Shown here: positions 1 to 54,660 of the stretch, in pieces
How positions within the stretch are numbered: the stretch's first letter is position 1
How the letters are laid out: the number at the start of each line of letters is the position of its first letter
From: Bacteroidota bacterium
Lineage (GTDB): Bacteria; Bacteroidota; Bacteroidia; Bacteroidales; VadinHA17
Direction: 5' to 3'
Length of the DNA stretch: 54,660 nucleotides
Assembly (NCBI GenBank): GCA_003250475.1
Contig: QKGI01000144.1
Coordinates: 1-54,660 of the forward strand
Position numbers and translations under genes: made by a program
Notes under the pieces: generated by a model
What the model was told of the DNA's origin: nothing
Databases searched by the model: none
Seen by the model: the letters and a program-made list of their open reading frames with translations, nothing else

Positions 1-312
1 GAGAGCAATGACGGAAGTGTTTACCTAAGCCTCAATTGCAGCCATTTCGGGTATTCGGAGAAGCTATGGATGAAAGCGGCCGGGGAGACATCGTTCAGGA
101 TAGGAGGAATACTCGACCCAAACAGCTCCATGGGCGATATTATAACAGAACAGAAGTGCCCCGGCAGAAAAAACCAAACAAGGTTCTCTTTCCTTGTTAT
201 TTCCAGGGTAAAAATGCCCAATGCTGACACAATAGCAGGTTATTTTGAGGAGAGTTCTCCTGAGATTGCCGATGCCCTGAGGAACTACAAACTTATTCCG
301 GACCTTTTCTAA
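1..312 (+). CDS. C-terminal fragment of a cut gene, possibly Asp/Glu-racemase-like
   Basis: The reading frame is open from the first base of the window to a TAA at 310-312, giving the last 103 residues of a protein whose start lies to the left. The segment LNCSHFGYSEKLW followed by ILDPNSSMGDII recalls the C-terminal half of aspartate/glutamate racemase-type folds, where a Cys-Thr-His-(Tyr/Phe) motif is followed by an Ile-Asp-Pro/Ser stretch. Here the motif reads Cys-Ser-His-Phe. This is a motif resemblance only, so family membership is uncertain. An internal ATG at 70 could be taken as a start, but the frame is open upstream and the conserved-looking motif lies before it, so a truncated gene is more likely. 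Confidence 0.55.
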   Translation, partial: ESNDGSVYLSLNCSHFGYSEKLWMKAAGETSFRIGGILDPNSSMGDIITEQKCPGRKNQTRFSFLVISRVKMPNADTIAGYFEESSPEIADALRNYKLIPDLF

Positions 313-402
313 GAAAGAAAAACCGGTCCTGACACATGTATAAACAAAGTAAGCTTTTCCCTTTTGTCGCGAATGACTAAGTTTACATCATAAAGAAAGA
401 TA

Positions 403-1896
403 TTGAGATATGCCATAATTTTCACGATACTGGTTACCGTAGCCGCGGCTTTCATTTATTCGTCGCTATCGAAATGGCAGGAATCCATGGTTGAAAAGAA
501 TAAAGCAGTATGTGACTCATTTGCAGGTAAACTATACAATTCAGCCCAGGCAGAGATAGACATCCTGGACAGTCTCGGGCTAATGACATCTAAAGATCTG
601 TCATCAGCCGGGATCAAGTTCGTTGACAGCACATTAAAGGTCATTTCGGAGCGCGAACTGAAGGTTCTTTCCGGCCTTGACGGCGGTTTTTACCTGGTAT
701 CGGCGGATGAGTTCTACGGCTATGCTTTCCCCACCTCCCCCCCGCCTGTTCCTGTATATGGCCCGCCCCCAAGGTCATATAACATTATTAAGAATCAGTC
801 ATTGCAATCGGTCTCTGAGAACCGCCCTATAACTGATGTACACTCTTTCGATGCAGCCGTCTTTCCACTTGCCACAAGACCTATTGTCCGCGATTCCAAA
901 GTCGTATGCGTGGTGTGGGTCAGGATACATATTGAAAATGAACTGCCGATAATAAAATTAAAGCAGGTGGTAAATGTTACCGCCCTGATATCGATACTGG
1001 GCTTTCTGTTTCTGATGCTGCTGTCAGCCTTGCTCGGAGGCGAGATAAAGGGCATTCAGAAAGAGATGGAGCAGATAAGATTTAACTCATCCCTACGGCT
1101 TAGAAAGAGATGGGGTATGTTCGGATATATCACTTCCAATATCAATCAGATGCTTGATACCATAGAAGAGGAGGTCGACCAGAGGCTGATTCTCGAACGG
1201 CAGCTAAGCCAGAAAGAAAAGCTTGCCTCCCTGGGGAACATGGTTGCCGGTGTGGCTCATGAGGTGAAGACTCCACTGGCTATTATCAAGACAAGAATCC
1301 AGATGTGGCAGAAGGAGATTCAGAATGCTCCCGGGATCTCCGGACAGATATCCCCGGAATCGATGCAACTGGTAATCGATGAGACAAACAGGCTTGCCAC
1401 ACTGGTAAAACGGCTTTTGATTTTTTCACGACCGATAGATAAGAAACTGAAACCCACCGATATTAATAAACTGATCAGCGAGGTTGTAAGCTTTATGAAC
1501 ATGAAAATGAATGAGATGAGAATCTCAGTCGTTCTTTTTCTGACCCCTGACCTGCCGCTGATCCAGGCTGACGAAAACTCAATCAAGGAGGTCATCATCA
1601 ATATCCTGGATAACTCCATCGAGGCCATGCCTGATGGCGGAATTATTAAGATAAACACACGCGTCGATTCAGAAAATGAAAGGCTTTCAATCGAGGTTGA
1701 TGATCAGGGCAAGGGCATTTCTGAGGATATTATTAACAAGGTATTCGACCCGTTCTTTACATCAAAGGAATCAGGGGCCGGATTGGGTTTATACATATCA
1801 TACCAGATTATCAAGGCACATAATGGTGAAATATCATTTATAAAGAACACGGGGGCCGGTATTAAGTGTATTATTAATTTACCGTTCTCTAATTAA
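403..1896 (+). CDS. Membrane sensor histidine kinase
   Basis: This is a 497-residue inner-membrane sensor kinase. An N-terminal membrane helix (about residues 3-20) and a second one (about 190-212) bracket a sensor segment of about 165 residues with a Pro-rich stretch (SPPPVPVYGPPP). A HisKA domain follows with phospho-acceptor His286 in VAHEVKTPL, then a HATPase domain with N-box NILDNSIEA and G-box GAGLGLYI. The start is a TTG preceded by AAAGAAAGA; no ATG is available before residue 29 in this frame, and starting there would remove the first helix. It lies 11 bases upstream of an NtrC-type regulator, which is therefore its likely partner. The sensed signal is unknown. Confidence 0.93.
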   Translation: MRYAIIFTILVTVAAAFIYSSLSKWQESMVEKNKAVCDSFAGKLYNSAQAEIDILDSLGLMTSKDLSSAGIKFVDSTLKVISERELKVLSGLDGGFYLVSADEFYGYAFPTSPPPVPVYGPPPRSYNIIKNQSLQSVSENRPITDVHSFDAAVFPLATRPIVRDSKVVCVVWVRIHIENELPIIKLKQVVNVTALISILGFLFLMLLSALLGGEIKGIQKEMEQIRFNSSLRLRKRWGMFGYITSNINQMLDTIEEEVDQRLILERQLSQKEKLASLGNMVAGVAHEVKTPLAIIKTRIQMWQKEIQNAPGISGQISPESMQLVIDETNRLATLVKRLLIFSRPIDKKLKPTDINKLISEVVSFMNMKMNEMRISVVLFLTPDLPLIQADENSIKEVIINILDNSIEAMPDGGIIKINTRVDSENERLSIEVDDQGKGISEDIINKVFDPFFTSKESGAGLGLYISYQIIKAHNGEISFIKNTGAGIKCIINLPFSN

Positions 1897-1907
1897 CAGA
1901 CAAACAG

Positions 1908-3344
1908 GTGAGTAACAATAAACACATCCTCATAGTAGATGACGAGATCTCCATGCGGAAGAATATCTCTGATTTGCTGTCACCGCTTGGTTATCAGATT
2001 CTTGAGGCCGGAAACGGAGAGGCAGCAATGACCATGTTCGTGCAGAAGAAGCCTCATGTCATTATTCTCGATATCAATCTGCCGGGGAAGAATGGACTGG
2101 AAGTCCTGAAAGAGATAAAGAGCATTTCCACCGATATACCCGTAATAGTTTTTACAGCTTTCGGAACAAGTGAACGTGCGATGGAGGCGATGAAGCTTGG
2201 AGCGTTTGATTATCTCGAGAAACCTTTTGAACTTGATGAATTTATCCTGACTGTTGAAAGAGCATGTGAATACCAGAACCTGCTTACGGAGGTTAAAGAG
2301 TTACGTTCTCTGGTAAGTGAAGCCAGGAGCCAGTCCAGTGATGATAACATCATAGGCAGAAACCCGAGGATGCAGGAGATATTCAAGCTCATCGGCCGGA
2401 TAGCACCCACGGATGCTACTGTGCTGATCCAGGGAGAAAGCGGCACCGGCAAGGAACTGATTGCTGATGCCATACAAAGACACTCCCTCCTGTCTGATAA
2501 ACCATTTGTTAAAATCAACTGCGGAGCATTGTCAGAATCAGTCCTTGAAAGTGAAATATTCGGTCATGAAAAAGGGTCATTCACCGGGGCAGGCTCAAGG
2601 AGGAAAGGACTCTTTGAGATCGCTGACGGAGGGACGGTCTACCTCGACGAGATAAACAGCATGCCACAGTCCCTGCAGGTGAGGTTGTTACGAATACTGC
2701 AGAAACAGTCGTTCTTCCGTGTGGGGGGTGTGACACCGGTGAAGGTTAACGTCAGGGTAATAGCCTCGGCTAACAAAGACATTGAGAAGGAGATGAAAAA
2801 CGGTAATTTCCGTGAAGACCTGTTCTACCGTCTTTGTGTTGTCAGAATAAACATACCTCCCCTCAGGGAGAGGAAGGATGATATTGTCCCTCTGATCGAA
2901 TATTTTCTCAGGAAATACTGTCCTTCAAGAAAGCTGATAATCCCTGAAGAGTCAATGAAAAAGCTCTGTTCCTATAACTGGCCGGGAAACATCAGGGAAC
3001 TCGAGAATACGATATACAGTGCCATAGTTACTGCAAATAATGATGTGCTCAGCATCAAAAACCTGCCACTGCGGTCTGAAAAGCAACTGGAAGAGTTTTC
3101 CTTCATATCGCTTTTAAAAGACCATAACTCTTTCAAGGGAGCCGTAAGTTATGTGGAGAAGAAAATTATTGAGGCAGCCCTGAAGATCAATAATAACAAT
3201 CAGACCAAAACGGCACTGTTCCTCAGGATTAACAGAAGGTTGCTCTATTCCAAAATGAGGGAGTTAGCAATTATACCTGATAATGCTTCCATGGGTAAGA
3301 CTCCTGTGAAGAAGAACAACAGCCGGTTATCATCAGGCAAATAA
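1908..3344 (+). CDS. NtrC-family sigma-54-dependent response regulator
   Basis: This 478-residue transcription activator is probably phosphorylated by the kinase just upstream. The receiver domain (1-120) has acidic D11/D12, phospho-acceptor D55, T83 and K105. The AAA+ domain has Walker A GESGTGKE (about 176-183), a sigma-54 contact loop written GSFTGA rather than the common GAFTGA (about 224-229), and Walker B YLDEIN. The C-terminus holds a Fis-type helix-turn-helix around KTALFLRINRRLLYSKMREL, followed by a short basic tail. The start is GTG. Proteins of this family bind enhancer sites and use ATP hydrolysis to open sigma-54 promoters; I did not find a convincing -24/-12 promoter nearby, so the targets are unknown. 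Confidence 0.95.
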   Translation: MSNNKHILIVDDEISMRKNISDLLSPLGYQILEAGNGEAAMTMFVQKKPHVIILDINLPGKNGLEVLKEIKSISTDIPVIVFTAFGTSERAMEAMKLGAFDYLEKPFELDEFILTVERACEYQNLLTEVKELRSLVSEARSQSSDDNIIGRNPRMQEIFKLIGRIAPTDATVLIQGESGTGKELIADAIQRHSLLSDKPFVKINCGALSESVLESEIFGHEKGSFTGAGSRRKGLFEIADGGTVYLDEINSMPQSLQVRLLRILQKQSFFRVGGVTPVKVNVRVIASANKDIEKEMKNGNFREDLFYRLCVVRINIPPLRERKDDIVPLIEYFLRKYCPSRKLIIPEESMKKLCSYNWPGNIRELENTIYSAIVTANNDVLSIKNLPLRSEKQLEEFSFISLLKDHNSFKGAVSYVEKKIIEAALKINNNNQTKTALFLRINRRLLYSKMRELAIIPDNASMGKTPVKKNNSRLSSGK

Positions 3345-3410
3345 TATTACCGGTGATGCTCATTATGTGGAAAGCCGGAGCGGCACGATTTAAGGAACGG
3401 GCTCAGGGGG

Positions 3411-4637
3411 ATGAATTTTTATCTCTTAAACATGAAACTTATGCAGCGGGCTGAAACTATACTGAAGAGGAGCCTGATTGCCGTCTTCCTCCTGCTTGCC
3501 TCCTGTATCTCCTTTTCGCAGACCTATGTCCCGGGCTACTCCTATTTCGGAAGAGCCAATTACATTGAATATATTGCCGGCAACCTGCCTTTAATAATCT
3601 CTGTGCCTCACGGTGGAAATCTTACTCCTTCTGAGATTCCTGACAGGACATGCGGTGACGAGACGGTCACCGATTCCTATACCAGGGAGCTGGCAGAGTC
3701 TGTCAGGCAGGAAATACAGAAAATAACGGGTTGCACACCACATGTTATTATCTGCCACCTGAAAAGGACAAAGCTTGATGTGAACCGTGCGGTGGAGATA
3801 GCCACCTGCGGGAATGAATATGCGGCGATTGCCTGGGATGATTACCACCGTTTCATCGACAGCGCCAGCGCTTCTGTTGAACGGGTATCCGGCAAAGGAC
3901 TGCTGATTGACATACACGGGCACGGACATGCTATACAGAGGCTGGAACTGGGTTATCTGCTTTCCTCAGAGCAACTCAGATACTCTGATGCCCTGCTCGA
4001 CGAGACTACTGTCATAGATCAGAGCAGCATAAGGAACCTTGCAGGTACAAATGTCACAGGACTGAATCACTCCGCATTGATCCATGGACCTTACAGCCTG
4101 GGTACTATGTTCGGGGCAAGGGGATATCCTGCAGTCCCGGGTATCGACGAACCATTTCCGCTGGTCGGGGAACCCTATTTCAGCGGGGGATACATCACAG
4201 AGAGGCATGGCTCGGTAAGTGACGGTACCATTGATGCAATACAGATCGAGTGCAACCATGATGTAAGATTCGAAGAGACAGCCAGGGATAATTTTGCAGT
4301 TGCCACCGCTACCGTATTCCTGGACTATCTGATCAAACATTACTTCCCCGGTCTTCCCCAGACCTACTGCAACCAGAGCGGAATTGAATCACCGGGGAAC
4401 GAGGGGTATGGGTTGTATCCTGTACCCTTCAATGAGACACTGACAGCCAGGGCAATAAGTCCGTGTCAGTTAAGAATCTTTAACATGAAAGGGGAACTTC
4501 TTATTACAGAGAATGTTACCGGTGAGAAGACAATAAATACGGAAGAGCTGAGTGATGGGATCTATTTAGCCCTCTTCAGCATCAATGGCGATATTACTTT
4601 CAGGTGTAAAATAATCAAGGGAAGCACTACTGAATAA
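3411..4637 (+). CDS. Exported N-formylglutamate amidohydrolase-like protein with T9SS-type C-terminal domain
   Basis: The 408-residue protein has an N-terminal signal peptide ending near CISFSQTY. The core carries motifs typical of the N-formylglutamate amidohydrolase family: SVPHGGNL, RTKLDVNRAVE, IDIHGHGH and IQIECNHDVRF, rich in His/Glu residues suited to metal binding. The last about 75 residues (GYGLYPVPFNETL, then LRIFNMKGELL and the terminal ITFRCKIIKG) look like a type IX secretion sorting domain, so the protein is probably delivered to the cell surface or outside. The usual members of the family are cytoplasmic histidine-degradation enzymes, so the actual substrate here is not known; an amidase acting on outside substrates is inferred. 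Met1 or Met8 could be the start. Confidence 0.8.
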   Translation: MNFYLLNMKLMQRAETILKRSLIAVFLLLASCISFSQTYVPGYSYFGRANYIEYIAGNLPLIISVPHGGNLTPSEIPDRTCGDETVTDSYTRELAESVRQEIQKITGCTPHVIICHLKRTKLDVNRAVEIATCGNEYAAIAWDDYHRFIDSASASVERVSGKGLLIDIHGHGHAIQRLELGYLLSSEQLRYSDALLDETTVIDQSSIRNLAGTNVTGLNHSALIHGPYSLGTMFGARGYPAVPGIDEPFPLVGEPYFSGGYITERHGSVSDGTIDAIQIECNHDVRFEETARDNFAVATATVFLDYLIKHYFPGLPQTYCNQSGIESPGNEGYGLYPVPFNETLTARAISPCQLRIFNMKGELLITENVTGEKTINTEELSDGIYLALFSINGDITFRCKIIKGSTTE

Positions 4638-4654
4638 GTACTTCCCCGAAATAT

Positions 4655-4680
4655 TATAAAAAAGGGGTGCATTGCACCCC
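4655..4680 (-). terminator. Rho-independent terminator of the HU gene
   Basis: A perfect 7-bp stem (GGGGTGC at 4664-4670, GCACCCC at 4674-4680) with a 3-nt loop is followed on the minus strand by a run of T (complement of 4657-4663). It lies 8 bases beyond the HU stop codon, as expected for an intrinsic terminator. On the plus strand the tail is weak, so it may also slow transcription arriving from the upstream plus-strand gene. Confidence 0.85.
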
Positions 4681-4688
4681 TGATACTT

Positions 4689-4967
4689 TTACTTCAGGCC
4701 TTTTGTAAGAGCCGGAGCAGCTTTGAACTTAACGACCTTCTTGGCTGGTACATTCAGTTTGGCGCCGGTGCGCGGGTTGCGGACAACTCTTGCACTCCTC
4801 TTTTCAACTTTGAATGTGCCCATTGACGGGAGCTGAAGCCTCTGGCCTTTTTTCATGGCCTCGCCAAACGAACCTACGAAAGCGTTCAAAGCAATGTTGG
4901 CATCCTTAAGGGAAAGTCCTGCTTTTTTTGCAATGCTGCTTACTAATTCTTTTTTTGTCATAGTCAA
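4689..4967 (-). CDS. HU/IHF-family DNA-binding protein
   Basis: This 92-residue nucleoid protein has the full HU fold signature: N-terminal helices with KKELVSSIAKKAGLS, the GTFKVEKRSAR strand, and the DNA-binding arm RNPRTGAKLNVPAKKVVKFKA. It bends and compacts DNA as a dimer. The length is normal for the family. It is a single-gene unit with its own promoter (-7 box at 5005-5012) and its own terminator (4655-4680). Confidence 0.97.
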   Translation of the reverse strand: MTMTKKELVSSIAKKAGLSLKDANIALNAFVGSFGEAMKKGQRLQLPSMGTFKVEKRSARVVRNPRTGAKLNVPAKKVVKFKAAPALTKGLK

Positions 4968-5004
4968 TACAATTTTAGGGTTAGACCAAATATCTAATTA
5001 CATA

Positions 5005-5034
5005 CAAATTTATTTCATTCTTTTGCAAAAGCAA
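5005..5034 (-). promoter_or_regulatory. Bacteroidota-type promoter of the HU gene
   Basis: Read on the minus strand, 5012-5005 is TAAATTTG, an exact match to the TAnnTTTG -7 box. A TTG at 5034-5032 sits 19 bases upstream as a partial -33 element. The expected transcription start is near 4998, giving a leader of about 30 nt with no Shine-Dalgarno sequence. Confidence 0.75.
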
Positions 5035-5231
5035 GTTTTTTGGTCCTTTTTTAACCTGAAACGCCGATTTTTATTAGAAATGAGAACGCTCAGGCATGAA
5101 GAAAACCCATATCCTGCAGGGCAGAGCTTCCCGGGTATCATCAGGAGCCCATTTACAGGGGGTCCCGTACGGATAAACAAGTGTCATTATTTATAAAATA
5201 TAAGGCTCTGAAAAGGAAAACAAAAAAACAT

Positions 5232-5239
5232 TATATTTG
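5232..5239 (+). promoter_or_regulatory. -7 box of the tRNA-Ser gene
   Basis: TATATTTG matches the TAnnTTTG consensus exactly and lies 42 bases before the mature tRNA 5' end. No clear TTTG -33 element is seen at the usual distance; the upstream stretch is A-rich. Confidence 0.65.
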
Positions 5240-5281
5240 CACCCTCTGATCTGTCCGATATCATCCGGACAGGACCGAAAA

Positions 5282-5371
5282 GGAGAAATGGCAGAGTGGT
5301 CGATTGCGGCGGTCTTGAAAACCGTTGTCCGGGCGACTGGACCGGGGGTTCGAATCCCTCTTTCTCCGCCA
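5282..5371 (+). tRNA. tRNA-Ser (anticodon UGA)
   Basis: The acceptor stem GGAGAAA (5282-5288) pairs with TTTCTCC (5361-5367), and the T-loop reads GGTTCGAATCC. The anticodon TGA is at 5316-5318 in a CTTGAAA loop. A long variable arm (around GTCCGGGCGACTGGAC) is the class II hallmark of serine tRNAs. The discriminator G is followed by an encoded CCA (5369-5371). It reads UCA and related serine codons. It has its own promoter and terminator, so it is an independent transcription unit. Confidence 0.97.
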
Positions 5372-5383
5372 GAGTATAGCACA

Positions 5384-5414
5384 CCTGTCCCGTCTATGAC
5401 GGGGCAGGTTTTTT
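5384..5414 (+). terminator. Rho-independent terminator of tRNA-Ser
   Basis: An 11-bp stem with one G-U pair (CCTGTCCCGTC 5384-5394, GACGGGGCAGG 5398-5408) and a 3-nt TAT loop is followed by six T residues (5409-5414). It sits 13 nt after the tRNA 3' end. Confidence 0.92.
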
Positions 5415-5448
5415 ATTTTCCGGCGGAATAAGCCCGGCTTGCCGGAGC
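5411..5448 (+). repeat. 38-bp direct repeat, copy 1
   Basis: This stretch shares 31 of 38 positions with 5590-5627 (common core TATTTTCCGGC ... CCCGGC.TGCCGGAGC). Each copy carries the internal palindromic pieces CCGGC and GCCGG. The 332-bp stretch between the tRNA and the next gene is made up largely of such repeats and holds no credible gene. Confidence 0.65.
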
Positions 5449-5536
5449 GAATGATGGCGGAAAATAAAAGACTCTCAGGCACGTAAGGGCTTGAGAGTGT
5501 GCTATACTCTGCAGGATTCCACAATATGGGATCACC

Positions 5537-5554
5537 CTCCGCCAACCGGCGGAG
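5537..5554. repeat. GC-rich hairpin with a repeated CCGGCGGAGAG tail
   Basis: CTCCGCC (5537-5543) and GGCGGAG (5548-5554) form a perfect 7-bp stem with an AACC loop. The right arm continues as GAGTAATC, and CCGGCGGAGAG recurs at about 5650-5660 (there followed by CAATCCC), so two related copies lie about 100 bp apart. Confidence 0.55.
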
Positions 5555-5589
5555 AGTAATCACTTACCCTTTCCATCTAACGCGGGAGC

Positions 5590-5627
5590 TTCTATTTTCC
5601 GGCAGAGGTAACCCGGCCTGCCGGAGC
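5590..5627 (+). repeat. 38-bp direct repeat, copy 2
   Basis: This is the partner of the repeat at 5411-5448, identical at 31 of 38 positions. It has no coding potential and lies about 50 bp before the promoter of the pseudouridine synthase gene. Confidence 0.65.
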
Positions 5628-5677
5628 AGTCCACCCCCCGGCATCCGTCCGGCGGAGAGCAATCCCATAATCTGTGC

Positions 5678-5685
5678 TATCTTTG
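5678..5685 (+). promoter_or_regulatory. -7 box of the RluA-type gene
   Basis: TATCTTTG matches TAnnTTTG exactly and lies 18 bases before the start codon, implying a very short leader. No clear -33 element is visible. Confidence 0.6.
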
Positions 5686-5703
5686 TGATCTCAATTAACA
5701 GAT

Positions 5704-6573
5704 ATGCCAAGAGACCTTATCCTGCCGGTCACCGAAGAGACCACCCTGATGCCATTCCTGATCGCCTCGCTCAGGGACAAGAGCCGTGACAACATCAAAT
5801 CGCTGCTGCGTAACAGGCAGGTAGTGATCAACGGAGAACCGGTCACACAGTTCAATCACCAGCTGAAGCCGGGTGACAGCCTGGTCATCAGTCCTGTCAG
5901 GAAGACCGACGGCCTGCTGGCCCGTAACATGCGAATCGTTTATGAGGATGAGTACATGATCGTCATTGATAAAAATGCCGGTCTTCTCTCTATGGCTTCC
6001 GATAATGAAAAGTATCTGACGGCGTATAACATACTCAGCGGGTATGTTAAGAGCCAGAGACCCTCAAACAGGATCTTCATTGTCCATCGTCTTGACCGTG
6101 ACACATCTGGACTGATGATGTTCGCCCGCAGTGAGAAGGTGCAGAGCCTCCTGCAGCGCGACTGGAAGAAAAACGTTACGGCACGTACATATGTGGCCCT
6201 CGTCGAGGGTGAGGTCACCGAGCCCGGGGGGGAGGTCAGATCATATATTTACGAGAGCAAGGCCCTGGTGATGCACTCGACGCATAACCCCGGCAAGGGT
6301 GATCTTGCCATCACCCGCTTCAGGAAACTGAAGAGCAACAAAGAATATTCACTCCTGGAGGTCAGTCTGGAGACAGGCAAAAAGAACCAGATAAGACTGC
6401 ATATGCAGGAGCTCGGGCACAGCATTGCCGGAGATAAAAAATACGGAGCCCATACCAGTCCTATTGGCAGACTGGGGCTTCACGCCAGCGTGCTGGCATT
6501 CATACACCCGGTGACAGGAAAAGAACTGCGCTTTGAATCCAGGATCCCGGCGAAATTCCGGCGGCTGGTATGA
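5704..6573 (+). CDS. RluA-family 23S rRNA/tRNA pseudouridine synthase
   Basis: The 289-residue enzyme isomerises uridine to pseudouridine in RNA. The N-terminus (about 15-65) is an S4-like RNA-binding segment (LLRNRQVVINGEPV, LKPGDSLVI). The catalytic domain contains the family motif VHRLDRDTSGLMMFA with the conserved catalytic Asp, and downstream GKKNQIRLHMQELGHSIAGDKKYG. Length and order fit the RluA/RluD branch; which uridines it modifies cannot be told from sequence. It stands alone behind the repeat patch with its own -7 box. Confidence 0.95.
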   Translation: MPRDLILPVTEETTLMPFLIASLRDKSRDNIKSLLRNRQVVINGEPVTQFNHQLKPGDSLVISPVRKTDGLLARNMRIVYEDEYMIVIDKNAGLLSMASDNEKYLTAYNILSGYVKSQRPSNRIFIVHRLDRDTSGLMMFARSEKVQSLLQRDWKKNVTARTYVALVEGEVTEPGGEVRSYIYESKALVMHSTHNPGKGDLAITRFRKLKSNKEYSLLEVSLETGKKNQIRLHMQELGHSIAGDKKYGAHTSPIGRLGLHASVLAFIHPVTGKELRFESRIPAKFRRLV

Positions 6574-6606
6574 GCCCCGGGACCGGTGCCATACTGTGAC
6601 CCTGTC

Positions 6607-7116
6607 TCAGAAGGGCCAGAAGTTATTATCATACCACACCTGCTCCCTCAGATCCTTGTCGATCCTCATGAGCCACTTCTGGTGCCCTCTCTCCCACTGT
6701 GCCAGCATCAGGTACATCGCCTTTTCATTTGTGTCAGTGGCAGTCTCTGCGCGTCCGGAATAGAGCTCCACAGCCTTGGCTTCAAAATCCATGGCAGCGC
6801 TGATAGCTGCTGCTTCAAAGCCGGCAGCACTGATCTGATTCTTCATCTCATCCGTCAGCACCTGCCTCGACACCTCATCCGGGGCTAGGTCAGCCTTATC
6901 TGATATCTCCGTGAAGGCCTTATGCTTCTGGTAATGTGAGAACTGGTTCGACAGGAAGAGGATATGCTGCTCCTCCTCCCCGGCAATGATGGAGAAGATC
7001 CTCCTTACTGCCTCGCTCTGTGTCTGGGCTGCGATGTTTGAGTAAAAGGCCTTACCTCTCTGCTCGAGTAAGATAGCCTCCTTAAGAATGTCTGTAGTGC
7101 TTTTTGTTTCCATCAT
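6607..7116 (-). CDS. Ferritin-like/rubrerythrin-type diiron protein
   Basis: The 169-residue all-helical protein has the spaced Glu/His ligand pattern of ferritin-like diiron proteins: EAILLEQRGKAFY, AGEEEQHILFL, AMDFEAKAVELY and AQWERGHQKWL. It lacks the C-terminal rubredoxin Cys4 domain of true rubrerythrins. Such proteins in anaerobes typically handle peroxide or iron; this role is inferred. It faces the pseudouridine synthase gene tail to tail, and no operon partner is evident. Confidence 0.85.
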   Translation of the reverse strand: MMETKSTTDILKEAILLEQRGKAFYSNIAAQTQSEAVRRIFSIIAGEEEQHILFLSNQFSHYQKHKAFTEISDKADLAPDEVSRQVLTDEMKNQISAAGFEAAAISAAMDFEAKAVELYSGRAETATDTNEKAMYLMLAQWERGHQKWLMRIDKDLREQVWYDNNFWPF

Positions 7117-7208
7117 TTCGGACTTTATCCAGATACGGTTTACAGTTTAACACTCCAGCCGCACTTTTGTTTTTAAGGTGACCAATATACCCGGCACTCC
7201 CCCTGTAA

Positions 7209-7269
7209 GACTGCATGACTGCATGACCTTCAGACCCCAGACCTTCAGACCAGAGACCTCCTTCAGACC
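7209..7269. repeat. Dispersed 8-bp-period repeat, locus 1
   Basis: Degenerate tandem units of 8 bp beginning with GAC: two GACTGCAT units, then GACCTTCA-type units. The same family occurs at 33552-33674 and, inverted, at 38514-38701. It directly adjoins the stop codon of the ABC exporter gene (complement of 7269-7271). It is non-coding. Confidence 0.8.
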
Positions 7270-9098
7270 TAAAAAGACTGCATCTCGTACAGCTTCCTGT
7301 AAATACCCTTATTGTTTTTTATCAGCTCCTCGTGTGTCCCGCTCTCTGCTATGCGTCCCTCCTCCACAACAACGATAAGGTCTGCATGCTGTATCGTGGA
7401 AAGCCTGTGAGCTATCACGACGGAAGTACGGTTCTCCATCAGTTTCAGCATGGCATCCTGCACCAGCCTCTCTGACTCGGTATCGAGGGCGGAGGTGGCC
7501 TCATCAAGGATGAGGATCGGCGGGTTGGCCATGATAGCCCGGGCAATACTTATCCTCTGCCTCTGTCCCCCGCTGAGCTTGTTGCCGCCCTCACCCACGG
7601 TACTGTCGTAACCGTCGGGCGTCTCCCGGATGAAGTCGTTTGCATTTGCTATTGTGGCAGCCCTGATCACACTCTCGGGATCGGCTTCTCCATTCAGGGC
7701 GAAGGAAATATTGCTGCTGAAGGTGTCATTGAACAGTATGGCCTGCTGGCTCACAATACCCATCAGGTGCCTGAGATCTTTCAGGTTCACGTCGCGTACA
7801 TCCACGCCGTCAATGACCACCGATCCCCTGTCAGGATCGATGAATCGAGGGATAAGGTCGGCAAGCGTCGATTTGCCGCCACCGGAGCGACCCACCACAG
7901 CCACCGTCTGTCCCTTCTTTATCTTAAGCGATACATCCTTCAGGACAGGTTCATGGTCATAGGCAAACCATACGTTTCTGAACTCGATAGAGTCATTGAA
8001 TGCCGTTAACCTCACCGCATCAGGCTTCTCTGTGATGCTCTCCTCCGCATCGAGGACCTGGTTGATCCTGTTTATTGAGGCCATACCCTTTTGTATGTTA
8101 AACCATGCGCTGGAGATCGACTTTGCCGGCTGTATCATCTGGGAGAAGACCACAACAAATGCTATCAGCTTGTCAGGCGACATGTTACCTGTGCCCCTGA
8201 GGGCAAGCATGCCTCCGTAATATATCACCATCAGCAGTACCAGCGTCGACAAAAACTCACTGACAGGGTGGGCAAGGTAAGCTTTGCGTACCACCCTGCG
8301 GAAGGTCTTTGTATACTTTATATTCGCCTGGCCAAACTGATCTGACATCTTCTGCTCAGCATTAAATCCTTTTATTATGCGGAGGCCTGTAAGCGTCTCC
8401 TCGAGTACTGAGAGCAACCTTCCCAGAGCCTGCTGTCCCTTGAAGGAGGCGCTCCTGAGAGTCCGGCTGATACGCGCTATGGCCCAGCCACTGAGGGGAA
8501 GCATCAGCAAAGCAAAAAATGTGAGGTGCGGACTGGTCACTATAAGGTAGGTCACGAAAATAATTATGGTGAAAGGATCGCGGAACATCATTGAAAGTGA
8601 GGCCATGACCGATACCTCTATCTCCTGGACATCATTGGAAACCCTGGTCATCAGGTCTCCCTTACGGGCCTCGGAGAAGTAAGACAATGGAAGCCTTAGT
8701 ATCTTGGAATAGATCTTGTTTCTCAAGTCCCTGACGGTGCCTGCCCTCAATGCTGCCATGCAGTTGTTAGCCATAAAGACCAGGAAATTCTTTATGAAGC
8801 TGGCTATTGCAAAGAGAATAACAACATTCAGCAGGGTTATCATCTCTCCATGCTTATCTATAGATGATGAAAAGAACCAGTTAGCCCAATCATTGATATA
8901 CTTCATGGTGAAGGAAAAATGACCCGGATGAGGGGCCGCTCCCACCCTGTTAAACAGTATCTGGAGGAAAGGAACGATAAGGGTAAAGGTGAACAGTGCA
9001 AAAAATGCGCTCAGGATGTTATACACCATATTTTGCGCTGCAAGCCATTTGTATGGCCTGAGATATTGCATGAGTATCTTTATACTCTTCATGATCAA
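7269..9098 (-). CDS. MsbA-like ABC exporter (fused permease and ATPase)
   Basis: The 609-residue half-transporter works as a homodimer in the inner membrane. A six-helix transmembrane domain (about 20-330) precedes the ATPase domain with Walker A GRSGGGKST, Q-loop GIVSQQ, signature LSGGQRQRISIARAI, Walker B ILILDEATSALD and switch His in VIAHRLST. This architecture fits MsbA-type lipid A flippases and related lipid or drug exporters; which one is not certain. It starts 3 bases after the purB stop, so the two are probably cotranscribed. The stop codon lies at the edge of a tandem repeat. Confidence 0.93.
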   Translation of the reverse strand: MIMKSIKILMQYLRPYKWLAAQNMVYNILSAFFALFTFTLIVPFLQILFNRVGAAPHPGHFSFTMKYINDWANWFFSSSIDKHGEMITLLNVVILFAIASFIKNFLVFMANNCMAALRAGTVRDLRNKIYSKILRLPLSYFSEARKGDLMTRVSNDVQEIEVSVMASLSMMFRDPFTIIIFVTYLIVTSPHLTFFALLMLPLSGWAIARISRTLRSASFKGQQALGRLLSVLEETLTGLRIIKGFNAEQKMSDQFGQANIKYTKTFRRVVRKAYLAHPVSEFLSTLVLLMVIYYGGMLALRGTGNMSPDKLIAFVVVFSQMIQPAKSISSAWFNIQKGMASINRINQVLDAEESITEKPDAVRLTAFNDSIEFRNVWFAYDHEPVLKDVSLKIKKGQTVAVVGRSGGGKSTLADLIPRFIDPDRGSVVIDGVDVRDVNLKDLRHLMGIVSQQAILFNDTFSSNISFALNGEADPESVIRAATIANANDFIRETPDGYDSTVGEGGNKLSGGQRQRISIARAIMANPPILILDEATSALDTESERLVQDAMLKLMENRTSVVIAHRLSTIQHADLIVVVEEGRIAESGTHEELIKNNKGIYRKLYEMQSF

Positions 9099-9101
9099 GT
9101 A

Positions 9102-10439
9102 TCAGAATCCGGTATATGTGAATGGTGTTACAGACTTCATCTCCTCCCTGACGGCTTCGCTCACCTCAAGAGTATCAATGAATCTGCGGATTATCTCACC
9201 GGTGATTTTTTCATTGGTTCTTGTAAGTGCTAGCAGGGCCTCATATGGTTTCGGGAAGCCTTCCCTGCGGAGGATTGTCTGCAGTGCTTCAGCAACAACG
9301 ACCCAGTTCTCCTCAAGGTCGTTCTTTATCCTGTCATGGTTTACTATCAGCTTTGACAATCCTTTTTTTACCGACTTCCAGGCTATCAGCGTATGAGCCA
9401 TGGCAACACCTGTGTTGCGTATGACCGTGGAGTCCGTCAGGTCGCGCTGTAGCCTTGATACAGGCAGCTTGGAGGAGAGGTGCCCGAAGAGTGAGTTGGC
9501 AACACCCAGGTTACCTTCACCGTTCTCAAAGTCGATGGGGTTGACCTTATGAGGCATCGCTGACGAACCTATCTCTCCCTTTATGATCGTCTGTTTGAAA
9601 TAATCGAGTGAGATATAGCTCCACATATCCCTGCAGAGGTCAATTATGATAGTATTAATCCGGCTAATGTTGTCGAAGAGCTCAGCCAGCCCGTCGTAGT
9701 GTTCTATCTGTGTGGTTGTCTGCTGCCTCTCAAGCCCCAGCCTCTCTGTCAACAACCTGTTGGCAAAATCGATCCAGTTTACGGATGGATACGCCACCCT
9801 GTGTGCATTGAGGTTACCTGTTGCGCCACCGAACTTGCCACTGTATCTTGTCCCGGCCAGGAGCATCATCTGCCTGTCAAGCCTCTCTGCAAACACGGCT
9901 ATCTCCTTGCCCAGCCTGGTGGGTGTGGCCGGCTGTCCGTGAGTCCTGGCCAGCATGGGGATACCGGCCCAGTCCTCCGCCATTGACCTTAAACTGTCGC
10001 GCAAAGAGACCAGTAGCGGTATCATGACCTCCCTGACGGAGTCCCTGATTGCCATCGGCATGGCCGTGTTGTTGATATCCTGGGATGTAAGGCCGAAGTG
10101 TACGAACTCAGACCACTTTTCAAGACCCAGGGCAACAACCTTTTCCTTGACGAAATACTCCACTGCCTTGACATCATGGTTAGTGACCGCCTCTTTCTGC
10201 TTTATCTGCTCTGCATCAGCCGGCGTGAAGCTGCCGTGCAGGTTCTTAAGCTCCTCCAGGGCATCGGAGGGGAAACCGGTAAACTGAGGCAGCCCGGCCT
10301 GCGAGAGGGCAATAAAATACTCCGTCTCGACAAGCACACGGTAGTGCATCAGTCCAAACTCCGAATAATACGGTACCAGCTCTGCCACCCGCTCCCCGTA
10401 GCGGCCGTCAACCGGTGATATTGCCTTTAAACGGTCCAT
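9102..10439 (-). CDS. purB: Adenylosuccinate lyase
   Basis: This enzyme cleaves SAICAR to AICAR and adenylosuccinate to AMP plus fumarate in purine synthesis. The 445-residue form begins MDRLKAISPVDGRYG, the usual N-terminus, so I place the start at 10439 rather than at the in-frame codon 39 bases further upstream. The fumarase/aspartase-superfamily signature GSSAMPHKVNP is intact, and TSQDINNTAMP and ARTHGQPATPTRLGKE carry the other conserved active-site stretches. The length is close to the E. coli-type enzyme. It leads a two-gene unit with the ABC exporter. Confidence 0.97.
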   Translation of the reverse strand: MDRLKAISPVDGRYGERVAELVPYYSEFGLMHYRVLVETEYFIALSQAGLPQFTGFPSDALEELKNLHGSFTPADAEQIKQKEAVTNHDVKAVEYFVKEKVVALGLEKWSEFVHFGLTSQDINNTAMPMAIRDSVREVMIPLLVSLRDSLRSMAEDWAGIPMLARTHGQPATPTRLGKEIAVFAERLDRQMMLLAGTRYSGKFGGATGNLNAHRVAYPSVNWIDFANRLLTERLGLERQQTTTQIEHYDGLAELFDNISRINTIIIDLCRDMWSYISLDYFKQTIIKGEIGSSAMPHKVNPIDFENGEGNLGVANSLFGHLSSKLPVSRLQRDLTDSTVIRNTGVAMAHTLIAWKSVKKGLSKLIVNHDRIKNDLEENWVVVAEALQTILRREGFPKPYEALLALTRTNEKITGEIIRRFIDTLEVSEAVREEMKSVTPFTYTGF

Positions 10440-10482
10440 AGTCTTTATATCCTCACCGCGATTTAACCTGTGAATCAAAAAT

Positions 10483-10490
10483 CAAAAATA
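10483..10490 (-). promoter_or_regulatory. -7 box upstream of purB
   Basis: On the minus strand the sequence is TATTTTTG, an exact TAnnTTTG match, 44 bases before the chosen purB start. It lies back to back with the mqnA promoter in the 113-bp divergent gap. Confidence 0.55.
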
Positions 10491-10494
10491 CTAT

Positions 10495-10525
10495 TTTGTA
10501 CTGGTCTAAAAAAATTGAACCTTTG
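10495..10525 (+). promoter_or_regulatory. Probable mqnA promoter
   Basis: TTTG at 10495-10498 (-33) is separated by 19 bases from AACCTTTG at 10518-10525, one mismatch from TAnnTTTG. The spacing is the expected one, and the start codon follows 27 bases later. Confidence 0.5.
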
Positions 10526-10552
10526 CAATTAACTCCATGACCTGAAAATGAG

Positions 10553-11320
10553 ATGCGAAAGATAAGGGTTTCAGCAGTCAGATACATAAACAGCTATCCG
10601 TTCATGATAGGTCTACGTGACGGTGAGGTTGCTGCCATGATCGATCTGGAGGTGTGCCATCCGTCAGAGTGTGCCGACAGGCTGCTGGCCGGTGAGACGG
10701 ATCTCGGCCTGATACCTGTTGCCATGATTGCATCGATGAAGGAGTATCATCTTGTCAGTAACTACTGCCTGAGCACCAATGGCGAGGTGCGTACCGTCCT
10801 CCTCGTCAGCAACACGCCTTTTGAACAGATCACAAGGATTTTTCTCGACTACAGGTCGAGGAGCTCTGTGACACTATGCCGGATACTGGCAGCAAGGTAC
10901 TGGCAGCGGGAGTTTGAGTGGCATCCGGCCCCTGAGGAGTTTGACATCACAGCCATGAAGCACGGCGAAGCTGCCGTCATGATCGGTGACCGTTGTTTTG
11001 AGTACGCACGGTACTTTGATTTCAGGCTTGACCTGGGACTCGAGTGGAAGAGGTTTACAGGGCTTCCGTTCGTATTTGCGTGCTGGGTATCAGCCCGTAA
11101 GCTGCCGGAACAGTTCACCACCCTCTTCAACAAGGCGCTGGAGGAAGGTCTGACACGGAAGAATGAGGCAGTAGCACTCCTGAAAGAAGGGACAAAAGTG
11201 TCACCTGAGGAGGTCATCTATTACCTCAATAATAATATCGACTTTAACCTGGATGACCTTAAGAGAGAGGCCATCAAGAAATTCATTGATTATATAAAAG
11301 AACTAAAGTTAACCCCATGA
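10553..11320 (+). CDS. mqnA: Chorismate dehydratase (futalosine menaquinone pathway)
   Basis: MqnA removes water from chorismate to give 3-enolpyruvylbenzoate, the first committed step of the futalosine route to menaquinone. The 255-residue protein has the periplasmic-binding-protein-like fold of this family and the Bacteroidota-type N-terminus RKIRVSAVRYINSYPF, followed by HPSECADRLLAGETDLGLIPVA and MIGDRCFEYARYFDFRLDLGLEW. Its stop overlaps the start of the NfeD-type gene by 4 bases (ATGA), so the two are translationally coupled. A UbiA-family prenyltransferase that could act later in the pathway is at 27069-27947. Confidence 0.9.
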   Translation: MRKIRVSAVRYINSYPFMIGLRDGEVAAMIDLEVCHPSECADRLLAGETDLGLIPVAMIASMKEYHLVSNYCLSTNGEVRTVLLVSNTPFEQITRIFLDYRSRSSVTLCRILAARYWQREFEWHPAPEEFDITAMKHGEAAVMIGDRCFEYARYFDFRLDLGLEWKRFTGLPFVFACWVSARKLPEQFTTLFNKALEEGLTRKNEAVALLKEGTKVSPEEVIYYLNNNIDFNLDDLKREAIKKFIDYIKELKLTP

Positions 11321-12741
11321 ATAAGCTCTTTATCAAATTCATAGCCGTGATTGTCATCGCCTTCTTCTCTGCCGGAGCGGCGAAGTCACAGGAGGCACCA
11401 GACTCGACCACCCTTGTCTACAAGGTAAAGATAGACAAGATGATAGCGGCACCGCTATGGCGGAGTGTTAAGAAAAGCTTCGTGGAAGCTGACTCCATGA
11501 AGGCCGACTATATTCTCATTCAGATGAATACCTACGGTGGCCAGGTAGATATTGCCGACTCGATACGCACACTTATACTGAACTGCAAGAGACCCGTGAT
11601 GGTCTTCATTGATAACCAGGCTATTTCAGCCGGCGCTCTGATATCCGTCGCTGCCGACAGCATCTATATGCGTTCCGGTGCCAGCATCGGGGCAGCTACT
11701 GTCGTTGACCAGTCAGGACAGAAGATGCCTGACAAATACCAGTCGTTCATGCGCGGTATGATGAGAGCCACGGCAGAAGCTCACGGCAAGAAGGCGGTGG
11801 TGAACAACGGCGACACAACATGGGTGTGGCGACGCGACCCTGAGATTGCCCAGGCGATGGTCGATCCTTCAATAGTGCTGAAAGGAATTGTTGATACCGG
11901 CCAGGTGCTTACCCTGACTGCCCTCGAGGCAATCAAATATGGTTTCTGCGAGGGACAGGCGGAGACGGTGGAGGAGGTCCTGGAAAAGGGAGGTATAAAG
12001 GAGTACACCATGAGGGAGCTGAAGCTGAGCGCCGTAGACAAGATCATCATCCTGCTTGTCAATCCGGTGGTTTCAGGTCTTCTGATAATGCTTATTATCG
12101 GGGGTATCTATTTCGAGCTGCAATCGCCGGGGGTGGGATTCCCGCTGGCAGCAGCCATATTCGCCGCCCTTCTTTATTTTGCCCCACTGTACCTGGAGGG
12201 CGTTGCAGCCAACTGGCATGTGATGATATTCATAATAGGAATAATCCTTCTACTGGTGGAGATATTTGCAGTCCCGGGCTTCGGTGTCACCGGGGTGCTG
12301 GGCGTGATAGGCATCGTCACCGGACTGGCATTTGTGATGATAGACAAGATAGTCTTCAGGTTCGGTCCGTCGGGTGACGGGGTAAAAGAGGTAGTGGCTG
12401 CCTTTGCCATTGTCACACTGTCGGCTGTGGTGGCATTCATACTGTCGCTATGGCTTTCGAGGAAGCTCTTTTCGCCCAACAGGCTCTTCGGCAGCCTGGC
12501 CCTTGAGACATCGGTAAACCAGGCTGACGGTTTTGTGAGCTTCGACAAGAACAAGCTGCAGTCACTTGTCGGCAGCAGGGGAACGGCCCATACCGTGCTC
12601 CGCCCGTCAGGCAAGGTGATGATCGGCGACGAGGTATACTCTGCTGTTGCCGAGACAGGTTTCATTGCCAGGGGAACAGAGATAGTTGTCAGAAGGGAAG
12701 AACAGGGTCAGCTGTATGTGGTGGCCACGGAAAATGCCTGA
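11317..12741 (+). CDS. NfeD-type membrane-bound ClpP-class serine protease
   Basis: The 474-residue protein has a signal peptide (ending near GAAKSQEA), then a ClpP/crotonase-like protease domain with the serine in NQAISAGALISVAADSIYM, then several membrane helices (about 245-385), and a C-terminal OB-fold domain (SLVGSRGTAHTVLRPSGKV, GTEIVVRREEQGQLYVV). This order is that of the long NfeD (NfeD1b) proteins, which act with stomatin/SPFH partners in membrane quality control. No SPFH gene is in the window. It is the second gene of the mqnA unit. Confidence 0.92.
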   Translation: MNKLFIKFIAVIVIAFFSAGAAKSQEAPDSTTLVYKVKIDKMIAAPLWRSVKKSFVEADSMKADYILIQMNTYGGQVDIADSIRTLILNCKRPVMVFIDNQAISAGALISVAADSIYMRSGASIGAATVVDQSGQKMPDKYQSFMRGMMRATAEAHGKKAVVNNGDTTWVWRRDPEIAQAMVDPSIVLKGIVDTGQVLTLTALEAIKYGFCEGQAETVEEVLEKGGIKEYTMRELKLSAVDKIIILLVNPVVSGLLIMLIIGGIYFELQSPGVGFPLAAAIFAALLYFAPLYLEGVAANWHVMIFIIGIILLLVEIFAVPGFGVTGVLGVIGIVTGLAFVMIDKIVFRFGPSGDGVKEVVAAFAIVTLSAVVAFILSLWLSRKLFSPNRLFGSLALETSVNQADGFVSFDKNKLQSLVGSRGTAHTVLRPSGKVMIGDEVYSAVAETGFIARGTEIVVRREEQGQLYVVATENA

Positions 12742-12747
12742 CCGGCC

Positions 12748-13191
12748 ATGAAGCAGGTACGGGTCAGACCTTATGCCAGGGGAGACTTCCAGGGTATCAT
12801 GCAGGTCTGGACAGCTACCGGGCTGAGCAGTCCGGAGCGGGGTGACGACGCAGAGACAATCGAACGCAGTATAACCATGGGCGGCACCCTGCTTGTCTTA
12901 TCTGATGACAATGCCGGGGACACAATAATAGGTACCTCATGGATCACCTTTGACGGACGCAGGCTTCATCTCCATCACTTCGGAATAACGCCTGAATACC
13001 AGGGAAAAGGCCTGTCGCGAAAGCTCCTGGGAGAATCGCTCAAGTTTGTAAAGGAAAAGGGACACCAGGTAAAAATTGAAGTCCACCGAACAAATGAGAT
13101 TGCTATCCGGTTATATAAGAAAGCCGGTTTCAAGTACCTGGGAGATTATGACGTTTATATTATCAGGGACATACAATCACTTGAATTCTAA
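12748..13191 (+). CDS. GNAT-family N-acetyltransferase
   Basis: The 147-residue protein shows the acetyl-CoA-binding signature of the GNAT fold (FGITPEYQGKGLSRKLLGESLKF) and the following strand-helix VHRTNEIAIRLYKKAGFKYLGDYDVYI. It is predicted to transfer an acyl group from a CoA donor to an amine. The substrate cannot be deduced. It begins 6 bases after the NfeD-type gene, so it is likely the third gene of that operon. Confidence 0.9.
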   Translation: MKQVRVRPYARGDFQGIMQVWTATGLSSPERGDDAETIERSITMGGTLLVLSDDNAGDTIIGTSWITFDGRRLHLHHFGITPEYQGKGLSRKLLGESLKFVKEKGHQVKIEVHRTNEIAIRLYKKAGFKYLGDYDVYIIRDIQSLEF

Positions 13192-13247
13192 AATGTTAAA
13201 ATAACCTTAAAGAGACATTTTAATTTCCCCGGACAAGTTTTTTTTAG

Positions 13248-13255
13248 TATATTTG
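13248..13255 (+). promoter_or_regulatory. -7 box of the small HTH gene
   Basis: TATATTTG matches TAnnTTTG exactly and sits 22 bases before the start codon at 13278, after a T-rich run. Confidence 0.65.
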
Positions 13256-13277
13256 AAGAAATATATTCAGCATTATC

Positions 13278-13523
13278 ATGGCACGAACGATTACGTTTTC
13301 ACAGTTGAGGCAGATCAAGGACCAGCTTCCTGACGGGAGCATCAGAAAGATAGCCGATGAGCTAGATATGACAGAAGAGACCGTCAGGAACTATTTCGGG
13401 GGCTGGAACTTCGACCGCGGGCAGAGTGCCGGGATCCACATTGAAAAAGGACCTGAAGGGGGTATAGTCACAATAGAAGATACTACAGTACTTGACCTTG
13501 CCGAGAGCATGCTGCTGCGCTAA
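13278..13523 (+). CDS. Small helix-turn-helix DNA-binding protein
   Basis: The 81-residue protein carries a helix-turn-helix-like segment (SIRKIADELDMTEETVRNYFGG) followed by a short C-terminal part with GGIVTIEDTTVLDLAESML. I do not recognise a named family; similar short proteins are widespread in Bacteroidota and are generally annotated only as DNA-binding. It has an exact -7 box 22 bases upstream and a strong hairpin terminator 20 bases downstream, so it is an independent, probably well expressed, single-gene unit. Confidence 0.85.
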   Translation: MARTITFSQLRQIKDQLPDGSIRKIADELDMTEETVRNYFGGWNFDRGQSAGIHIEKGPEGGIVTIEDTTVLDLAESMLLR

Positions 13524-13545
13524 TTCAGTCTCCTGAAGGAGAGAG

Positions 13546-13574
13546 AAAGCAAAAGTTCTTACTTTTGCTTTTTT
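13546..13574 (+). terminator. Rho-independent terminator after the HTH gene
   Basis: An 11-bp stem (AAAGCAAAAGT 13546-13556, ACTTTTGCTTT 13561-13571) with loop TCTT runs into a T stretch ending at 13574. The next gene starts only 12 bases later at 13586. Confidence 0.9.
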
Positions 13575-13585
13575 CATTTCATAAT

Positions 13586-14224
13586 ATGGCTCACCATTAT
13601 ATCACGGAAGCCGAGAAGAGTTACAGGAGCCTTCTTTACGGCGAGTGCAGGAAGCTATTCGCCGGTAATCCCATACCGTCACATGATCACAGGCATCATG
13701 AACGTGTTTGGGTCAACGCCTCACTCCTTCTTGAGCGTCTCTATTCAGCAGGAATGGCTACTGACAGCCGGCTGGCAGTCAAGGCTATCGTTGCGGCGTT
13801 TTATCATGATACCGGCCTGACGGTGAATCACGGGGCCGACCATGGCAGGGAGAGCAGGGCCATATGCAGTCTCTTCCTCAAAAAGCATGGTTTCACCCCT
13901 GAGGAGAGCCTCGAAATACTCGATGCTGTCGAGATGCATGATAACAAAGAATACCCGGGTCTGAATGACCCGTCCTCGCTTGCTTCGGTCATTTCAGTTG
14001 CAGACGATATGGAAGCTTTCGGAGAGGAAGGCATCGAACGCTATACCGAGATCTATTCGATGAGAGGAATAAAACCCGGTGAAATGCCCGGGCTTATCAT
14101 TACCAATGTGTCGTCACGCTTCAACCATCTTAAATCGACTTATCATATGTTCCCCGATCTTGTTGAGGAGATGCAGGTCAGGGCGGAAATTGTTACCAGT
14201 CACTTCATACAACAGTTAAAATGA
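13586..14224 (+). CDS. HD-domain phosphohydrolase
   Basis: The 212-residue protein, starting MAHHYITEAEKSYRSL, contains the metal-binding residues of the HD superfamily: His in HDHRHHERVW, the His-Asp pair in AAFYHDTGL, and later His residues in HGADHGRES and VEMHDNKEYPG. Such proteins hydrolyse phosphoester bonds of nucleotides or second messengers; the substrate is unknown. I prefer the ATG at 13586 because an in-frame TTG further upstream (13565) lies inside the terminator hairpin. Its stop overlaps the next start by 4 bases. Confidence 0.88.
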   Translation: MAHHYITEAEKSYRSLLYGECRKLFAGNPIPSHDHRHHERVWVNASLLLERLYSAGMATDSRLAVKAIVAAFYHDTGLTVNHGADHGRESRAICSLFLKKHGFTPEESLEILDAVEMHDNKEYPGLNDPSSLASVISVADDMEAFGEEGIERYTEIYSMRGIKPGEMPGLIITNVSSRFNHLKSTYHMFPDLVEEMQVRAEIVTSHFIQQLK

Positions 14225-15984
14225 GAAATCTACTGTCCACCACTCTTCTTGCCATCGTGCTCACAGCCACACTCTCAGCCCAGGAGAGAAGCAGCACGCC
14301 ATCGTTAAAGTACGATGAGAATCAAAGTTTAACCTGGGAAGAGGCCATCAGGTACTACCAGGCACTCGACGAGGAGTATGAAGAAGCCTCTCTCATAGAG
14401 ATGGGTATGACCGATGCCGGCAGGCCCTTACACCTGTTCATCATCTCCGGCGACGGTCTGTTTGACCCCAGGGAGATACACAGTAAGGGAAAGACCATTG
14501 TTCTTATTAATAACGGCATACACCCGGGTGAGCCCGAAGGCATCGACGCCAGTGCCAGGTTTGCTGCAGACATACTGGCAGACAGGGAGGGACTGAAAAA
14601 GTATCTCCGCAACTGCACCGTGGCAATCATCCCGGTCTATAACGTAGGAGGCGCACTGACACGAAGCCGTTACTGGCGCATCAACCAGAACGGTCCCGAA
14701 GAGAAAGGTGCCAGACGCAACACAAGATTTCTTGATCTGAACCGCGACTTTGTAAAGCAGGACTCACGTGATGCCCGCGCCTTTGCAGAGATTTACAGCT
14801 ACCTCGATCCCGATGTCTTCCTTGACACCCATACAACCAACGGGTCCGACCACCAGTTCACCGTGACGCTGATCGCCACCCAGCCGGAAAAGATGTTTCC
14901 GGAGATGGAACATTTCTTCCGCGAAGAGATGCTTCCCGGGCTCTATAGCCGGATGAAAGAGGTCGGGAAAAATGAAATGGTGCCATATGTCCAGTACACT
15001 GAAAGAGGTGAGATAAAAGCCATAACAGGATTTAAGGAACATGCATATTACTCCACCGGCTACTCCGCTCTCTTCAACTCGTTCGGTTTCATGACGGAGA
15101 CTCTCGTCTATAAACCCTACCCGGAGAGGGTGAGAGGGACACTGCAGTTCATAAAGGAACTGGTGAGGTATTCGGCGCTGAACAGCAAAGAGATATTAAG
15201 GCTCAGGGCAGAAGCAAACCGTCGCACTCTTGAAGCAAAGGAATACGTGGTAGACTGGGAACAGGATACTACACGCTGGGACATGGTCATATTTCATGGT
15301 TACAGATACGAAGACACCGTCACGCCGATATCCGGAAGAAAAACAGGGTTCTACAACCACTCCAGACCTTATACGGATACAATAAGGTACTATAACTATT
15401 TCAAACCTGCCGTTGTGGTAGAGGCTCCGGAGGCATATATCGTTCCTTTTGCCTGGGAGGAGGTCATAGAACGCCTGCGGATCAACGGCGCTGAGATGCA
15501 CCAGATCAAGAATGACACAACACTGACGGTAGAAGCTTATTATATCGACGGATATGAGCCTGCCAGGAGAGCCACACAGGGACATTATTTCAACAGTAAA
15601 ACAGAGGTCAGAAAGGTCACCCGGGAGGTAGGGTATCTTAAGGGCGACTATATCATTCCCCTCAACCAGAGGTCCAACAAATATATAGTAACGATGCTTG
15701 AGCCCAGGAGCGAATCCGGATTCTTTGCCTGGAATTTCTTCGATTCATTCCTTGAGGGTCAGGACTGGTTCTCGGCATGGGGCTTTGAAAGCCATCTTAA
15801 GGAGCTCCTCGACCATGATCCGGCACTCAGGGCTGCCTTTGACAAAGCGAGAAACGAGGATGCGCAAATGGCAGCAGACCCGGTGGTTCAGCTCCAGTGG
15901 CTCTATCAGAACACCCCTGTATCGGAACTGGAGAAAAGGACCAGGCTGTATCCTGTGGGCAGACTGATGAAAAAAAGCAACTGA
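14221..15984 (+). CDS. Exported M14-family zinc carboxypeptidase
   Basis: The 587-residue protein has a signal peptide (cleavage near LSAQERSS). The catalytic domain has the M14 zinc motif in NNGIHPGEPEG (His-x-x-Glu), the substrate-binding stretch FLDLNRDFVKQ, and the third zinc ligand probably in DVFLDTHTTNGSDHQ. It is predicted to release C-terminal residues from peptides in the periplasm or outside. The region from about 330 on has no recognised motif. It overlaps the HD phosphohydrolase gene by 4 bases (ATGA), so the two are coexpressed even though their functions look unrelated. Confidence 0.92.
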   Translation: MRNLLSTTLLAIVLTATLSAQERSSTPSLKYDENQSLTWEEAIRYYQALDEEYEEASLIEMGMTDAGRPLHLFIISGDGLFDPREIHSKGKTIVLINNGIHPGEPEGIDASARFAADILADREGLKKYLRNCTVAIIPVYNVGGALTRSRYWRINQNGPEEKGARRNTRFLDLNRDFVKQDSRDARAFAEIYSYLDPDVFLDTHTTNGSDHQFTVTLIATQPEKMFPEMEHFFREEMLPGLYSRMKEVGKNEMVPYVQYTERGEIKAITGFKEHAYYSTGYSALFNSFGFMTETLVYKPYPERVRGTLQFIKELVRYSALNSKEILRLRAEANRRTLEAKEYVVDWEQDTTRWDMVIFHGYRYEDTVTPISGRKTGFYNHSRPYTDTIRYYNYFKPAVVVEAPEAYIVPFAWEEVIERLRINGAEMHQIKNDTTLTVEAYYIDGYEPARRATQGHYFNSKTEVRKVTREVGYLKGDYIIPLNQRSNKYIVTMLEPRSESGFFAWNFFDSFLEGQDWFSAWGFESHLKELLDHDPALRAAFDKARNEDAQMAADPVVQLQWLYQNTPVSELEKRTRLYPVGRLMKKSN

Positions 15985-16056
15985 GCACCGGAGGCTGCAA
16001 AAAGAGGTACTTCGGCAGGCTGGATAGCTGCAATGAATCGATGATGTCTTAACAGG

Positions 16057-16668
16057 TTACCTGGCAAAGAAATCGAGTACCGTCTCCCCTCCCAGGCGTG
16101 CTACAAGATTATCACCCTTATGCACCGGGCCCACGCCTGAAGGGGTTCCCGTAAATATCAGGTCACCAGTCTTCAATGTATAATATCTTGATACATAAGA
16201 TATTATACTATCGAACCCAAATATCAGATCCGAAGTACTACCCTCCTGCCTCACCTCTCCGTTCACCTCAAGGGTGAAGGTTATGGCGGCAGGATCACTG
16301 AACCTCTCTTTGGGGAGGAAGGTACCCAGCGGAGCCGATCCGTCGAATGTCTTGGAGAGCTCCCACGGGTGACCCGCCTGTGAGAACTTATGCTGAAGAT
16401 CACGTGCCGTGAAGTCTATCCCGACAGTCAGGGCATCATAATATCTTTCAGCGTAGCCGGGGGCAATACCCTTGCCCAGCCTGGAGATACGGAGCACTAT
16501 CTCCGCTTCGTACTGAACATCATCTGAAAAATCCGGAATAAAGAACGGTTTGTTTTTCTTGAGGATGGCCGAATCAGGCTTGAGGAAAATCATCGGTTCA
16601 GCGGGCAGGGGCCGCTTCATCTCGGCAGCATGCTTCCTGTAATTAAGGCCTACACATATTATTTTCAT
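16057..16668 (-). CDS. Fumarylacetoacetate hydrolase-family protein
   Basis: The 203-residue protein is a compact FAH-fold enzyme: KIICVGLNYRKHAAEM at the N-terminus, metal ligands in YEAEIVLRI and VGIDFTARDLQ, and the C-terminal GDLIFTGTPSGVGPVHKGD. Members act as acylpyruvate hydrolases or oxaloacetate decarboxylases/tautomerases; the single-domain size fits the acylpyruvase-like group. It is the last gene of a three-gene minus-strand unit with dnaN and an exonuclease, 4 bases after the exonuclease stop. Confidence 0.9.
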   Translation of the reverse strand: MKIICVGLNYRKHAAEMKRPLPAEPMIFLKPDSAILKKNKPFFIPDFSDDVQYEAEIVLRISRLGKGIAPGYAERYYDALTVGIDFTARDLQHKFSQAGHPWELSKTFDGSAPLGTFLPKERFSDPAAITFTLEVNGEVRQEGSTSDLIFGFDSIISYVSRYYTLKTGDLIFTGTPSGVGPVHKGDNLVARLGGETVLDFFAR

Positions 16669-16672
16669 CCTC

Positions 16673-17443
16673 TCAGGCTTTACCGAACGAGCGCACCTTG
16701 ATAGCGGTGATCACCTGTTTGGTATTGAGAGGGAAGTCGCCATTCATCATCCATGAGTAGTATGACGGTTCCTCCCTGAAAACCAGCTCCACCGGTTTTC
16801 CTTTATGCTTCCCGAAATTGAACACCTCGGTACCCTGTTCGTTGAAGACTATTCTTCCTGCCAGGTCTGCATTGTTGTTGTAGGCGCTGAAAGCCGACAG
16901 CTTTTCAATGTCATTTTCAAGGTCGGGATACCTGTCAAGCTGCGCCTTGAGGATCTCATATGTGGCAGCTGTATCAGCCTGTGCGCTGTGGGCATTTTCG
17001 AGCTCCAGGTCACAATAGAACTTATAGGCAGCGCTGAGGGTCCTCTGCTCCTTCTTATGAAATATCACCTGTACATCGACATACCTGTGACGGGCAGGGT
17101 CGAAATCGACGTTTACCCTGAGGAACTCCTCACAGAGAACAGGTATATCAAACTTCATGGAGTTGAATCCTGCAAGGTCACATCCTTCAAGGAAGGAGGC
17201 AATCCTCCGCGCCACATCCTTGAAATGCGGTTCGGCTGCCACGTCAGCGTCAGTGATACCATGTACGCGTGTTGCCTCGGGTGATATCGGTATCCCGGGG
17301 TTGATTCTCAGGGTCAGCCATTCTTCGTCACCGCCGGGAGTTACTTTGAGAGCGGAGAACTCTACGATACGGTCAAAAGCAACACTTACCCCGGTTGTCT
17401 CAAGATCAAGGATGACCAGGGGTTTTCTGAGATTTAGCTCCAT
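16673..17443 (-). CDS. DnaQ-like DEDDh 3'-5' exonuclease
   Basis: The 256-residue protein has the three exonuclease motifs: ExoI LVILDLETTGV (Asp, Glu), ExoII AGFNSMKFDIPVL (Asp), and ExoIII AHSAQADTAATYEIL (His, Asp). The C-terminal about 60 residues (VFNFGKHKGKPVELVFREEPSYYSWMM) form the small domain seen in exodeoxyribonuclease X-like proteins of Bacteroidota. It lies 12 bases downstream of dnaN, the replication clamp, so a role in proofreading or repair associated with the clamp is plausible but inferred. Confidence 0.92.
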   Translation of the reverse strand: MELNLRKPLVILDLETTGVSVAFDRIVEFSALKVTPGGDEEWLTLRINPGIPISPEATRVHGITDADVAAEPHFKDVARRIASFLEGCDLAGFNSMKFDIPVLCEEFLRVNVDFDPARHRYVDVQVIFHKKEQRTLSAAYKFYCDLELENAHSAQADTAATYEILKAQLDRYPDLENDIEKLSAFSAYNNNADLAGRIVFNEQGTEVFNFGKHKGKPVELVFREEPSYYSWMMNGDFPLNTKQVITAIKVRSFGKA

Positions 17444-17455
17444 AACGGCGGGGTC

Positions 17456-18586
17456 TCAGGCGTTTATCATCATCGGCATGAGAAGCATGAGGAGGTCCTC
17501 TTCGTCATTGCCTGTCTCCGAAGGAAGGAAGAGTCCGGCTCTTGTCGGGTCTGCCAGCTCTACTATGACATCCTGGGAGGTTATGTTGGAGAGTATCTCG
17601 AGCAGGAAAACAGACTTGAAGCCTATCTCCATATCATCACCTTCATAGAGGCATTTATGACGCTCATAAGCCGAGATAGAGAAATCAACATCCTGGGCCG
17701 AGACTGTTATCTGGTTGGGTGTGAACTGCAGCTTGACAAGATTGCTGGCCTGGTTGGAGAAGACGGATACCCTGCGGAGTATATTGTAGAACTCCAGCCT
17801 GTCTATGCGCACCTTGCGCGGGTTATTCTTCGGGATGACTGAGTTGTAATTGGGGTAATTCCCTTCAACAAGGCGGCATACCACCTTATAGTCAGAGAGA
17901 ATGAAGAATGCATTCCTGTCATCAAACTCCACGGATACCACACCGCTCTCTTTGGGCAGGATATTCTTCAGCAGCGATGCCGGCTTCTTGGGCAGAATAA
18001 ATGATGCCGTATCATCAGCCTTAGCGTCGTTTCTCTGGTATCTCACCAGCTTGTGGGCATCGGAAGCCACAAAGGTAAGCTTCTCAGGAGAGGCCTCAAC
18101 GAGTATGCCTCCCATCACCGGCCGGAGCTCATCATCAGCCGTGGCAAACAATGTCCTTGATATCCCGGCAAGAAGAAGGTCAGCAGGCAGGTTGAAGCTG
18201 AACCGCTTCTCCTTCTTTATCACCGGCAGTACCGGGAAATCGATACCATTTTGCCCGACGATACTGAAACGCCCGTTCTCCGAATTAATGACAACAGCCA
18301 TCGTGTCGGGGTTGATGTCAAAGGTCAGCGGTTGCTCTGAAAACTCCTTAAGAGTATCAAGCAGTATCCTGGCAGGCAAGGCTACGGTACCGCTTCCTGT
18401 TATATTGTCAAGCCTCATGCGGGTGATGAGGGTCGACTCAAGGTCCGAAGCGGTTATCTCAAGGTCATTGCCGCTAATGCTGAACAGGAAATTATCAAGA
18501 ATCGGAAGCGTATTCTTTGTACTGATCACCCTGCTGATTGCCTGCAGGTGACCCAGCAGTTCTGTGCTTGATACAACAAATTTCAT
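17456..18586 (-). CDS. dnaN: DNA polymerase III beta subunit (sliding clamp)
   Basis: The 376-residue protein forms the ring clamp that tethers polymerase to DNA. It has the normal length and three-domain layout: MKFVVSSTELLGHLQAISRVI at the start, ARILLDTLKEFSEQPL and LPVIKKEKRFSF in the first half, GILVEASPEKLTFVASDAHKLVRY in domain II, and the C-terminal LLMLLMPMMINA. No dnaA or recF lies beside it, so this is not the classical origin gene order. It is first in a unit with the exonuclease and the FAH-type gene. Confidence 0.97.
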   Translation of the reverse strand: MKFVVSSTELLGHLQAISRVISTKNTLPILDNFLFSISGNDLEITASDLESTLITRMRLDNITGSGTVALPARILLDTLKEFSEQPLTFDINPDTMAVVINSENGRFSIVGQNGIDFPVLPVIKKEKRFSFNLPADLLLAGISRTLFATADDELRPVMGGILVEASPEKLTFVASDAHKLVRYQRNDAKADDTASFILPKKPASLLKNILPKESGVVSVEFDDRNAFFILSDYKVVCRLVEGNYPNYNSVIPKNNPRKVRIDRLEFYNILRRVSVFSNQASNLVKLQFTPNQITVSAQDVDFSISAYERHKCLYEGDDMEIGFKSVFLLEILSNITSQDVIVELADPTRAGLFLPSETGNDEEDLLMLLMPMMINA

Positions 18587-18712
18587 ATTGTCATTTTTAA
18601 AGTTACTCCGAATTATGTCAACTTATGCCGGCAACAAGTTGATTATGTGCATAGTCAGCTTGAAGAACCGGTTTATCAATATTACAAAAAAATATCATAC
18701 CCTCAAACAAAT

Positions 18713-21115
18713 TTATTTCACTGAAATATAATGCCTGCGCCTGATAGTGTTATAGGCAACCCCTGCAAGTATTATCAGGATAACGGGCATGATCGTGTTC
18801 ACCATCTGCCAGAGCGTACGCTGGCTCTTAATACGGGCCTGGTCAAGGAGTCTCGGTTTTATCTCACGTGAACGCATCCCTATGAGGCCGTTATCATTAA
18901 CAAGGTAATTGATGCAGTTGACCAGGAAGTCCTTGTTCCCGAATGTCTGCATCGTATACCTGTCCAGCCCCAGGGTAAGGGGCTCGGGTGCTCCTCCTGT
19001 CCAGCTTACTTCGTTCCTGATAATATCCGCATCGGCCACAACAATCATCTTTGTAGGCTTGCTCTCCGTCATTATCTCCCTGCCTGCCGCGCCCATAAGG
19101 CTCTCGGTCATCCTGTTGGTGAAGACCGACTGGAAGGTTCCTTCAAGGAGCACTGCCACAGGCAGCGGACCTGCATTAAACATCTGATCGGGAACGAGCT
19201 CATCAGCCTCTTCCAGGGAGATTACCAGCGGAGGCATGACTGTACGTGCCTCCTCAGAGGTAGTCAGCAGTATCTGTTTCTTTATCCCCGGGTCACGGCC
19301 TACGGTATCAACCGTACCGGCAAACTCAGCTTTCACCCTGTTGAGGTTTCTTGTCACAGGACTGTCCTGCGATGGCCTTAACAGTGGATAGTAAACCCAT
19401 GGGGACGGTACATACTGTACTCCACCGCCGGGGTTGCTCACCTTTAGCGGGATGAGCATGCAGTCGGCGTCCTGTATTATCACCGGGTTTAACCTTGCCC
19501 CATACCTGAAGAGCATGTCATTTATCGAAAGAGGCTCATAGAGTGCCACCGTTGATCCGGCGACGAGACTGTCCGCATCGACTTTTACCTCCTCGGCCAG
19601 CCACAACACCCGGCCTCCGTTCATGATATACTGGTCCAGAATAAACTTATCCTGCTCGTCAATCGTCTTCTGTGGCCCTGCGATAATCACGGCAGAATAC
19701 CTGTCGATGATACCGGGACGGCCTCCAATCACACCCCGGTCTATATTATAGAATTTCGCCAGTTCCAGGGTAAGATCGGCGACATATATCTCATCAAGCT
19801 CACCATGGCCTTCTATGAAGGCTACGGTCTGTACTGTATCCGCCGTGGCGGTGGCAATGGCCTGTATAATCTCATATTCAAGACCTTCCGTCGAATGAAG
19901 AAGGTTTGTTTCGGCCGGCAGTGTGGGGTTGTTTCTAAGGAAGTTAACAGGTATCACCGTCTCACCGCTGGTGACTGTGAGGGAAGGAAATATCCTTTTC
20001 TGTGTCCTTCCTCCTTCACCATCGGATGCCATGACATTCACCGGCATCAGCCCGCGGCTCATCAGCTGGCTGTGGTACCTGTCGCGCCCGGTGCGGTCTG
20101 ACGATTCCGAAGGATTGATAAAGTCATAGGTGATCTTCCTTCCCGAGGTGATGCGAAACTCATCAAGATACTGCTCCACACTGCGTTTCAGCTTCCTGAA
20201 GGCTATTGGCAACTCACCGTCGAGATAAACATCCACCTTCACCTCTTTATCAAGATCCCTCAGTATCCGTTTTGTCGGTTCTGCCAGGGTGAAGCGTTTG
20301 TCCTCAGTAAGGTCAACCCTGATATGCATAAGTGAGAGAAGGAGACAAACAGCTCCTGTGCATGCCAGTATAACCAGCGGTTTCCTGATCCTGCTCCTCC
20401 GCAGTGAGATCCTGGCAGCTTCGTTGAAGAAGACTGCAACAAAGATGAAATATGAAATGTCACGTATGTCAACCACCCCCCTGCTTATCGAGCGGTAGTG
20501 CTCGCTGATACCCATGGCTGATATCCTCTCCCCTGCCGATGAGAGTCCCGGCAGCATGGCGACAGCATCAAGGCCCTTGTACATGATGAACGAGAGTACC
20601 GCAGCAATGATGAAAGCAATGACCTGGTTCCCCGTCAGGGATGATGCGAACAGACCTACGGCCGAATAGACAGCTGCCAGCATCAGCAGGCCGATGAATG
20701 ATCCTGCAGTGCCACCCCTGTCAAGATTGCCGGGGGTCTCTCCCAGTATCCAGACAGATACGGCAAACACAATGCATGGCAACAATGCCAGCAACACCAG
20801 GAATACCGATGCCAGGTATTTACCATAGATGACGGCGCCATCACCCACAGGCCTCGACCAGAGGAGCTCGGCAGTGCCGGCCCGGCGCTCTTCAGAGAAA
20901 AGCCTCATTGTGACTGCCGGCACAAGAAAGAGAAAGATCCATGGGGAAAGTACAAAGAGAGTGTCAAGACCGGCATAACCGCTGTCAAGAAGATTCCACT
21001 GGCCGGGCATGATCCACATTATCAGGCTGTTGGCCAGGAGAAAGACTACCATGACAATATATCCTGTCAGCGAGCTGAAAAATCCTGCTATCTCTTTTCT
21101 GAAGAGGGTAAACAT
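18713..21115 (-). CDS. GldF-GldG fusion: gliding-type ABC permease joined to its substrate-binding-like subunit
   Basis: The 800-residue protein joins two parts that are usually separate. Residues 1 to about 245 are an ABC-2-type permease with six membrane helices and FSEERRAGTAELLWSRPVGD, matching GldF. From about 255 on, a membrane helix is followed by a GldG-like extracytoplasmic domain (RVDLTEDKRFTLAEPTKRIL, KITYDFINPSE, VAFIEGHGELDE, YIMNGGRVLWLAEEV) and a C-terminal helix near 775-792. In Flavobacterium, GldA, GldF and GldG form an ABC complex linked to gliding. The ATPase GldA is not next to it here. The frame is uninterrupted, so the fusion appears real. Confidence 0.9.
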   Translation of the reverse strand: MFTLFRKEIAGFFSSLTGYIVMVVFLLANSLIMWIMPGQWNLLDSGYAGLDTLFVLSPWIFLFLVPAVTMRLFSEERRAGTAELLWSRPVGDGAVIYGKYLASVFLVLLALLPCIVFAVSVWILGETPGNLDRGGTAGSFIGLLMLAAVYSAVGLFASSLTGNQVIAFIIAAVLSFIMYKGLDAVAMLPGLSSAGERISAMGISEHYRSISRGVVDIRDISYFIFVAVFFNEAARISLRRSRIRKPLVILACTGAVCLLLSLMHIRVDLTEDKRFTLAEPTKRILRDLDKEVKVDVYLDGELPIAFRKLKRSVEQYLDEFRITSGRKITYDFINPSESSDRTGRDRYHSQLMSRGLMPVNVMASDGEGGRTQKRIFPSLTVTSGETVIPVNFLRNNPTLPAETNLLHSTEGLEYEIIQAIATATADTVQTVAFIEGHGELDEIYVADLTLELAKFYNIDRGVIGGRPGIIDRYSAVIIAGPQKTIDEQDKFILDQYIMNGGRVLWLAEEVKVDADSLVAGSTVALYEPLSINDMLFRYGARLNPVIIQDADCMLIPLKVSNPGGGVQYVPSPWVYYPLLRPSQDSPVTRNLNRVKAEFAGTVDTVGRDPGIKKQILLTTSEEARTVMPPLVISLEEADELVPDQMFNAGPLPVAVLLEGTFQSVFTNRMTESLMGAAGREIMTESKPTKMIVVADADIIRNEVSWTGGAPEPLTLGLDRYTMQTFGNKDFLVNCINYLVNDNGLIGMRSREIKPRLLDQARIKSQRTLWQMVNTIMPVILIILAGVAYNTIRRRHYISVK

Positions 21116-21149
21116 ATTCCGTAGTTTATTGTAAAAATATCTAAAACTT

Positions 21150-22298
21150 TCAAGGCTTTAAAGGTCTGCGTGCATTTTTAATGTCAGTAATGGTTGTACC
21201 CGGGTAGTAGAAGCCTGTTATCCTGTCATAGCTCATGTTCTTTTCTGCCATGTGTTTTGCTCCGTCCTGGCACAGTCCTACACCATGCCCGTACCCTCTT
21301 CCTGTCACAATGATGCTGTCGCCGGCACTGGTAATGGCGAAGTAGCCTGACCGTAGTCCGAAATACGACCTTAACTCCTCGCTGCTAACTGTTTTACCCC
21401 CGGCCATCCTGCCGGCTGTTCTTACCGGCGTGCCTCCCGATGCCGAATAGAGTGCTGACTCTTCTCCATATTGAATCCCCTTCATAGTAAGGAATTTGTG
21501 CCATTCGCTTTCAGGCAGGCTTTTTCTCCATTCCGAAGATGCAGAAAAGCTGCACCACGGGTCGTTGACACTCACCAGGTAAGGATATGCTGCCAGCCAG
21601 ACATCGGCCGAAGAAGCCGTCAGTCCTCCGCAGTTGCCATGAAATGCAGCCACGATAAGCATGCTGTCGCGGTCAACAAGGACCTCTCCTGATGTAACAT
21701 GGCAGGCGCCGGTGATAACACTGTCGTCTATTATACCAGGATAAACCTGGCAGTGGGTATCGTCGCACAGGTTATAACCGTCAAGAGCATGCCTCCCGAT
21801 GTTCCTGTAAATGTAAGTACGGGCTACAACAGCCTGAGCCTTGAAATAATCTGCCGGTCCGTATTTGCCTGCCTCAGCACGGACAACACCCGGCAGGTAA
21901 CTCTCAACAGAGGTGATGTTCAGTACCAGCAATGATCCGGGGAATGATTTGATTCTCAGCGCACCGTCAAGTCTCTTATCCTGTTCTATACTTCCCGGGG
22001 CACGCAATCTGCAGAGAGCATTTCCGGTCACGGGTTCAAAGGAGAGTGAGTCTGCCTTCCCGTATGTTCCTGAGAGTGTCCTGTAAACAACATCATCGTT
22101 ATAACGGGTGACGGCGACTGTCTCTCCCGGCAGCAGGTGCAATGTTCCGGGGTTACCATCATCAAGCAGGTATTCGCCACTCTCGGTGGTGAAAATAACT
22201 GTCACGGGCCTGGATTGTGCAAATATGCGTACGGACACCTGGCCGACTGCTGTCAAAGGGAGGAAGAGATATAGTATCGGTAATAGAAGTCTTGTCAT
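21150..22298 (-). CDS. SpoIID/LytB-domain protein (putative peptidoglycan lytic enzyme)
   Basis: The 382-residue exported protein has a signal peptide (ending near TAVGQVSV) and the SpoIID/LytB domain: GSLLVLNITSVESYLPGVVRAEAG, AQAVVARTYIYRN, DDTHCQVYPGI, and the C-terminal GRGYGHGVGLCQDGAKHMAEK. Family members act on denuded glycan strands of peptidoglycan; the Bacteroidota members are little studied, and this species shows no sign of sporulation. Its start overlaps the lpxB stop by 4 bases, so it belongs to the surE-lpxB operon. Confidence 0.88.
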   Translation of the reverse strand: MTRLLLPILYLFLPLTAVGQVSVRIFAQSRPVTVIFTTESGEYLLDDGNPGTLHLLPGETVAVTRYNDDVVYRTLSGTYGKADSLSFEPVTGNALCRLRAPGSIEQDKRLDGALRIKSFPGSLLVLNITSVESYLPGVVRAEAGKYGPADYFKAQAVVARTYIYRNIGRHALDGYNLCDDTHCQVYPGIIDDSVITGACHVTSGEVLVDRDSMLIVAAFHGNCGGLTASSADVWLAAYPYLVSVNDPWCSFSASSEWRKSLPESEWHKFLTMKGIQYGEESALYSASGGTPVRTAGRMAGGKTVSSEELRSYFGLRSGYFAITSAGDSIIVTGRGYGHGVGLCQDGAKHMAEKNMSYDRITGFYYPGTTITDIKNARRPLKP

Positions 22299-23431
22299 TG
22301 ACCTTTTGCCGCCACCTTCAGGTTTTTAACCATATCCTCCGCTACTCTTGATGAGGCGCCGCCACCGCCAAGTATACCGCGAAGCTCGCTGTAATCTCTC
22401 CTTATCTCTTCATGCCTGTTGCCTGAGGTAATAATATTTTTCAGCTCGGCATTTAGCTCATCCCTGTTCAGATCGTGCTGTATCAGCTCCCTTACCACCT
22501 CCCTGTCCATTATCAGGTTCACCAGCGACAGGAAACGCACCTTGATAAACCTCTTTCCCAGTGTGTAAGTAACAGAGCTGGTCCTGTAACAAACCGCCTG
22601 CGGCACATCAAAGAGTGCTGCTTCGAGGGTTGCGGTACCTGAGGTTACCAGCGCCGCCTCGGCTATCGCCAGGAGATCATAGGTATGACCGTTGATAACT
22701 CTCACGGGTGATGACCCTATGATATTTCCGTATAGTTCAGCCGGCAGGTGGTCCATGGCCGCCACTACGAACTGATAGTGCGGGAAGTCAGCTGCCACAC
22801 TCACCATGACCGGAAGTATCTTGCTTACCTCCTGCATCCTGCTCCCTGCCAGAAGGGCTATCACCGGCCTGTTATCCAGGCCAAGTGAGGCTATGATGCT
22901 TTGTCTTCCGGGAGCAGTATTGCGCCATGACTCCACTTGATCGATAAGCGGATTGCCTAGGAAGGTCACATTATAATCAAATCGCCTGTAAAATGCCTGC
23001 TCAAAGGGAAAGATAATGTAAAGCCTGTCGACATACCTTTTTATCTTAACCACCCTTCCTTCACGCCAGGCCCAGAACTTAGGAGAGATGTAATAATAGA
23101 CCCTAATGCCAAGCTGCTTCACAAATTTTGCTATCCGCAGGTTGAAACCCGGATAATCAATCAGTATTACCACATCGGGTTTCATCGATGTTATCTGCCT
23201 GTGGCAGTCTGAAAAATTGGCCTTCACCCTGCGTATATTAACCAGCACCTCCCAGGCTCCCATGAATGCCGTTTCGCGGTAGTGCTTAAGCAGGCGGGCT
23301 CCGGCCTCTTTCATGAGATCTCCTCCCCAGCATGCAATCTCAGCAGCCGGATCTGCCGTCAACAGGTTCTTCACCAGGCTGGACCCGTGAAGATCACCTG
23401 AAGGCTCTCCTGCAATGATAAAATACTTCAT
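22295..23431 (-). CDS. lpxB: Lipid-A-disaccharide synthase
   Basis: LpxB joins UDP-2,3-diacylglucosamine and lipid X to make the disaccharide core of lipid A at the inner face of the inner membrane. The 378-residue protein has the GT19 motifs IIAGEPSGDLHGSSLVKNL, FMGAWEVL, VVILIDYPGFNLRIAK, YYISPKFWAWREGRVVKIK, FPFEQAFY, LLAGSRMQEV and TSGTATLEAALF. The length is normal. It lies directly behind a small membrane protein gene and surE. Confidence 0.96.
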   Translation of the reverse strand: MKYFIIAGEPSGDLHGSSLVKNLLTADPAAEIACWGGDLMKEAGARLLKHYRETAFMGAWEVLVNIRRVKANFSDCHRQITSMKPDVVILIDYPGFNLRIAKFVKQLGIRVYYYISPKFWAWREGRVVKIKRYVDRLYIIFPFEQAFYRRFDYNVTFLGNPLIDQVESWRNTAPGRQSIIASLGLDNRPVIALLAGSRMQEVSKILPVMVSVAADFPHYQFVVAAMDHLPAELYGNIIGSSPVRVINGHTYDLLAIAEAALVTSGTATLEAALFDVPQAVCYRTSSVTYTLGKRFIKVRFLSLVNLIMDREVVRELIQHDLNRDELNAELKNIITSGNRHEEIRRDYSELRGILGGGGASSRVAEDMVKNLKVAAKGQ

Positions 23432-23432
23432 T

Positions 23433-23729
23433 CTAGAACAGTTTTAACCCGAAAACAACCAGTGCCCAGGCTATCGTAATACCCAGGACACCCTTTGAAG
23501 CTCTGAGCATGTCAAAACGGTTGAAGATGAGGAATATGATAATATTGGCAAAAACAGAGACACTCATTATCTCGGTGATATTGCCGGCATCTGCTATCTT
23601 TTTGAAGTAGAAGGAAAAGGAAAGCCCGTGCCGGGTTATGAGGAAGAAAACAATGAAGGCAATGACGGGTATTACCAGTCCTGATATCACCCCGGCCAAA
23701 GCGTTATTGAAACGTTTCCTGAACCACAT
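23433..23729 (-). CDS. Small three-helix membrane protein between surE and lpxB
   Basis: The protein is 98 residues from the ATG that directly follows the surE stop (MWFRKRFNNALAGVISGL). It has three predicted membrane helices around residues 10-30, 47-67 and 76-96. An in-frame TTG 27 bases upstream would add nine residues overlapping surE, which I consider less likely. I do not know its function. Its conserved-looking place between surE and lpxB suggests an envelope role, by context only. Confidence 0.8.
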   Translation of the reverse strand: MWFRKRFNNALAGVISGLVIPVIAFIVFFLITRHGLSFSFYFKKIADAGNITEIMSVSVFANIIIFLIFNRFDMLRASKGVLGITIAWALVVFGLKLF

Positions 23730-23730
23730 A

Positions 23731-24507
23731 TCAGAATTTTGATTTGAGAGTGTCAATGTAATTATAGGCGGTCATGTCGGTAGTCACTGGAACCACAGAT
23801 ACATAACCGTTCTGTATAGCCCATTCATCGGTATCTTTTGCATCGGGCTCATGGTTTATGAAGTTACCCGTCAGCCAGTAGTATGTCTTCCCGGCCGGGT
23901 CTTTTCTCTTTTCAAATTCCTCCTGCCAGCTACCCATAGCCTGACGGGCTACAACCATACCTTTGATCTCCGATGCCGGCAGGTCCGGGAAGTTGACGTT
24001 CAGGCATACACCGTCAGGCAGCGGTTCCCGGAGCAACAAGCTGCAGACCTTCCTGATATATTCACCGCAACCTGAAAAATCTGCAGAGGACGAATAGCTG
24101 TTCAGTGAGAAGCCTACGGAGGTTATTTTATAAAGGCATCCCTCGAGGGCTGCCGCCATGGTACCCGAATAGAGTATGCTGGCCGAGGCGTTTGACCCGT
24201 GATTGATGCCGGATACTATCAGGTCGGGTTTGCGTTCGAGGAGCTGGTTCACGGCTAGCTTCACGCCATCGGCAGGCGTGCCGCTGCACGCATATATCCG
24301 CCTGTTATCATTTTCCTCAAGTAGTTTAACCCTGAGCGGCTGTTTGACCGTCAGAGCCTGCGACATCGCGCTACGGCTCTCGGTAGCTGAGATGACCACC
24401 AGCTTGCCGAACTCCTGCATGATGTCGATAAGAGTCCTGATGCCACCGGCATACAGACCGTCATCATTGGTAATAAGTATCAGCTTATCCTTTTCCTCTA
24501 TTTTCAT
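23731..24507 (-). CDS. surE: 5'/3'-nucleotidase SurE
   Basis: SurE is a metal-dependent phosphatase of nucleoside monophosphates. The 258-residue protein has the metal site in ILITNDDGLYAGGIRTL, then SGINHGSNASASILYSGTMAAALEG and the NVNFPD stretch. The length is normal. It is first in the minus-strand unit surE-membrane protein-lpxB-SpoIID, with an exact -7 box 20 bases upstream of the start. Confidence 0.96.
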   Translation of the reverse strand: MKIEEKDKLILITNDDGLYAGGIRTLIDIMQEFGKLVVISATESRSAMSQALTVKQPLRVKLLEENDNRRIYACSGTPADGVKLAVNQLLERKPDLIVSGINHGSNASASILYSGTMAAALEGCLYKITSVGFSLNSYSSSADFSGCGEYIRKVCSLLLREPLPDGVCLNVNFPDLPASEIKGMVVARQAMGSWQEEFEKRKDPAGKTYYWLTGNFINHEPDAKDTDEWAIQNGYVSVVPVTTDMTAYNYIDTLKSKF

Positions 24508-24526
24508 GTGGCAATTTGTTGACGTG

Positions 24527-24534
24527 CAAATATA
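24527..24534 (-). promoter_or_regulatory. -7 box of the surE-lpxB operon
   Basis: Read on the minus strand, this is TATATTTG, an exact match to TAnnTTTG, 20 bases before the surE start codon. The predicted leader is about 12 nt. Confidence 0.65.
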
Positions 24535-24590
24535 ACGATAATGATCGTCCTTTTAACAGGGCCCCTGTTATGCCACAAACCTTTTTTCCT

Positions 24591-24598
24591 TACTTTTG
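24591..24598 (+). promoter_or_regulatory. -7 box of the pheT operon
   Basis: TACTTTTG matches TAnnTTTG and lies 23 bases before the pheT start at 24622. It faces away from the surE promoter in the same 114-bp gap. Confidence 0.6.
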
Positions 24599-24621
24599 CA
24601 TGTTAAAATAACTATTATACA

Positions 24622-27072
24622 ATGAAGATTTCTTATAACTGGCTCAGGGAGTACCTTGACTTTGATGCGGGCGTGGAGGAGCTATCTGCCATACTCACAG
24701 GCCTGGGACTCGAAGTAGAAGGTGTTGAAGAATGGGTCTCTGTCAGGGGGGGCATGAAGGGTGTGGTTGTTGGCAGGGTACTTACCTGCGGTAAGCATCC
24801 TGACGCTGACAGGCTTAGTGTAACCACCGTGGACACCGGGGGACCGGAACCGCTGAACATTGTATGCGGTGCCCCCAATGTGGCAGCCGGACAGCTTGTG
24901 CCTGTAGCCCTGCCCGGCACCATGGTCTTCCATGGAAATGAGCAGTTTGAGATAAAACGTTCAAAGATACGCGGACAGGTCTCTGAGGGTATGATATGCG
25001 CAGAGGATGAGCTGGGGATAGGGACAGGCCATGAAGGCATCATCGTCCTCGATAGCTCTGCCCGCCCGGGGATGCCTGCAGCAGAGTATTTCGGTGTGGT
25101 TACGGACACTGTTTTCGAGATAGGCCTGACGCCCAACCGCATCGATTGCAGCTCCCACTACGGCGTAGCACGTGACCTGGCAGCCTATTTCAACCTGCAG
25201 AAGCCTGTCAGGGCTAAACTGCCCGAGGTAAAAGAACTTGAAAAAGAGAGGGAAGAAGGGTCGGTCAGTGTCACCGTGGAGGCTGAGGATGCCTGTATAA
25301 GATATTCCGGGCTGACCATCAGAGGTATTACTGTTGGTCCTTCACCGGCATGGCTTCAGAACAGGCTCAGGTCAATAGGCCTGAACCCCATAAACAATGT
25401 CGTTGACATCACAAACTTCGTCTTGCACGAGACCGGGCAACCACTGCATGCCTTTGACGCTGCTGCCATAACAGGTAACAGGGTGATAGTGAAGAAGCTG
25501 CCTGAAAGGACAAAGTTCGTGACCCTCGACGGTATTGAGCGTGAGCTGTCGCAGTCAGACCTCATGATATGCAATGAGAAGGAAGGGATGTGTATCGCCG
25601 GCGTCTTTGGCGGTAAGAAGTCAGGAGTGACTGAGACCACCACGGATCTCTTTCTGGAAAGCGCCACCTTCAGCCCTGTCTCAGTACGCCGTACATCACG
25701 CCGTCACGACCTCCATACCGACGCCTCATACCGGTTTGAGAGAGGCACAGACCCCGCCATGACCATCTATGCCCTCAGAAGGGCTGCCAGGCTCATAAAA
25801 GAACTGGCCGGGGGAGAGATCACCGGTGATATAAAAGATATCTACCCCTCACCTGTCAGGAAAGCTGTGGTAAGATATTCTCTTGACCGTATGAACAGGC
25901 TAATAGGCAAGGAGATACCTCCGGAGACCGTGAAGACTATCCTCTATAGCCTGGACATAAATATCACAGAAGAGACTCCCGGGAACCTGACCCTTGAGAT
26001 TCCCTCCTACCGCGTCGACGTTACCAGGGAGGCAGACGTCACCGAGGAGGTCCTCAGGATCTATGGGTATGACAATATCGGGATCAGCAGCGAGATGCAC
26101 TCCATGCTCTCACATACTGACAAACCGGACCGTGAGAGGGTTGCGGCCAACATGGCTGAGATGCTCTCCGGCAACGGATTTGCGGAGATAATGTGTAACT
26201 CGCTCACCCCTGCAGCATGGTTTGAGACTACGGGCGACTTCAATACGGAGGCGATGGTCAGGCTGGCAAATCCTCTCAGCAATGACCTCAATGTCATGCG
26301 TATGTCTCTCCTCCCGGGCATGATAAACACAATAGCATGGAACCTGAACAGGCAGAACAGCGACCTGAGACTCTTCGAGCTGGGTTATGTATACAGGAGG
26401 AAAGATGGCAGGGGAACACTTGAGATCACTGACAACTACAGTGAGCAGCAGATACTGGCGCTCGCCGTCACAGGTAATATGAACGGGAAGAGATGGAATG
26501 CCCCCGAGACACCATCAGGCTTCTTCCATCTGAAAGGGTATATTGAGATGGTACTCTCCCGGTTCGGAATAAAACAGAGGGAGATCACCACAACGGAAGA
26601 TACCCCCGGATGGTTTAGCGAAGGGCTGAAACTCACTGCCGATGGACTGGAAATTGCCTCGTACGGAAAAATATCCAGGAAATACCTTGCCATGTTCGAT
26701 GTCAGGCAGGATATCTTTTACGGCGAGATAGTATGGGAAAACATCATCACCCTGGTTAAAACGAAATCGATCCGTTTCAGCGAACTGCCCAGGTATCCCT
26801 GGGTACGCCGCGACCTTGCGCTGGTTCTTGACAGGTCAGTCAGGTTCAGCCAGATACGCGACCTGGCTTTTAAAACTGAACGTAATTTGCTACAGGATAT
26901 CGACCTGTTTGATGTCTACGAGAGTGATGCCATAGGAAAGGACAAAAAGTCCTACGCCATAAGTTTCATCTTAAGAGACGAGAGGCAGACTCTTACGGAA
27001 AAGAATATCGAAAAGGTGATGGGTGCTCTGATAAGAGCCTTTGAGCAAGGGTTTGGAGCTACACTGCGATGA
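24622..27072 (+). CDS. pheT: Phenylalanine-tRNA ligase beta subunit
   Basis: PheT is the large subunit of the (alpha-beta)2 enzyme that charges tRNA-Phe. The 816-residue protein has the complete domain series: N-terminal KISYNWLREYLDF, the tRNA-binding OB-fold (VVVGRVLTCGKHPDADRLS), the B3/B4 editing domain (FERGTDPAMTIYALRRAA), B5 (RYSLDRMNRLIGKEIPPETV), the catalytic-like core, and the C-terminal anticodon-binding FDX-ACB domain (RYPWVRRDLALVLDRSVRFSQ is near its start). pheS is not in the window. Its stop overlaps the following prenyltransferase start by 4 bases. Confidence 0.97.
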   Translation: MKISYNWLREYLDFDAGVEELSAILTGLGLEVEGVEEWVSVRGGMKGVVVGRVLTCGKHPDADRLSVTTVDTGGPEPLNIVCGAPNVAAGQLVPVALPGTMVFHGNEQFEIKRSKIRGQVSEGMICAEDELGIGTGHEGIIVLDSSARPGMPAAEYFGVVTDTVFEIGLTPNRIDCSSHYGVARDLAAYFNLQKPVRAKLPEVKELEKEREEGSVSVTVEAEDACIRYSGLTIRGITVGPSPAWLQNRLRSIGLNPINNVVDITNFVLHETGQPLHAFDAAAITGNRVIVKKLPERTKFVTLDGIERELSQSDLMICNEKEGMCIAGVFGGKKSGVTETTTDLFLESATFSPVSVRRTSRRHDLHTDASYRFERGTDPAMTIYALRRAARLIKELAGGEITGDIKDIYPSPVRKAVVRYSLDRMNRLIGKEIPPETVKTILYSLDINITEETPGNLTLEIPSYRVDVTREADVTEEVLRIYGYDNIGISSEMHSMLSHTDKPDRERVAANMAEMLSGNGFAEIMCNSLTPAAWFETTGDFNTEAMVRLANPLSNDLNVMRMSLLPGMINTIAWNLNRQNSDLRLFELGYVYRRKDGRGTLEITDNYSEQQILALAVTGNMNGKRWNAPETPSGFFHLKGYIEMVLSRFGIKQREITTTEDTPGWFSEGLKLTADGLEIASYGKISRKYLAMFDVRQDIFYGEIVWENIITLVKTKSIRFSELPRYPWVRRDLALVLDRSVRFSQIRDLAFKTERNLLQDIDLFDVYESDAIGKDKKSYAISFILRDERQTLTEKNIEKVMGALIRAFEQGFGATLR

Positions 27073-27947
27073 AAAAGCTGCTGGGCAGGACACATGATTA
27101 TCTTTCGCTCATCAAGTTCAGTCATACTGTCTTTGCCATGCCTTTTGCCGTTGCCGGTTACTTTCTCGGGGCTACGCTCCCGGGGTACGGCTTCACGCTG
27201 AAAACATTCCTGCCGGTGCTGGCATGTATGGTCTTCGCCAGGAGTGCAGCCATGGCTTTCAACCGTTATGCCGACCTGCATTTTGATATGCTTAATCCAA
27301 GGACCGCAAAGCGTGAATTGCCTTCAGGGAAAATATCAAAAAAACAGGCTCTGACATTTGTTATCATCAGTTCACTTCTCTTCATTACCTCGGCCGCCCT
27401 TCTCAACCGCCTGACGCTTGTCCTCTCACCGGTTGCATTACTGATCATCCTCGGCTACAGCTATACCAAGAGGTTTACTCCCCTATGCCACCTGGTGCTG
27501 GGTCTCGGTCTGAGTCTCGCCCCGGTCGGGGCCTATATAGCAGTCACCGGCGCCTTTGCCCTTCTTCCTGTGATATATTCATTTATCGTGCTGACATGGG
27601 TAAGCGGATTCGATATCATCTATGCCTTGCAGGACGACCAGTTTGACCGGGATGCCGGGCTCTATTCCATACCTGCCGTATTAACGCGAAGGAAAGCCCT
27701 GACGATATCTGCAGCCCTGCATGCAGTCTCGGTGCTGATGGTGGCCCTGGCAGGCATCGCCGGACAATCAGGTTATATATACTGGACAGGGGCTGTGATC
27801 TTCGTGGGTATGCTCATCTACCAGCACCTTATTGTAAAACCCGGCGACCTCAGCAGGGTAAACATGGCCTTCGGGACCACCAACGGGATAGCCGGTGTCA
27901 TCTTCGGTCTCGCGGTGATGCTCGACCTGCTGATCTTCAGAACTTAA
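27069..27947 (+). CDS. UbiA-family prenyltransferase, possibly of menaquinone synthesis
   Basis: The 292-residue integral membrane enzyme attaches an isoprenoid chain to an aromatic acceptor. It has both Asp-rich prenyl-diphosphate motifs: NRYADLHFDMLNPRTAKRELP in the first half and DIIYALQDDQFDRDAGLYSIP in the second, with about eight membrane helices. It resembles the 4-hydroxybenzoate-type branch rather than MenA. With mqnA in the same window, a MqnP-like role in the futalosine menaquinone pathway is a reasonable inference. It overlaps pheT at its start and the convergent DUF3078 gene by 11 bases at its end. Confidence 0.9.
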   Translation: MKKLLGRTHDYLSLIKFSHTVFAMPFAVAGYFLGATLPGYGFTLKTFLPVLACMVFARSAAMAFNRYADLHFDMLNPRTAKRELPSGKISKKQALTFVIISSLLFITSAALLNRLTLVLSPVALLIILGYSYTKRFTPLCHLVLGLGLSLAPVGAYIAVTGAFALLPVIYSFIVLTWVSGFDIIYALQDDQFDRDAGLYSIPAVLTRRKALTISAALHAVSVLMVALAGIAGQSGYIYWTGAVIFVGMLIYQHLIVKPGDLSRVNMAFGTTNGIAGVIFGLAVMLDLLIFRT

Positions 27948-29826
27948 AGACGAAAGATACACCGAGGAGCTCATTGAACTGCACCATAGGTGCCTTCTTC
28001 TGCTTACCGTCAGTCCCGAGAACAGGCTCACCGTCACTGAAGACAGGCAGAAGAGTGTTATCATCATATATCAGGTGAACATTAACCCTCAGATCGGTAA
28101 ACCAGTTCAGTGGCATGGTGGCAACCATCTCCCAGTCAACGTCAACATTCTGCGGCTTCGAGAGGAAGTTACTGAAGAACTGTATCTTGTTGGTCATGTT
28201 AAGCTTCTCGAACAGTACAACCTTGCTGTTGATAGTCAGGTAGGCTCCCAGTTCGTTCTTTGACCTCCGGTCAGCCGCAATTCCGTATTTTGTCTGGTTG
28301 ATGTTGGCTGTATCGGTTACAAACGTTCCCTTGTATGAAACAGGGGAGAAACTGATGGAGGTGGTTTTGTTGGGTTTGTACTCAAGACCATAACCCAGGA
28401 TGAAGGTGGCAGGGTTGAAGAACTTGGACACCAGGACTGACGTTGTATCGTTGGGATAGGTATACCCCGGCAGGAACTGGGTCTTCATCTGGAACAACCC
28501 CGAGAGGTCAAATTTCCCGAATGCCTTATGATTGATCTTGGCATTAATCTCCAGTATGTCAAGGTTCTTCCTTATACCACCGTACTTTCCCGAGGCCTGC
28601 AACCCCAGTGCAAAACGTGCCGTGGTGGCTGAATTCACATTGCTCACCTTGTTGTTGTAGTTGATGGCAGAAGTAACATCAAGTACCGACGAGATGTTGT
28701 TCTCTCCACCCTTGGCCCAGTTGGAGACCACACCCTGCGAGAGCAGGTAAGAGAGGTCTGTCTTGAACTTCCACAGGTTGGTTTTGATCTTGCTCAGTGC
28801 CACTCTGCGCAGATTCTGCTCCATGGCCGTTGTCACATTAACGTGGGTATCTACATACCTGTCATGCCATACCTGCTTCCTGAAGAGGACCCCCTCCTCC
28901 GCCCTGAGCGAAATGGTATTTCTCTCCGGGTTGCCTACCCATACCGTAACAGAGTCCTTGTCCCCGTCCGGCAGCCAGAACCGGATCAGGTTGTCTGACC
29001 TGCCGTTAAGCCAGACATCCGCTCCCCTGCCCTTCTCACTCATTATCTTTACCTGTACCGAGTCACGTGCTTCAAGGTAACCAATGAGGGAGGTGACGGC
29101 TGCCTCGAGAGAGTCGGTAACATACGGGTTCCTGAGATACCTGAAGGGGAACTCACTCCTGTAAAGCGATGCTTCCGGCAGGGTATCGGTGATCACCAGG
29201 ACTATAGTGTCATTGGTAGCATGAGGCAGTCTTACCGGTATAAAATCCCGCATCAGTATGTATACTGAATCATTAAGCCTGAGCGTATCGTTCCTGAGAA
29301 CAGGCTTTGCGTCAGCCGAGAGTCTGACCTTTTCAAGTTTCCTCCCTGCCTTTATGAACATCTCATCCGTGACAGGATGAACGGCGGCAGTATCCGCGGC
29401 AGCCGAATCAGCCTGCATGACTGGAAGTATAATCCTCACAGAATCAAAGACGTAATAGTTCTCCGCCGGTACCCTGATGTTTTCATACCCATAGCCTGAG
29501 AGGTATTTTATCAGAGTGTCAGCAGGAGGCCTGGAGGCAAGCCACACAAGGCTTCTTAATGCTTCCCGCAGAGGATCATTGCTTCTCTTCCACATTGAAG
29601 GGGAGGAATAGACCTTCTCAAGAAACCTGAGTGAGGCCGCATGATCAAGATGCACATCCTGGGGACCGGATATACCCGGCAACGGCGATGCTTTAACCTG
29701 CCTGACAACATGTTCCGTAACAACTGCAGTATCGGTTGGAGTAACTTCGGCAACCTGCCCTGAGAGGGTCAGGCTCACCGGAAGGCAATAAAAAATCAAA
29801 AGAATCTTAGTGGTTCTCAATCTCAT
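27937..29826 (-). CDS. DUF3078-type outer-membrane-associated protein
   Basis: The 629-residue exported protein has a signal peptide (ending near LTLSGQVAE). The first half is low in recognisable motifs. The second half (about 340-629) carries the features of DUF3078 proteins of Bacteroidota: NLWKFKTDLSYLLSQGVVSNWAKGGENNISS, alternating polar/apolar strands such as TTARFALGLQASGKYGG, and a C-terminal LLGVSFVFKF ending in Phe, all consistent with an outer-membrane beta-barrel. Function is not known. It has a -7 box at 29883-29890 on the minus strand. Confidence 0.85.
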   Translation of the reverse strand: MRLRTTKILLIFYCLPVSLTLSGQVAEVTPTDTAVVTEHVVRQVKASPLPGISGPQDVHLDHAASLRFLEKVYSSPSMWKRSNDPLREALRSLVWLASRPPADTLIKYLSGYGYENIRVPAENYYVFDSVRIILPVMQADSAAADTAAVHPVTDEMFIKAGRKLEKVRLSADAKPVLRNDTLRLNDSVYILMRDFIPVRLPHATNDTIVLVITDTLPEASLYRSEFPFRYLRNPYVTDSLEAAVTSLIGYLEARDSVQVKIMSEKGRGADVWLNGRSDNLIRFWLPDGDKDSVTVWVGNPERNTISLRAEEGVLFRKQVWHDRYVDTHVNVTTAMEQNLRRVALSKIKTNLWKFKTDLSYLLSQGVVSNWAKGGENNISSVLDVTSAINYNNKVSNVNSATTARFALGLQASGKYGGIRKNLDILEINAKINHKAFGKFDLSGLFQMKTQFLPGYTYPNDTTSVLVSKFFNPATFILGYGLEYKPNKTTSISFSPVSYKGTFVTDTANINQTKYGIAADRRSKNELGAYLTINSKVVLFEKLNMTNKIQFFSNFLSKPQNVDVDWEMVATMPLNWFTDLRVNVHLIYDDNTLLPVFSDGEPVLGTDGKQKKAPMVQFNELLGVSFVFKF

Positions 29827-29874
29827 CTCGCAATGTTTAAGCTATACAGGATTGTACCCGAAACGTAAAAAACA

Positions 29875-29882
29875 TATATTTG
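29875..29882 (+). promoter_or_regulatory. -7 box in front of the tnaA leader region
   Basis: TATATTTG matches TAnnTTTG exactly. If used, the transcript begins near 29889, 12 bases before a 24-codon open frame and about 180 bases before tnaA. It directly abuts the opposite-facing -7 box at 29883-29890. Confidence 0.5.
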
Positions 29883-29890
29883 CAAAAATA
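29883..29890 (-). promoter_or_regulatory. -7 box of the DUF3078 gene
   Basis: On the minus strand this is TATTTTTG, an exact TAnnTTTG match, 56 bases before the start codon at 29826. It touches the plus-strand -7 box without a gap. Confidence 0.55.
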
Positions 29891-29900
29891 GCTCATTTCA

Positions 29901-29975
29901 ATGATTTTCCGTCTTAACATCTGCATAAACAGAAAGCTGGTATACCGGAATATCAAAAACAGGGACGCATTCTAA
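29901..29975 (+). CDS. Possible 24-codon leader peptide upstream of tnaA
   Basis: A short frame runs from ATG 29901 to TAA 29975, starting 18 bases after an exact -7 box and ending 96 bases before tnaA. It begins MIFRLNICINRK and ends RNIKNRDAF. The E. coli tryptophanase operon has a 24-residue regulatory leader (TnaC) of which, from memory, the N-terminal part reads MNILHICVTSKW, so length, position and the L-x-I-C...K pattern look alike. However, this frame lacks the Trp and the final Pro that TnaC needs for tryptophan-induced stalling. It may be chance. Confidence 0.25.
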   Translation: MIFRLNICINRKLVYRNIKNRDAF

Positions 29976-30071
29976 GGCCCGGGAGTTGCATGCTTCAACG
30001 CACTTTTACTCCCATTACTTCCTTTTTCTTAAATCTTAAATCAAGTTTTCTAACCTTAATTCTTGTTTCCA

Positions 30072-31451
30072 ATGAGCTTACCATATTGTGAACCGTACAA
30101 AATAAAAATGGTGGAATCCCTGAGACAGAGCACTCCCGCTGAACGCGAGCAGTGGATAAGGGACGCCTCTTACAATCTTTTCAACCTTCGTTCGGAGCAG
30201 GTGTTTATTGATCTGCTCACCGATTCCGGCACAGGTGCCATGAGTGACAGGCAGTGGGGTGCCATAATGACCGGTGACGAGAGCTATGCCGGTGCATCAT
30301 CCTATTACCACCTTAAAGAAGCCATCCGCGACATCACCGGCTTCGAATATTTCCTTCCTACCCACCAGGGGCGTGCCGCGGAAAATGTTCTCTTCTCTGT
30401 TCTGGTGAAAGAGGGCGACATCATTCCCGGCAATGCACACTTTGACACTACCAAAGGACACATTGAATTCAGAAAAGCCACTGCTGTCGACTGTACTGTT
30501 GACATAGCGAGAAATATAGAAGCGGAAGACCCCTTCAAGGGAAATGTTGACCCCGAAAAGCTTGAGCAGGTCCTTAAGCAGACCCCCCGTGAGAGACTCG
30601 GATGTATTATCATGACCGTTACCAACAACACCGCCGGCGGTCAGCCGGTAAGCATGGCAAACCTGAGGGCTGCCAGGGAGCTGGCAGATAAATACGGGGT
30701 GTTGCTCATCATTGATTCTGCCCGTTTTGCTGAGAACGCTTACTTCATAAAGAGACGTGAAGAGGGTTACGCTGACAGGAGTATAAGGGATATCGCACGG
30801 GAGATGTTTTCATATGCCGACGGCATGACCATGAGCTCCAAGAAAGACGGTATAGTCAACATAGGAGGTTTTATCGGGTTCAGGGACAAGGAGCTGTTCC
30901 GCAGGGCCTCGACCTTTAATATCATGTTCGAGGGTTTTGTGACCTACGGGGGTATGGCGGGCCGTGATATGAACGCGCTGGCACAGGGTCTCTATGAAGG
31001 GACCGGCTATGAATACCTGGAAGCACGTATCAGCCAGGTGGCAAGACTGGGTGACAGGATTCACTCGGCAGGCATACCGATGCAGAGACCTGTCGGAGGT
31101 CATGCTGTCTTCATCGATGCGGGCAGGTTCCTGCCGCAGATCCCGGCGGAAGAGTTCCCGGCGCAGAGGCTGGCAGTGGAGATATACCTCGAGGGAGGCA
31201 TAAGAGGAACAGAGATAGGAACCCTGATGGCTGACCGTGACCCTGTGACCCGTAAGAACAGGTACCCGGAGCTGGAGCTGGTGAGACTGGCTGTTCCAAG
31301 GAGGGTATACACTGACAACCATATGGATTATGTGGCTGAAGCTGTGAAAAATGTATGGGAGAGACGGCAAAAGATAACCAGGGGCCTGGCAATAAAATGG
31401 GAGGCGCCAATCATGAGACACTTCACTGTGGAGCTTGGCCTGCTCTCCTGA
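30072..31451 (+). CDS. tnaA: Tryptophanase
   Basis: TnaA is a PLP enzyme that splits tryptophan into indole, pyruvate and ammonia. The 459-residue protein starts MSLPYCEPYKIKMVE (an in-frame TTG nine bases upstream is less likely). It shows the tryptophanase/tyrosine phenol-lyase hallmarks IDLLTDSGTGAMSDRQWG, FLPTHQGRAAENVLF, the PLP lysine in TMSSKKDGIVN and GGHAVFIDAGRF. The stretch VPGNAHFDTTKGHIEFRKA-type (here IPGNAHFDTTKGHIEFRKA) favours tryptophanase over tyrosine phenol-lyase, which has NMYFTTTRYH there. No tryptophan permease gene is adjacent. Confidence 0.93.
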   Translation: MSLPYCEPYKIKMVESLRQSTPAEREQWIRDASYNLFNLRSEQVFIDLLTDSGTGAMSDRQWGAIMTGDESYAGASSYYHLKEAIRDITGFEYFLPTHQGRAAENVLFSVLVKEGDIIPGNAHFDTTKGHIEFRKATAVDCTVDIARNIEAEDPFKGNVDPEKLEQVLKQTPRERLGCIIMTVTNNTAGGQPVSMANLRAARELADKYGVLLIIDSARFAENAYFIKRREEGYADRSIRDIAREMFSYADGMTMSSKKDGIVNIGGFIGFRDKELFRRASTFNIMFEGFVTYGGMAGRDMNALAQGLYEGTGYEYLEARISQVARLGDRIHSAGIPMQRPVGGHAVFIDAGRFLPQIPAEEFPAQRLAVEIYLEGGIRGTEIGTLMADRDPVTRKNRYPELELVRLAVPRRVYTDNHMDYVAEAVKNVWERRQKITRGLAIKWEAPIMRHFTVELGLLS

Positions 31452-31462
31452 CATAAAAAACC

Positions 31463-31470
31463 TATCTTTG
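31463..31470 (+). promoter_or_regulatory. -7 box of the yicC-gmk-nadD operon
   Basis: TATCTTTG matches TAnnTTTG exactly, 12 bases after the tnaA stop and 23 bases before the yicC start. Confidence 0.6.
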
Positions 31471-31492
31471 CCTGAGTTATTACTGACGCACG

Positions 31493-32368
31493 ATGATACG
31501 ATCAATGACCGGCTATGGCAAAGCCATGCTGGAGACAACCCACAGAAAGATAACCGTTGAGATAAAATCACTCAACAGCAAACAGGCCGATGTTAACACC
31601 AAGCTGCCGTGGCTTTTCAAGGAGAAAGAGCTGGATATCCGCAATATGGTCATCCGGAGACTGGAGAGAGGCAAGATCGACCTGACCATCAGCTTCGACG
31701 CCATGGACGAGGAACAGGTCCCGGTGATAAACAGGAACAATGTCAGGAACTACATGAACCAGCTCAGGGAGATAAGCGGTGAGCTGGGCATCAACAATGA
31801 ACAGGAGTTGCTTGCAATAGTCATGCGCCTGCCCGAGACACTGCGTACGGAGAAGCCCGAGCTGAGCGACGAGGAGTGGCAGAAGGTATCCGGCCTGGTG
31901 GATAATGCCCTCACTATGGCTGACATATACCGCCTGGAGGAAGGGAGGGCGATGGAGACCGACCTGGTTAAATCGGTTAACAGGATACTGGGCTACCTGG
32001 AGGACCTGGGTGCTGTCGAGGGAGACAGGCTGACACGTATCCGTGAGAAGCTCATGACATCACTTGGGGATACTGTCGGTATGGAAAACATTGACAAGAA
32101 CCGTTTTGAACAGGAGCTGATCTTCTACCTGGAGAAGCTGGATATCAACGAGGAGAAGGTACGCCTCAGGAAGCATTGCGACTACTTCCTTGAGACGATG
32201 GCAGCAGACGGAATGCACGGAAAAATGCTCAATTTCATCTCACAGGAGATGGGCCGCGAGATAAACACCATAGGATCCAAAGCCAATGATGCCTCCATGC
32301 AGAAGCTGGTGGTGATGATGAAAGATGAACTGGAGAAGGTTAAGGAACTGACACTTAACATTCTCTGA
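31493..32368 (+). CDS. yicC: YicC-family endoribonuclease
   Basis: The 291-residue protein begins MIRSMTGYGKA, the typical YicC N-terminus, and ends with the DUF1732-type C-terminal region (EKLDINEEKVRLRKHCDYF, GKMLNFISQEMGREINTIGSKANDA). E. coli YicC takes part in RNA decay, acting as an endoribonuclease. The length is normal. It is first in the compact unit yicC-gmk-nadD, 4 bases before gmk. Confidence 0.95.
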   Translation: MIRSMTGYGKAMLETTHRKITVEIKSLNSKQADVNTKLPWLFKEKELDIRNMVIRRLERGKIDLTISFDAMDEEQVPVINRNNVRNYMNQLREISGELGINNEQELLAIVMRLPETLRTEKPELSDEEWQKVSGLVDNALTMADIYRLEEGRAMETDLVKSVNRILGYLEDLGAVEGDRLTRIREKLMTSLGDTVGMENIDKNRFEQELIFYLEKLDINEEKVRLRKHCDYFLETMAADGMHGKMLNFISQEMGREINTIGSKANDASMQKLVVMMKDELEKVKELTLNIL

Positions 32369-32372
32369 TCTC

Positions 32373-32954
32373 ATGAAGCCCGGGAAGAGCATAAAGGTTT
32401 TAATCATCTCCGCACCGTCGGGAGCAGGAAAATCGACGCTTGTAAATCACCTGCTTGATGCCGGCCTCCCCCTCCTCTTCTCCATCTCAGCCACCAGCAG
32501 GAAGCCCAGGGGCACCGAGGCTGACGGTGTGGAATATTACTTTATCACTGCCGGTGAATTCAGGAGGCGCATCAGCCAGGGCCAGTTCGTCGAATGGCAG
32601 GAGGTCTACAGGGATCACTACTACGGAACGCTCAGGAGCGAGATCGACCGTATCAGCAATGAAGGAAAAATCCCCCTCTTTGACGTCGATGTGCAGGGAG
32701 GCATCAACCTGAAGAAGATCTTCGGTAACGATGCATTATCCCTGTTCATTATGCCTCCCTCGGTCGCGGAACTCAGGTCGAGGCTTCTCAGGAGGAAAAC
32801 AGACACCCTGGAGCAGATAGAGATGAGGGTGGAGAAAGCTGCCTCCGAGATACTGCTGGCCGACAGGTTTGACAGGGTGATAGTCAATGACGACCTCGAC
32901 AGGGCCTGTAGTGAGATAATGTCAGTTGTCAACGCCTTTATCGGAGAAAGATGA
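32373..32954 (+). CDS. gmk: Guanylate kinase
   Basis: Gmk phosphorylates GMP to GDP. The 193-residue protein has the P-loop SAPSGAGKSTLVNHLL, the GMP-binding stretch SISATSRKPRGTEADGVEYYF and the LFDVDVQGGINLKK strand. The length is normal. The yicC-gmk gene order is widespread in bacteria. It overlaps nadD by 4 bases (ATGA). Confidence 0.97.
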   Translation: MKPGKSIKVLIISAPSGAGKSTLVNHLLDAGLPLLFSISATSRKPRGTEADGVEYYFITAGEFRRRISQGQFVEWQEVYRDHYYGTLRSEIDRISNEGKIPLFDVDVQGGINLKKIFGNDALSLFIMPPSVAELRSRLLRRKTDTLEQIEMRVEKAASEILLADRFDRVIVNDDLDRACSEIMSVVNAFIGER

Positions 32955-33544
32955 CAGAGACAGGTCTATTCTTCGGTTCATTCAACCCGGTGCATATAGG
33001 TCATATGGCCATAGCGAACTATATAGCCGAATACTCATCCCTGAAGGAGATATGGTTCGTCGTTAGTCCTCATAATCCCCTGAAGAATAAAGAGTCTCTT
33101 CTCAAGGACCGTGACCGGCTCTACATGACAGAGCTGGCGATAGGTGATGACCCGCGCTTCAGGGTCTCGGATATTGAATTTACACTCCCCCGGCCCTCTT
33201 ACACTATCGACACGCTTTCTCACCTAGTCGAAAAGAACCCCTCACGCACATTCACCCTGATAATGGGAGAGGATAACCTGACCACCATCCATAAATGGAA
33301 GAATGCGGAGATGCTTGTAAGGCAGTATCCGATATTTGTCTACCCGAGGCTCTATCCCGGTACCGGCACAAATGAGCAGGCAAAAGAGATTATCTCACAT
33401 GCCTCGGTCACGATGACCGATGCACCGGTGATGGAGATATCGGGCACTTTTATCAGGAGTGCCATAAAAGAGGGCAGGGATGTCTCTTGGTTTGTACCGT
33501 CGCCTGTCTGGAAATACATCCGTGAGATGCATTTCTACGAATAA
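32951..33544 (+). CDS. nadD: Nicotinate-nucleotide adenylyltransferase
   Basis: NadD joins ATP and nicotinate mononucleotide to form deamido-NAD, the penultimate NAD step. The 197-residue protein has the nucleotidyltransferase motif FGSFNPVHIGHMAIANY, then VVSPHNPLKNK, RVSDIEFTLPRPSYTIDTL, MGEDNL and the C-terminal ISGTFIRSAIKEGRDVSWFVP with the ISxTxxR signature. The length is normal. It is last in the yicC-gmk-nadD unit and is followed directly by a tandem repeat. Confidence 0.96.
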   Translation: MTETGLFFGSFNPVHIGHMAIANYIAEYSSLKEIWFVVSPHNPLKNKESLLKDRDRLYMTELAIGDDPRFRVSDIEFTLPRPSYTIDTLSHLVEKNPSRTFTLIMGEDNLTTIHKWKNAEMLVRQYPIFVYPRLYPGTGTNEQAKEIISHASVTMTDAPVMEISGTFIRSAIKEGRDVSWFVPSPVWKYIREMHFYE

Positions 33545-33551
33545 CCTCAAA

Positions 33552-33674
33552 GACTTCATGACTGCAAGACAGCAGGACCGCAAGACTGCAAGACTGCAAG
33601 ACCCTCCTTTCCCTGACCTTCAGACTTCAGACTTCTGACCTTCAGACCTCAGACCTTCAGACCTTCAGACCTTC
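33552..33674. repeat. Dispersed 8-bp-period repeat, locus 2
   Basis: The stretch between two convergent genes is composed of 8-bp units beginning GAC: first GACTGCAA-type units (33552-33600), then GACCTTCA-type units (33615-33674), with some 7-bp variants. The last unit supplies the TGA stop codon of the minus-strand gene (complement of 33665-33667). There is no open frame or hairpin of note. Confidence 0.85.
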
Positions 33675-34207
33675 ACAATAATCTCCATCCCCCTTTTTAT
33701 CGCCTGTTCATTCATGGGAATGAGATGATGGTACCTGTCAGGGAGTGATTTCTTAAGACCTTTTATTACGTTCTCTGTTTCCAGGATAGGTTTCACCTTC
33801 ATGAAGCCACCCATTACAAACATGTTGAACATCTTCTGCATCTTCATCTTCGATGCCTCCTCCGCAGCATCTATCCTGTAAATGGAAATGTCCTGGCGCT
33901 GCGGGTGTCTTGTTATCCCGTTGCCGTCATATATAAGCATCCCGCCGGGCTTGACAGCATGTTCGAACTTGTCCATGCTCTGTTGATTGAGGATGATAGC
34001 CGTGTCAAAGCTCCTCAGTATAGGTGAGCTGATCCTCTCATCGCTGAGGATCACGTTGACATTGGCGGTTCCGCCCCGCATCTCCGGACCGTATGAGGGC
34101 ATCCAGCTCACCTCCATATCCTGCATCATCCCCGAGTAGGCCATTATCTTACCCATAGAGAGCACGCCCTGTCCGCCAAAACCAGCTATAATTATTTCTT
34201 CTGTCAT
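33665..34207 (-). CDS. 2-oxoacid:ferredoxin oxidoreductase gamma subunit
   Basis: The 180-residue protein is the gamma-type subunit (POR_gamma fold) of a four-subunit 2-oxoacid oxidoreductase: EEIIIAGFGGQGVLSMGKIMA, SWMPSYGPEMRGGTANVNVIL and ILNQQSMDKFEHAVKPGGML. It helps bind CoA at the active-site interface. It follows the beta subunit by 31 bases. Its C-terminus MEIIVKV is immediately followed by a stop codon that lies inside a tandem repeat. Confidence 0.93.
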   Translation of the reverse strand: MTEEIIIAGFGGQGVLSMGKIMAYSGMMQDMEVSWMPSYGPEMRGGTANVNVILSDERISSPILRSFDTAIILNQQSMDKFEHAVKPGGMLIYDGNGITRHPQRQDISIYRIDAAEEASKMKMQKMFNMFVMGGFMKVKPILETENVIKGLKKSLPDRYHHLIPMNEQAIKRGMEIIVKV

Positions 34208-34238
34208 GATCTGATTCGTTTATTCACAATAACTGAAA

Positions 34239-35015
34239 TCATTCGGCCGGCACTTTTATGTCGCCGAGGGGATAGAAGGGGAACATATTCTCTTCCATCC
34301 ATTTGTTTGACTCAACGGGTGTCATCTTCCAACCTGACGGGCAGTTAGAGACTACCTCTATGAAGCATGTTCCTCTCCTGTCATTCTGGTATTCAACAGC
34401 TTTTTTGATCGCTCTCTTAAGCTTCCTGACCCCGCCGGCTGTATTGACGCTCTGTCGTGTCACGTAGCATGTTCCCGGGAGCAGTGCCACGATATCCGCC
34501 ATTTTTATCGGTGATCCCATCATCGATACATCGCGGCCGTATGGTGATGTTGACGACTTCATGCCGGCCAGGGTTGTTGGTGCCATCTGTCCGCCCGTCA
34601 TACCGTAGATACCGTTATTTATGAAGAGGATGAGGATGTTTTCGCCCCTGTTGCAGGTATGGATGGTCTCTGCCGTTCCTATGGCGGCAAGGTCTCCGTC
34701 GCCCTGGTAGGTAAAGACGAACCTGTCAGGCATAAGGCGCTTGACGGCTGTTGCCAGCGCCGGTGCCCTTCCGTGGGCTGCCTCCTGAAAATCGACGTCA
34801 ATATAATTATACATCAGCACCGAGCATCCGACAGGGGTAATTCCCACGGTCCTGCCCTGCAGCCCCTCCTCCTCAATCACCTCGGCCAGCACCCGGTGTG
34901 CCGTACCATGACCGCAACCCGGGCAATAGTGCATTACGTTATCTGTCAGTACGCTGGATTTTTTGTAAGCCAGGTTTTCCGGCTTTATTATATCGTTTGT
35001 CTTTATCTCTGCCAT
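34239..35015 (-). CDS. 2-oxoacid:ferredoxin oxidoreductase beta (TPP-binding) subunit
   Basis: The 258-residue subunit binds thiamine diphosphate: YCPGCGHGTAHRVLAEVI, then YQGDGDLAAIGTAETIHTCNRGENILILFINNGIYGMTGGQ, in which GDGD...NN is the TPP/magnesium motif. The Cys-x-x-Cys in the N-terminal motif belongs to the normal pattern of this subunit. It is encoded 4 bases after the alpha subunit in the order ferredoxin-alpha-beta-gamma. Confidence 0.94.
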   Translation of the reverse strand: MAEIKTNDIIKPENLAYKKSSVLTDNVMHYCPGCGHGTAHRVLAEVIEEEGLQGRTVGITPVGCSVLMYNYIDVDFQEAAHGRAPALATAVKRLMPDRFVFTYQGDGDLAAIGTAETIHTCNRGENILILFINNGIYGMTGGQMAPTTLAGMKSSTSPYGRDVSMMGSPIKMADIVALLPGTCYVTRQSVNTAGGVRKLKRAIKKAVEYQNDRRGTCFIEVVSNCPSGWKMTPVESNKWMEENMFPFYPLGDIKVPAE

Positions 35016-35019
35016 GTCA

Positions 35020-36087
35020 TTATCCTTTAATAAACAGTTTCATGTTCTCCAGCACCTCTTCAGGAGTAGGTATCATGCCTCCCATCCTGCCATAGTGGCT
35101 TACCCTTGTCTTTCCATTTACCGAGAGCATCACATCTTCCACCATCTGCCCGGCACTCATCTCCACCGAGAGCATTCCCCTGACCCTGTCTGCCAGCTCT
35201 GCCAGTCTCTTCTTCGGGAATGGATAGAGGGTTATCGGCCTCAGCAATCCGGCTTTGATGCCTTCGTTTCTTGCCAGCTGAAGGGCTTTCTGGCATATCC
35301 TTGCGCTGGTACCGTAGGCAACGAACAGGTATTCTGCATCTTCAGTCATGAACTCCTCGAAGCGTACCTCCTTCTCCTCCATCTCCCGGTATTTGGCTAT
35401 CAGCTTCTGGTTGAACTTCTCCTGGCGTTCCGGATCGAGGTCGAGAGAGGTGATGATGTTACGTTCCCGTGTGGCAGGCTTGCCGGTGGTGGCCCAGGGC
35501 AGCAACTCCTCCGATCTTTTCTTCTGTGGTTTGAGCCAGACCTTCTCCATCATCTGGCCTATGGCGCCATCAGAGAGGATCATTGACGGGTTCCTGTATT
35601 TGAAGGCAAGGTCGAACGCCAGCTCGACGAAGTCTGCCATCTCCTGTACTGATGATGGTGCCAGCACCAGCAGGTGGTAATCGCCATGCCCGCCACCCTT
35701 GGTAGCCTGGAAGTAGTCGCTCTGGGCAGGCTGTATCGTTCCCAGTCCCGGGCCTCCGCGTACTACATTGACAATAAGGCACGGCAGTTCGGCACCGGCA
35801 ATATATGTTATCCCCTCCTGCTTGAGGCTTATCCCGGGTGATGATGACGATGTCATCACCTTCTTACCGCAGGCGGCACCTCCGTAAACCATATTTATTG
35901 CAGCTACCTCACTCTCTGCCTGTAACACCACCATGCCAGTGGTCTCCTGTGGGTTAGCCTCCATAAGATATTCAAGTATCTCGCTCTGCGGAGTGATGGG
36001 ATACCCGAAATAACCATCGGCACCGGCGCGTATCGCCGCCTCGGCGATGGCCTCGTTGCCTTTCATCAGTCTCAGTTCCTTTTCCAT
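35020..36087 (-). CDS. vorB: 2-oxoacid:ferredoxin oxidoreductase alpha subunit (VorB-type)
   Basis: The 355-residue alpha subunit contains KGNEAIAEAAIRAGADGYFGYPITPQSEI, the PP-domain stretch VMTSSSSPGISLKQEGITY, and FVAYGTSARICQKAL in the C-terminal half. Together with the ferredoxin, beta and gamma genes it forms a complex that oxidatively decarboxylates a 2-oxoacid to acyl-CoA and CO2 while reducing ferredoxin. Sequence flavour matches subunits called VorB (branched-chain 2-oxoacids), but 2-oxoglutarate-type enzymes are close relatives, so the substrate is not settled. The adjacent aminotransferase supports use of amino-acid-derived 2-oxoacids. Confidence 0.92.
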   Translation of the reverse strand: MEKELRLMKGNEAIAEAAIRAGADGYFGYPITPQSEILEYLMEANPQETTGMVVLQAESEVAAINMVYGGAACGKKVMTSSSSPGISLKQEGITYIAGAELPCLIVNVVRGGPGLGTIQPAQSDYFQATKGGGHGDYHLLVLAPSSVQEMADFVELAFDLAFKYRNPSMILSDGAIGQMMEKVWLKPQKKRSEELLPWATTGKPATRERNIITSLDLDPERQEKFNQKLIAKYREMEEKEVRFEEFMTEDAEYLFVAYGTSARICQKALQLARNEGIKAGLLRPITLYPFPKKRLAELADRVRGMLSVEMSAGQMVEDVMLSVNGKTRVSHYGRMGGMIPTPEEVLENMKLFIKG

Positions 36088-36107
36088 TAATATTTTATTT
36101 ATTCTTT

Positions 36108-36335
36108 TTATCCCACCTTAATCTTATAAACGGTAATCACACCGTCAGGGCATACCACCGCGCAGTTAGCACAACCGATACATGTATCAGGATAGGCTGC
36201 ATAACTATAGTGATATCCCTTGGCATTAACCTCTCCGGCCAGTGCCAGGGTCTGGGTGGGACATGTGACAACGCACACTTCACATCCCTTGCACCTGTCC
36301 TTGTCGACAACAACTGCACCTTTTATCTTTGCCAT
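36108..36335 (-). CDS. 2[4Fe-4S] ferredoxin subunit of the 2-oxoacid oxidoreductase
   Basis: The 75-residue protein has two complete cluster motifs, CKGCEVCVVTCP and CIGCANCAVVCP, each of the CxxCxxCxxxCP type. It is the delta-type electron-transfer subunit that moves electrons from the TPP site to free ferredoxin. It comes first of the four subunits, 32 bases after the aminotransferase stop and 20 before the alpha subunit. Confidence 0.95.
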   Translation of the reverse strand: MAKIKGAVVVDKDRCKGCEVCVVTCPTQTLALAGEVNAKGYHYSYAAYPDTCIGCANCAVVCPDGVITVYKIKVG

Positions 36336-36367
36336 CTCTTAAATGTTTATTCTCGTTTAAATTATTA

Positions 36368-37690
36368 TTACTCGTTTACCGGGTTGTTCTCCCTGAAAAG
36401 CTCAAGCCTTTTCTGCAGCAAAGGAAGCTGTTTCTTTCGTATCTGCGATACACATGCTCTTAATCCTTCATTTCTTTCACTTCCCGTTATGTTCAGCGTT
36501 ATGGCCGCTATGCCGTATGAGAGCAGCGCCTGCAGCAGTTCTCCGCCACTCATGCCAGGGTAGGAAATAGTGAAATAAAAACCGTCAGCAAGGGGCCTGT
36601 CAATATCCCTGTCATAGACAATCCGGAACCCGTTCTCCAGGAACAGGTCCTTCATCATCGACGCTTTCTCTCCATAAACCCTGGTGTTGTCAACAAAATT
36701 GTACAATCCCTCGTTCACAGCTTTCAGTATAGCTGCGAATCCATACTGTGCCGAGTGAGCCACCCCTGACGACAATGCATACAGAGCTCCGAAGATCATC
36801 GCCCTGCCGAATATCTCCGTGGAATAATACCTCAGGAGGTCGGGATAATGACGGTTGTACAGGTGGTCTGACATCACCAGCAGCCCTATTCTCTGCCCGG
36901 CATAACTGAAGATCTTGGAACTGGAGATAAGAAGAATGTAATCGTCGCAGTACCTGGCTACCGTAGGCTGAAACGGAGGTACTCCCGGAACGGAATAATT
37001 CTCACGGAAGTCCATCCCGAAATAAGCAAGATCCTCTATAACAATGACGTCATACTTCATCGCCAGGGTTCCTATTGTCCTGAGTTCATCTTCGGTAAGG
37101 CATATCCATGACGGGTTGTTGGGGTTTGAGTAGAGGATGGTGGAGACCTTTCCGCACTGCAATATTGATTCGAGCTTTGGTCCGAGCTTTTCACCACGGT
37201 AGTTATAGACATCAAACGACCTGTAATCCTGACCGAGAATCCTCGTCTGGGTCTTCTGTACCGGAAATCCGGGATCGATGAAGAGTGTCCCCTCCTTTGT
37301 CCGGTCATTGCGGTTTGCCACCATGAAGCTGGCCATCCCGCCCATCATGGCGCCTCCGGTAGGAACACAGCATGAGGGATTTACATCCACATCAAGGAAG
37401 TTCTTTACAAAACGGGCTGCCTCGACCTTCATCCCAGGCAGGCCCTCTATGTCAGGGTAATCAGAAGCCACGCCCTTTTTCAGTGCTTCAATCTCGGCTT
37501 TTATTCCCACCTCAGCCGAGGGTAGTCCCGGCACTCCCATCTCCATTCTGATAAACTCAATTCCTGTTTCCCCTGACAGCATATTGACCAGCTTGACTAT
37601 CTCGCGGATACTTGCATGTCCAAGGTCAGTAATGCCGCTGGCAACTATGGCATTACTTACGGTTTGATGATTTATGGGGGGATTTTTCAT
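36368..37690 (-). CDS. PLP-dependent class I/II aminotransferase
   Basis: The 440-residue enzyme has the fold-type I aminotransferase motifs: YSNPNNPSWICLTEDEL, IEDLAYFGMDFRE and the PLP lysine in LISSSKIFSYAGQRIGLL. It is probably the first gene of the operon with the 2-oxoacid oxidoreductase, so its 2-oxoacid product is likely the substrate of that complex. The amino acid used is not determined by sequence; branched-chain, aromatic or aspartate-type donors are all possible. Upstream, 37766-37777 holds a 12-bp palindrome (CATTTGTAAATG) that could be part of the control region. Confidence 0.92.
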   Translation of the reverse strand: MKNPPINHQTVSNAIVASGITDLGHASIREIVKLVNMLSGETGIEFIRMEMGVPGLPSAEVGIKAEIEALKKGVASDYPDIEGLPGMKVEAARFVKNFLDVDVNPSCCVPTGGAMMGGMASFMVANRNDRTKEGTLFIDPGFPVQKTQTRILGQDYRSFDVYNYRGEKLGPKLESILQCGKVSTILYSNPNNPSWICLTEDELRTIGTLAMKYDVIVIEDLAYFGMDFRENYSVPGVPPFQPTVARYCDDYILLISSSKIFSYAGQRIGLLVMSDHLYNRHYPDLLRYYSTEIFGRAMIFGALYALSSGVAHSAQYGFAAILKAVNEGLYNFVDNTRVYGEKASMMKDLFLENGFRIVYDRDIDRPLADGFYFTISYPGMSGGELLQALLSYGIAAITLNITGSERNEGLRACVSQIRKKQLPLLQKRLELFRENNPVNE

Positions 37691-37804
37691 AAATTATTTA
37701 TTTAAGACCCTCATCTGTGGCTCGAAGATAAAAATTTATAAGAAACCGAATACTGTATTTTATCACATTTGTAAATGATTTAAGTGAGCCTTCCGGAGCC
37801 GGTG

Positions 37805-38494
37805 CTACTTTTGTGACTGGGAAGATATGGCCAGGATTACCCCGAGGACCGTGCTGAGCAGCGCGGCAAAAAGCACCTGAAATTCCTGTGGCAGAAGGAA
37901 TGTAACAGTCTGGGCCGGTATCCAGAAGAGAGGGATGGTTTTCCTGAGCACGAATCCCCACATTGAACTCCAGTCTATGGCACCGAGCAGGTGACCTGCA
38001 GCAGGAAGCTTCATAAGTCTTCTGCTGTCGCCGGCCGATGTTGCTATATGGAGGTCACTCACCCTGTGTGTTACCATGAGAACGGGCGCATAGAAAATGT
38101 TAAGGAAGAAGCTGATACCAAAGGCCAGAAGTATCTTTGAGCCGGTGACTGCTCCTGCCATTATCCGGGCTGTGTTCTCCATTCCAAGATGTTCCGCTAT
38201 CATAGGCACCCCGTTGCTGAATATTATAAAGGCAGCCTTTACCGTCATGCCCAGGAAACCCCATACTACAGCCCGCGGTACAAGTCCGAATCCCTGTGGC
38301 AGATATACGCCGCTCCTGATCCTGCTGCCCAGCATCTCGCCCATCGTTGCCAGCAGGGCGAACTTGATGAAGCTTGCTGTAAATGCCCATTCCCTGCTGA
38401 ACCACAGGAAAAAGTCAAATAACCTGCCTGAAACAAAAAACGGCAGAAAAATCGCCGTAAAACAACCGATAAATAAAAGATCTTTTCTTTTCAT
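37805..38494 (-). CDS. Integral membrane protein of unknown function
   Basis: The 229-residue protein has about five hydrophobic segments (near 7-24, 36-52, 85-108, 125-150 and 195-222). The C-terminal stretch FWIPAQTVTFLLPQEFQVLFAALLSTVLGVIL weakly recalls the Mpv17/PMP22 family pattern (W-P-x-x-Q ... P-x-x-x-R), but several key positions differ and I do not assign it. It is set apart from the aminotransferase by 114 bases and from the acyl-CoA synthetase gene by a repeat region, so it may be a single-gene unit. Confidence 0.75.
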   Translation of the reverse strand: MKRKDLLFIGCFTAIFLPFFVSGRLFDFFLWFSREWAFTASFIKFALLATMGEMLGSRIRSGVYLPQGFGLVPRAVVWGFLGMTVKAAFIIFSNGVPMIAEHLGMENTARIMAGAVTGSKILLAFGISFFLNIFYAPVLMVTHRVSDLHIATSAGDSRRLMKLPAAGHLLGAIDWSSMWGFVLRKTIPLFWIPAQTVTFLLPQEFQVLFAALLSTVLGVILAISSQSQK

Positions 38495-38513
38495 GTGTGT
38501 ATATTAATATTTT

Positions 38514-38701
38514 GTCTTGCAGTCTTGCAGTCGTGCGGTCTTGCGGTCTTGCAGTCGTGCGGTCTGTCGCCCCGCAGGGCGGGGCTCCGTCTGAAGGCTT
38601 TTCTCATGCCAGCCCTGCAGTCTGGCTCCTTCTCTAAAATGACCCACCGGGTCATTTCTTAACGTTCGGCCCGGTCTGAGGTCTGAAGGTCTGAAGGTCG
38701 G
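38514..38701. repeat. Dispersed 8-bp-period repeat, locus 3 (inverted)
   Basis: Units TTGCAGTC/GTGCGGTC (38517-38568) are the reverse complement of the GACTGCAA units seen elsewhere, and GTCTGAAG-type units (38674-38700) the reverse complement of GACCTTCA. Between them lie two perfect hairpins: GCCCCGC/GCGGGGC (38569-38585) and AAATGACCC/GGGTCATTT (38637-38657). This fills the 222-bp gap between two minus-strand genes and holds no open frame. Confidence 0.8.
38637..38657 (-). terminator. Perfect 9-bp hairpin, possible terminator of the acyl-CoA synthetase gene
   Basis: AAATGACCC (38637-38645), loop ACC, GGGTCATTT (38649-38657). Read on the minus strand it lies 60 bases beyond the acyl-CoA synthetase stop and ends in a short run of T. 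The T tract is weak, so termination is plausible rather than certain. Confidence 0.45.
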
Positions 38702-38716
38702 AGTTTGTAAGCCTGG

Positions 38717-40777
38717 TCACAGCTTTGCTATTCGTATACGGGCGTCAACAGCAACTATACTCTCAGGGGTGCCAAGGAGAGGATTGATGTCCATTTCCGC
38801 AATCTCCGGTGCAATTGTCACCAGCTCCGAAAGAGAGGTTATCACCCTGGTGAAACACTCTTCACTGACACCGGCATATCCCCGGGTTCCCCTGATGATC
38901 CTGTATGACTTGAGTGACCTTATCATTGCACCTGCCTCGTCCGCCGAAACGGGTGCCAGAGATGATGCCACATCCCTGAAAACCTCTATGAATATACCTC
39001 CCATACCTGCCATGACCAGGTGGCCGTAGAGTCGTTCCCTCTTTGCCCCGCAAAATAGCTCCGTTCCTCCTATCATCTTCTGTACCAACACAGCAGTCAC
39101 ACCGGGGAGTCTCATCATCCTCATGAATTCTTCCTGCACTTCACCTGCGCTCCCGATATTAAGAGCCACGCCACCTATATCCGATTTATGTACCGGTCCA
39201 ACCACCTTCATTACCACCGGGTAACCCATATCTGTTGCTGCTCTTACGGCACTGTCAGCAGTGCTGACCACTCTCTCCGGCACGGTCTCTATTCCGGCCG
39301 CCCTGAGCAGCAGGGTCACCTTTTCCGGGGGCAGGTAACCCTCTTCAGCGGTGTCAACCACCTCCCTGATGGCCTGCCTGTCAGCCCCCGGGCCTGTCAT
39401 GTCCGGTTCTGCAGGTGCCGGCGTATTATATACGCTGCAAAGAGCCCTGCCGAACAGAACCTCATCGGTGAATATCGCATTACCCTTTGCGATGAATTCA
39501 GCAATCTCCCTCTTAACGTTTATCACCGAGGGCAGCACAGGGTAAACCGGTTTGCTGCAGCTGCGGATCTTGTCATGAAGAAGGTTGTAGACATCATCCA
39601 CAGGAAAGAGGCCGGGGCTTCCGAAGATGACGGCAATGGCATCGACCCCGGTGAAATCGTTCTCACAGGCATCGATTATATATCCTAGTTGTTCGGCTGT
39701 TCCGGTGGCGAGAAAATCTATGGGATTGGCCACTGAAGAGCCGGGAAACAGTTTTTCCAGGAGCCTCTCACCTGCCTCTCCCCCGAGGTGTGGTATCTGC
39801 ATGCCGCCATTGCTCAGGGCATCGGTCAGCATCACTGCCGGGCCGCCAGCATGCGTGACAATGGCAATCCTGTTGCCGGTAAGAGGCCGGTAGGTGAACA
39901 GTGCAGCCACATAAGCCAGCTCGGTACGGTTATGGCATCTGACTATGCCTGCTTTACGGAACAGGGCTTCAACAGCCGTGTCCGGCGAAGCCATCGCCCC
40001 GGTATGCGAGGAGGCGGCACGTGAGCCTGCCTCGGAGGTGCCAGCCTTGATGGCAGCGATACGACAGCCTTTCCTGATCAGCGAAGAGGAGTGCTTCAGA
40101 AACCTCGCAGGGTCGGCAATATTCTCAATGTACAAAAGCTTTATAGGCGAGCTCCTCCCGGGGTCAAAGGTCAGATCCAGGTGCTCGAGCACATCCTCAA
40201 CACCTATCTGGGCACTGTTGCCTACCGACCAGACACTCGAAAAGGGAAGCCCGCTGGTAATGGCTGCCTCAAGAATAAAAACAGCAGTGGCACCCGATCC
40301 GGAAATAAAATCAATACCCTGTAACGACAATCGCGGGATAGGCTCCGTGAAGACACCATGAAAATTATTATTGAGGAGTCCGATACAGTTCGGACCGATA
40401 AGCGAACCTCCCGTTATGTTGATCACATCCACTATCTCCCTCTCCAGAGCTGCCCCATCCTCATCCTCCTCACTGAATCCCGCCGAAAGAATTATAAAAC
40501 CCCCTGTTCCCTTCTCATAGGCGAGGGTGCTGACAATTGCCGGGCAGAACCGTGCAGCCACCGCAATGATAGCGAGATCGGTCTGCGGCAGCATTGACAC
40601 ATCGGCAAAGGTGTCAATACCCTGCACTTCGGAAGCCTTGGGATTGACAACATAAATTTCTCCATCAAAGCCATCGGAAAGAAGGTTCTTCAATACCTTC
40701 CCGCCAGCCTTGGTGATGTCATCGGAGCCTCCGACAACAACAATACTCCTGGGATTCAATAGCTTATCACTGATCAT
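38717..40777 (-). CDS. ADP-forming acyl-CoA synthetase (fused alpha-beta)
   Basis: The 686-residue protein has a CoA-binding Rossmann domain (SIVVVGGSDDITKAGGKVLKNL), a succinyl-CoA-ligase-like flavodoxin domain with a likely phospho-His in RAASSHTGAMASPD, and a C-terminal ATP-grasp domain (GYPVVMKVVGPVHKSDIGGVALNIG, AEMDINPLL). Enzymes of this type turn acyl-CoA, ADP and phosphate into acid, ATP and CoA. Downstream of a 2-oxoacid:ferredoxin oxidoreductase this is the energy-conserving step of amino-acid fermentation. The acyl-CoA range is unknown. It lies in the same orientation as the oxidoreductase operon but separately, about 3 kb upstream in transcription direction. Confidence 0.92.
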   Translation of the reverse strand: MISDKLLNPRSIVVVGGSDDITKAGGKVLKNLLSDGFDGEIYVVNPKASEVQGIDTFADVSMLPQTDLAIIAVAARFCPAIVSTLAYEKGTGGFIILSAGFSEEDEDGAALEREIVDVINITGGSLIGPNCIGLLNNNFHGVFTEPIPRLSLQGIDFISGSGATAVFILEAAITSGLPFSSVWSVGNSAQIGVEDVLEHLDLTFDPGRSSPIKLLYIENIADPARFLKHSSSLIRKGCRIAAIKAGTSEAGSRAASSHTGAMASPDTAVEALFRKAGIVRCHNRTELAYVAALFTYRPLTGNRIAIVTHAGGPAVMLTDALSNGGMQIPHLGGEAGERLLEKLFPGSSVANPIDFLATGTAEQLGYIIDACENDFTGVDAIAVIFGSPGLFPVDDVYNLLHDKIRSCSKPVYPVLPSVINVKREIAEFIAKGNAIFTDEVLFGRALCSVYNTPAPAEPDMTGPGADRQAIREVVDTAEEGYLPPEKVTLLLRAAGIETVPERVVSTADSAVRAATDMGYPVVMKVVGPVHKSDIGGVALNIGSAGEVQEEFMRMMRLPGVTAVLVQKMIGGTELFCGAKRERLYGHLVMAGMGGIFIEVFRDVASSLAPVSADEAGAMIRSLKSYRIIRGTRGYAGVSEECFTRVITSLSELVTIAPEIAEMDINPLLGTPESIVAVDARIRIAKL

Positions 40778-40977
40778 AATCCGGATTTGAGTTCTTCTCG
40801 AAAGGTAAAAACATTTTGAAATATAACAAATGACCGGAATCTGATAGCTTCGCCAGGCATGCCGCTGCAGGCCGTCAATAAACCCAAAGACCTGATGTCA
40901 GGAGCGGTATATCCGGAAGGGTCAGGCCTTCAGGAACTCACTTCTCCGGTAAATATCTCCTATATGTTGCATAATAT

Positions 40978-41018
40978 TATCTTTGGCAGCATTAATTTGA
41001 ACAACCCCGCTATTTTTG
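40978..41018 (+). promoter_or_regulatory. Two tandem -7 boxes before the C69 dipeptidase gene
   Basis: TATCTTTG (40978-40985) and TATTTTTG (41011-41018) both match TAnnTTTG, 33 bases apart. The second lies 19 bases before the start codon at 41038. The 260-bp gap upstream shows no gene. Confidence 0.5.
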
Positions 41019-41037
41019 TTACCAAACATCTGACATA

Positions 41038-42666
41038 ATGAAAAAGACGACTTTAAAGAGTATCACTACTGCTGCCTTTACGGCGCTGCTGCTCATTCTG
41101 CCTCTGAAGGCCGGTTCACAGGATACATGGGAAATTGACCCCGACGGTCCGGGTTATGCTGAAAACTGTACCTCCATTATGGTTGGCAGGCTGGCATCAA
41201 CTGACGGGTCGGTGATGACGTCACATACCTGTGACGGGAGGTACCGCACATGGCTTGAGGTTGTTCCCGCCATGAGATTCGAGAGGGATACCGTACACCA
41301 TGTTTACTGGGGGACGCTCTTTACAGAGGAGGCCTGGGACATGACCAATGTGACCCATAAGGGTACAATACCGGAGGTAAAATCTACATATGCCTTCCTC
41401 AGCACTGCCTATCCATGTCTTAATGAGAAGCAGCTGGCCATCGGTGAGACCACAATCTACGGCCGCAGGGAGCTCATGAACGCGGACGGTCTGTTCCTTA
41501 TTGAAGAGCTTGAAAAGATTGCCTTGCAGAGATGTACCACGGCAAGGCAGGCTGTTGCACTTATAGGATCGCTTGCCGAGCAGTACGGGTATGCCGATAT
41601 GGCGGAGTGCATAACCATTGCAGACCCCAGGGAGGTATGGCAGTTTGAGATAGCAGGCTCAGGTCCTGGCAAGCCCTCGGCGCTATGGGTTGCACAGAGG
41701 ATACCCGATGATCATGTGGGTATTGCTGCCAACATACCGAGGATCTCTGATGTCAGGTTCAACGACAGCGATTATTTCATGACCTCGGCAGATCTGCGTG
41801 AGAAGGCAAAAAAACTGGGATACTGGGACGGCAAGGAACCTTTCAAGTTCTATAAGATAATAGGTACAGGAAAGCCCTATGCCATAAGAGAGTTTTTTGT
41901 GCTGAGCACCCTCGCCCCGGAGCTGGGACTCACGATGGAGATGGAAGAGCTGCCTCTCTCCGTCAAGCCGGATAAAAAACTGTCAGTGAGCGATGTGATG
42001 GCACTCTTCCGCCAGACATACGAAGGTACTCCCTATGATATGACAAAAAACTTACTTGTAAGTGTTACACGCAGGGATGAGTCCGGCAACGAGGTGCATG
42101 ACACCGTTAAGACACCCATAGCCTCCAACTGGATGAGCACCGACATGCGTAACCTTATCAACGGGCTCAAGCCGGGCACTGTAGAGCGTCAGCGCACCAT
42201 AGCCATTGCCGGATGCTCCTATTCGCATGTAATACAGTGCCGTGAATGGCTTCCTGACGAGGTGGGCGCAGTGGCATGGTTCTCGTTCGATAATCCTGCA
42301 CAGAGTCCGCGGATACCCATCTTCTCTGGGACGATGGAATTACCGGCCAGCTTCGGTATATGCGGTCAGCACCGCTACCGTGAGGATGCAGCTATCTGGT
42401 CATTCCGTGAGGCCAACAGGCTCTCAACTGTCAACTGGGAGCGCGGACGGGCACTTATCGAGCCTGCCGTGGAACAACTGGAACAGAAGGCACTGGCAGA
42501 AATGCCGGCACTGGAAGAGAGGGTAAAGACACTGGTGACGCAGGGCAGGAATGAAGAGGCAAGGAAAGCCGTGACGGAATACTCAGACTCCTTCGCCCAT
42601 GCCGCAATGAGTCGCTGGCAGGAGATGAAGAGGACCCTGTGGCAGATGTTCGGCAGGGGATTCTGA
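41038..42666 (+). CDS. Exported C69-family dipeptidase
   Basis: The 542-residue protein has a signal peptide (ending near LKAGSQDTW) and the N-terminal-nucleophile motif YAENCTSIMVGRLASTDGSVM, in which Cys44 is expected to become the N-terminal catalytic residue after propeptide removal, as in peptidase family C69 (Lactobacillus PepD). Further family stretches are TYAFLSTAYPCLNEKQLAIGE-like and GVAIGCSYSHV-like segments (here AIAGCSYSHVIQCREWLP). It is expected to cut dipeptides in the periplasm and fits the peptide-fermenting profile of the region. Confidence 0.92.
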   Translation: MKKTTLKSITTAAFTALLLILPLKAGSQDTWEIDPDGPGYAENCTSIMVGRLASTDGSVMTSHTCDGRYRTWLEVVPAMRFERDTVHHVYWGTLFTEEAWDMTNVTHKGTIPEVKSTYAFLSTAYPCLNEKQLAIGETTIYGRRELMNADGLFLIEELEKIALQRCTTARQAVALIGSLAEQYGYADMAECITIADPREVWQFEIAGSGPGKPSALWVAQRIPDDHVGIAANIPRISDVRFNDSDYFMTSADLREKAKKLGYWDGKEPFKFYKIIGTGKPYAIREFFVLSTLAPELGLTMEMEELPLSVKPDKKLSVSDVMALFRQTYEGTPYDMTKNLLVSVTRRDESGNEVHDTVKTPIASNWMSTDMRNLINGLKPGTVERQRTIAIAGCSYSHVIQCREWLPDEVGAVAWFSFDNPAQSPRIPIFSGTMELPASFGICGQHRYREDAAIWSFREANRLSTVNWERGRALIEPAVEQLEQKALAEMPALEERVKTLVTQGRNEEARKAVTEYSDSFAHAAMSRWQEMKRTLWQMFGRGF

Positions 42667-42677
42667 AAAAAAACCTC

Positions 42678-42685
42678 TAATTTTG
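42678..42685 (+). promoter_or_regulatory. -7 box of hydE
   Basis: TAATTTTG matches TAnnTTTG, 12 bases after the dipeptidase stop and 47 bases before the hydE start. It suggests that hydE has its own transcript rather than reading through from the dipeptidase gene. Confidence 0.55.
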
Positions 42686-42732
42686 AACTTATCAGCACAT
42701 GCCGTGTTTCTTTCTCGCGGAATGTAGTAATC

Positions 42733-43821
42733 ATGCCATCAGGGTTATCATCGATACTCGAAAAAAAGGATCATGACCGGTCGGATATCCTTGCTATGCT
42801 TCAGTGCAGTGAGGAGGAAGCGCCATTGTTATACCGTAAGGCAGCGGCAGTCAGGGACAGGTATGTTGGCAACCATGTTTATCTGAGGGGCCTGATTGAA
42901 TACTCAAACATCTGCGGAAAGAACTGCCTTTACTGCGGTGTGAGACGCGATAACTCCAGGATTCAGAAATACACCCTCACCAATGACGAGGTCATTGAGG
43001 CGGCAATGACAGCCCACAAGCTTAATTTCGGTTCTATTGCCATCCAGTCAGGAGAGAACTCGTCAAAAGTGTTTGTTGATAATATTGAAGAACTGGTCCG
43101 GGCCATCAGAAAGCTCACCGGCGGTGAGCTGGGGATAACACTATCACTCGGGGAGCAGACCAGGGAGACATACCGGCGATGGTATGAAGCCGGCGCTCAC
43201 AGGTACCTTCTTAGGATAGAAGCCTCAAGCGAAAGCCTGTACCGCAGGGTACACCCTGAAGACGAGATGCACAGCTTCTACCACAGGCTCGATTGCCTCA
43301 GGGTGATACAGGAAACCGGGTACCAGACCGGCACCGGAGTCATGGTGGGCCTGCCTTACCAGACAATGACACATCTTGCCGACGATATAATATTTATGCG
43401 TGATTTTGATATCGACATGTGCGGCATGGGGCCTTTTATCGAACACTCCGACACCCCGCTGGGCGTAAGAGGTACCGACAATCTTTTCCTGAGAGAGCGT
43501 TTTAACCTGACCCTAAGGATGATAGCCATAATACGTATCATCATGAAGGATATAAATATCGTTGCTTCCACAGCCATGCAGACTATCGATCCGGCAGGCC
43601 GGGAGAAGGCGATATCATGCGGGGCAAATGTCGTCATGCCCAACCTCACCCCTGCCAGGTACAGGGCAGGATACCTTATTTATGAAGGCAAACCGGGTTA
43701 CCGTGAAGTTAACGAAACAAACATCAGCGGGCTCAATTTTGAACACATGCCGGGGATGACCCTGGGGCGCGGCACATGGGGTGACACGCCGCATTACAGA
43801 AGAAGGCTTTCAAAAGAATGA
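42733..43821 (+). CDS. hydE: [FeFe]-hydrogenase maturase HydE (radical SAM)
   Basis: HydE is one of three maturases (HydE, HydF, HydG) that build the diiron subcluster of the H-cluster. The 362-residue protein has the radical-SAM CxxxCxxC motif as C61-C65-C68 in SNICGKNCLYCGVRRDN, and later family stretches TGTGVMVGLPYQTMTHLADDI, MGPFIEHSDTPLG, TAMQTIDPAGREKAISCGANVVMPN and the C-terminal GYREVNETNISGL. The length is normal for HydE. It is transcribed toward the M14 peptidase, opposite to the hydG cluster 3 kb away. Confidence 0.95.
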   Translation: MPSGLSSILEKKDHDRSDILAMLQCSEEEAPLLYRKAAAVRDRYVGNHVYLRGLIEYSNICGKNCLYCGVRRDNSRIQKYTLTNDEVIEAAMTAHKLNFGSIAIQSGENSSKVFVDNIEELVRAIRKLTGGELGITLSLGEQTRETYRRWYEAGAHRYLLRIEASSESLYRRVHPEDEMHSFYHRLDCLRVIQETGYQTGTGVMVGLPYQTMTHLADDIIFMRDFDIDMCGMGPFIEHSDTPLGVRGTDNLFLRERFNLTLRMIAIIRIIMKDINIVASTAMQTIDPAGREKAISCGANVVMPNLTPARYRAGYLIYEGKPGYREVNETNISGLNFEHMPGMTLGRGTWGDTPHYRRRLSKE

Positions 43822-43897
43822 TTATGCTGTAAAACAAGCCTGCCGCCGGACAACCGATCCCATTTTTTGCGAAATTGCCCTTCGTTCTAAACCTGAA

Positions 43898-46471
43898 ATG
43901 ATGAAAAGAGTACTTGTCTCATCAGTGATCATCATTGTATCACTGATAATGAAGGCCCAGACGGGATTAAGCTATTACCTTCCTGACGGTTTAACCTTCG
44001 ATAAATCTGTTCCTGTTCCTGCATCCTTCATCGGTCATGAAGTCGGGGAGTGGCATGTAACCCATGATAAGCTCCTGGGATATATGAAACTTCTTGACAA
44101 TATCTCCGGAAGGGCAAAATGGGAAGAGTACGGCAGGAGCTGGGAAGGAAGGCCTCTGGGCCAGCTTGTAATCACTTCGGAAAAGAACATGGCCAGGCTG
44201 GAAGAGATCAGGCTTGAGCATCTCAGGCTATCCGACCCTGCGGTCTCCGGAACCGTTGTAACCGACGGTATGCCTGTCATCATCAAGCTGGGATATGGCG
44301 TTCACGGTAATGAATCAAGCGCCCAGAATGCCTCCCTGCTGACTGCCTATTACCTTGTTGCCGGACAGGGACCGGAAATAGACCGGATACTTGACAACGC
44401 CATCATCCTCGTAGACCCCTGTCTCAATCCCGACGGACTTCAGCGACACTCGACATGGGTTAACATGTACCGCGGCACAACACTGACAACAGATCCTACA
44501 GGACGTGAGTTCAATGAAGCATGGCCGGGAGGAAGAACCAACCACTACTGGTTTGATCTGAACCGCGACTACATCATGCTCCAGCACCCTGAAACAGTAG
44601 GACGTGTGGAAGCCTTCTTCCGCTGGATGCCTAACATCAATACCGACCATCACGAGATGGGAGCCAACTCCACCTTTTTCTTTCAGCCTGGCGTGAAGTC
44701 GCGTAATAATCCCATGGTGCCCGAGGCAAACCAGGAGCTGACGGCGGAGATAAGTAAATACCACGCCAGGCAGCTCGACTCTATCGGCAGCCTCTATTAT
44801 ACCGAAGAAAGCTTCGACGACTATTACCTCGGGAAAGGGTCATCTTACCCCGATGCCCACGGTTCAATAGGGATACTTTTTGAACAGGCAGGAGTAAAGG
44901 GCCATCTCCGCGAAGTACCAGGAGGCCTGCTCTCCTTCCCCTTTGCTATACGGAACCAGTTTAACGTATCTCTCTCCACTATCGAAGCAGGCCTTACCCT
45001 GAGGACAAAGCTCCTTGACATGCAGAGAGAGTTTTATCTCACGGCCCTCAGGGAGGCAGAGTCGTCACCCATCAAGGGTTATGTCATCAGTGCCGGGGAT
45101 GATAAAAGCGCTGCTGGCAGGTTCATCGAGAACCTGCTGAGACACAGGATAGAGGTCCGGAGATGCGGACGCACCATAACCAGGAACGGAGTGACATACA
45201 GCAGCACCGATAGCTATTTCGTGCCGTCAAGACAGAAGGAATACCGCTTTGTCAGAAGTCTCTTCGAACCGGTCGTCACCTTTAAGGACACTGTTTTCTA
45301 TGACATATCTACATGGGTGCTTCCTCTTGCCTTTAACCTGAGTTACACACCTGTAAACGGCTCTGAAGCTGCCGGTATGGCCGGTGAACGGGTGATGTCA
45401 GCGCCGATGCCGGAGGGTGGCCTTACCGGCAGCAGCAGCTCCTACGCCTGGCTCTTCGAGTGGACTGACACATACGCTCCGAAGGCATTGAATATGATAC
45501 AGAAAGCCGGACTGATAGCCAGGGTGGCAGCAAAACCGTTCACCATCAGCATAGAAACCGGTGAGAAAACGTTCGGGCATGGAACAATAATGATACATTC
45601 CGGTGAAAACCGGCGATCACAGGACGAGATCACAGGCATCCTAGAGAATGTTGCCAGAGAGTGCGGTATAACCATCCATGGAGTCTCTACAGGATTGACA
45701 CCTTCGGGTATTGATCTTGGCAGCAATGAGCTGATACCTCTCAAGATGCCATCGGTGATGCTGGTCATTGACGAGGGCACTCCTACCGACGATGCCGGAG
45801 AGATATGGCACCTTCTTGATGCCAGGTATGGCATGCAGGTAACGCTTATCCCTGCCTCCAGGCTGGCTTCCGCACGCCTTTCAAGGTATAATGTTATCAT
45901 CATTGCCGGGAACCCTTCAGTACCTCAGTCTGCCGTGGATAATATACGCGACTGGAACCGTGAAGGAGGTACACTGATAGCCTATAAGGGCGGTAACCGG
46001 TGGGTTGCGGCTAACGGTCTGGCCGCGATAAGCTTCATTGAAAACGCCTCCCTGCCTGCCACCATGCAGCGTAAGTATTCAGAGAAATGGCCTGACAGGG
46101 CATTGCACTCGATTCCCGGTTCTATTTTCATGACCAGGATCGACCTGACCCACCCTCTCTGCTTTGGCTATACAAGGGAGTACCTGCCTGTCTTTAAGAG
46201 CGATGCAACGGCAGTGATGTTTTCGGGAGACACCCACAACAGCCCGGTGAGATATATATCATCACCCCTTCTGAGCGGTTACTGTTCAAAAGAAAACCTG
46301 GACAGGATAAGCAACAGTGTTTTTGCATGCGTACATGGCGGGCCCGGAAGGGTGATCTCAATATATGACGATACCAATTTCAGGGCTATCTGGTATGGCA
46401 CGGCAAGAATCTTTGCAAACGCCGTCTTTTTCGGACAGGCGCTCAGGCAGGAAAGCAGATACGGCCAATAG
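43898..46471 (+). CDS. Large exported M14-family metallopeptidase
   Basis: From the ATG at 43898 the protein has 857 residues with a signal peptide (MMKRVLVSSVIIIVSLIMKAQ). The M14 zinc ligands are in GYGVHGNESSAQ (His-x-x-Glu) and probably NTDHHEMGANSTFFF; FDLNRDYIMLQHPE is the substrate-binding stretch. The C-terminal part (LPSVMLVIDEGTPTDDAGEIW, YNVIIIAGNPSVPQSAVDNI) looks like a glutamine-amidotransferase-like Rossmann domain, usual in this subgroup. A longer frame starting with GTG at 43781 would overlap hydE by 41 bases and lacks a signal peptide, so I reject it. The 3' end overlaps the convergent regulator gene by 29 bases. Confidence 0.9.
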   Translation: MMKRVLVSSVIIIVSLIMKAQTGLSYYLPDGLTFDKSVPVPASFIGHEVGEWHVTHDKLLGYMKLLDNISGRAKWEEYGRSWEGRPLGQLVITSEKNMARLEEIRLEHLRLSDPAVSGTVVTDGMPVIIKLGYGVHGNESSAQNASLLTAYYLVAGQGPEIDRILDNAIILVDPCLNPDGLQRHSTWVNMYRGTTLTTDPTGREFNEAWPGGRTNHYWFDLNRDYIMLQHPETVGRVEAFFRWMPNINTDHHEMGANSTFFFQPGVKSRNNPMVPEANQELTAEISKYHARQLDSIGSLYYTEESFDDYYLGKGSSYPDAHGSIGILFEQAGVKGHLREVPGGLLSFPFAIRNQFNVSLSTIEAGLTLRTKLLDMQREFYLTALREAESSPIKGYVISAGDDKSAAGRFIENLLRHRIEVRRCGRTITRNGVTYSSTDSYFVPSRQKEYRFVRSLFEPVVTFKDTVFYDISTWVLPLAFNLSYTPVNGSEAAGMAGERVMSAPMPEGGLTGSSSSYAWLFEWTDTYAPKALNMIQKAGLIARVAAKPFTISIETGEKTFGHGTIMIHSGENRRSQDEITGILENVARECGITIHGVSTGLTPSGIDLGSNELIPLKMPSVMLVIDEGTPTDDAGEIWHLLDARYGMQVTLIPASRLASARLSRYNVIIIAGNPSVPQSAVDNIRDWNREGGTLIAYKGGNRWVAANGLAAISFIENASLPATMQRKYSEKWPDRALHSIPGSIFMTRIDLTHPLCFGYTREYLPVFKSDATAVMFSGDTHNSPVRYISSPLLSGYCSKENLDRISNSVFACVHGGPGRVISIYDDTNFRAIWYGTARIFANAVFFGQALRQESRYGQ

Positions 46472-46967
46472 CTAACTCCTCTATCTCACGCAGGGCTTTC
46501 TCAAGTGAGATGAATTGTCTACGGTCACCCTCCAGCTCAAGCAGGATAAGACCGGCTGGTTCACCGGAACAGACCTCGTTCAACCCCAGTCTTGTCCGGA
46601 TAACACATCCATATGTTGTCAGTATGTTCTGTACCTGCAAACCCAGATCGTCACGTCTCGGCACAAGGATACCCAGCAGGTAAGCGCCGTTTTCTTCGGC
46701 AGGAGCATCTGAAAGCCCGTGAGAGAACAACATCTCCTTCGCAAGGATGCCTTCGATGCTCATCAGCCTGCCGGCCAGCTTTTCACAGTCGTCAGGGAGC
46801 CCGGCAAGATTGATGATCATAAAACCTTCACGACTGCAAAGCTGATCATTCAGCTCATGGAACCCCAGCCGTGCACTGATAACGGCGGCATGTTCAGACA
46901 GGACCTTCTGCACAAGTCCGGATTCCTTGATCCTGTCGGTGATCTTAATACCTAATACTCTGACCAT
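46443..46967 (-). CDS. Tandem-duplicated TM1266-type iron-only hydrogenase system regulator
   Basis: The 174-residue protein consists of two copies of an about 80-residue ACT-like (ferredoxin-fold) domain. Copy 1 (about 1-82) has VLGIKITDR, VISARLGFHE and GFMIINLAG; copy 2 (about 92-174) has LLGILVPRR, VIRTRLGLNE and GLILLELEG. The TM1266 family of putative hydrogenase-system regulators is normally a single about 80-residue domain found with the maturation genes, so this is a fused duplicate. It begins 11 bases after the hydG stop. Ligand and target are unknown. Confidence 0.85.
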   Translation of the reverse strand: MVRVLGIKITDRIKESGLVQKVLSEHAAVISARLGFHELNDQLCSREGFMIINLAGLPDDCEKLAGRLMSIEGILAKEMLFSHGLSDAPAEENGAYLLGILVPRRDDLGLQVQNILTTYGCVIRTRLGLNEVCSGEPAGLILLELEGDRRQFISLEKALREIEELAIGRICFPA

Positions 46968-46978
46968 GACAATTTATT

Positions 46979-48403
46979 TTAGTAATAAAGGTCTCTCTCC
47001 CCATTCTTAATACGCTCGATCTTCTTTCTTATGCTCTGTTTCATGCCTTCGTCAAGATCAGCCATGTTCTTCTCAATGGCTACCCACCCTTTCTCAGCCA
47101 GCGTAGGTGAGGCATAGTCAACGATATACTCAGAAAGAGTAAGGATTGCATTGGGGGTACAGTAACGTTTTATAAATCCGGGTACCGAGAACTCCATAAA
47201 GTGTTCACCTGTCCGGCCGAGCCTGTAGCACGCCGTGCAGAATGAGGGAATGTAATCGTTATCTATGAGTTCATTGATGACATCTGCAAGTGACCTCTCG
47301 TCATTAATCTTGAACTGTTCACGGTTCAGGTTCTGAACCTCATTCCTTGAGGCGGAGTATCCTCCCAGCTCGAGCTTGGTGCCGCCGTCTATCTGTGACA
47401 CACCGAATGCCATGGCCTCCGCGCGCACATCGGGGGCCTCACGTGCGGTGAGTATAAGCCCGGTATAGGGCACGGCAAGGCGCAGGATTGCTATCAGCTT
47501 CTTAAAATTTTCGTCGCTGACGAAATAATTACCTGCCAGGTTAAGCATGGAGGCGTCCTTGATCCTCGGGAACGAGATGGTATGCGGACCTACATTGTAG
47601 CACGCTTCAAGGTGGTTTGCATGCCTTACCAGCCCCATAACCTCAAACCTCCAGTCATACAGGCCGAAGAGTGCTCCTATGCCTACATCGTCTATGCCTG
47701 CTTCCTGTGCCCTGTCAAGGGCTGTGAGCCTCCAGTCATAATCCCTCTTCTTTCCCCCGAGATGGTACCAGGAATATGCTTCCGGGTCATAGGTCTCCTG
47801 GAAGATCTGGTAGGTACCTATGCCTGACCTGCCGACAGTCCGGAAACCGTCAATATCGAGGGGTGCGGCATTGATGTTGACCCTGCGTATCTCCCCCCTC
47901 TCTTTCTTGACACCATATACCAGCCTGACGGTGTGAGCTATATACTCAGGGTTGTACTCAGGATGTTCTCCGTAAACAAGTATCAGCCTCTTCTGTCCGT
48001 TATCCTCAAGTGCCTCCACCTCGGAAGTAATCTCCTGATCAGTAAGGGTCTTCCTCGTGGCCTCCCTGTTTGTCACCCTGAAGCCACAGTACTGGCAGTT
48101 ATTGCTGCATTTGTTCCCAATATACAGTGGAGCGAAAAGAACTATCCTGTTCCCGTAAACCTTCTTCTTGAGCTCTCTTGCTCCTGCCTTTATCTCCTCC
48201 ACCAGATCCTCACCTTCAGCGTTGATCAGAGCCGCTGTCTCGGCAAGCGTCAGACGCTCCTTCGACAATGACTTGCTGATCAGCTCTCTGACCCTCACTT
48301 TGTCTGACCTGGTATTATTAATGATGGACCATATCTCGGATGGGTCAATAAAAGGTACCATCCTGCGGTCCGGTATGCTGCATTTTTCCGGATTAAATTT
48401 CAT
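46979..48403 (-). CDS. hydG: [FeFe]-hydrogenase maturase HydG (radical SAM tyrosine lyase)
   Basis: HydG cleaves tyrosine to make the CO and cyanide ligands of the H-cluster. The 474-residue protein has the radical-SAM motif C99-C103-C106 in YIGNKCSNNCQYCGFRV. Its C-terminal cluster site has exactly the HydG spacing Cys-x2-Cys-x22-Cys (starting FCTACYRLGRTGEHFMEF), which separates it from the related ThiH. The length fits. It has a -7 box at 48444-48451 and leads a two-gene unit with the TM1266-type gene; it may also be reached by transcription from ribF. Confidence 0.97.
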   Translation of the reverse strand: MKFNPEKCSIPDRRMVPFIDPSEIWSIINNTRSDKVRVRELISKSLSKERLTLAETAALINAEGEDLVEEIKAGARELKKKVYGNRIVLFAPLYIGNKCSNNCQYCGFRVTNREATRKTLTDQEITSEVEALEDNGQKRLILVYGEHPEYNPEYIAHTVRLVYGVKKERGEIRRVNINAAPLDIDGFRTVGRSGIGTYQIFQETYDPEAYSWYHLGGKKRDYDWRLTALDRAQEAGIDDVGIGALFGLYDWRFEVMGLVRHANHLEACYNVGPHTISFPRIKDASMLNLAGNYFVSDENFKKLIAILRLAVPYTGLILTAREAPDVRAEAMAFGVSQIDGGTKLELGGYSASRNEVQNLNREQFKINDERSLADVINELIDNDYIPSFCTACYRLGRTGEHFMEFSVPGFIKRYCTPNAILTLSEYIVDYASPTLAEKGWVAIEKNMADLDEGMKQSIRKKIERIKNGERDLYY

Positions 48404-48424
48404 CTCATTACATCTGTTATTCCG

Positions 48425-48465
48425 TCCCTACATTGTGACCTGCAAAGATACGGAAATTAGGGACA
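48425..48465 (-). promoter_or_regulatory. hydG promoter framed by an inverted repeat
   Basis: On the minus strand, 48451-48444 reads TATCTTTG, an exact TAnnTTTG box, 41 bases before the hydG start. It is enclosed by a 7-bp inverted repeat (GTCCCTA 48425-48431, TAGGGAC 48459-48465). Just downstream of the box on the minus strand is TCACAA (complement of 48434-48439), which equals one half of the Rex operator TTGTGA-n6-TCACAA; the other half is not present, so Rex control is only a possibility. Confidence 0.5.
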
Positions 48466-48480
48466 GGTTATTCCGCAATC

Positions 48481-49392
48481 TCAGAATATAAGCTCTCTCA
48501 TCTCCTTCACACCCTCAGCAAGCAACCTCTCCTCGGGTAATCCTGATCCGGATATTTCGAGCTTCTTATGAAAGAAAAGAGTGATCCTTTTCCCGGGTAT
48601 ATCATCCTCATAATTTTCAAGGTGCACGAATATTTCAGGCAATTCAGGTCCGTTGTCATGTATGCGTACCATCCCCCGTGAATAAAAGGTCTCCGCCGCG
48701 CATGACACAGCGTACAGTCCGGATGGAGGCACAAGCTTTGTACGGTCAGTGACAGGTATCCTTATCATCGGCACCCCGTGTGTGACCGGCAGAGCCACCT
48801 TCTGCGCCACCCCGATGATGAGGTAAAAATGGTCAAGATAGGCATTGGCCCGCTGAATATATCCTTCCGACAGAGCCTGCCTAATACGTGTGGAACTTAC
48901 TGTCTCATTCTGAACCTCCTGCATGGGTATCTCCTCCGCCTCGAAACCGTATTTCTCCCTCCATTCCCACAGCGCCCGGTAATCACCCTGCTGGTTGAAA
49001 CCAAAGTGGTGGTTGTGTCCCACCACGATTACCTTTGCCTTAAGGATCCCGCACAGGATATCCCTTACAAACTCTTCGCCGGTGGTGTGTGAAAACTCCC
49101 GTGTAAACTCAATGATGATCACATTGTCAATCCCTGCCTTCCGGAGCATTTCAATCTTCTCATCCTGTGAGCATATCAGCTTCAGTCCCCTGCCTGCCGT
49201 ATCCGGATGCAGCACCACCCTCGGATGGGGGTGAAAGGTAATAAGAACGCTCTCCCCGCCATATTCTGCCGCAAGTTTCTTCAGTCTCCTTATGATGGTT
49301 TTATGACCTACATGCACACCGTCAAAAGTACCTGTCGTGATGACAGGCGACTTTATCACAGATGCCTCCTCAAAACTTCTGAATATCCTCAT
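48481..49392 (-). CDS. ribF: Bifunctional riboflavin kinase/FAD synthetase
   Basis: RibF turns riboflavin into FMN and FAD. The 303-residue protein has the FAD-synthetase domain (SPVITTGTFDGVHVGHKTIIRRL with the GxFDGxHxGH motif, VVGHNHHFGFNQQGD, VSSTRIRQALSEGYIQRANAYL) and a C-terminal kinase domain (LPVTHGVPMIRIPVTDRTKLVPPSGLYAV). The usual T-N-x-G motif of the kinase domain is not obvious, but the overall length is normal. Its start overlaps the rex stop by 4 bases, placing flavin cofactor supply inside the redox cluster. Confidence 0.94.
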   Translation of the reverse strand: MRIFRSFEEASVIKSPVITTGTFDGVHVGHKTIIRRLKKLAAEYGGESVLITFHPHPRVVLHPDTAGRGLKLICSQDEKIEMLRKAGIDNVIIIEFTREFSHTTGEEFVRDILCGILKAKVIVVGHNHHFGFNQQGDYRALWEWREKYGFEAEEIPMQEVQNETVSSTRIRQALSEGYIQRANAYLDHFYLIIGVAQKVALPVTHGVPMIRIPVTDRTKLVPPSGLYAVSCAAETFYSRGMVRIHDNGPELPEIFVHLENYEDDIPGKRITLFFHKKLEISGSGLPEERLLAEGVKEMRELIF

Positions 49393-50027
49393 TGCCCTGC
49401 CGGCTGCCGGTTCTCCTTTACAAAATATGCCACCTTCTCTATGGAGGTGATCATATCAAACTCCTCAAGATATACCGTGTCAGGAACATTCAGGGGCACA
49501 GTGGTAAAGTTCATTACACCCTTTATGCCGTTGCTTACAAGCATTGATGTCACCGAGACTGCCTGGTCAGGAGGAACGGCCAGCACTGCTATAACGATGT
49601 CCAGCTCACTCTTGAGCTTTCTGAACTGATCAAGGTGGTAACACCTCACACCCGCCACAACCTTATCAACCTTCTGGGTATCAATGTCAAAGGCTGCCAC
49701 AACATTCAGGTTAGTGCGTTTTCCCATGAAGTATCCGGTTATAGCCCTTCCAAGGTTACCCATACCTATTATAGCCACATTCAGTCCATCGGGAGCATCG
49801 ATAATGGATCCGATAGTCCTGATCAGTTCTCTTACATCATAGCCTTTTCTCATCACACTCCCGTATCCTATAAGCATGAGGTCACGCCTGACCTGTACGG
49901 CGGTGATATGTAACATGGCTGCCAGTTCATGCGAGAATACATAGTTGCGGTTTGCAGCAAGCGATGCTATTAACGCCCGTCTGTACTGGCTCAGACGTTC
50001 AACAGTCTTTCCCGGAAGTGTCTTCAT
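49389..50027 (-). CDS. rex: Redox-sensing transcriptional repressor Rex
   Basis: Rex senses the NADH/NAD+ ratio and releases DNA when NADH is high, switching on fermentation and hydrogen genes. The 212-residue protein has the N-terminal winged helix (TVERLSQYRRALIASL, FSHELAAMLHITAVQVRRDLMLIGYGSVMRKGYDV) and the NAD-binding Rossmann motif AIIGMGNLGRAI. The length is typical. Genes overlap by 4 bases on both sides (hybrid kinase upstream, ribF downstream), so Rex is translationally coupled to a signalling protein, an arrangement worth noting. Confidence 0.96.
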   Translation of the reverse strand: MKTLPGKTVERLSQYRRALIASLAANRNYVFSHELAAMLHITAVQVRRDLMLIGYGSVMRKGYDVRELIRTIGSIIDAPDGLNVAIIGMGNLGRAITGYFMGKRTNLNVVAAFDIDTQKVDKVVAGVRCYHLDQFRKLKSELDIVIAVLAVPPDQAVSVTSMLVSNGIKGVMNFTTVPLNVPDTVYLEEFDMITSIEKVAYFVKENRQPAGQ

Positions 50028-51172
50028 AATCCACCCTTTATTTTAGTAACCTGAGATTTTGGAATAATCACTGTAAATACCGATCCTTTATCGGGTATGC
50101 TCTCAACATTTATTACCCCGTGGTACAGCCCCACAACCTTCCTTACAATTGACAGGCCGAGGCCGCTGCCGCTTATGTTACGCGTCTTGTCATTCTTTAT
50201 CCTTGAGAACTCTTCAAAGAGCATATTACGTTCATCATCATTCATGCCGATGCCGGTATCAGCCACCGAAACAGAAAACTCACTGTCATTACAATCGACC
50301 GTTATGGTCACTGTGCCGCCTGTCCTGTTGTACTTAACCGCATTAGATACCAGGTTGTTCATAATGATCTCAAAGTCGTTGGGATCAGCCCATATAGTCT
50401 CGCAACCCTTTATATCTGTAACAAAGCGTATATCCTTATGTATGGCGTAAGGGCTTACCGTCACTACTGCCATTGATACGAGATCCCTGAGGTTCACATC
50501 CTGCATCTTCTCCAGCTGTCTTTCGAAGCTCACCTTTGTGAAGTCCAGCAGGTCCATGATCAGGTGCCGCATACTGTCAATCCTCTGCAGGGATCTGTCT
50601 ATTGCTGAGGTATACTCATCGAGTGAATCACCCATCTGCCTCTCCTGCATCATCTTGAGGTAACCCTCGATGGCATTCAGCGGAGCCTTCATCTCATGTG
50701 ACAGTACCGAAAGGAACTGGAACCTGACCTTCTTTCCTTCCACTTTAAGTTTATGAGTTATCCTGCGCAGATACTGCTGCTTGGTTATCTGCTCGATGGA
50801 GGCCTTCAGCTCCTGGGGAGTGAACGGCTTGGGAATGAAGTCAATGGCTCCGTCATTATGTGCTTTGATAGCGACATCTATTGAAGCGTAGGATGTTATC
50901 ATTGCCACGACGATGTCATAGTTCTTTTTCCTCACATATTCGAGCACCTCCACACCCTGTATCCCGGGGAGCTTATTGTCGAGAAGGAGTATGTCGGGCA
51001 TCTCCCTGTCTATGATCTCTATACCCTCCTCACCCGTGGCCGCCTCCATTATGTTGAAGGTGTAATCCTCGTCCATAAAAGGATAGGTCACATGGAAATT
51101 TCCGAGTATCCTTGTCACCCCGGACCTGATGCCGGGCTCATCATCTACAACAAGTACTTTTAGCTGTGCCAT
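50024..51172 (-). CDS. Receiver-histidine kinase hybrid without membrane segment
   Basis: The 382-residue soluble protein has a receiver domain (D10/D11, phospho-acceptor D65 in LLLDNKLPG, T93, K115), a short coiled linker, a HisKA domain with phospho-acceptor His159 in FLSVLSHEMKAPLNAIEGY, and a HATPase domain (NNLVSNAVKYN, DTGIGM, GSGLGLSIVRKVV). The order receiver first, kinase second means that its kinase activity is probably switched by phosphotransfer from another kinase. The receiver holds an insertion of about ten residues (around YPFMDEDYTF). It has no output domain. It lies 5 bases after a lone receiver gene. Confidence 0.93.
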   Translation of the reverse strand: MAQLKVLVVDDEPGIRSGVTRILGNFHVTYPFMDEDYTFNIMEAATGEEGIEIIDREMPDILLLDNKLPGIQGVEVLEYVRKKNYDIVVAMITSYASIDVAIKAHNDGAIDFIPKPFTPQELKASIEQITKQQYLRRITHKLKVEGKKVRFQFLSVLSHEMKAPLNAIEGYLKMMQERQMGDSLDEYTSAIDRSLQRIDSMRHLIMDLLDFTKVSFERQLEKMQDVNLRDLVSMAVVTVSPYAIHKDIRFVTDIKGCETIWADPNDFEIIMNNLVSNAVKYNRTGGTVTITVDCNDSEFSVSVADTGIGMNDDERNMLFEEFSRIKNDKTRNISGSGLGLSIVRKVVGLYHGVINVESIPDKGSVFTVIIPKSQVTKIKGGL

Positions 51173-51177
51173 AGGTT

Positions 51178-51573
51178 TTAAATCTTAAGGAGTTTTCTTA
51201 TTCCCTGTTCTAGTTGTTCCGGCCTTACTCCCTTTTCCAGATAGAGGTCAGCCCTGATCCATTCGCGATCCTGTACGCTGTTAAGTCCGAAGGTAATACC
51301 CGTCTCCCTGGATACTGCCGTCGCAAGGATCACAGGTACATCCGGATACTTTCTCTTGAGCTTGTAACAGAGGATAAACCCGCTGTCGTCGTTTTCCATC
51401 ATCAGGTCGAAAACGGCAATATCCGGTCTCATTCTGGCGATTACCTGCTCTGCCTCTGCCTGGCTCTCCACTGCCACGACCTCAAACCCTGCCTTCCGCA
51501 GATAGAAGGCTACCTGGAAAAGATAGTCGGGGTCATCGTCAGCGAGAAGGACAGTCTCTGTTTTCTGATTCAT
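51178..51573 (-). CDS. Single-domain response regulator
   Basis: The 131-residue protein is a lone receiver domain with acidic D12/D13, phospho-acceptor D56 in IAVFDLMMEN, T85 and K114 (YLEKG). The loop after beta-3 is slightly longer than usual (MMENDDSGF). With no DNA-binding or enzymatic domain it would act as a phosphoryl shuttle or by protein contact. It lies between the hydrogenase-kinase fusion (50 bases upstream) and the receiver-kinase hybrid (5 bases downstream), so it is likely part of the same relay. Confidence 0.93.
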   Translation of the reverse strand: MNQKTETVLLADDDPDYLFQVAFYLRKAGFEVVAVESQAEAEQVIARMRPDIAVFDLMMENDDSGFILCYKLKRKYPDVPVILATAVSRETGITFGLNSVQDREWIRADLYLEKGVRPEQLEQGIRKLLKI

Positions 51574-51623
51574 CTCTGTGCGTTGTTAATTCATTACTTC
51601 ACTAATGCAAAGACCTCACCGGT

Positions 51624-53588
51624 TTATTTATCCCTCCTGGGAAGGATGATCCTGAAGGTAGTGCCTGTAGGACCTTTTGCCCTGTCACTGTTGGTCTCCA
51701 CAGTTATCTGTCCCTTATGCATCTTTACTATGCCATAGGTGGTTGCAAGACCCAGACCAGTCCCTTTCCCTATTCCCTTGGTGGTAAAGAAGGGTTCGAA
51801 GATCTTGGGTTTGTCTTCCTCATTAATTCCTGTTCCGGTATCGGAGACGTTGAATATCACATCCCCCGGTGTATCCTCGAGACGGACAGTCAGGGTGCCG
51901 CCGTCAGGCATAGCATCAATGGCGTTCTTAAAGAGGTTTGTAAGCACCTGCGTCACCTGCTCGGAATCGATGAGAGCATCCGGACTGGTGGTATTGTCAT
52001 CTATCACTGCCTTGATGTTGTCAGGGAAGACCACCCCTTCAATGCTGCTCTCAGTCAGTTTTCTGATATTTACAAACTGATAGTTCACCTGGTTCTTGCG
52101 GGCAAAATTAAGCAGGCCACCGACGATCTTTTTACATCGTGCCGCCTGGTCAACAATCAGTCTCAGGTCATCACGGACAGGATCGTCAGGCTTGCATTCC
52201 TCGAGTAGAATGTTGCTGTACATTATTACCACTCCCAGGGGGTTATTGAGCTCATGTGCTATCCCAGCCGAGAGCTGACCCATATGGGCAAGCTTTTCAG
52301 ACTGCTTGAGTGCGTTCTGCATGGTGGTCAGCTTGGCGTTGGAGAGGGCCAGGTCCTGCACTGACCTGTGCAGCTTGTCTATGGTGTTGGGAAGGCACAT
52401 CTCCTCTTCCGCCAGTCCTTTGACTATGGCTACAGCATGATCCACACAGGTCTCATATCCGCATGCCCCGCAGTCAAGATGATCCTTAGGCGTCAGTTTG
52501 CCCATCGATACCAGGACTTCCTGTATTTTCTCATCTTCAGGCTGGTCCCTGCGCATATCCTCCGGACGGAAACGGACCGACAGATCAAGCATGTCATACA
52601 GTTCCAGGTTCTTTCTCCACTCCTCCATGTTCAGCTCCGCCATTTTATCCTGGGCATAGGTACTTACCAGCGCCCGCCTGTTGTACTGTTTGCCTCCCTT
52701 ACTCATCCCCGGTCCCATAATGCAACCCTCACAACATAACAGCTCCAGGTGCTGGCCGCCAATCATCCCCTCCTCAAACTCCCTGATAGCCTCCTGGAAG
52801 TCAATCCTTCCCTCGGCAGCAATAATATTACCTGTAATTGCGTCATCATTCACCCCTGCAGTCTGAAGCAATCCCCTTGTCACAGGGAAGATGGCGCCCC
52901 GTCCCCCGAGAGGAGGATCAAACTCCGAGGGTATCACTGCGTCGGGACTTATTCCTGAAGCCTCAAACATCTCACGCAGTTCAAGGAATGTGATCGCCAC
53001 GTCCACCTCACCTGTCTCCGCCTTTTTTGCAACGCACGGACCGATAAAAGTCACTGACAGATCGTTGCCGTACTTTTTCCTCATCACCCTTGTCATGGCA
53101 ACCATGGGAGACACCACCGGGACAAGGTTCTGGGTCAGGTCCGGGTGGTAAAACCTTACAAAGGAAACAATAGCCGGACAGTCGGATGATACATAGTTTT
53201 TGGCTCCTGCCTCGCTTACAAGGTTGCGGTAACGGTGAGCCACGAGGTCAGCGCCGAAGGAGACCTCAGCGACATAGTCAAAACCCAGGGCGCGGATCAT
53301 GCCGACAACCTTTTTGTGGTCCGTAACATCGTGGAACTCGGCCGGGAAACTGGGGGCAACGATTGCTGCCTTTTTCCCCGGCTTGACCAGAACCTTCCTG
53401 ACCTGATCGACTGTATTTACAAAGACCTTGGCACCCTGACTGCATACTTTTGTACAGTTACCGCACGCGATGCACCTCTCGGTGATCACCTCCGCCTGCC
53501 CGCCGACAATCCTTATTGCCCTGGCAGGACACTCTCTCACGCAGGTGTAACAGGTGCGACACAACTCTTTTATTGTATATACCAGCAT
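51624..53588 (-). CDS. Histidine kinase fused to ferredoxin and [FeFe]-hydrogenase-type domains
   Basis: The 654-residue soluble protein has, in order: two [4Fe-4S] motifs (C10-C13-C16-C20 and C39-C42-C45-C49); an [FeFe]-hydrogenase large-subunit-like domain (about 70-330); a further four-Cys Fe-S module (C373-C376-C381-C398, LDCGACGYETC); a coiled segment; HisKA with His445 in GIAHELNNPLG; and HATPase (NLFKNAIDAM, DTGTGI, GKGTGLGLATTYGIV). Cysteines stand at all four H-cluster ligand positions: C137 (SSDCPA), C185 (IGPCVAKK), C285 and C289 (LLCCEGC). It is predicted to sense H2 or the ferredoxin redox state and to phosphorylate the neighbouring receivers. Related kinase-linked hydrogenases are placed in the sensory group C of the hydrogenase classification. 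Confidence 0.93.
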   Translation of the reverse strand: MLVYTIKELCRTCYTCVRECPARAIRIVGGQAEVITERCIACGNCTKVCSQGAKVFVNTVDQVRKVLVKPGKKAAIVAPSFPAEFHDVTDHKKVVGMIRALGFDYVAEVSFGADLVAHRYRNLVSEAGAKNYVSSDCPAIVSFVRFYHPDLTQNLVPVVSPMVAMTRVMRKKYGNDLSVTFIGPCVAKKAETGEVDVAITFLELREMFEASGISPDAVIPSEFDPPLGGRGAIFPVTRGLLQTAGVNDDAITGNIIAAEGRIDFQEAIREFEEGMIGGQHLELLCCEGCIMGPGMSKGGKQYNRRALVSTYAQDKMAELNMEEWRKNLELYDMLDLSVRFRPEDMRRDQPEDEKIQEVLVSMGKLTPKDHLDCGACGYETCVDHAVAIVKGLAEEEMCLPNTIDKLHRSVQDLALSNAKLTTMQNALKQSEKLAHMGQLSAGIAHELNNPLGVVIMYSNILLEECKPDDPVRDDLRLIVDQAARCKKIVGGLLNFARKNQVNYQFVNIRKLTESSIEGVVFPDNIKAVIDDNTTSPDALIDSEQVTQVLTNLFKNAIDAMPDGGTLTVRLEDTPGDVIFNVSDTGTGINEEDKPKIFEPFFTTKGIGKGTGLGLATTYGIVKMHKGQITVETNSDRAKGPTGTTFRIILPRRDK

Positions 53589-53600
53589 AAATATCCCTTT

Positions 53601-54660
53601 TTAAAGCAGCACGTCCCTCTTGTTGAAATGGGTATGGAACAGCTTTTTGTCAGCCAGTTCCCCGCAATCGACAAATACCTTTCCGTAAAGATCCTCAATG
53701 GAGGCTGACTGTTCTGGGCCACGTACAGCCTCCTGATCGTCTGTCTGCCATATAAACTTTGCTCTCTGCCGGACGGCCTCCCTGGAGCCGGCAGACATCA
53801 TGCCGCCGCCGTTGACACAACCCCCGGGACAGGCCATTACCTCCACCAGGTCATATGATGATCCGCTGTCAAGCATGGATTTCAGTTTGTCAAGACCCTT
53901 CATCCCGTCAACGACAGCCACTGAATAACTTACTTCGCCTGTAGTGACAGTGGCCTCCCTGAAGAGACCTGTGTTACGCAGCTTCTTAACCGCCTGCCTG
54001 TCAGCCTCCTGTCCTCCTGCCCTTATGGCAAGCGATCGCAATACTGATTCCGTGATGCCGCCGGCCGACTCTGCGAGAAGCGAGGCTGAGCTGCGCAGTG
54101 CCATCGGTTCATCAGCCGGTTCAGGGTCAATATTGGCGATATCGATACCATACAGGATGATCAGTCGTGCCAGCTCCCTGACAGTGAGTACCGTATCTAT
54201 GTCACTTATCCCCTTCCGCGTCATGCTGTCACGCCGGGCTTCAAATTTCATTGCGGTACAGGGGGTGACAGATACCGTATAGACATGTGATTTATCGTCT
54301 GAAACCGGAACAACCGATCTGATAATGGCTCCGGATATCTGCTGGGGAGTCTTGAGCGTTGACAGCACCGGAAGAAGCCCTGGCGTAAACTGCTCGCAAT
54401 ATTTTACCCACGCAGGGCATGCCGAGACTATCAGTGGTGTCTTGTCAGCCTTCTCCCTTTTGCTTATTATGGTGTCAGTAAGTTCAGTAATGAGTATATC
54501 AGTGCCCGTCCCCGATAGGAACACCCTGTCAAAACCTGTCTTTCTGAGAGCAGCATTCAGCAGCCTGTCAAAGTCGCGGTTGTATTTTATTCCCAGCTCT
54601 TCCGCCAGGGCAAAAGGTACAAGCGGCGAATATTGTATCACCCGCATCACATCACTTTTA
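53601..54660 (-). CDS. [FeFe]-hydrogenase large subunit, 5' end cut by window edge; sensory-like
   Basis: The frame is open to the last base of the window: codons before the apparent starts at 54650/54647 continue it, and the visible N-terminus VIQYSPLVPFALAEELG aligns with an internal hydrogenase stretch, so the ferredoxin part lies beyond the edge. The H-cluster motifs are SACPAW (Cys at 54417-54419), TPCTAMKFE (Cys at 54258-54260) and VMACPGGCVNGGGM (Cys at 53829-53831 and 53817-53819), so all four ligand cysteines are kept. The usual TSCCP proton-transfer cysteine is Ala, and the first Lys of the PCxxKK motif is Met. This pattern fits a sensory or slow enzyme better than a catalytic one. 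It ends 12 bases before the kinase fusion. Confidence 0.9.
   Translation of the reverse strand, partial: KSDVMRVIQYSPLVPFALAEELGIKYNRDFDRLLNAALRKTGFDRVFLSGTGTDILITELTDTIISKREKADKTPLIVSACPAWVKYCEQFTPGLLPVLSTLKTPQQISGAIIRSVVPVSDDKSHVYTVSVTPCTAMKFEARRDSMTRKGISDIDTVLTVRELARLIILYGIDIANIDPEPADEPMALRSSASLLAESAGGITESVLRSLAIRAGGQEADRQAVKKLRNTGLFREATVTTGEVSYSVAVVDGMKGLDKLKSMLDSGSSYDLVEVMACPGGCVNGGGMMSAGSREAVRQRAKFIWQTDDQEAVRGPEQSASIEDLYGKVFVDCGELADKKLFHTHFNKRDVLL

Follow-up and report, generated by a model that had tools for sequence, protein, structure and literature searches.

We describe a well-supported locus of the Bacteroidota that joins parts of an H2/redox signalling system. We lean towards the further view that it is an ancient H2/redox signalling operon in which the hydrogenase HydABC was remodelled, in lineages that have a second sensor (HydS2), into a slow and probably regulatory complex. 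From the protein sequences, we infer a shift of HydABC away from being a fast catalyst: in many carriers of the cluster, residues presumed necessary for rapid turnover are changed, a sign that the enzyme is being turned to another use, perhaps sensing.

Gene content and conservation of the operon

The window is the whole stretch of DNA that we analysed (54,660 nucleotides, contig QKGI01000144.1). The initial annotation listed eight consecutive minus-strand genes, and an ORF check found all eight at their given positions and strand, with each name borne out by Pfam and NCBIfam. They are the 3' part of hydA (53601..54660; 352 of 571 amino acids, with Pfam Fe_hyd_lg_C at 53601-54659, Pfam SSU, and an NCBIfam A6 model); a kinase with a hydrogenase domain, HydHK (51624..53588; two Fer4, Fe_hyd_lg_C, FeS, HisKA, and HATPase by Pfam); a lone receiver (RR, 51178..51573; Pfam); a receiver-histidine kinase (RRHK, 50024..51172; receiver, HisKA, and HATPase by Pfam); rex, for an NADH/NAD-sensing repressor (49389..50027; above the NCBIfam cut-off, and also in Pfam); a ribF-like gene (48481..49392; Pfam FAD_syn and a weak flavokinase part); the H-cluster maturase hydG (46979..48403; TIGR03955, 481 bits against a cut-off of 312); and a fused pair of TM1266-type domains (46443..46967; two TM1266/CPF_0552 stretches, by Pfam and NCBIfam). 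In this order, the junctions are 12, 50, 5, -4, -4, 77, and 11 bases, which include the three overlaps of 4 bases or gaps of at most 5 bases that had been reported. Several relatives have two separate tandem TM1266 genes where the window has the fusion. Another H-cluster maturase gene, hydE, lies near the operon on the plus strand (42733..43821; TIGR03956, 319 bits against 255), and hydF is on contig C102, apart from the operon.

The ribF-like product keeps its FAD-synthetase domain, and its flavokinase match is below the Pfam cut-off (18.1 against 19.6 bits). The only flavokinase match in this genome is on contig C43. That copy has what we take to be the PTAN motif, which is absent from the operon's product.

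The truncation of hydA in the window is due solely to the end of the contig at 54660. The window joins contig C145 by an exact 144-base overlap, and the full-length hydA across the join is stop-free (571 amino acids). The initial annotation had proposed extending the sequence to the right; doing so completed hydA on C145 and then gave genes for HydB, HydC, HydS2, and a SpoIIE-type phosphatase. These four also belong to the cluster, so its extent had been drawn too small. The full unit is hydC-hydB-hydA, HydHK, RR, RRHK, rex, ribF-like, hydG, and the fused TM1266 pair, and the genes for HydS2 and the phosphatase are divergent from this hydC-led unit.

We gathered 104 loci with HydHK from the window's taxonomic order (Bacteroidales). 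HydA is directly upstream of HydHK in 95 of them, too often for a chance arrangement; the other nine were left out, and removing near-copies (at least 98% identity) left 93 loci. Among these 93, the neighbours include HydB (92), HydC (89), RR (91), and RRHK (89), as well as Rex (57), RibF (51), HydG (50), HydS2 (52), and SpoIIE (50). The core order is also found in another class, in 11 of 12 fetched loci, where HydA is canonical in 11 of 11. A search for the gene order had been proposed as well, and with 93 loci from Bacteroidales and these from another class, the order is not unique to the window's genome. HydABC is absent beside HydHK in L130, L171, L169, and L208; in L130 and L171, HydHK-RR-RRHK-rex-ribF is present without it.

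HydHK, the receivers, and Rex

In an alignment of 93 HydHK relatives, the cluster cysteines C300, C499, and C503 are present in all 93 and C355 in 92, while position 299 is Asp in 84 and position 353 is Gly in 91. Sensory hydrogenases depart from group A at positions 299 and 353 (PMC8163306, PMC10055695), and judging from these residues, the HydHK pattern is the one reported for sensory hydrogenases. The translation of HydHK also contains a C-terminal four-Cys FeS motif (Cx2Cx4Cx16C). HydHK has the features of a group C1 sensor: a kinase-linked H-cluster domain, no Cys at 299, and the four-Cys FeS motif.

The phospho-acceptor Asp of RR is kept in 91 of 91 aligned rows, and both the receiver Asp and the H-box His of RRHK are kept in 89 of 89. 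Pfam found no output domain in RR and no DNA-binding domain in RRHK. With output domains lacking from both receivers, the last step of the pathway is missing.

As in a Rex regulon, Rex domains are encoded and a predicted operator, a Rex-type palindrome, precedes the operon (upstream of hydC, C145:3284-3299). This site scores 12 of 14 (p = 0.02 by shuffles), and a score of at least 12 was reached at 31 of the 54 rex-bearing loci and at 1 of the 24 that lack rex. Genome-wide, there were 9 Rex-like sites against 6 for a control pattern; because this is no excess, the case from genome sites comes only from where the sites are.

The initial reading of these genes as one system has held up in part. 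Gene order, phospho-acceptors, the HydHK residue pattern, and the Rex-type operator all point to a conserved unit with H-cluster proteins, a phosphorelay, and Rex. It had also been suggested that two H-cluster proteins do the sensing. HydHK has the sensory residue pattern, but the first gene encodes HydA of HydABC, so we reject the idea that its product is an independent second sensor.

HydABC in lineages with HydS2

HydC (NuoE-like), HydB (NuoF-like), and HydA are encoded together, as expected for a group A3 HydABC, and the best PDB match of the hydA product is HydA of T. kivui HydABC (8a6t). An AlphaFold2 model of HydA from L042 had a mean pLDDT of 69.8 and a pTM of 0.62, with residues 123-208 unreliable; Foldseek matched it to HydABC and CpI chains, and this tells little more than the sequence match did.

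The four cysteines that bind the H-cluster cubane (positions 300, 355, 499, and 503) are present in HydA in 93 of 93 loci, HydC keeps its cluster cysteines in 88 of 88, and HydB has the FMN domain and the C-terminal Fer4. Loci without HydS2 also have the group A pocket and proton-relay residues C299, M353, K358, and E279 (CpI numbering). In the window, these positions are Ala, Thr, Met, and Leu. The first three, which are shared across the window's genus, correspond to minus-strand codons GCA (54420..54422, at the proton-relay Cys), ACC (54264..54266), and ATG (54249..54251). The positions of E279, F417, and G418 are also changed in this genus, and A299, M358, L279, A417, and E418 are fixed in eight relatives. 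The window's HydB has one N-terminal Cys left and so lacks the set expected for the N-terminal [2Fe-2S] cluster, and FMN-pocket residue D94 is Lys in the genus. Separately, several loci have Asp at HydA 299, and Asp is said to be the only substitution that is tolerated there (PMC10055695).

The retained ligands and domains would fit an ordinary group A3 bifurcating operon under local sensory control, with HydABC still working through an alternative proton path and with a tuned bias. The presence of hydG within the operon and the canonical HydA of loci that lack HydS2 and of those from another class favour this explanation as well. Also, the loss of C299 does not prove that catalysis is lost, because the sensory enzymes TmHydS and TamHydS show some turnover of H2 without it (PMC10055695, PMC8163306). 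Nevertheless, we consider this explanation rather unlikely, given the six altered HydA positions, the changes in HydB, the greater divergence of HydABC than of HydHK at HydS2 loci (see below), and the two other canonical HydA genes in the window's genome.

HydS2 has an H-cluster domain, an FeS motif, and a PAS-like C-terminus (E = 5e-4, slightly below the Pfam cut-off); the match of the adjoining phosphatase to SpoIIE is clear. Of the 55 genomes or loci that have HydS2, 51 show at least one of five changes in HydA or HydB and four show none; the changes occur in 0 of 19 without HydS2. By type of change, C299, M353, or K358 of HydA is altered in 34 of the 55, the N-terminal cysteines of HydB are lost in 29, and D94 of HydB is changed in 31, as compared to 0 of 19 for each. 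(Three rows without an aligned HydB were dropped from these counts.) Where the contig was too short to decide if HydS2 is present, 2 of 16 loci had a change. HydS2 was initially scored as absent from the fetched stretch (22 loci), and a search of the genomes moved G071, G082, and G158 to the group with HydS2; before that move, the counts were 49 of 52 and 2 of 22. This association is post hoc and the lineages are related. A test with independent pairs on the HydHK tree had just 4 pairs and no power, and it was not significant. A rough parsimony analysis placed every loss of C299 on a branch with HydS2 (8 to 0, p = 0.0011), yet this required 5 implausible regains.

HydABC evolves faster in HydS2 loci, but HydHK does not. 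Median identities in loci with and without HydS2 were.460 and.663 for HydA,.504 and.672 for HydB, and.409 and.649 for HydC, versus.571 and.576 for HydHK and.603 and.608 for RR. Within the genus, dN/dS was 0.058 for HydA, 0.054 for HydB, and 0.048 for HydHK (with dS near saturation), which indicates that HydA is still under purifying selection. At least two other canonical HydA motifs were found in 42 of 44 genomes with HydS2 and 1 of 19 without, as counted by hand with a pattern that misses HydA proteins with other motifs. (G240 was left out, and so were G216, G227, G103, and G156, four genomes of uncertain HydS2 state.)

Could HydABC now work as an NADH:ferredoxin oxidoreductase of the Bfu type, either with a new third substrate or without one, and with the H-cluster site a relic or holding a [4Fe-4S] cluster only? 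According to an extract of PMC9304861, HydABC relatives of the Bfu family take other third substrates, and the loss of K358 and of second-sphere residues would be consistent with this. But all four ligand cysteines are kept, hydG is in the operon, we did not see a gene for a new substrate in the operon, and D94 of the HydB FMN pocket is changed as well, so we consider this quite improbable. Least plausible is that HydABC is simply decaying where the genome has hydrogenases to spare: different subunits are altered in different lineages, spare HydA genes are common in HydS2 genomes, and four loci lack HydABC beside HydHK, but dN/dS is similar for HydA and HydB, which rules out plain decay as the leading view, and the frames are open, the same substitutions are fixed across the genus, and the cluster ligands are never lost.

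Proposed signalling and comparison with known systems

We propose that H2 or redox poise at the H-cluster of HydHK sets its autophosphorylation and that phosphate would then move from HydHK to both receivers. HydS2 may act via the SpoIIE phosphatase, whose target would probably be a partner-switching pair. High NADH is predicted to lift the repression of hydC by Rex, so the unit would read H2 and NADH jointly. In lineages with HydS2, including the window's, the proton relay, the pocket, and the N-terminal cluster of HydB appear to have been lost while the cluster ligands were kept. HydABC would no longer be a fast bifurcating hydrogenase but rather a slow, probably regulatory complex, and bulk H2 turnover would be left to the genome's two other canonical HydA proteins. 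More tentatively, and with doubt, we suggest that the trimeric bifurcating hydrogenase was recruited several times as a sensor, by convergence on what group C and D sensory hydrogenases have in the pocket (Ala 299, Thr/Ser 353). It would report H2/NADH/ferredoxin poise to the relay of HydHK, receiver, and receiver-kinase, having kept its H-cluster and given up fast proton transfer.

H2 sensing by [FeFe] enzymes in anaerobes is still described as putative in the extracts of the literature that we drew on. The roughly 90 loci form a natural series in which the sensor kinase is constant while the adjoining hydrogenase goes from canonical to remodelled, with other hydrogenases to spare; natural variants could therefore be used to test what converts a catalytic [FeFe]-hydrogenase into a sensor. 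With HydHK, the two receivers, Rex, HydS2, and SpoIIE, the locus also provides a full candidate relay for the control of Bacteroidota fermentation by H2.

Operons that combine HydABC with sensors of group C and with phosphatases have been described already, as extracts of PMC5037454 and PMC6776011 indicate; our search of openly licensed papers did not find a description of this gene combination. Group C1 of HydDB, whose histidine-kinase-linked role is putative there too (extract of PMC5037454), resembles HydHK in tying an H-cluster domain to a histidine kinase and in having no Cys at 299, a likeness of domains and residues rather than a HydDB classification. HydHK also shares the Cx2Cx4Cx16C motif described for sensory groups (PMC8163306). 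It differs from group C1 in that the kinase is fused in one chain, and next to it come a receiver and a receiver-kinase that both lack an output domain. HydS2, with its adjoining SpoIIE-type phosphatase, is similar to the putative phosphatase-linked group C3 of HydDB and to HydS of R. albus with its Ser/Thr phosphatase, but K358 is replaced and C499 is missing in 18 of 57 HydS2 proteins.

In Caldicellulosiruptor bescii, Rex controls an [FeFe]-hydrogenase and hydG, according to an extract of PMC6391272. Against that extract, the Rex-type palindrome before hydrogenase genes and hydG in the unit are alike, but here rex is inside the hydrogenase operon, and the half-site in most loci is TTGTTAA instead of TTGTGAA. 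Finally, HydABC is like the group A3 enzymes of T. maritima, T. kivui, and A. woodii in its three subunits, its domain make-up, its four ligand cysteines, and its best PDB matches (8a6t, 7q4v, and 7p5h). It differs from them, in the window's genus, by the changes at C299, M353, and K358, the loss of the N-terminal HydB cysteines, and the change at D94.

Extent and conservation of the gene cluster

All eight minus-strand genes that the initial annotation had listed are present, and their names were correct. The first hydrogenase gene had been called partial, and it is incomplete in the window, but only because the contig ends there. The window spans contig C22 entirely; the draft genome it comes from totals 3.47 Mb over 168 contigs. 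C22 ends in 144 bases that are identical to the first 144 of C145, and across this overlap HydA reads as 571 amino acids with no stops. hydB and hydC lie on C145 in the same direction as hydA; divergent from them are the genes for HydS2 (a second H-cluster sensor, 627 amino acids) and a SpoIIE-domain protein. Same-genus relatives with unbroken contigs have the full order (e.g., L042 to L047), so the join is right.

A search of 295 genomes from the order matched HydHK (an H-cluster domain fused to a histidine kinase) in 136 at E values of 1e-60 or below; some of these matches are HydS2-like. We fetched loci from the HydHK-matching genomes of the order and from a further genome collection. The gene order is not peculiar to this genome, in keeping with the single system read by the initial annotation: HydA is directly upstream of HydHK in 95 of 104 HydHK loci (93 of the 95 once near-copies were removed). 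Among these 93, with counts lowered by short contigs, we found HydB in 92, HydC in 89, the lone receiver RR in 91, the receiver-histidine kinase RRHK in 89, Rex in 57, RibF in 51, HydG in 50, TM1266 in 28, HydS2 in 52, and SpoIIE in 50.

A full-length HydHK relative (41-47% identity) also occurs in another class of the phylum, in 17 of 296 genomes (the window's own excluded). The order HydC-HydB-HydA-HydHK-RR-RRHK was seen in 11 of the 12 loci fetched from that class (one with an extra ORF). Because HydA has the canonical motifs TSCCPGW and MPCTVKK in all 11 core-order loci, the canonical state is probably ancestral. In eight loci of this class (L245 to L247, L249, and L251 to L254), the core operon is directly followed by a second set of HydC-HydB-HydA, together with additional genes for receivers and kinases.

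Two loci (L130 in G207 and L171 in G107) have HydHK-RR-RRHK-rex-ribF with no HydABC alongside, so the signalling core can stand alone. In both, genes that by eye resemble a phosphate-type ABC transporter come before this set. L169 and L208 retain HydHK alone.

Every part of the cluster is of a known kind. A search of mainly open-access literature turned up no account of the locus as a whole. The TM1266 gene (46443-46967) joins two domains that relatives such as L048, L052, L137, and L146 encode in separate, tandem genes; the end of the fused gene overlaps a convergent carboxypeptidase ORF by 29 bases. The RibF-like protein (48481-49392) has an FAD-synthetase domain and a degenerate flavokinase part; its gene stays in the operon across families, and a normal RibF is encoded on C43. 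Elsewhere in the window (34239-40777), genes for 2-ketoacid:ferredoxin oxidoreductase subunits, an aminotransferase, and an ADP-forming acyl-CoA synthetase look like amino-acid fermentation genes.

A putative Rex operator

A palindrome of the type TTGTTAATAAATTAACAA lies upstream of hydC in all 8 aligned members of the genus, next to a putative Bacteroidales promoter. A palindrome scoring at least 12 of 14 was found in 31 of 54 rex-bearing loci versus 1 of 24 lacking rex (p = 3.9e-6, allowing for relatives). In the window's genome, the exact sequence TGTTAANNNNTTAACA occurs only at the hydC site, and eight further Rex-type sites have one mismatch; the total of 9, versus 6 for a control pattern, is not an excess. 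Four of the eight are upstream of plausible Rex targets: nqrA, genes for L-lactate dehydrogenase and pyruvate dehydrogenase E1, and the hydrogenase operon on C41 (its first gene). For the remaining four, no connection to Rex is apparent. In Caldicellulosiruptor, Rex controls [FeFe]-hydrogenase genes and hydG, with the consensus TTGTGAANNNNTTCACAA (PMC6391272).

The C41 locus (L009, C41:24000-40000) is a second hydrogenase locus. It encodes HydABC, a PHP protein, an RsbW-like ATPase, a DRTGG protein, and a 464-amino-acid H-cluster-like protein, with the one-mismatch Rex-type site upstream.

Altered HydABC in loci with HydS2

Aligned to the reference hydrogenase CpI, the window's HydA retains the H-cluster ligands C300, C355, C499, and C503, and carries the substitutions C299A, M353T, K358M, E279L, F417A, and G418E (CpI numbering). 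These substitutions are identical across the genus, and the sister-genus locus L121 differs among them only by Ser at 353. At position 299, other lineages carry D, H, N, S, L, or F. In the window's HydB, a single N-terminal cluster cysteine remains, and Lys replaces D94 in the FMN pocket (HydB residue names follow Nqo1). The four cysteines of HydC are intact in 88 of 88 sequences.

When HydS2 was scored from the fetched stretch only, at least one of C299, M353, and K358 was changed in 32 of 52 loci with HydS2, 2 of 22 without, and 1 of 19 of unknown state. Searching the genomes revealed a full-length HydS2 elsewhere in 3 of the 22 (G082, 51% identity; G158, 47%; G071, 35%), including both exceptions. 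G167, with only a partial 32% match, was kept as lacking HydS2. After rescoring, with features picked after looking and among related lineages, the counts were 34 of 55 with HydS2 versus 0 of 19 without. On the same basis, changes were seen in loci with HydS2 and in none of those without for HydA E279 (45/55 versus 0/19), the HydB N-terminal cysteines (lost in 29/55 versus 0/19), and HydB D94 (31/55 versus 0/19). At least one of five changes (C299, M353, K358, the HydB cysteines, and D94, with E279 excluded) was present in 51 of 55 with HydS2, 0 of 19 without, and 2 of 16 of unknown state. By hand count, at least two further canonical HydA motifs are present in 42 of 44 genomes with HydS2 versus 1 of 19 without.

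C299 changes at least 13 times on the HydHK tree. Independent pairs on this tree numbered only four and gave no significance. By rough parsimony, all losses fell on HydS2 branches (C299, 8/8, p = 0.0011; M353, 7/7, p = 0.0057; K358, 10/10, p = 0.0009), but this count is a guide only, because it also requires regains.

HydABC diverges much faster in HydS2 loci, whereas HydHK and RR do not. Median identities in loci with HydS2 versus without are.460 versus.663 for HydA,.504 versus.672 for HydB, and.409 versus.649 for HydC, compared with.571 versus.576 for HydHK and.603 versus.608 for RR. Within the genus, dN/dS is low (HydA, 0.058; HydB, 0.054), as in the other genes, with dS near saturation. 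Together with the faster divergence, this indicates a complex that is kept for function and would no longer need the canonical proton relay.

According to PMC10055695, C299 substitutions other than Asp abolish or cripple group A enzymes, and TmHydS, with Ala at this position, has low but real activity. Since HydABC is kept and TmHydS is slow yet active, we propose that the altered HydABC is probably a slow H-cluster complex with a regulatory role. The main alternatives are a Bfu-type enzyme (cf. PMC9304861) and a tuned catalyst. In mainly open-access literature, we found no report of sensory-type substitutions in a HydABC.

The putative sensor proteins and known sensory hydrogenases

In HydHK, C300, C499, and C503 are present in 93 of 93 sequences and C355 in 92. 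Position 299 is Asp in 84, position 353 is Gly in 91, and position 497 is Leu in all 93. The kinase His, the receiver Asp residues, and the N-box are conserved in all aligned sequences. A domain search of RR and RRHK found no output domain in either.

The Cys at CpI position 499 is absent from 18 of 57 HydS2 proteins (L010:3653-5536 and relatives), and K358 is lost in most, so some may hold no normal H-cluster.

Sensory groups C and D, as described by Land et al. 2020 (PMC8163306), lack C299, have M353 replaced, and carry a C-terminal Cx2Cx4Cx16C motif. HydHK shares all three features; we read the motif in the translations of both HydHK and HydS2. The C-terminus of HydS2 is PAS-like (E = 5e-4, just under the cut-off), and the SpoIIE gene adjoins it. 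The pairing of such a C-terminus with a phosphatase neighbour may correspond to the arrangement classed as C3 in HydDB (PMC5037454), which in R. albus has been tied to regulation that depends on H2 (PMC6776011).
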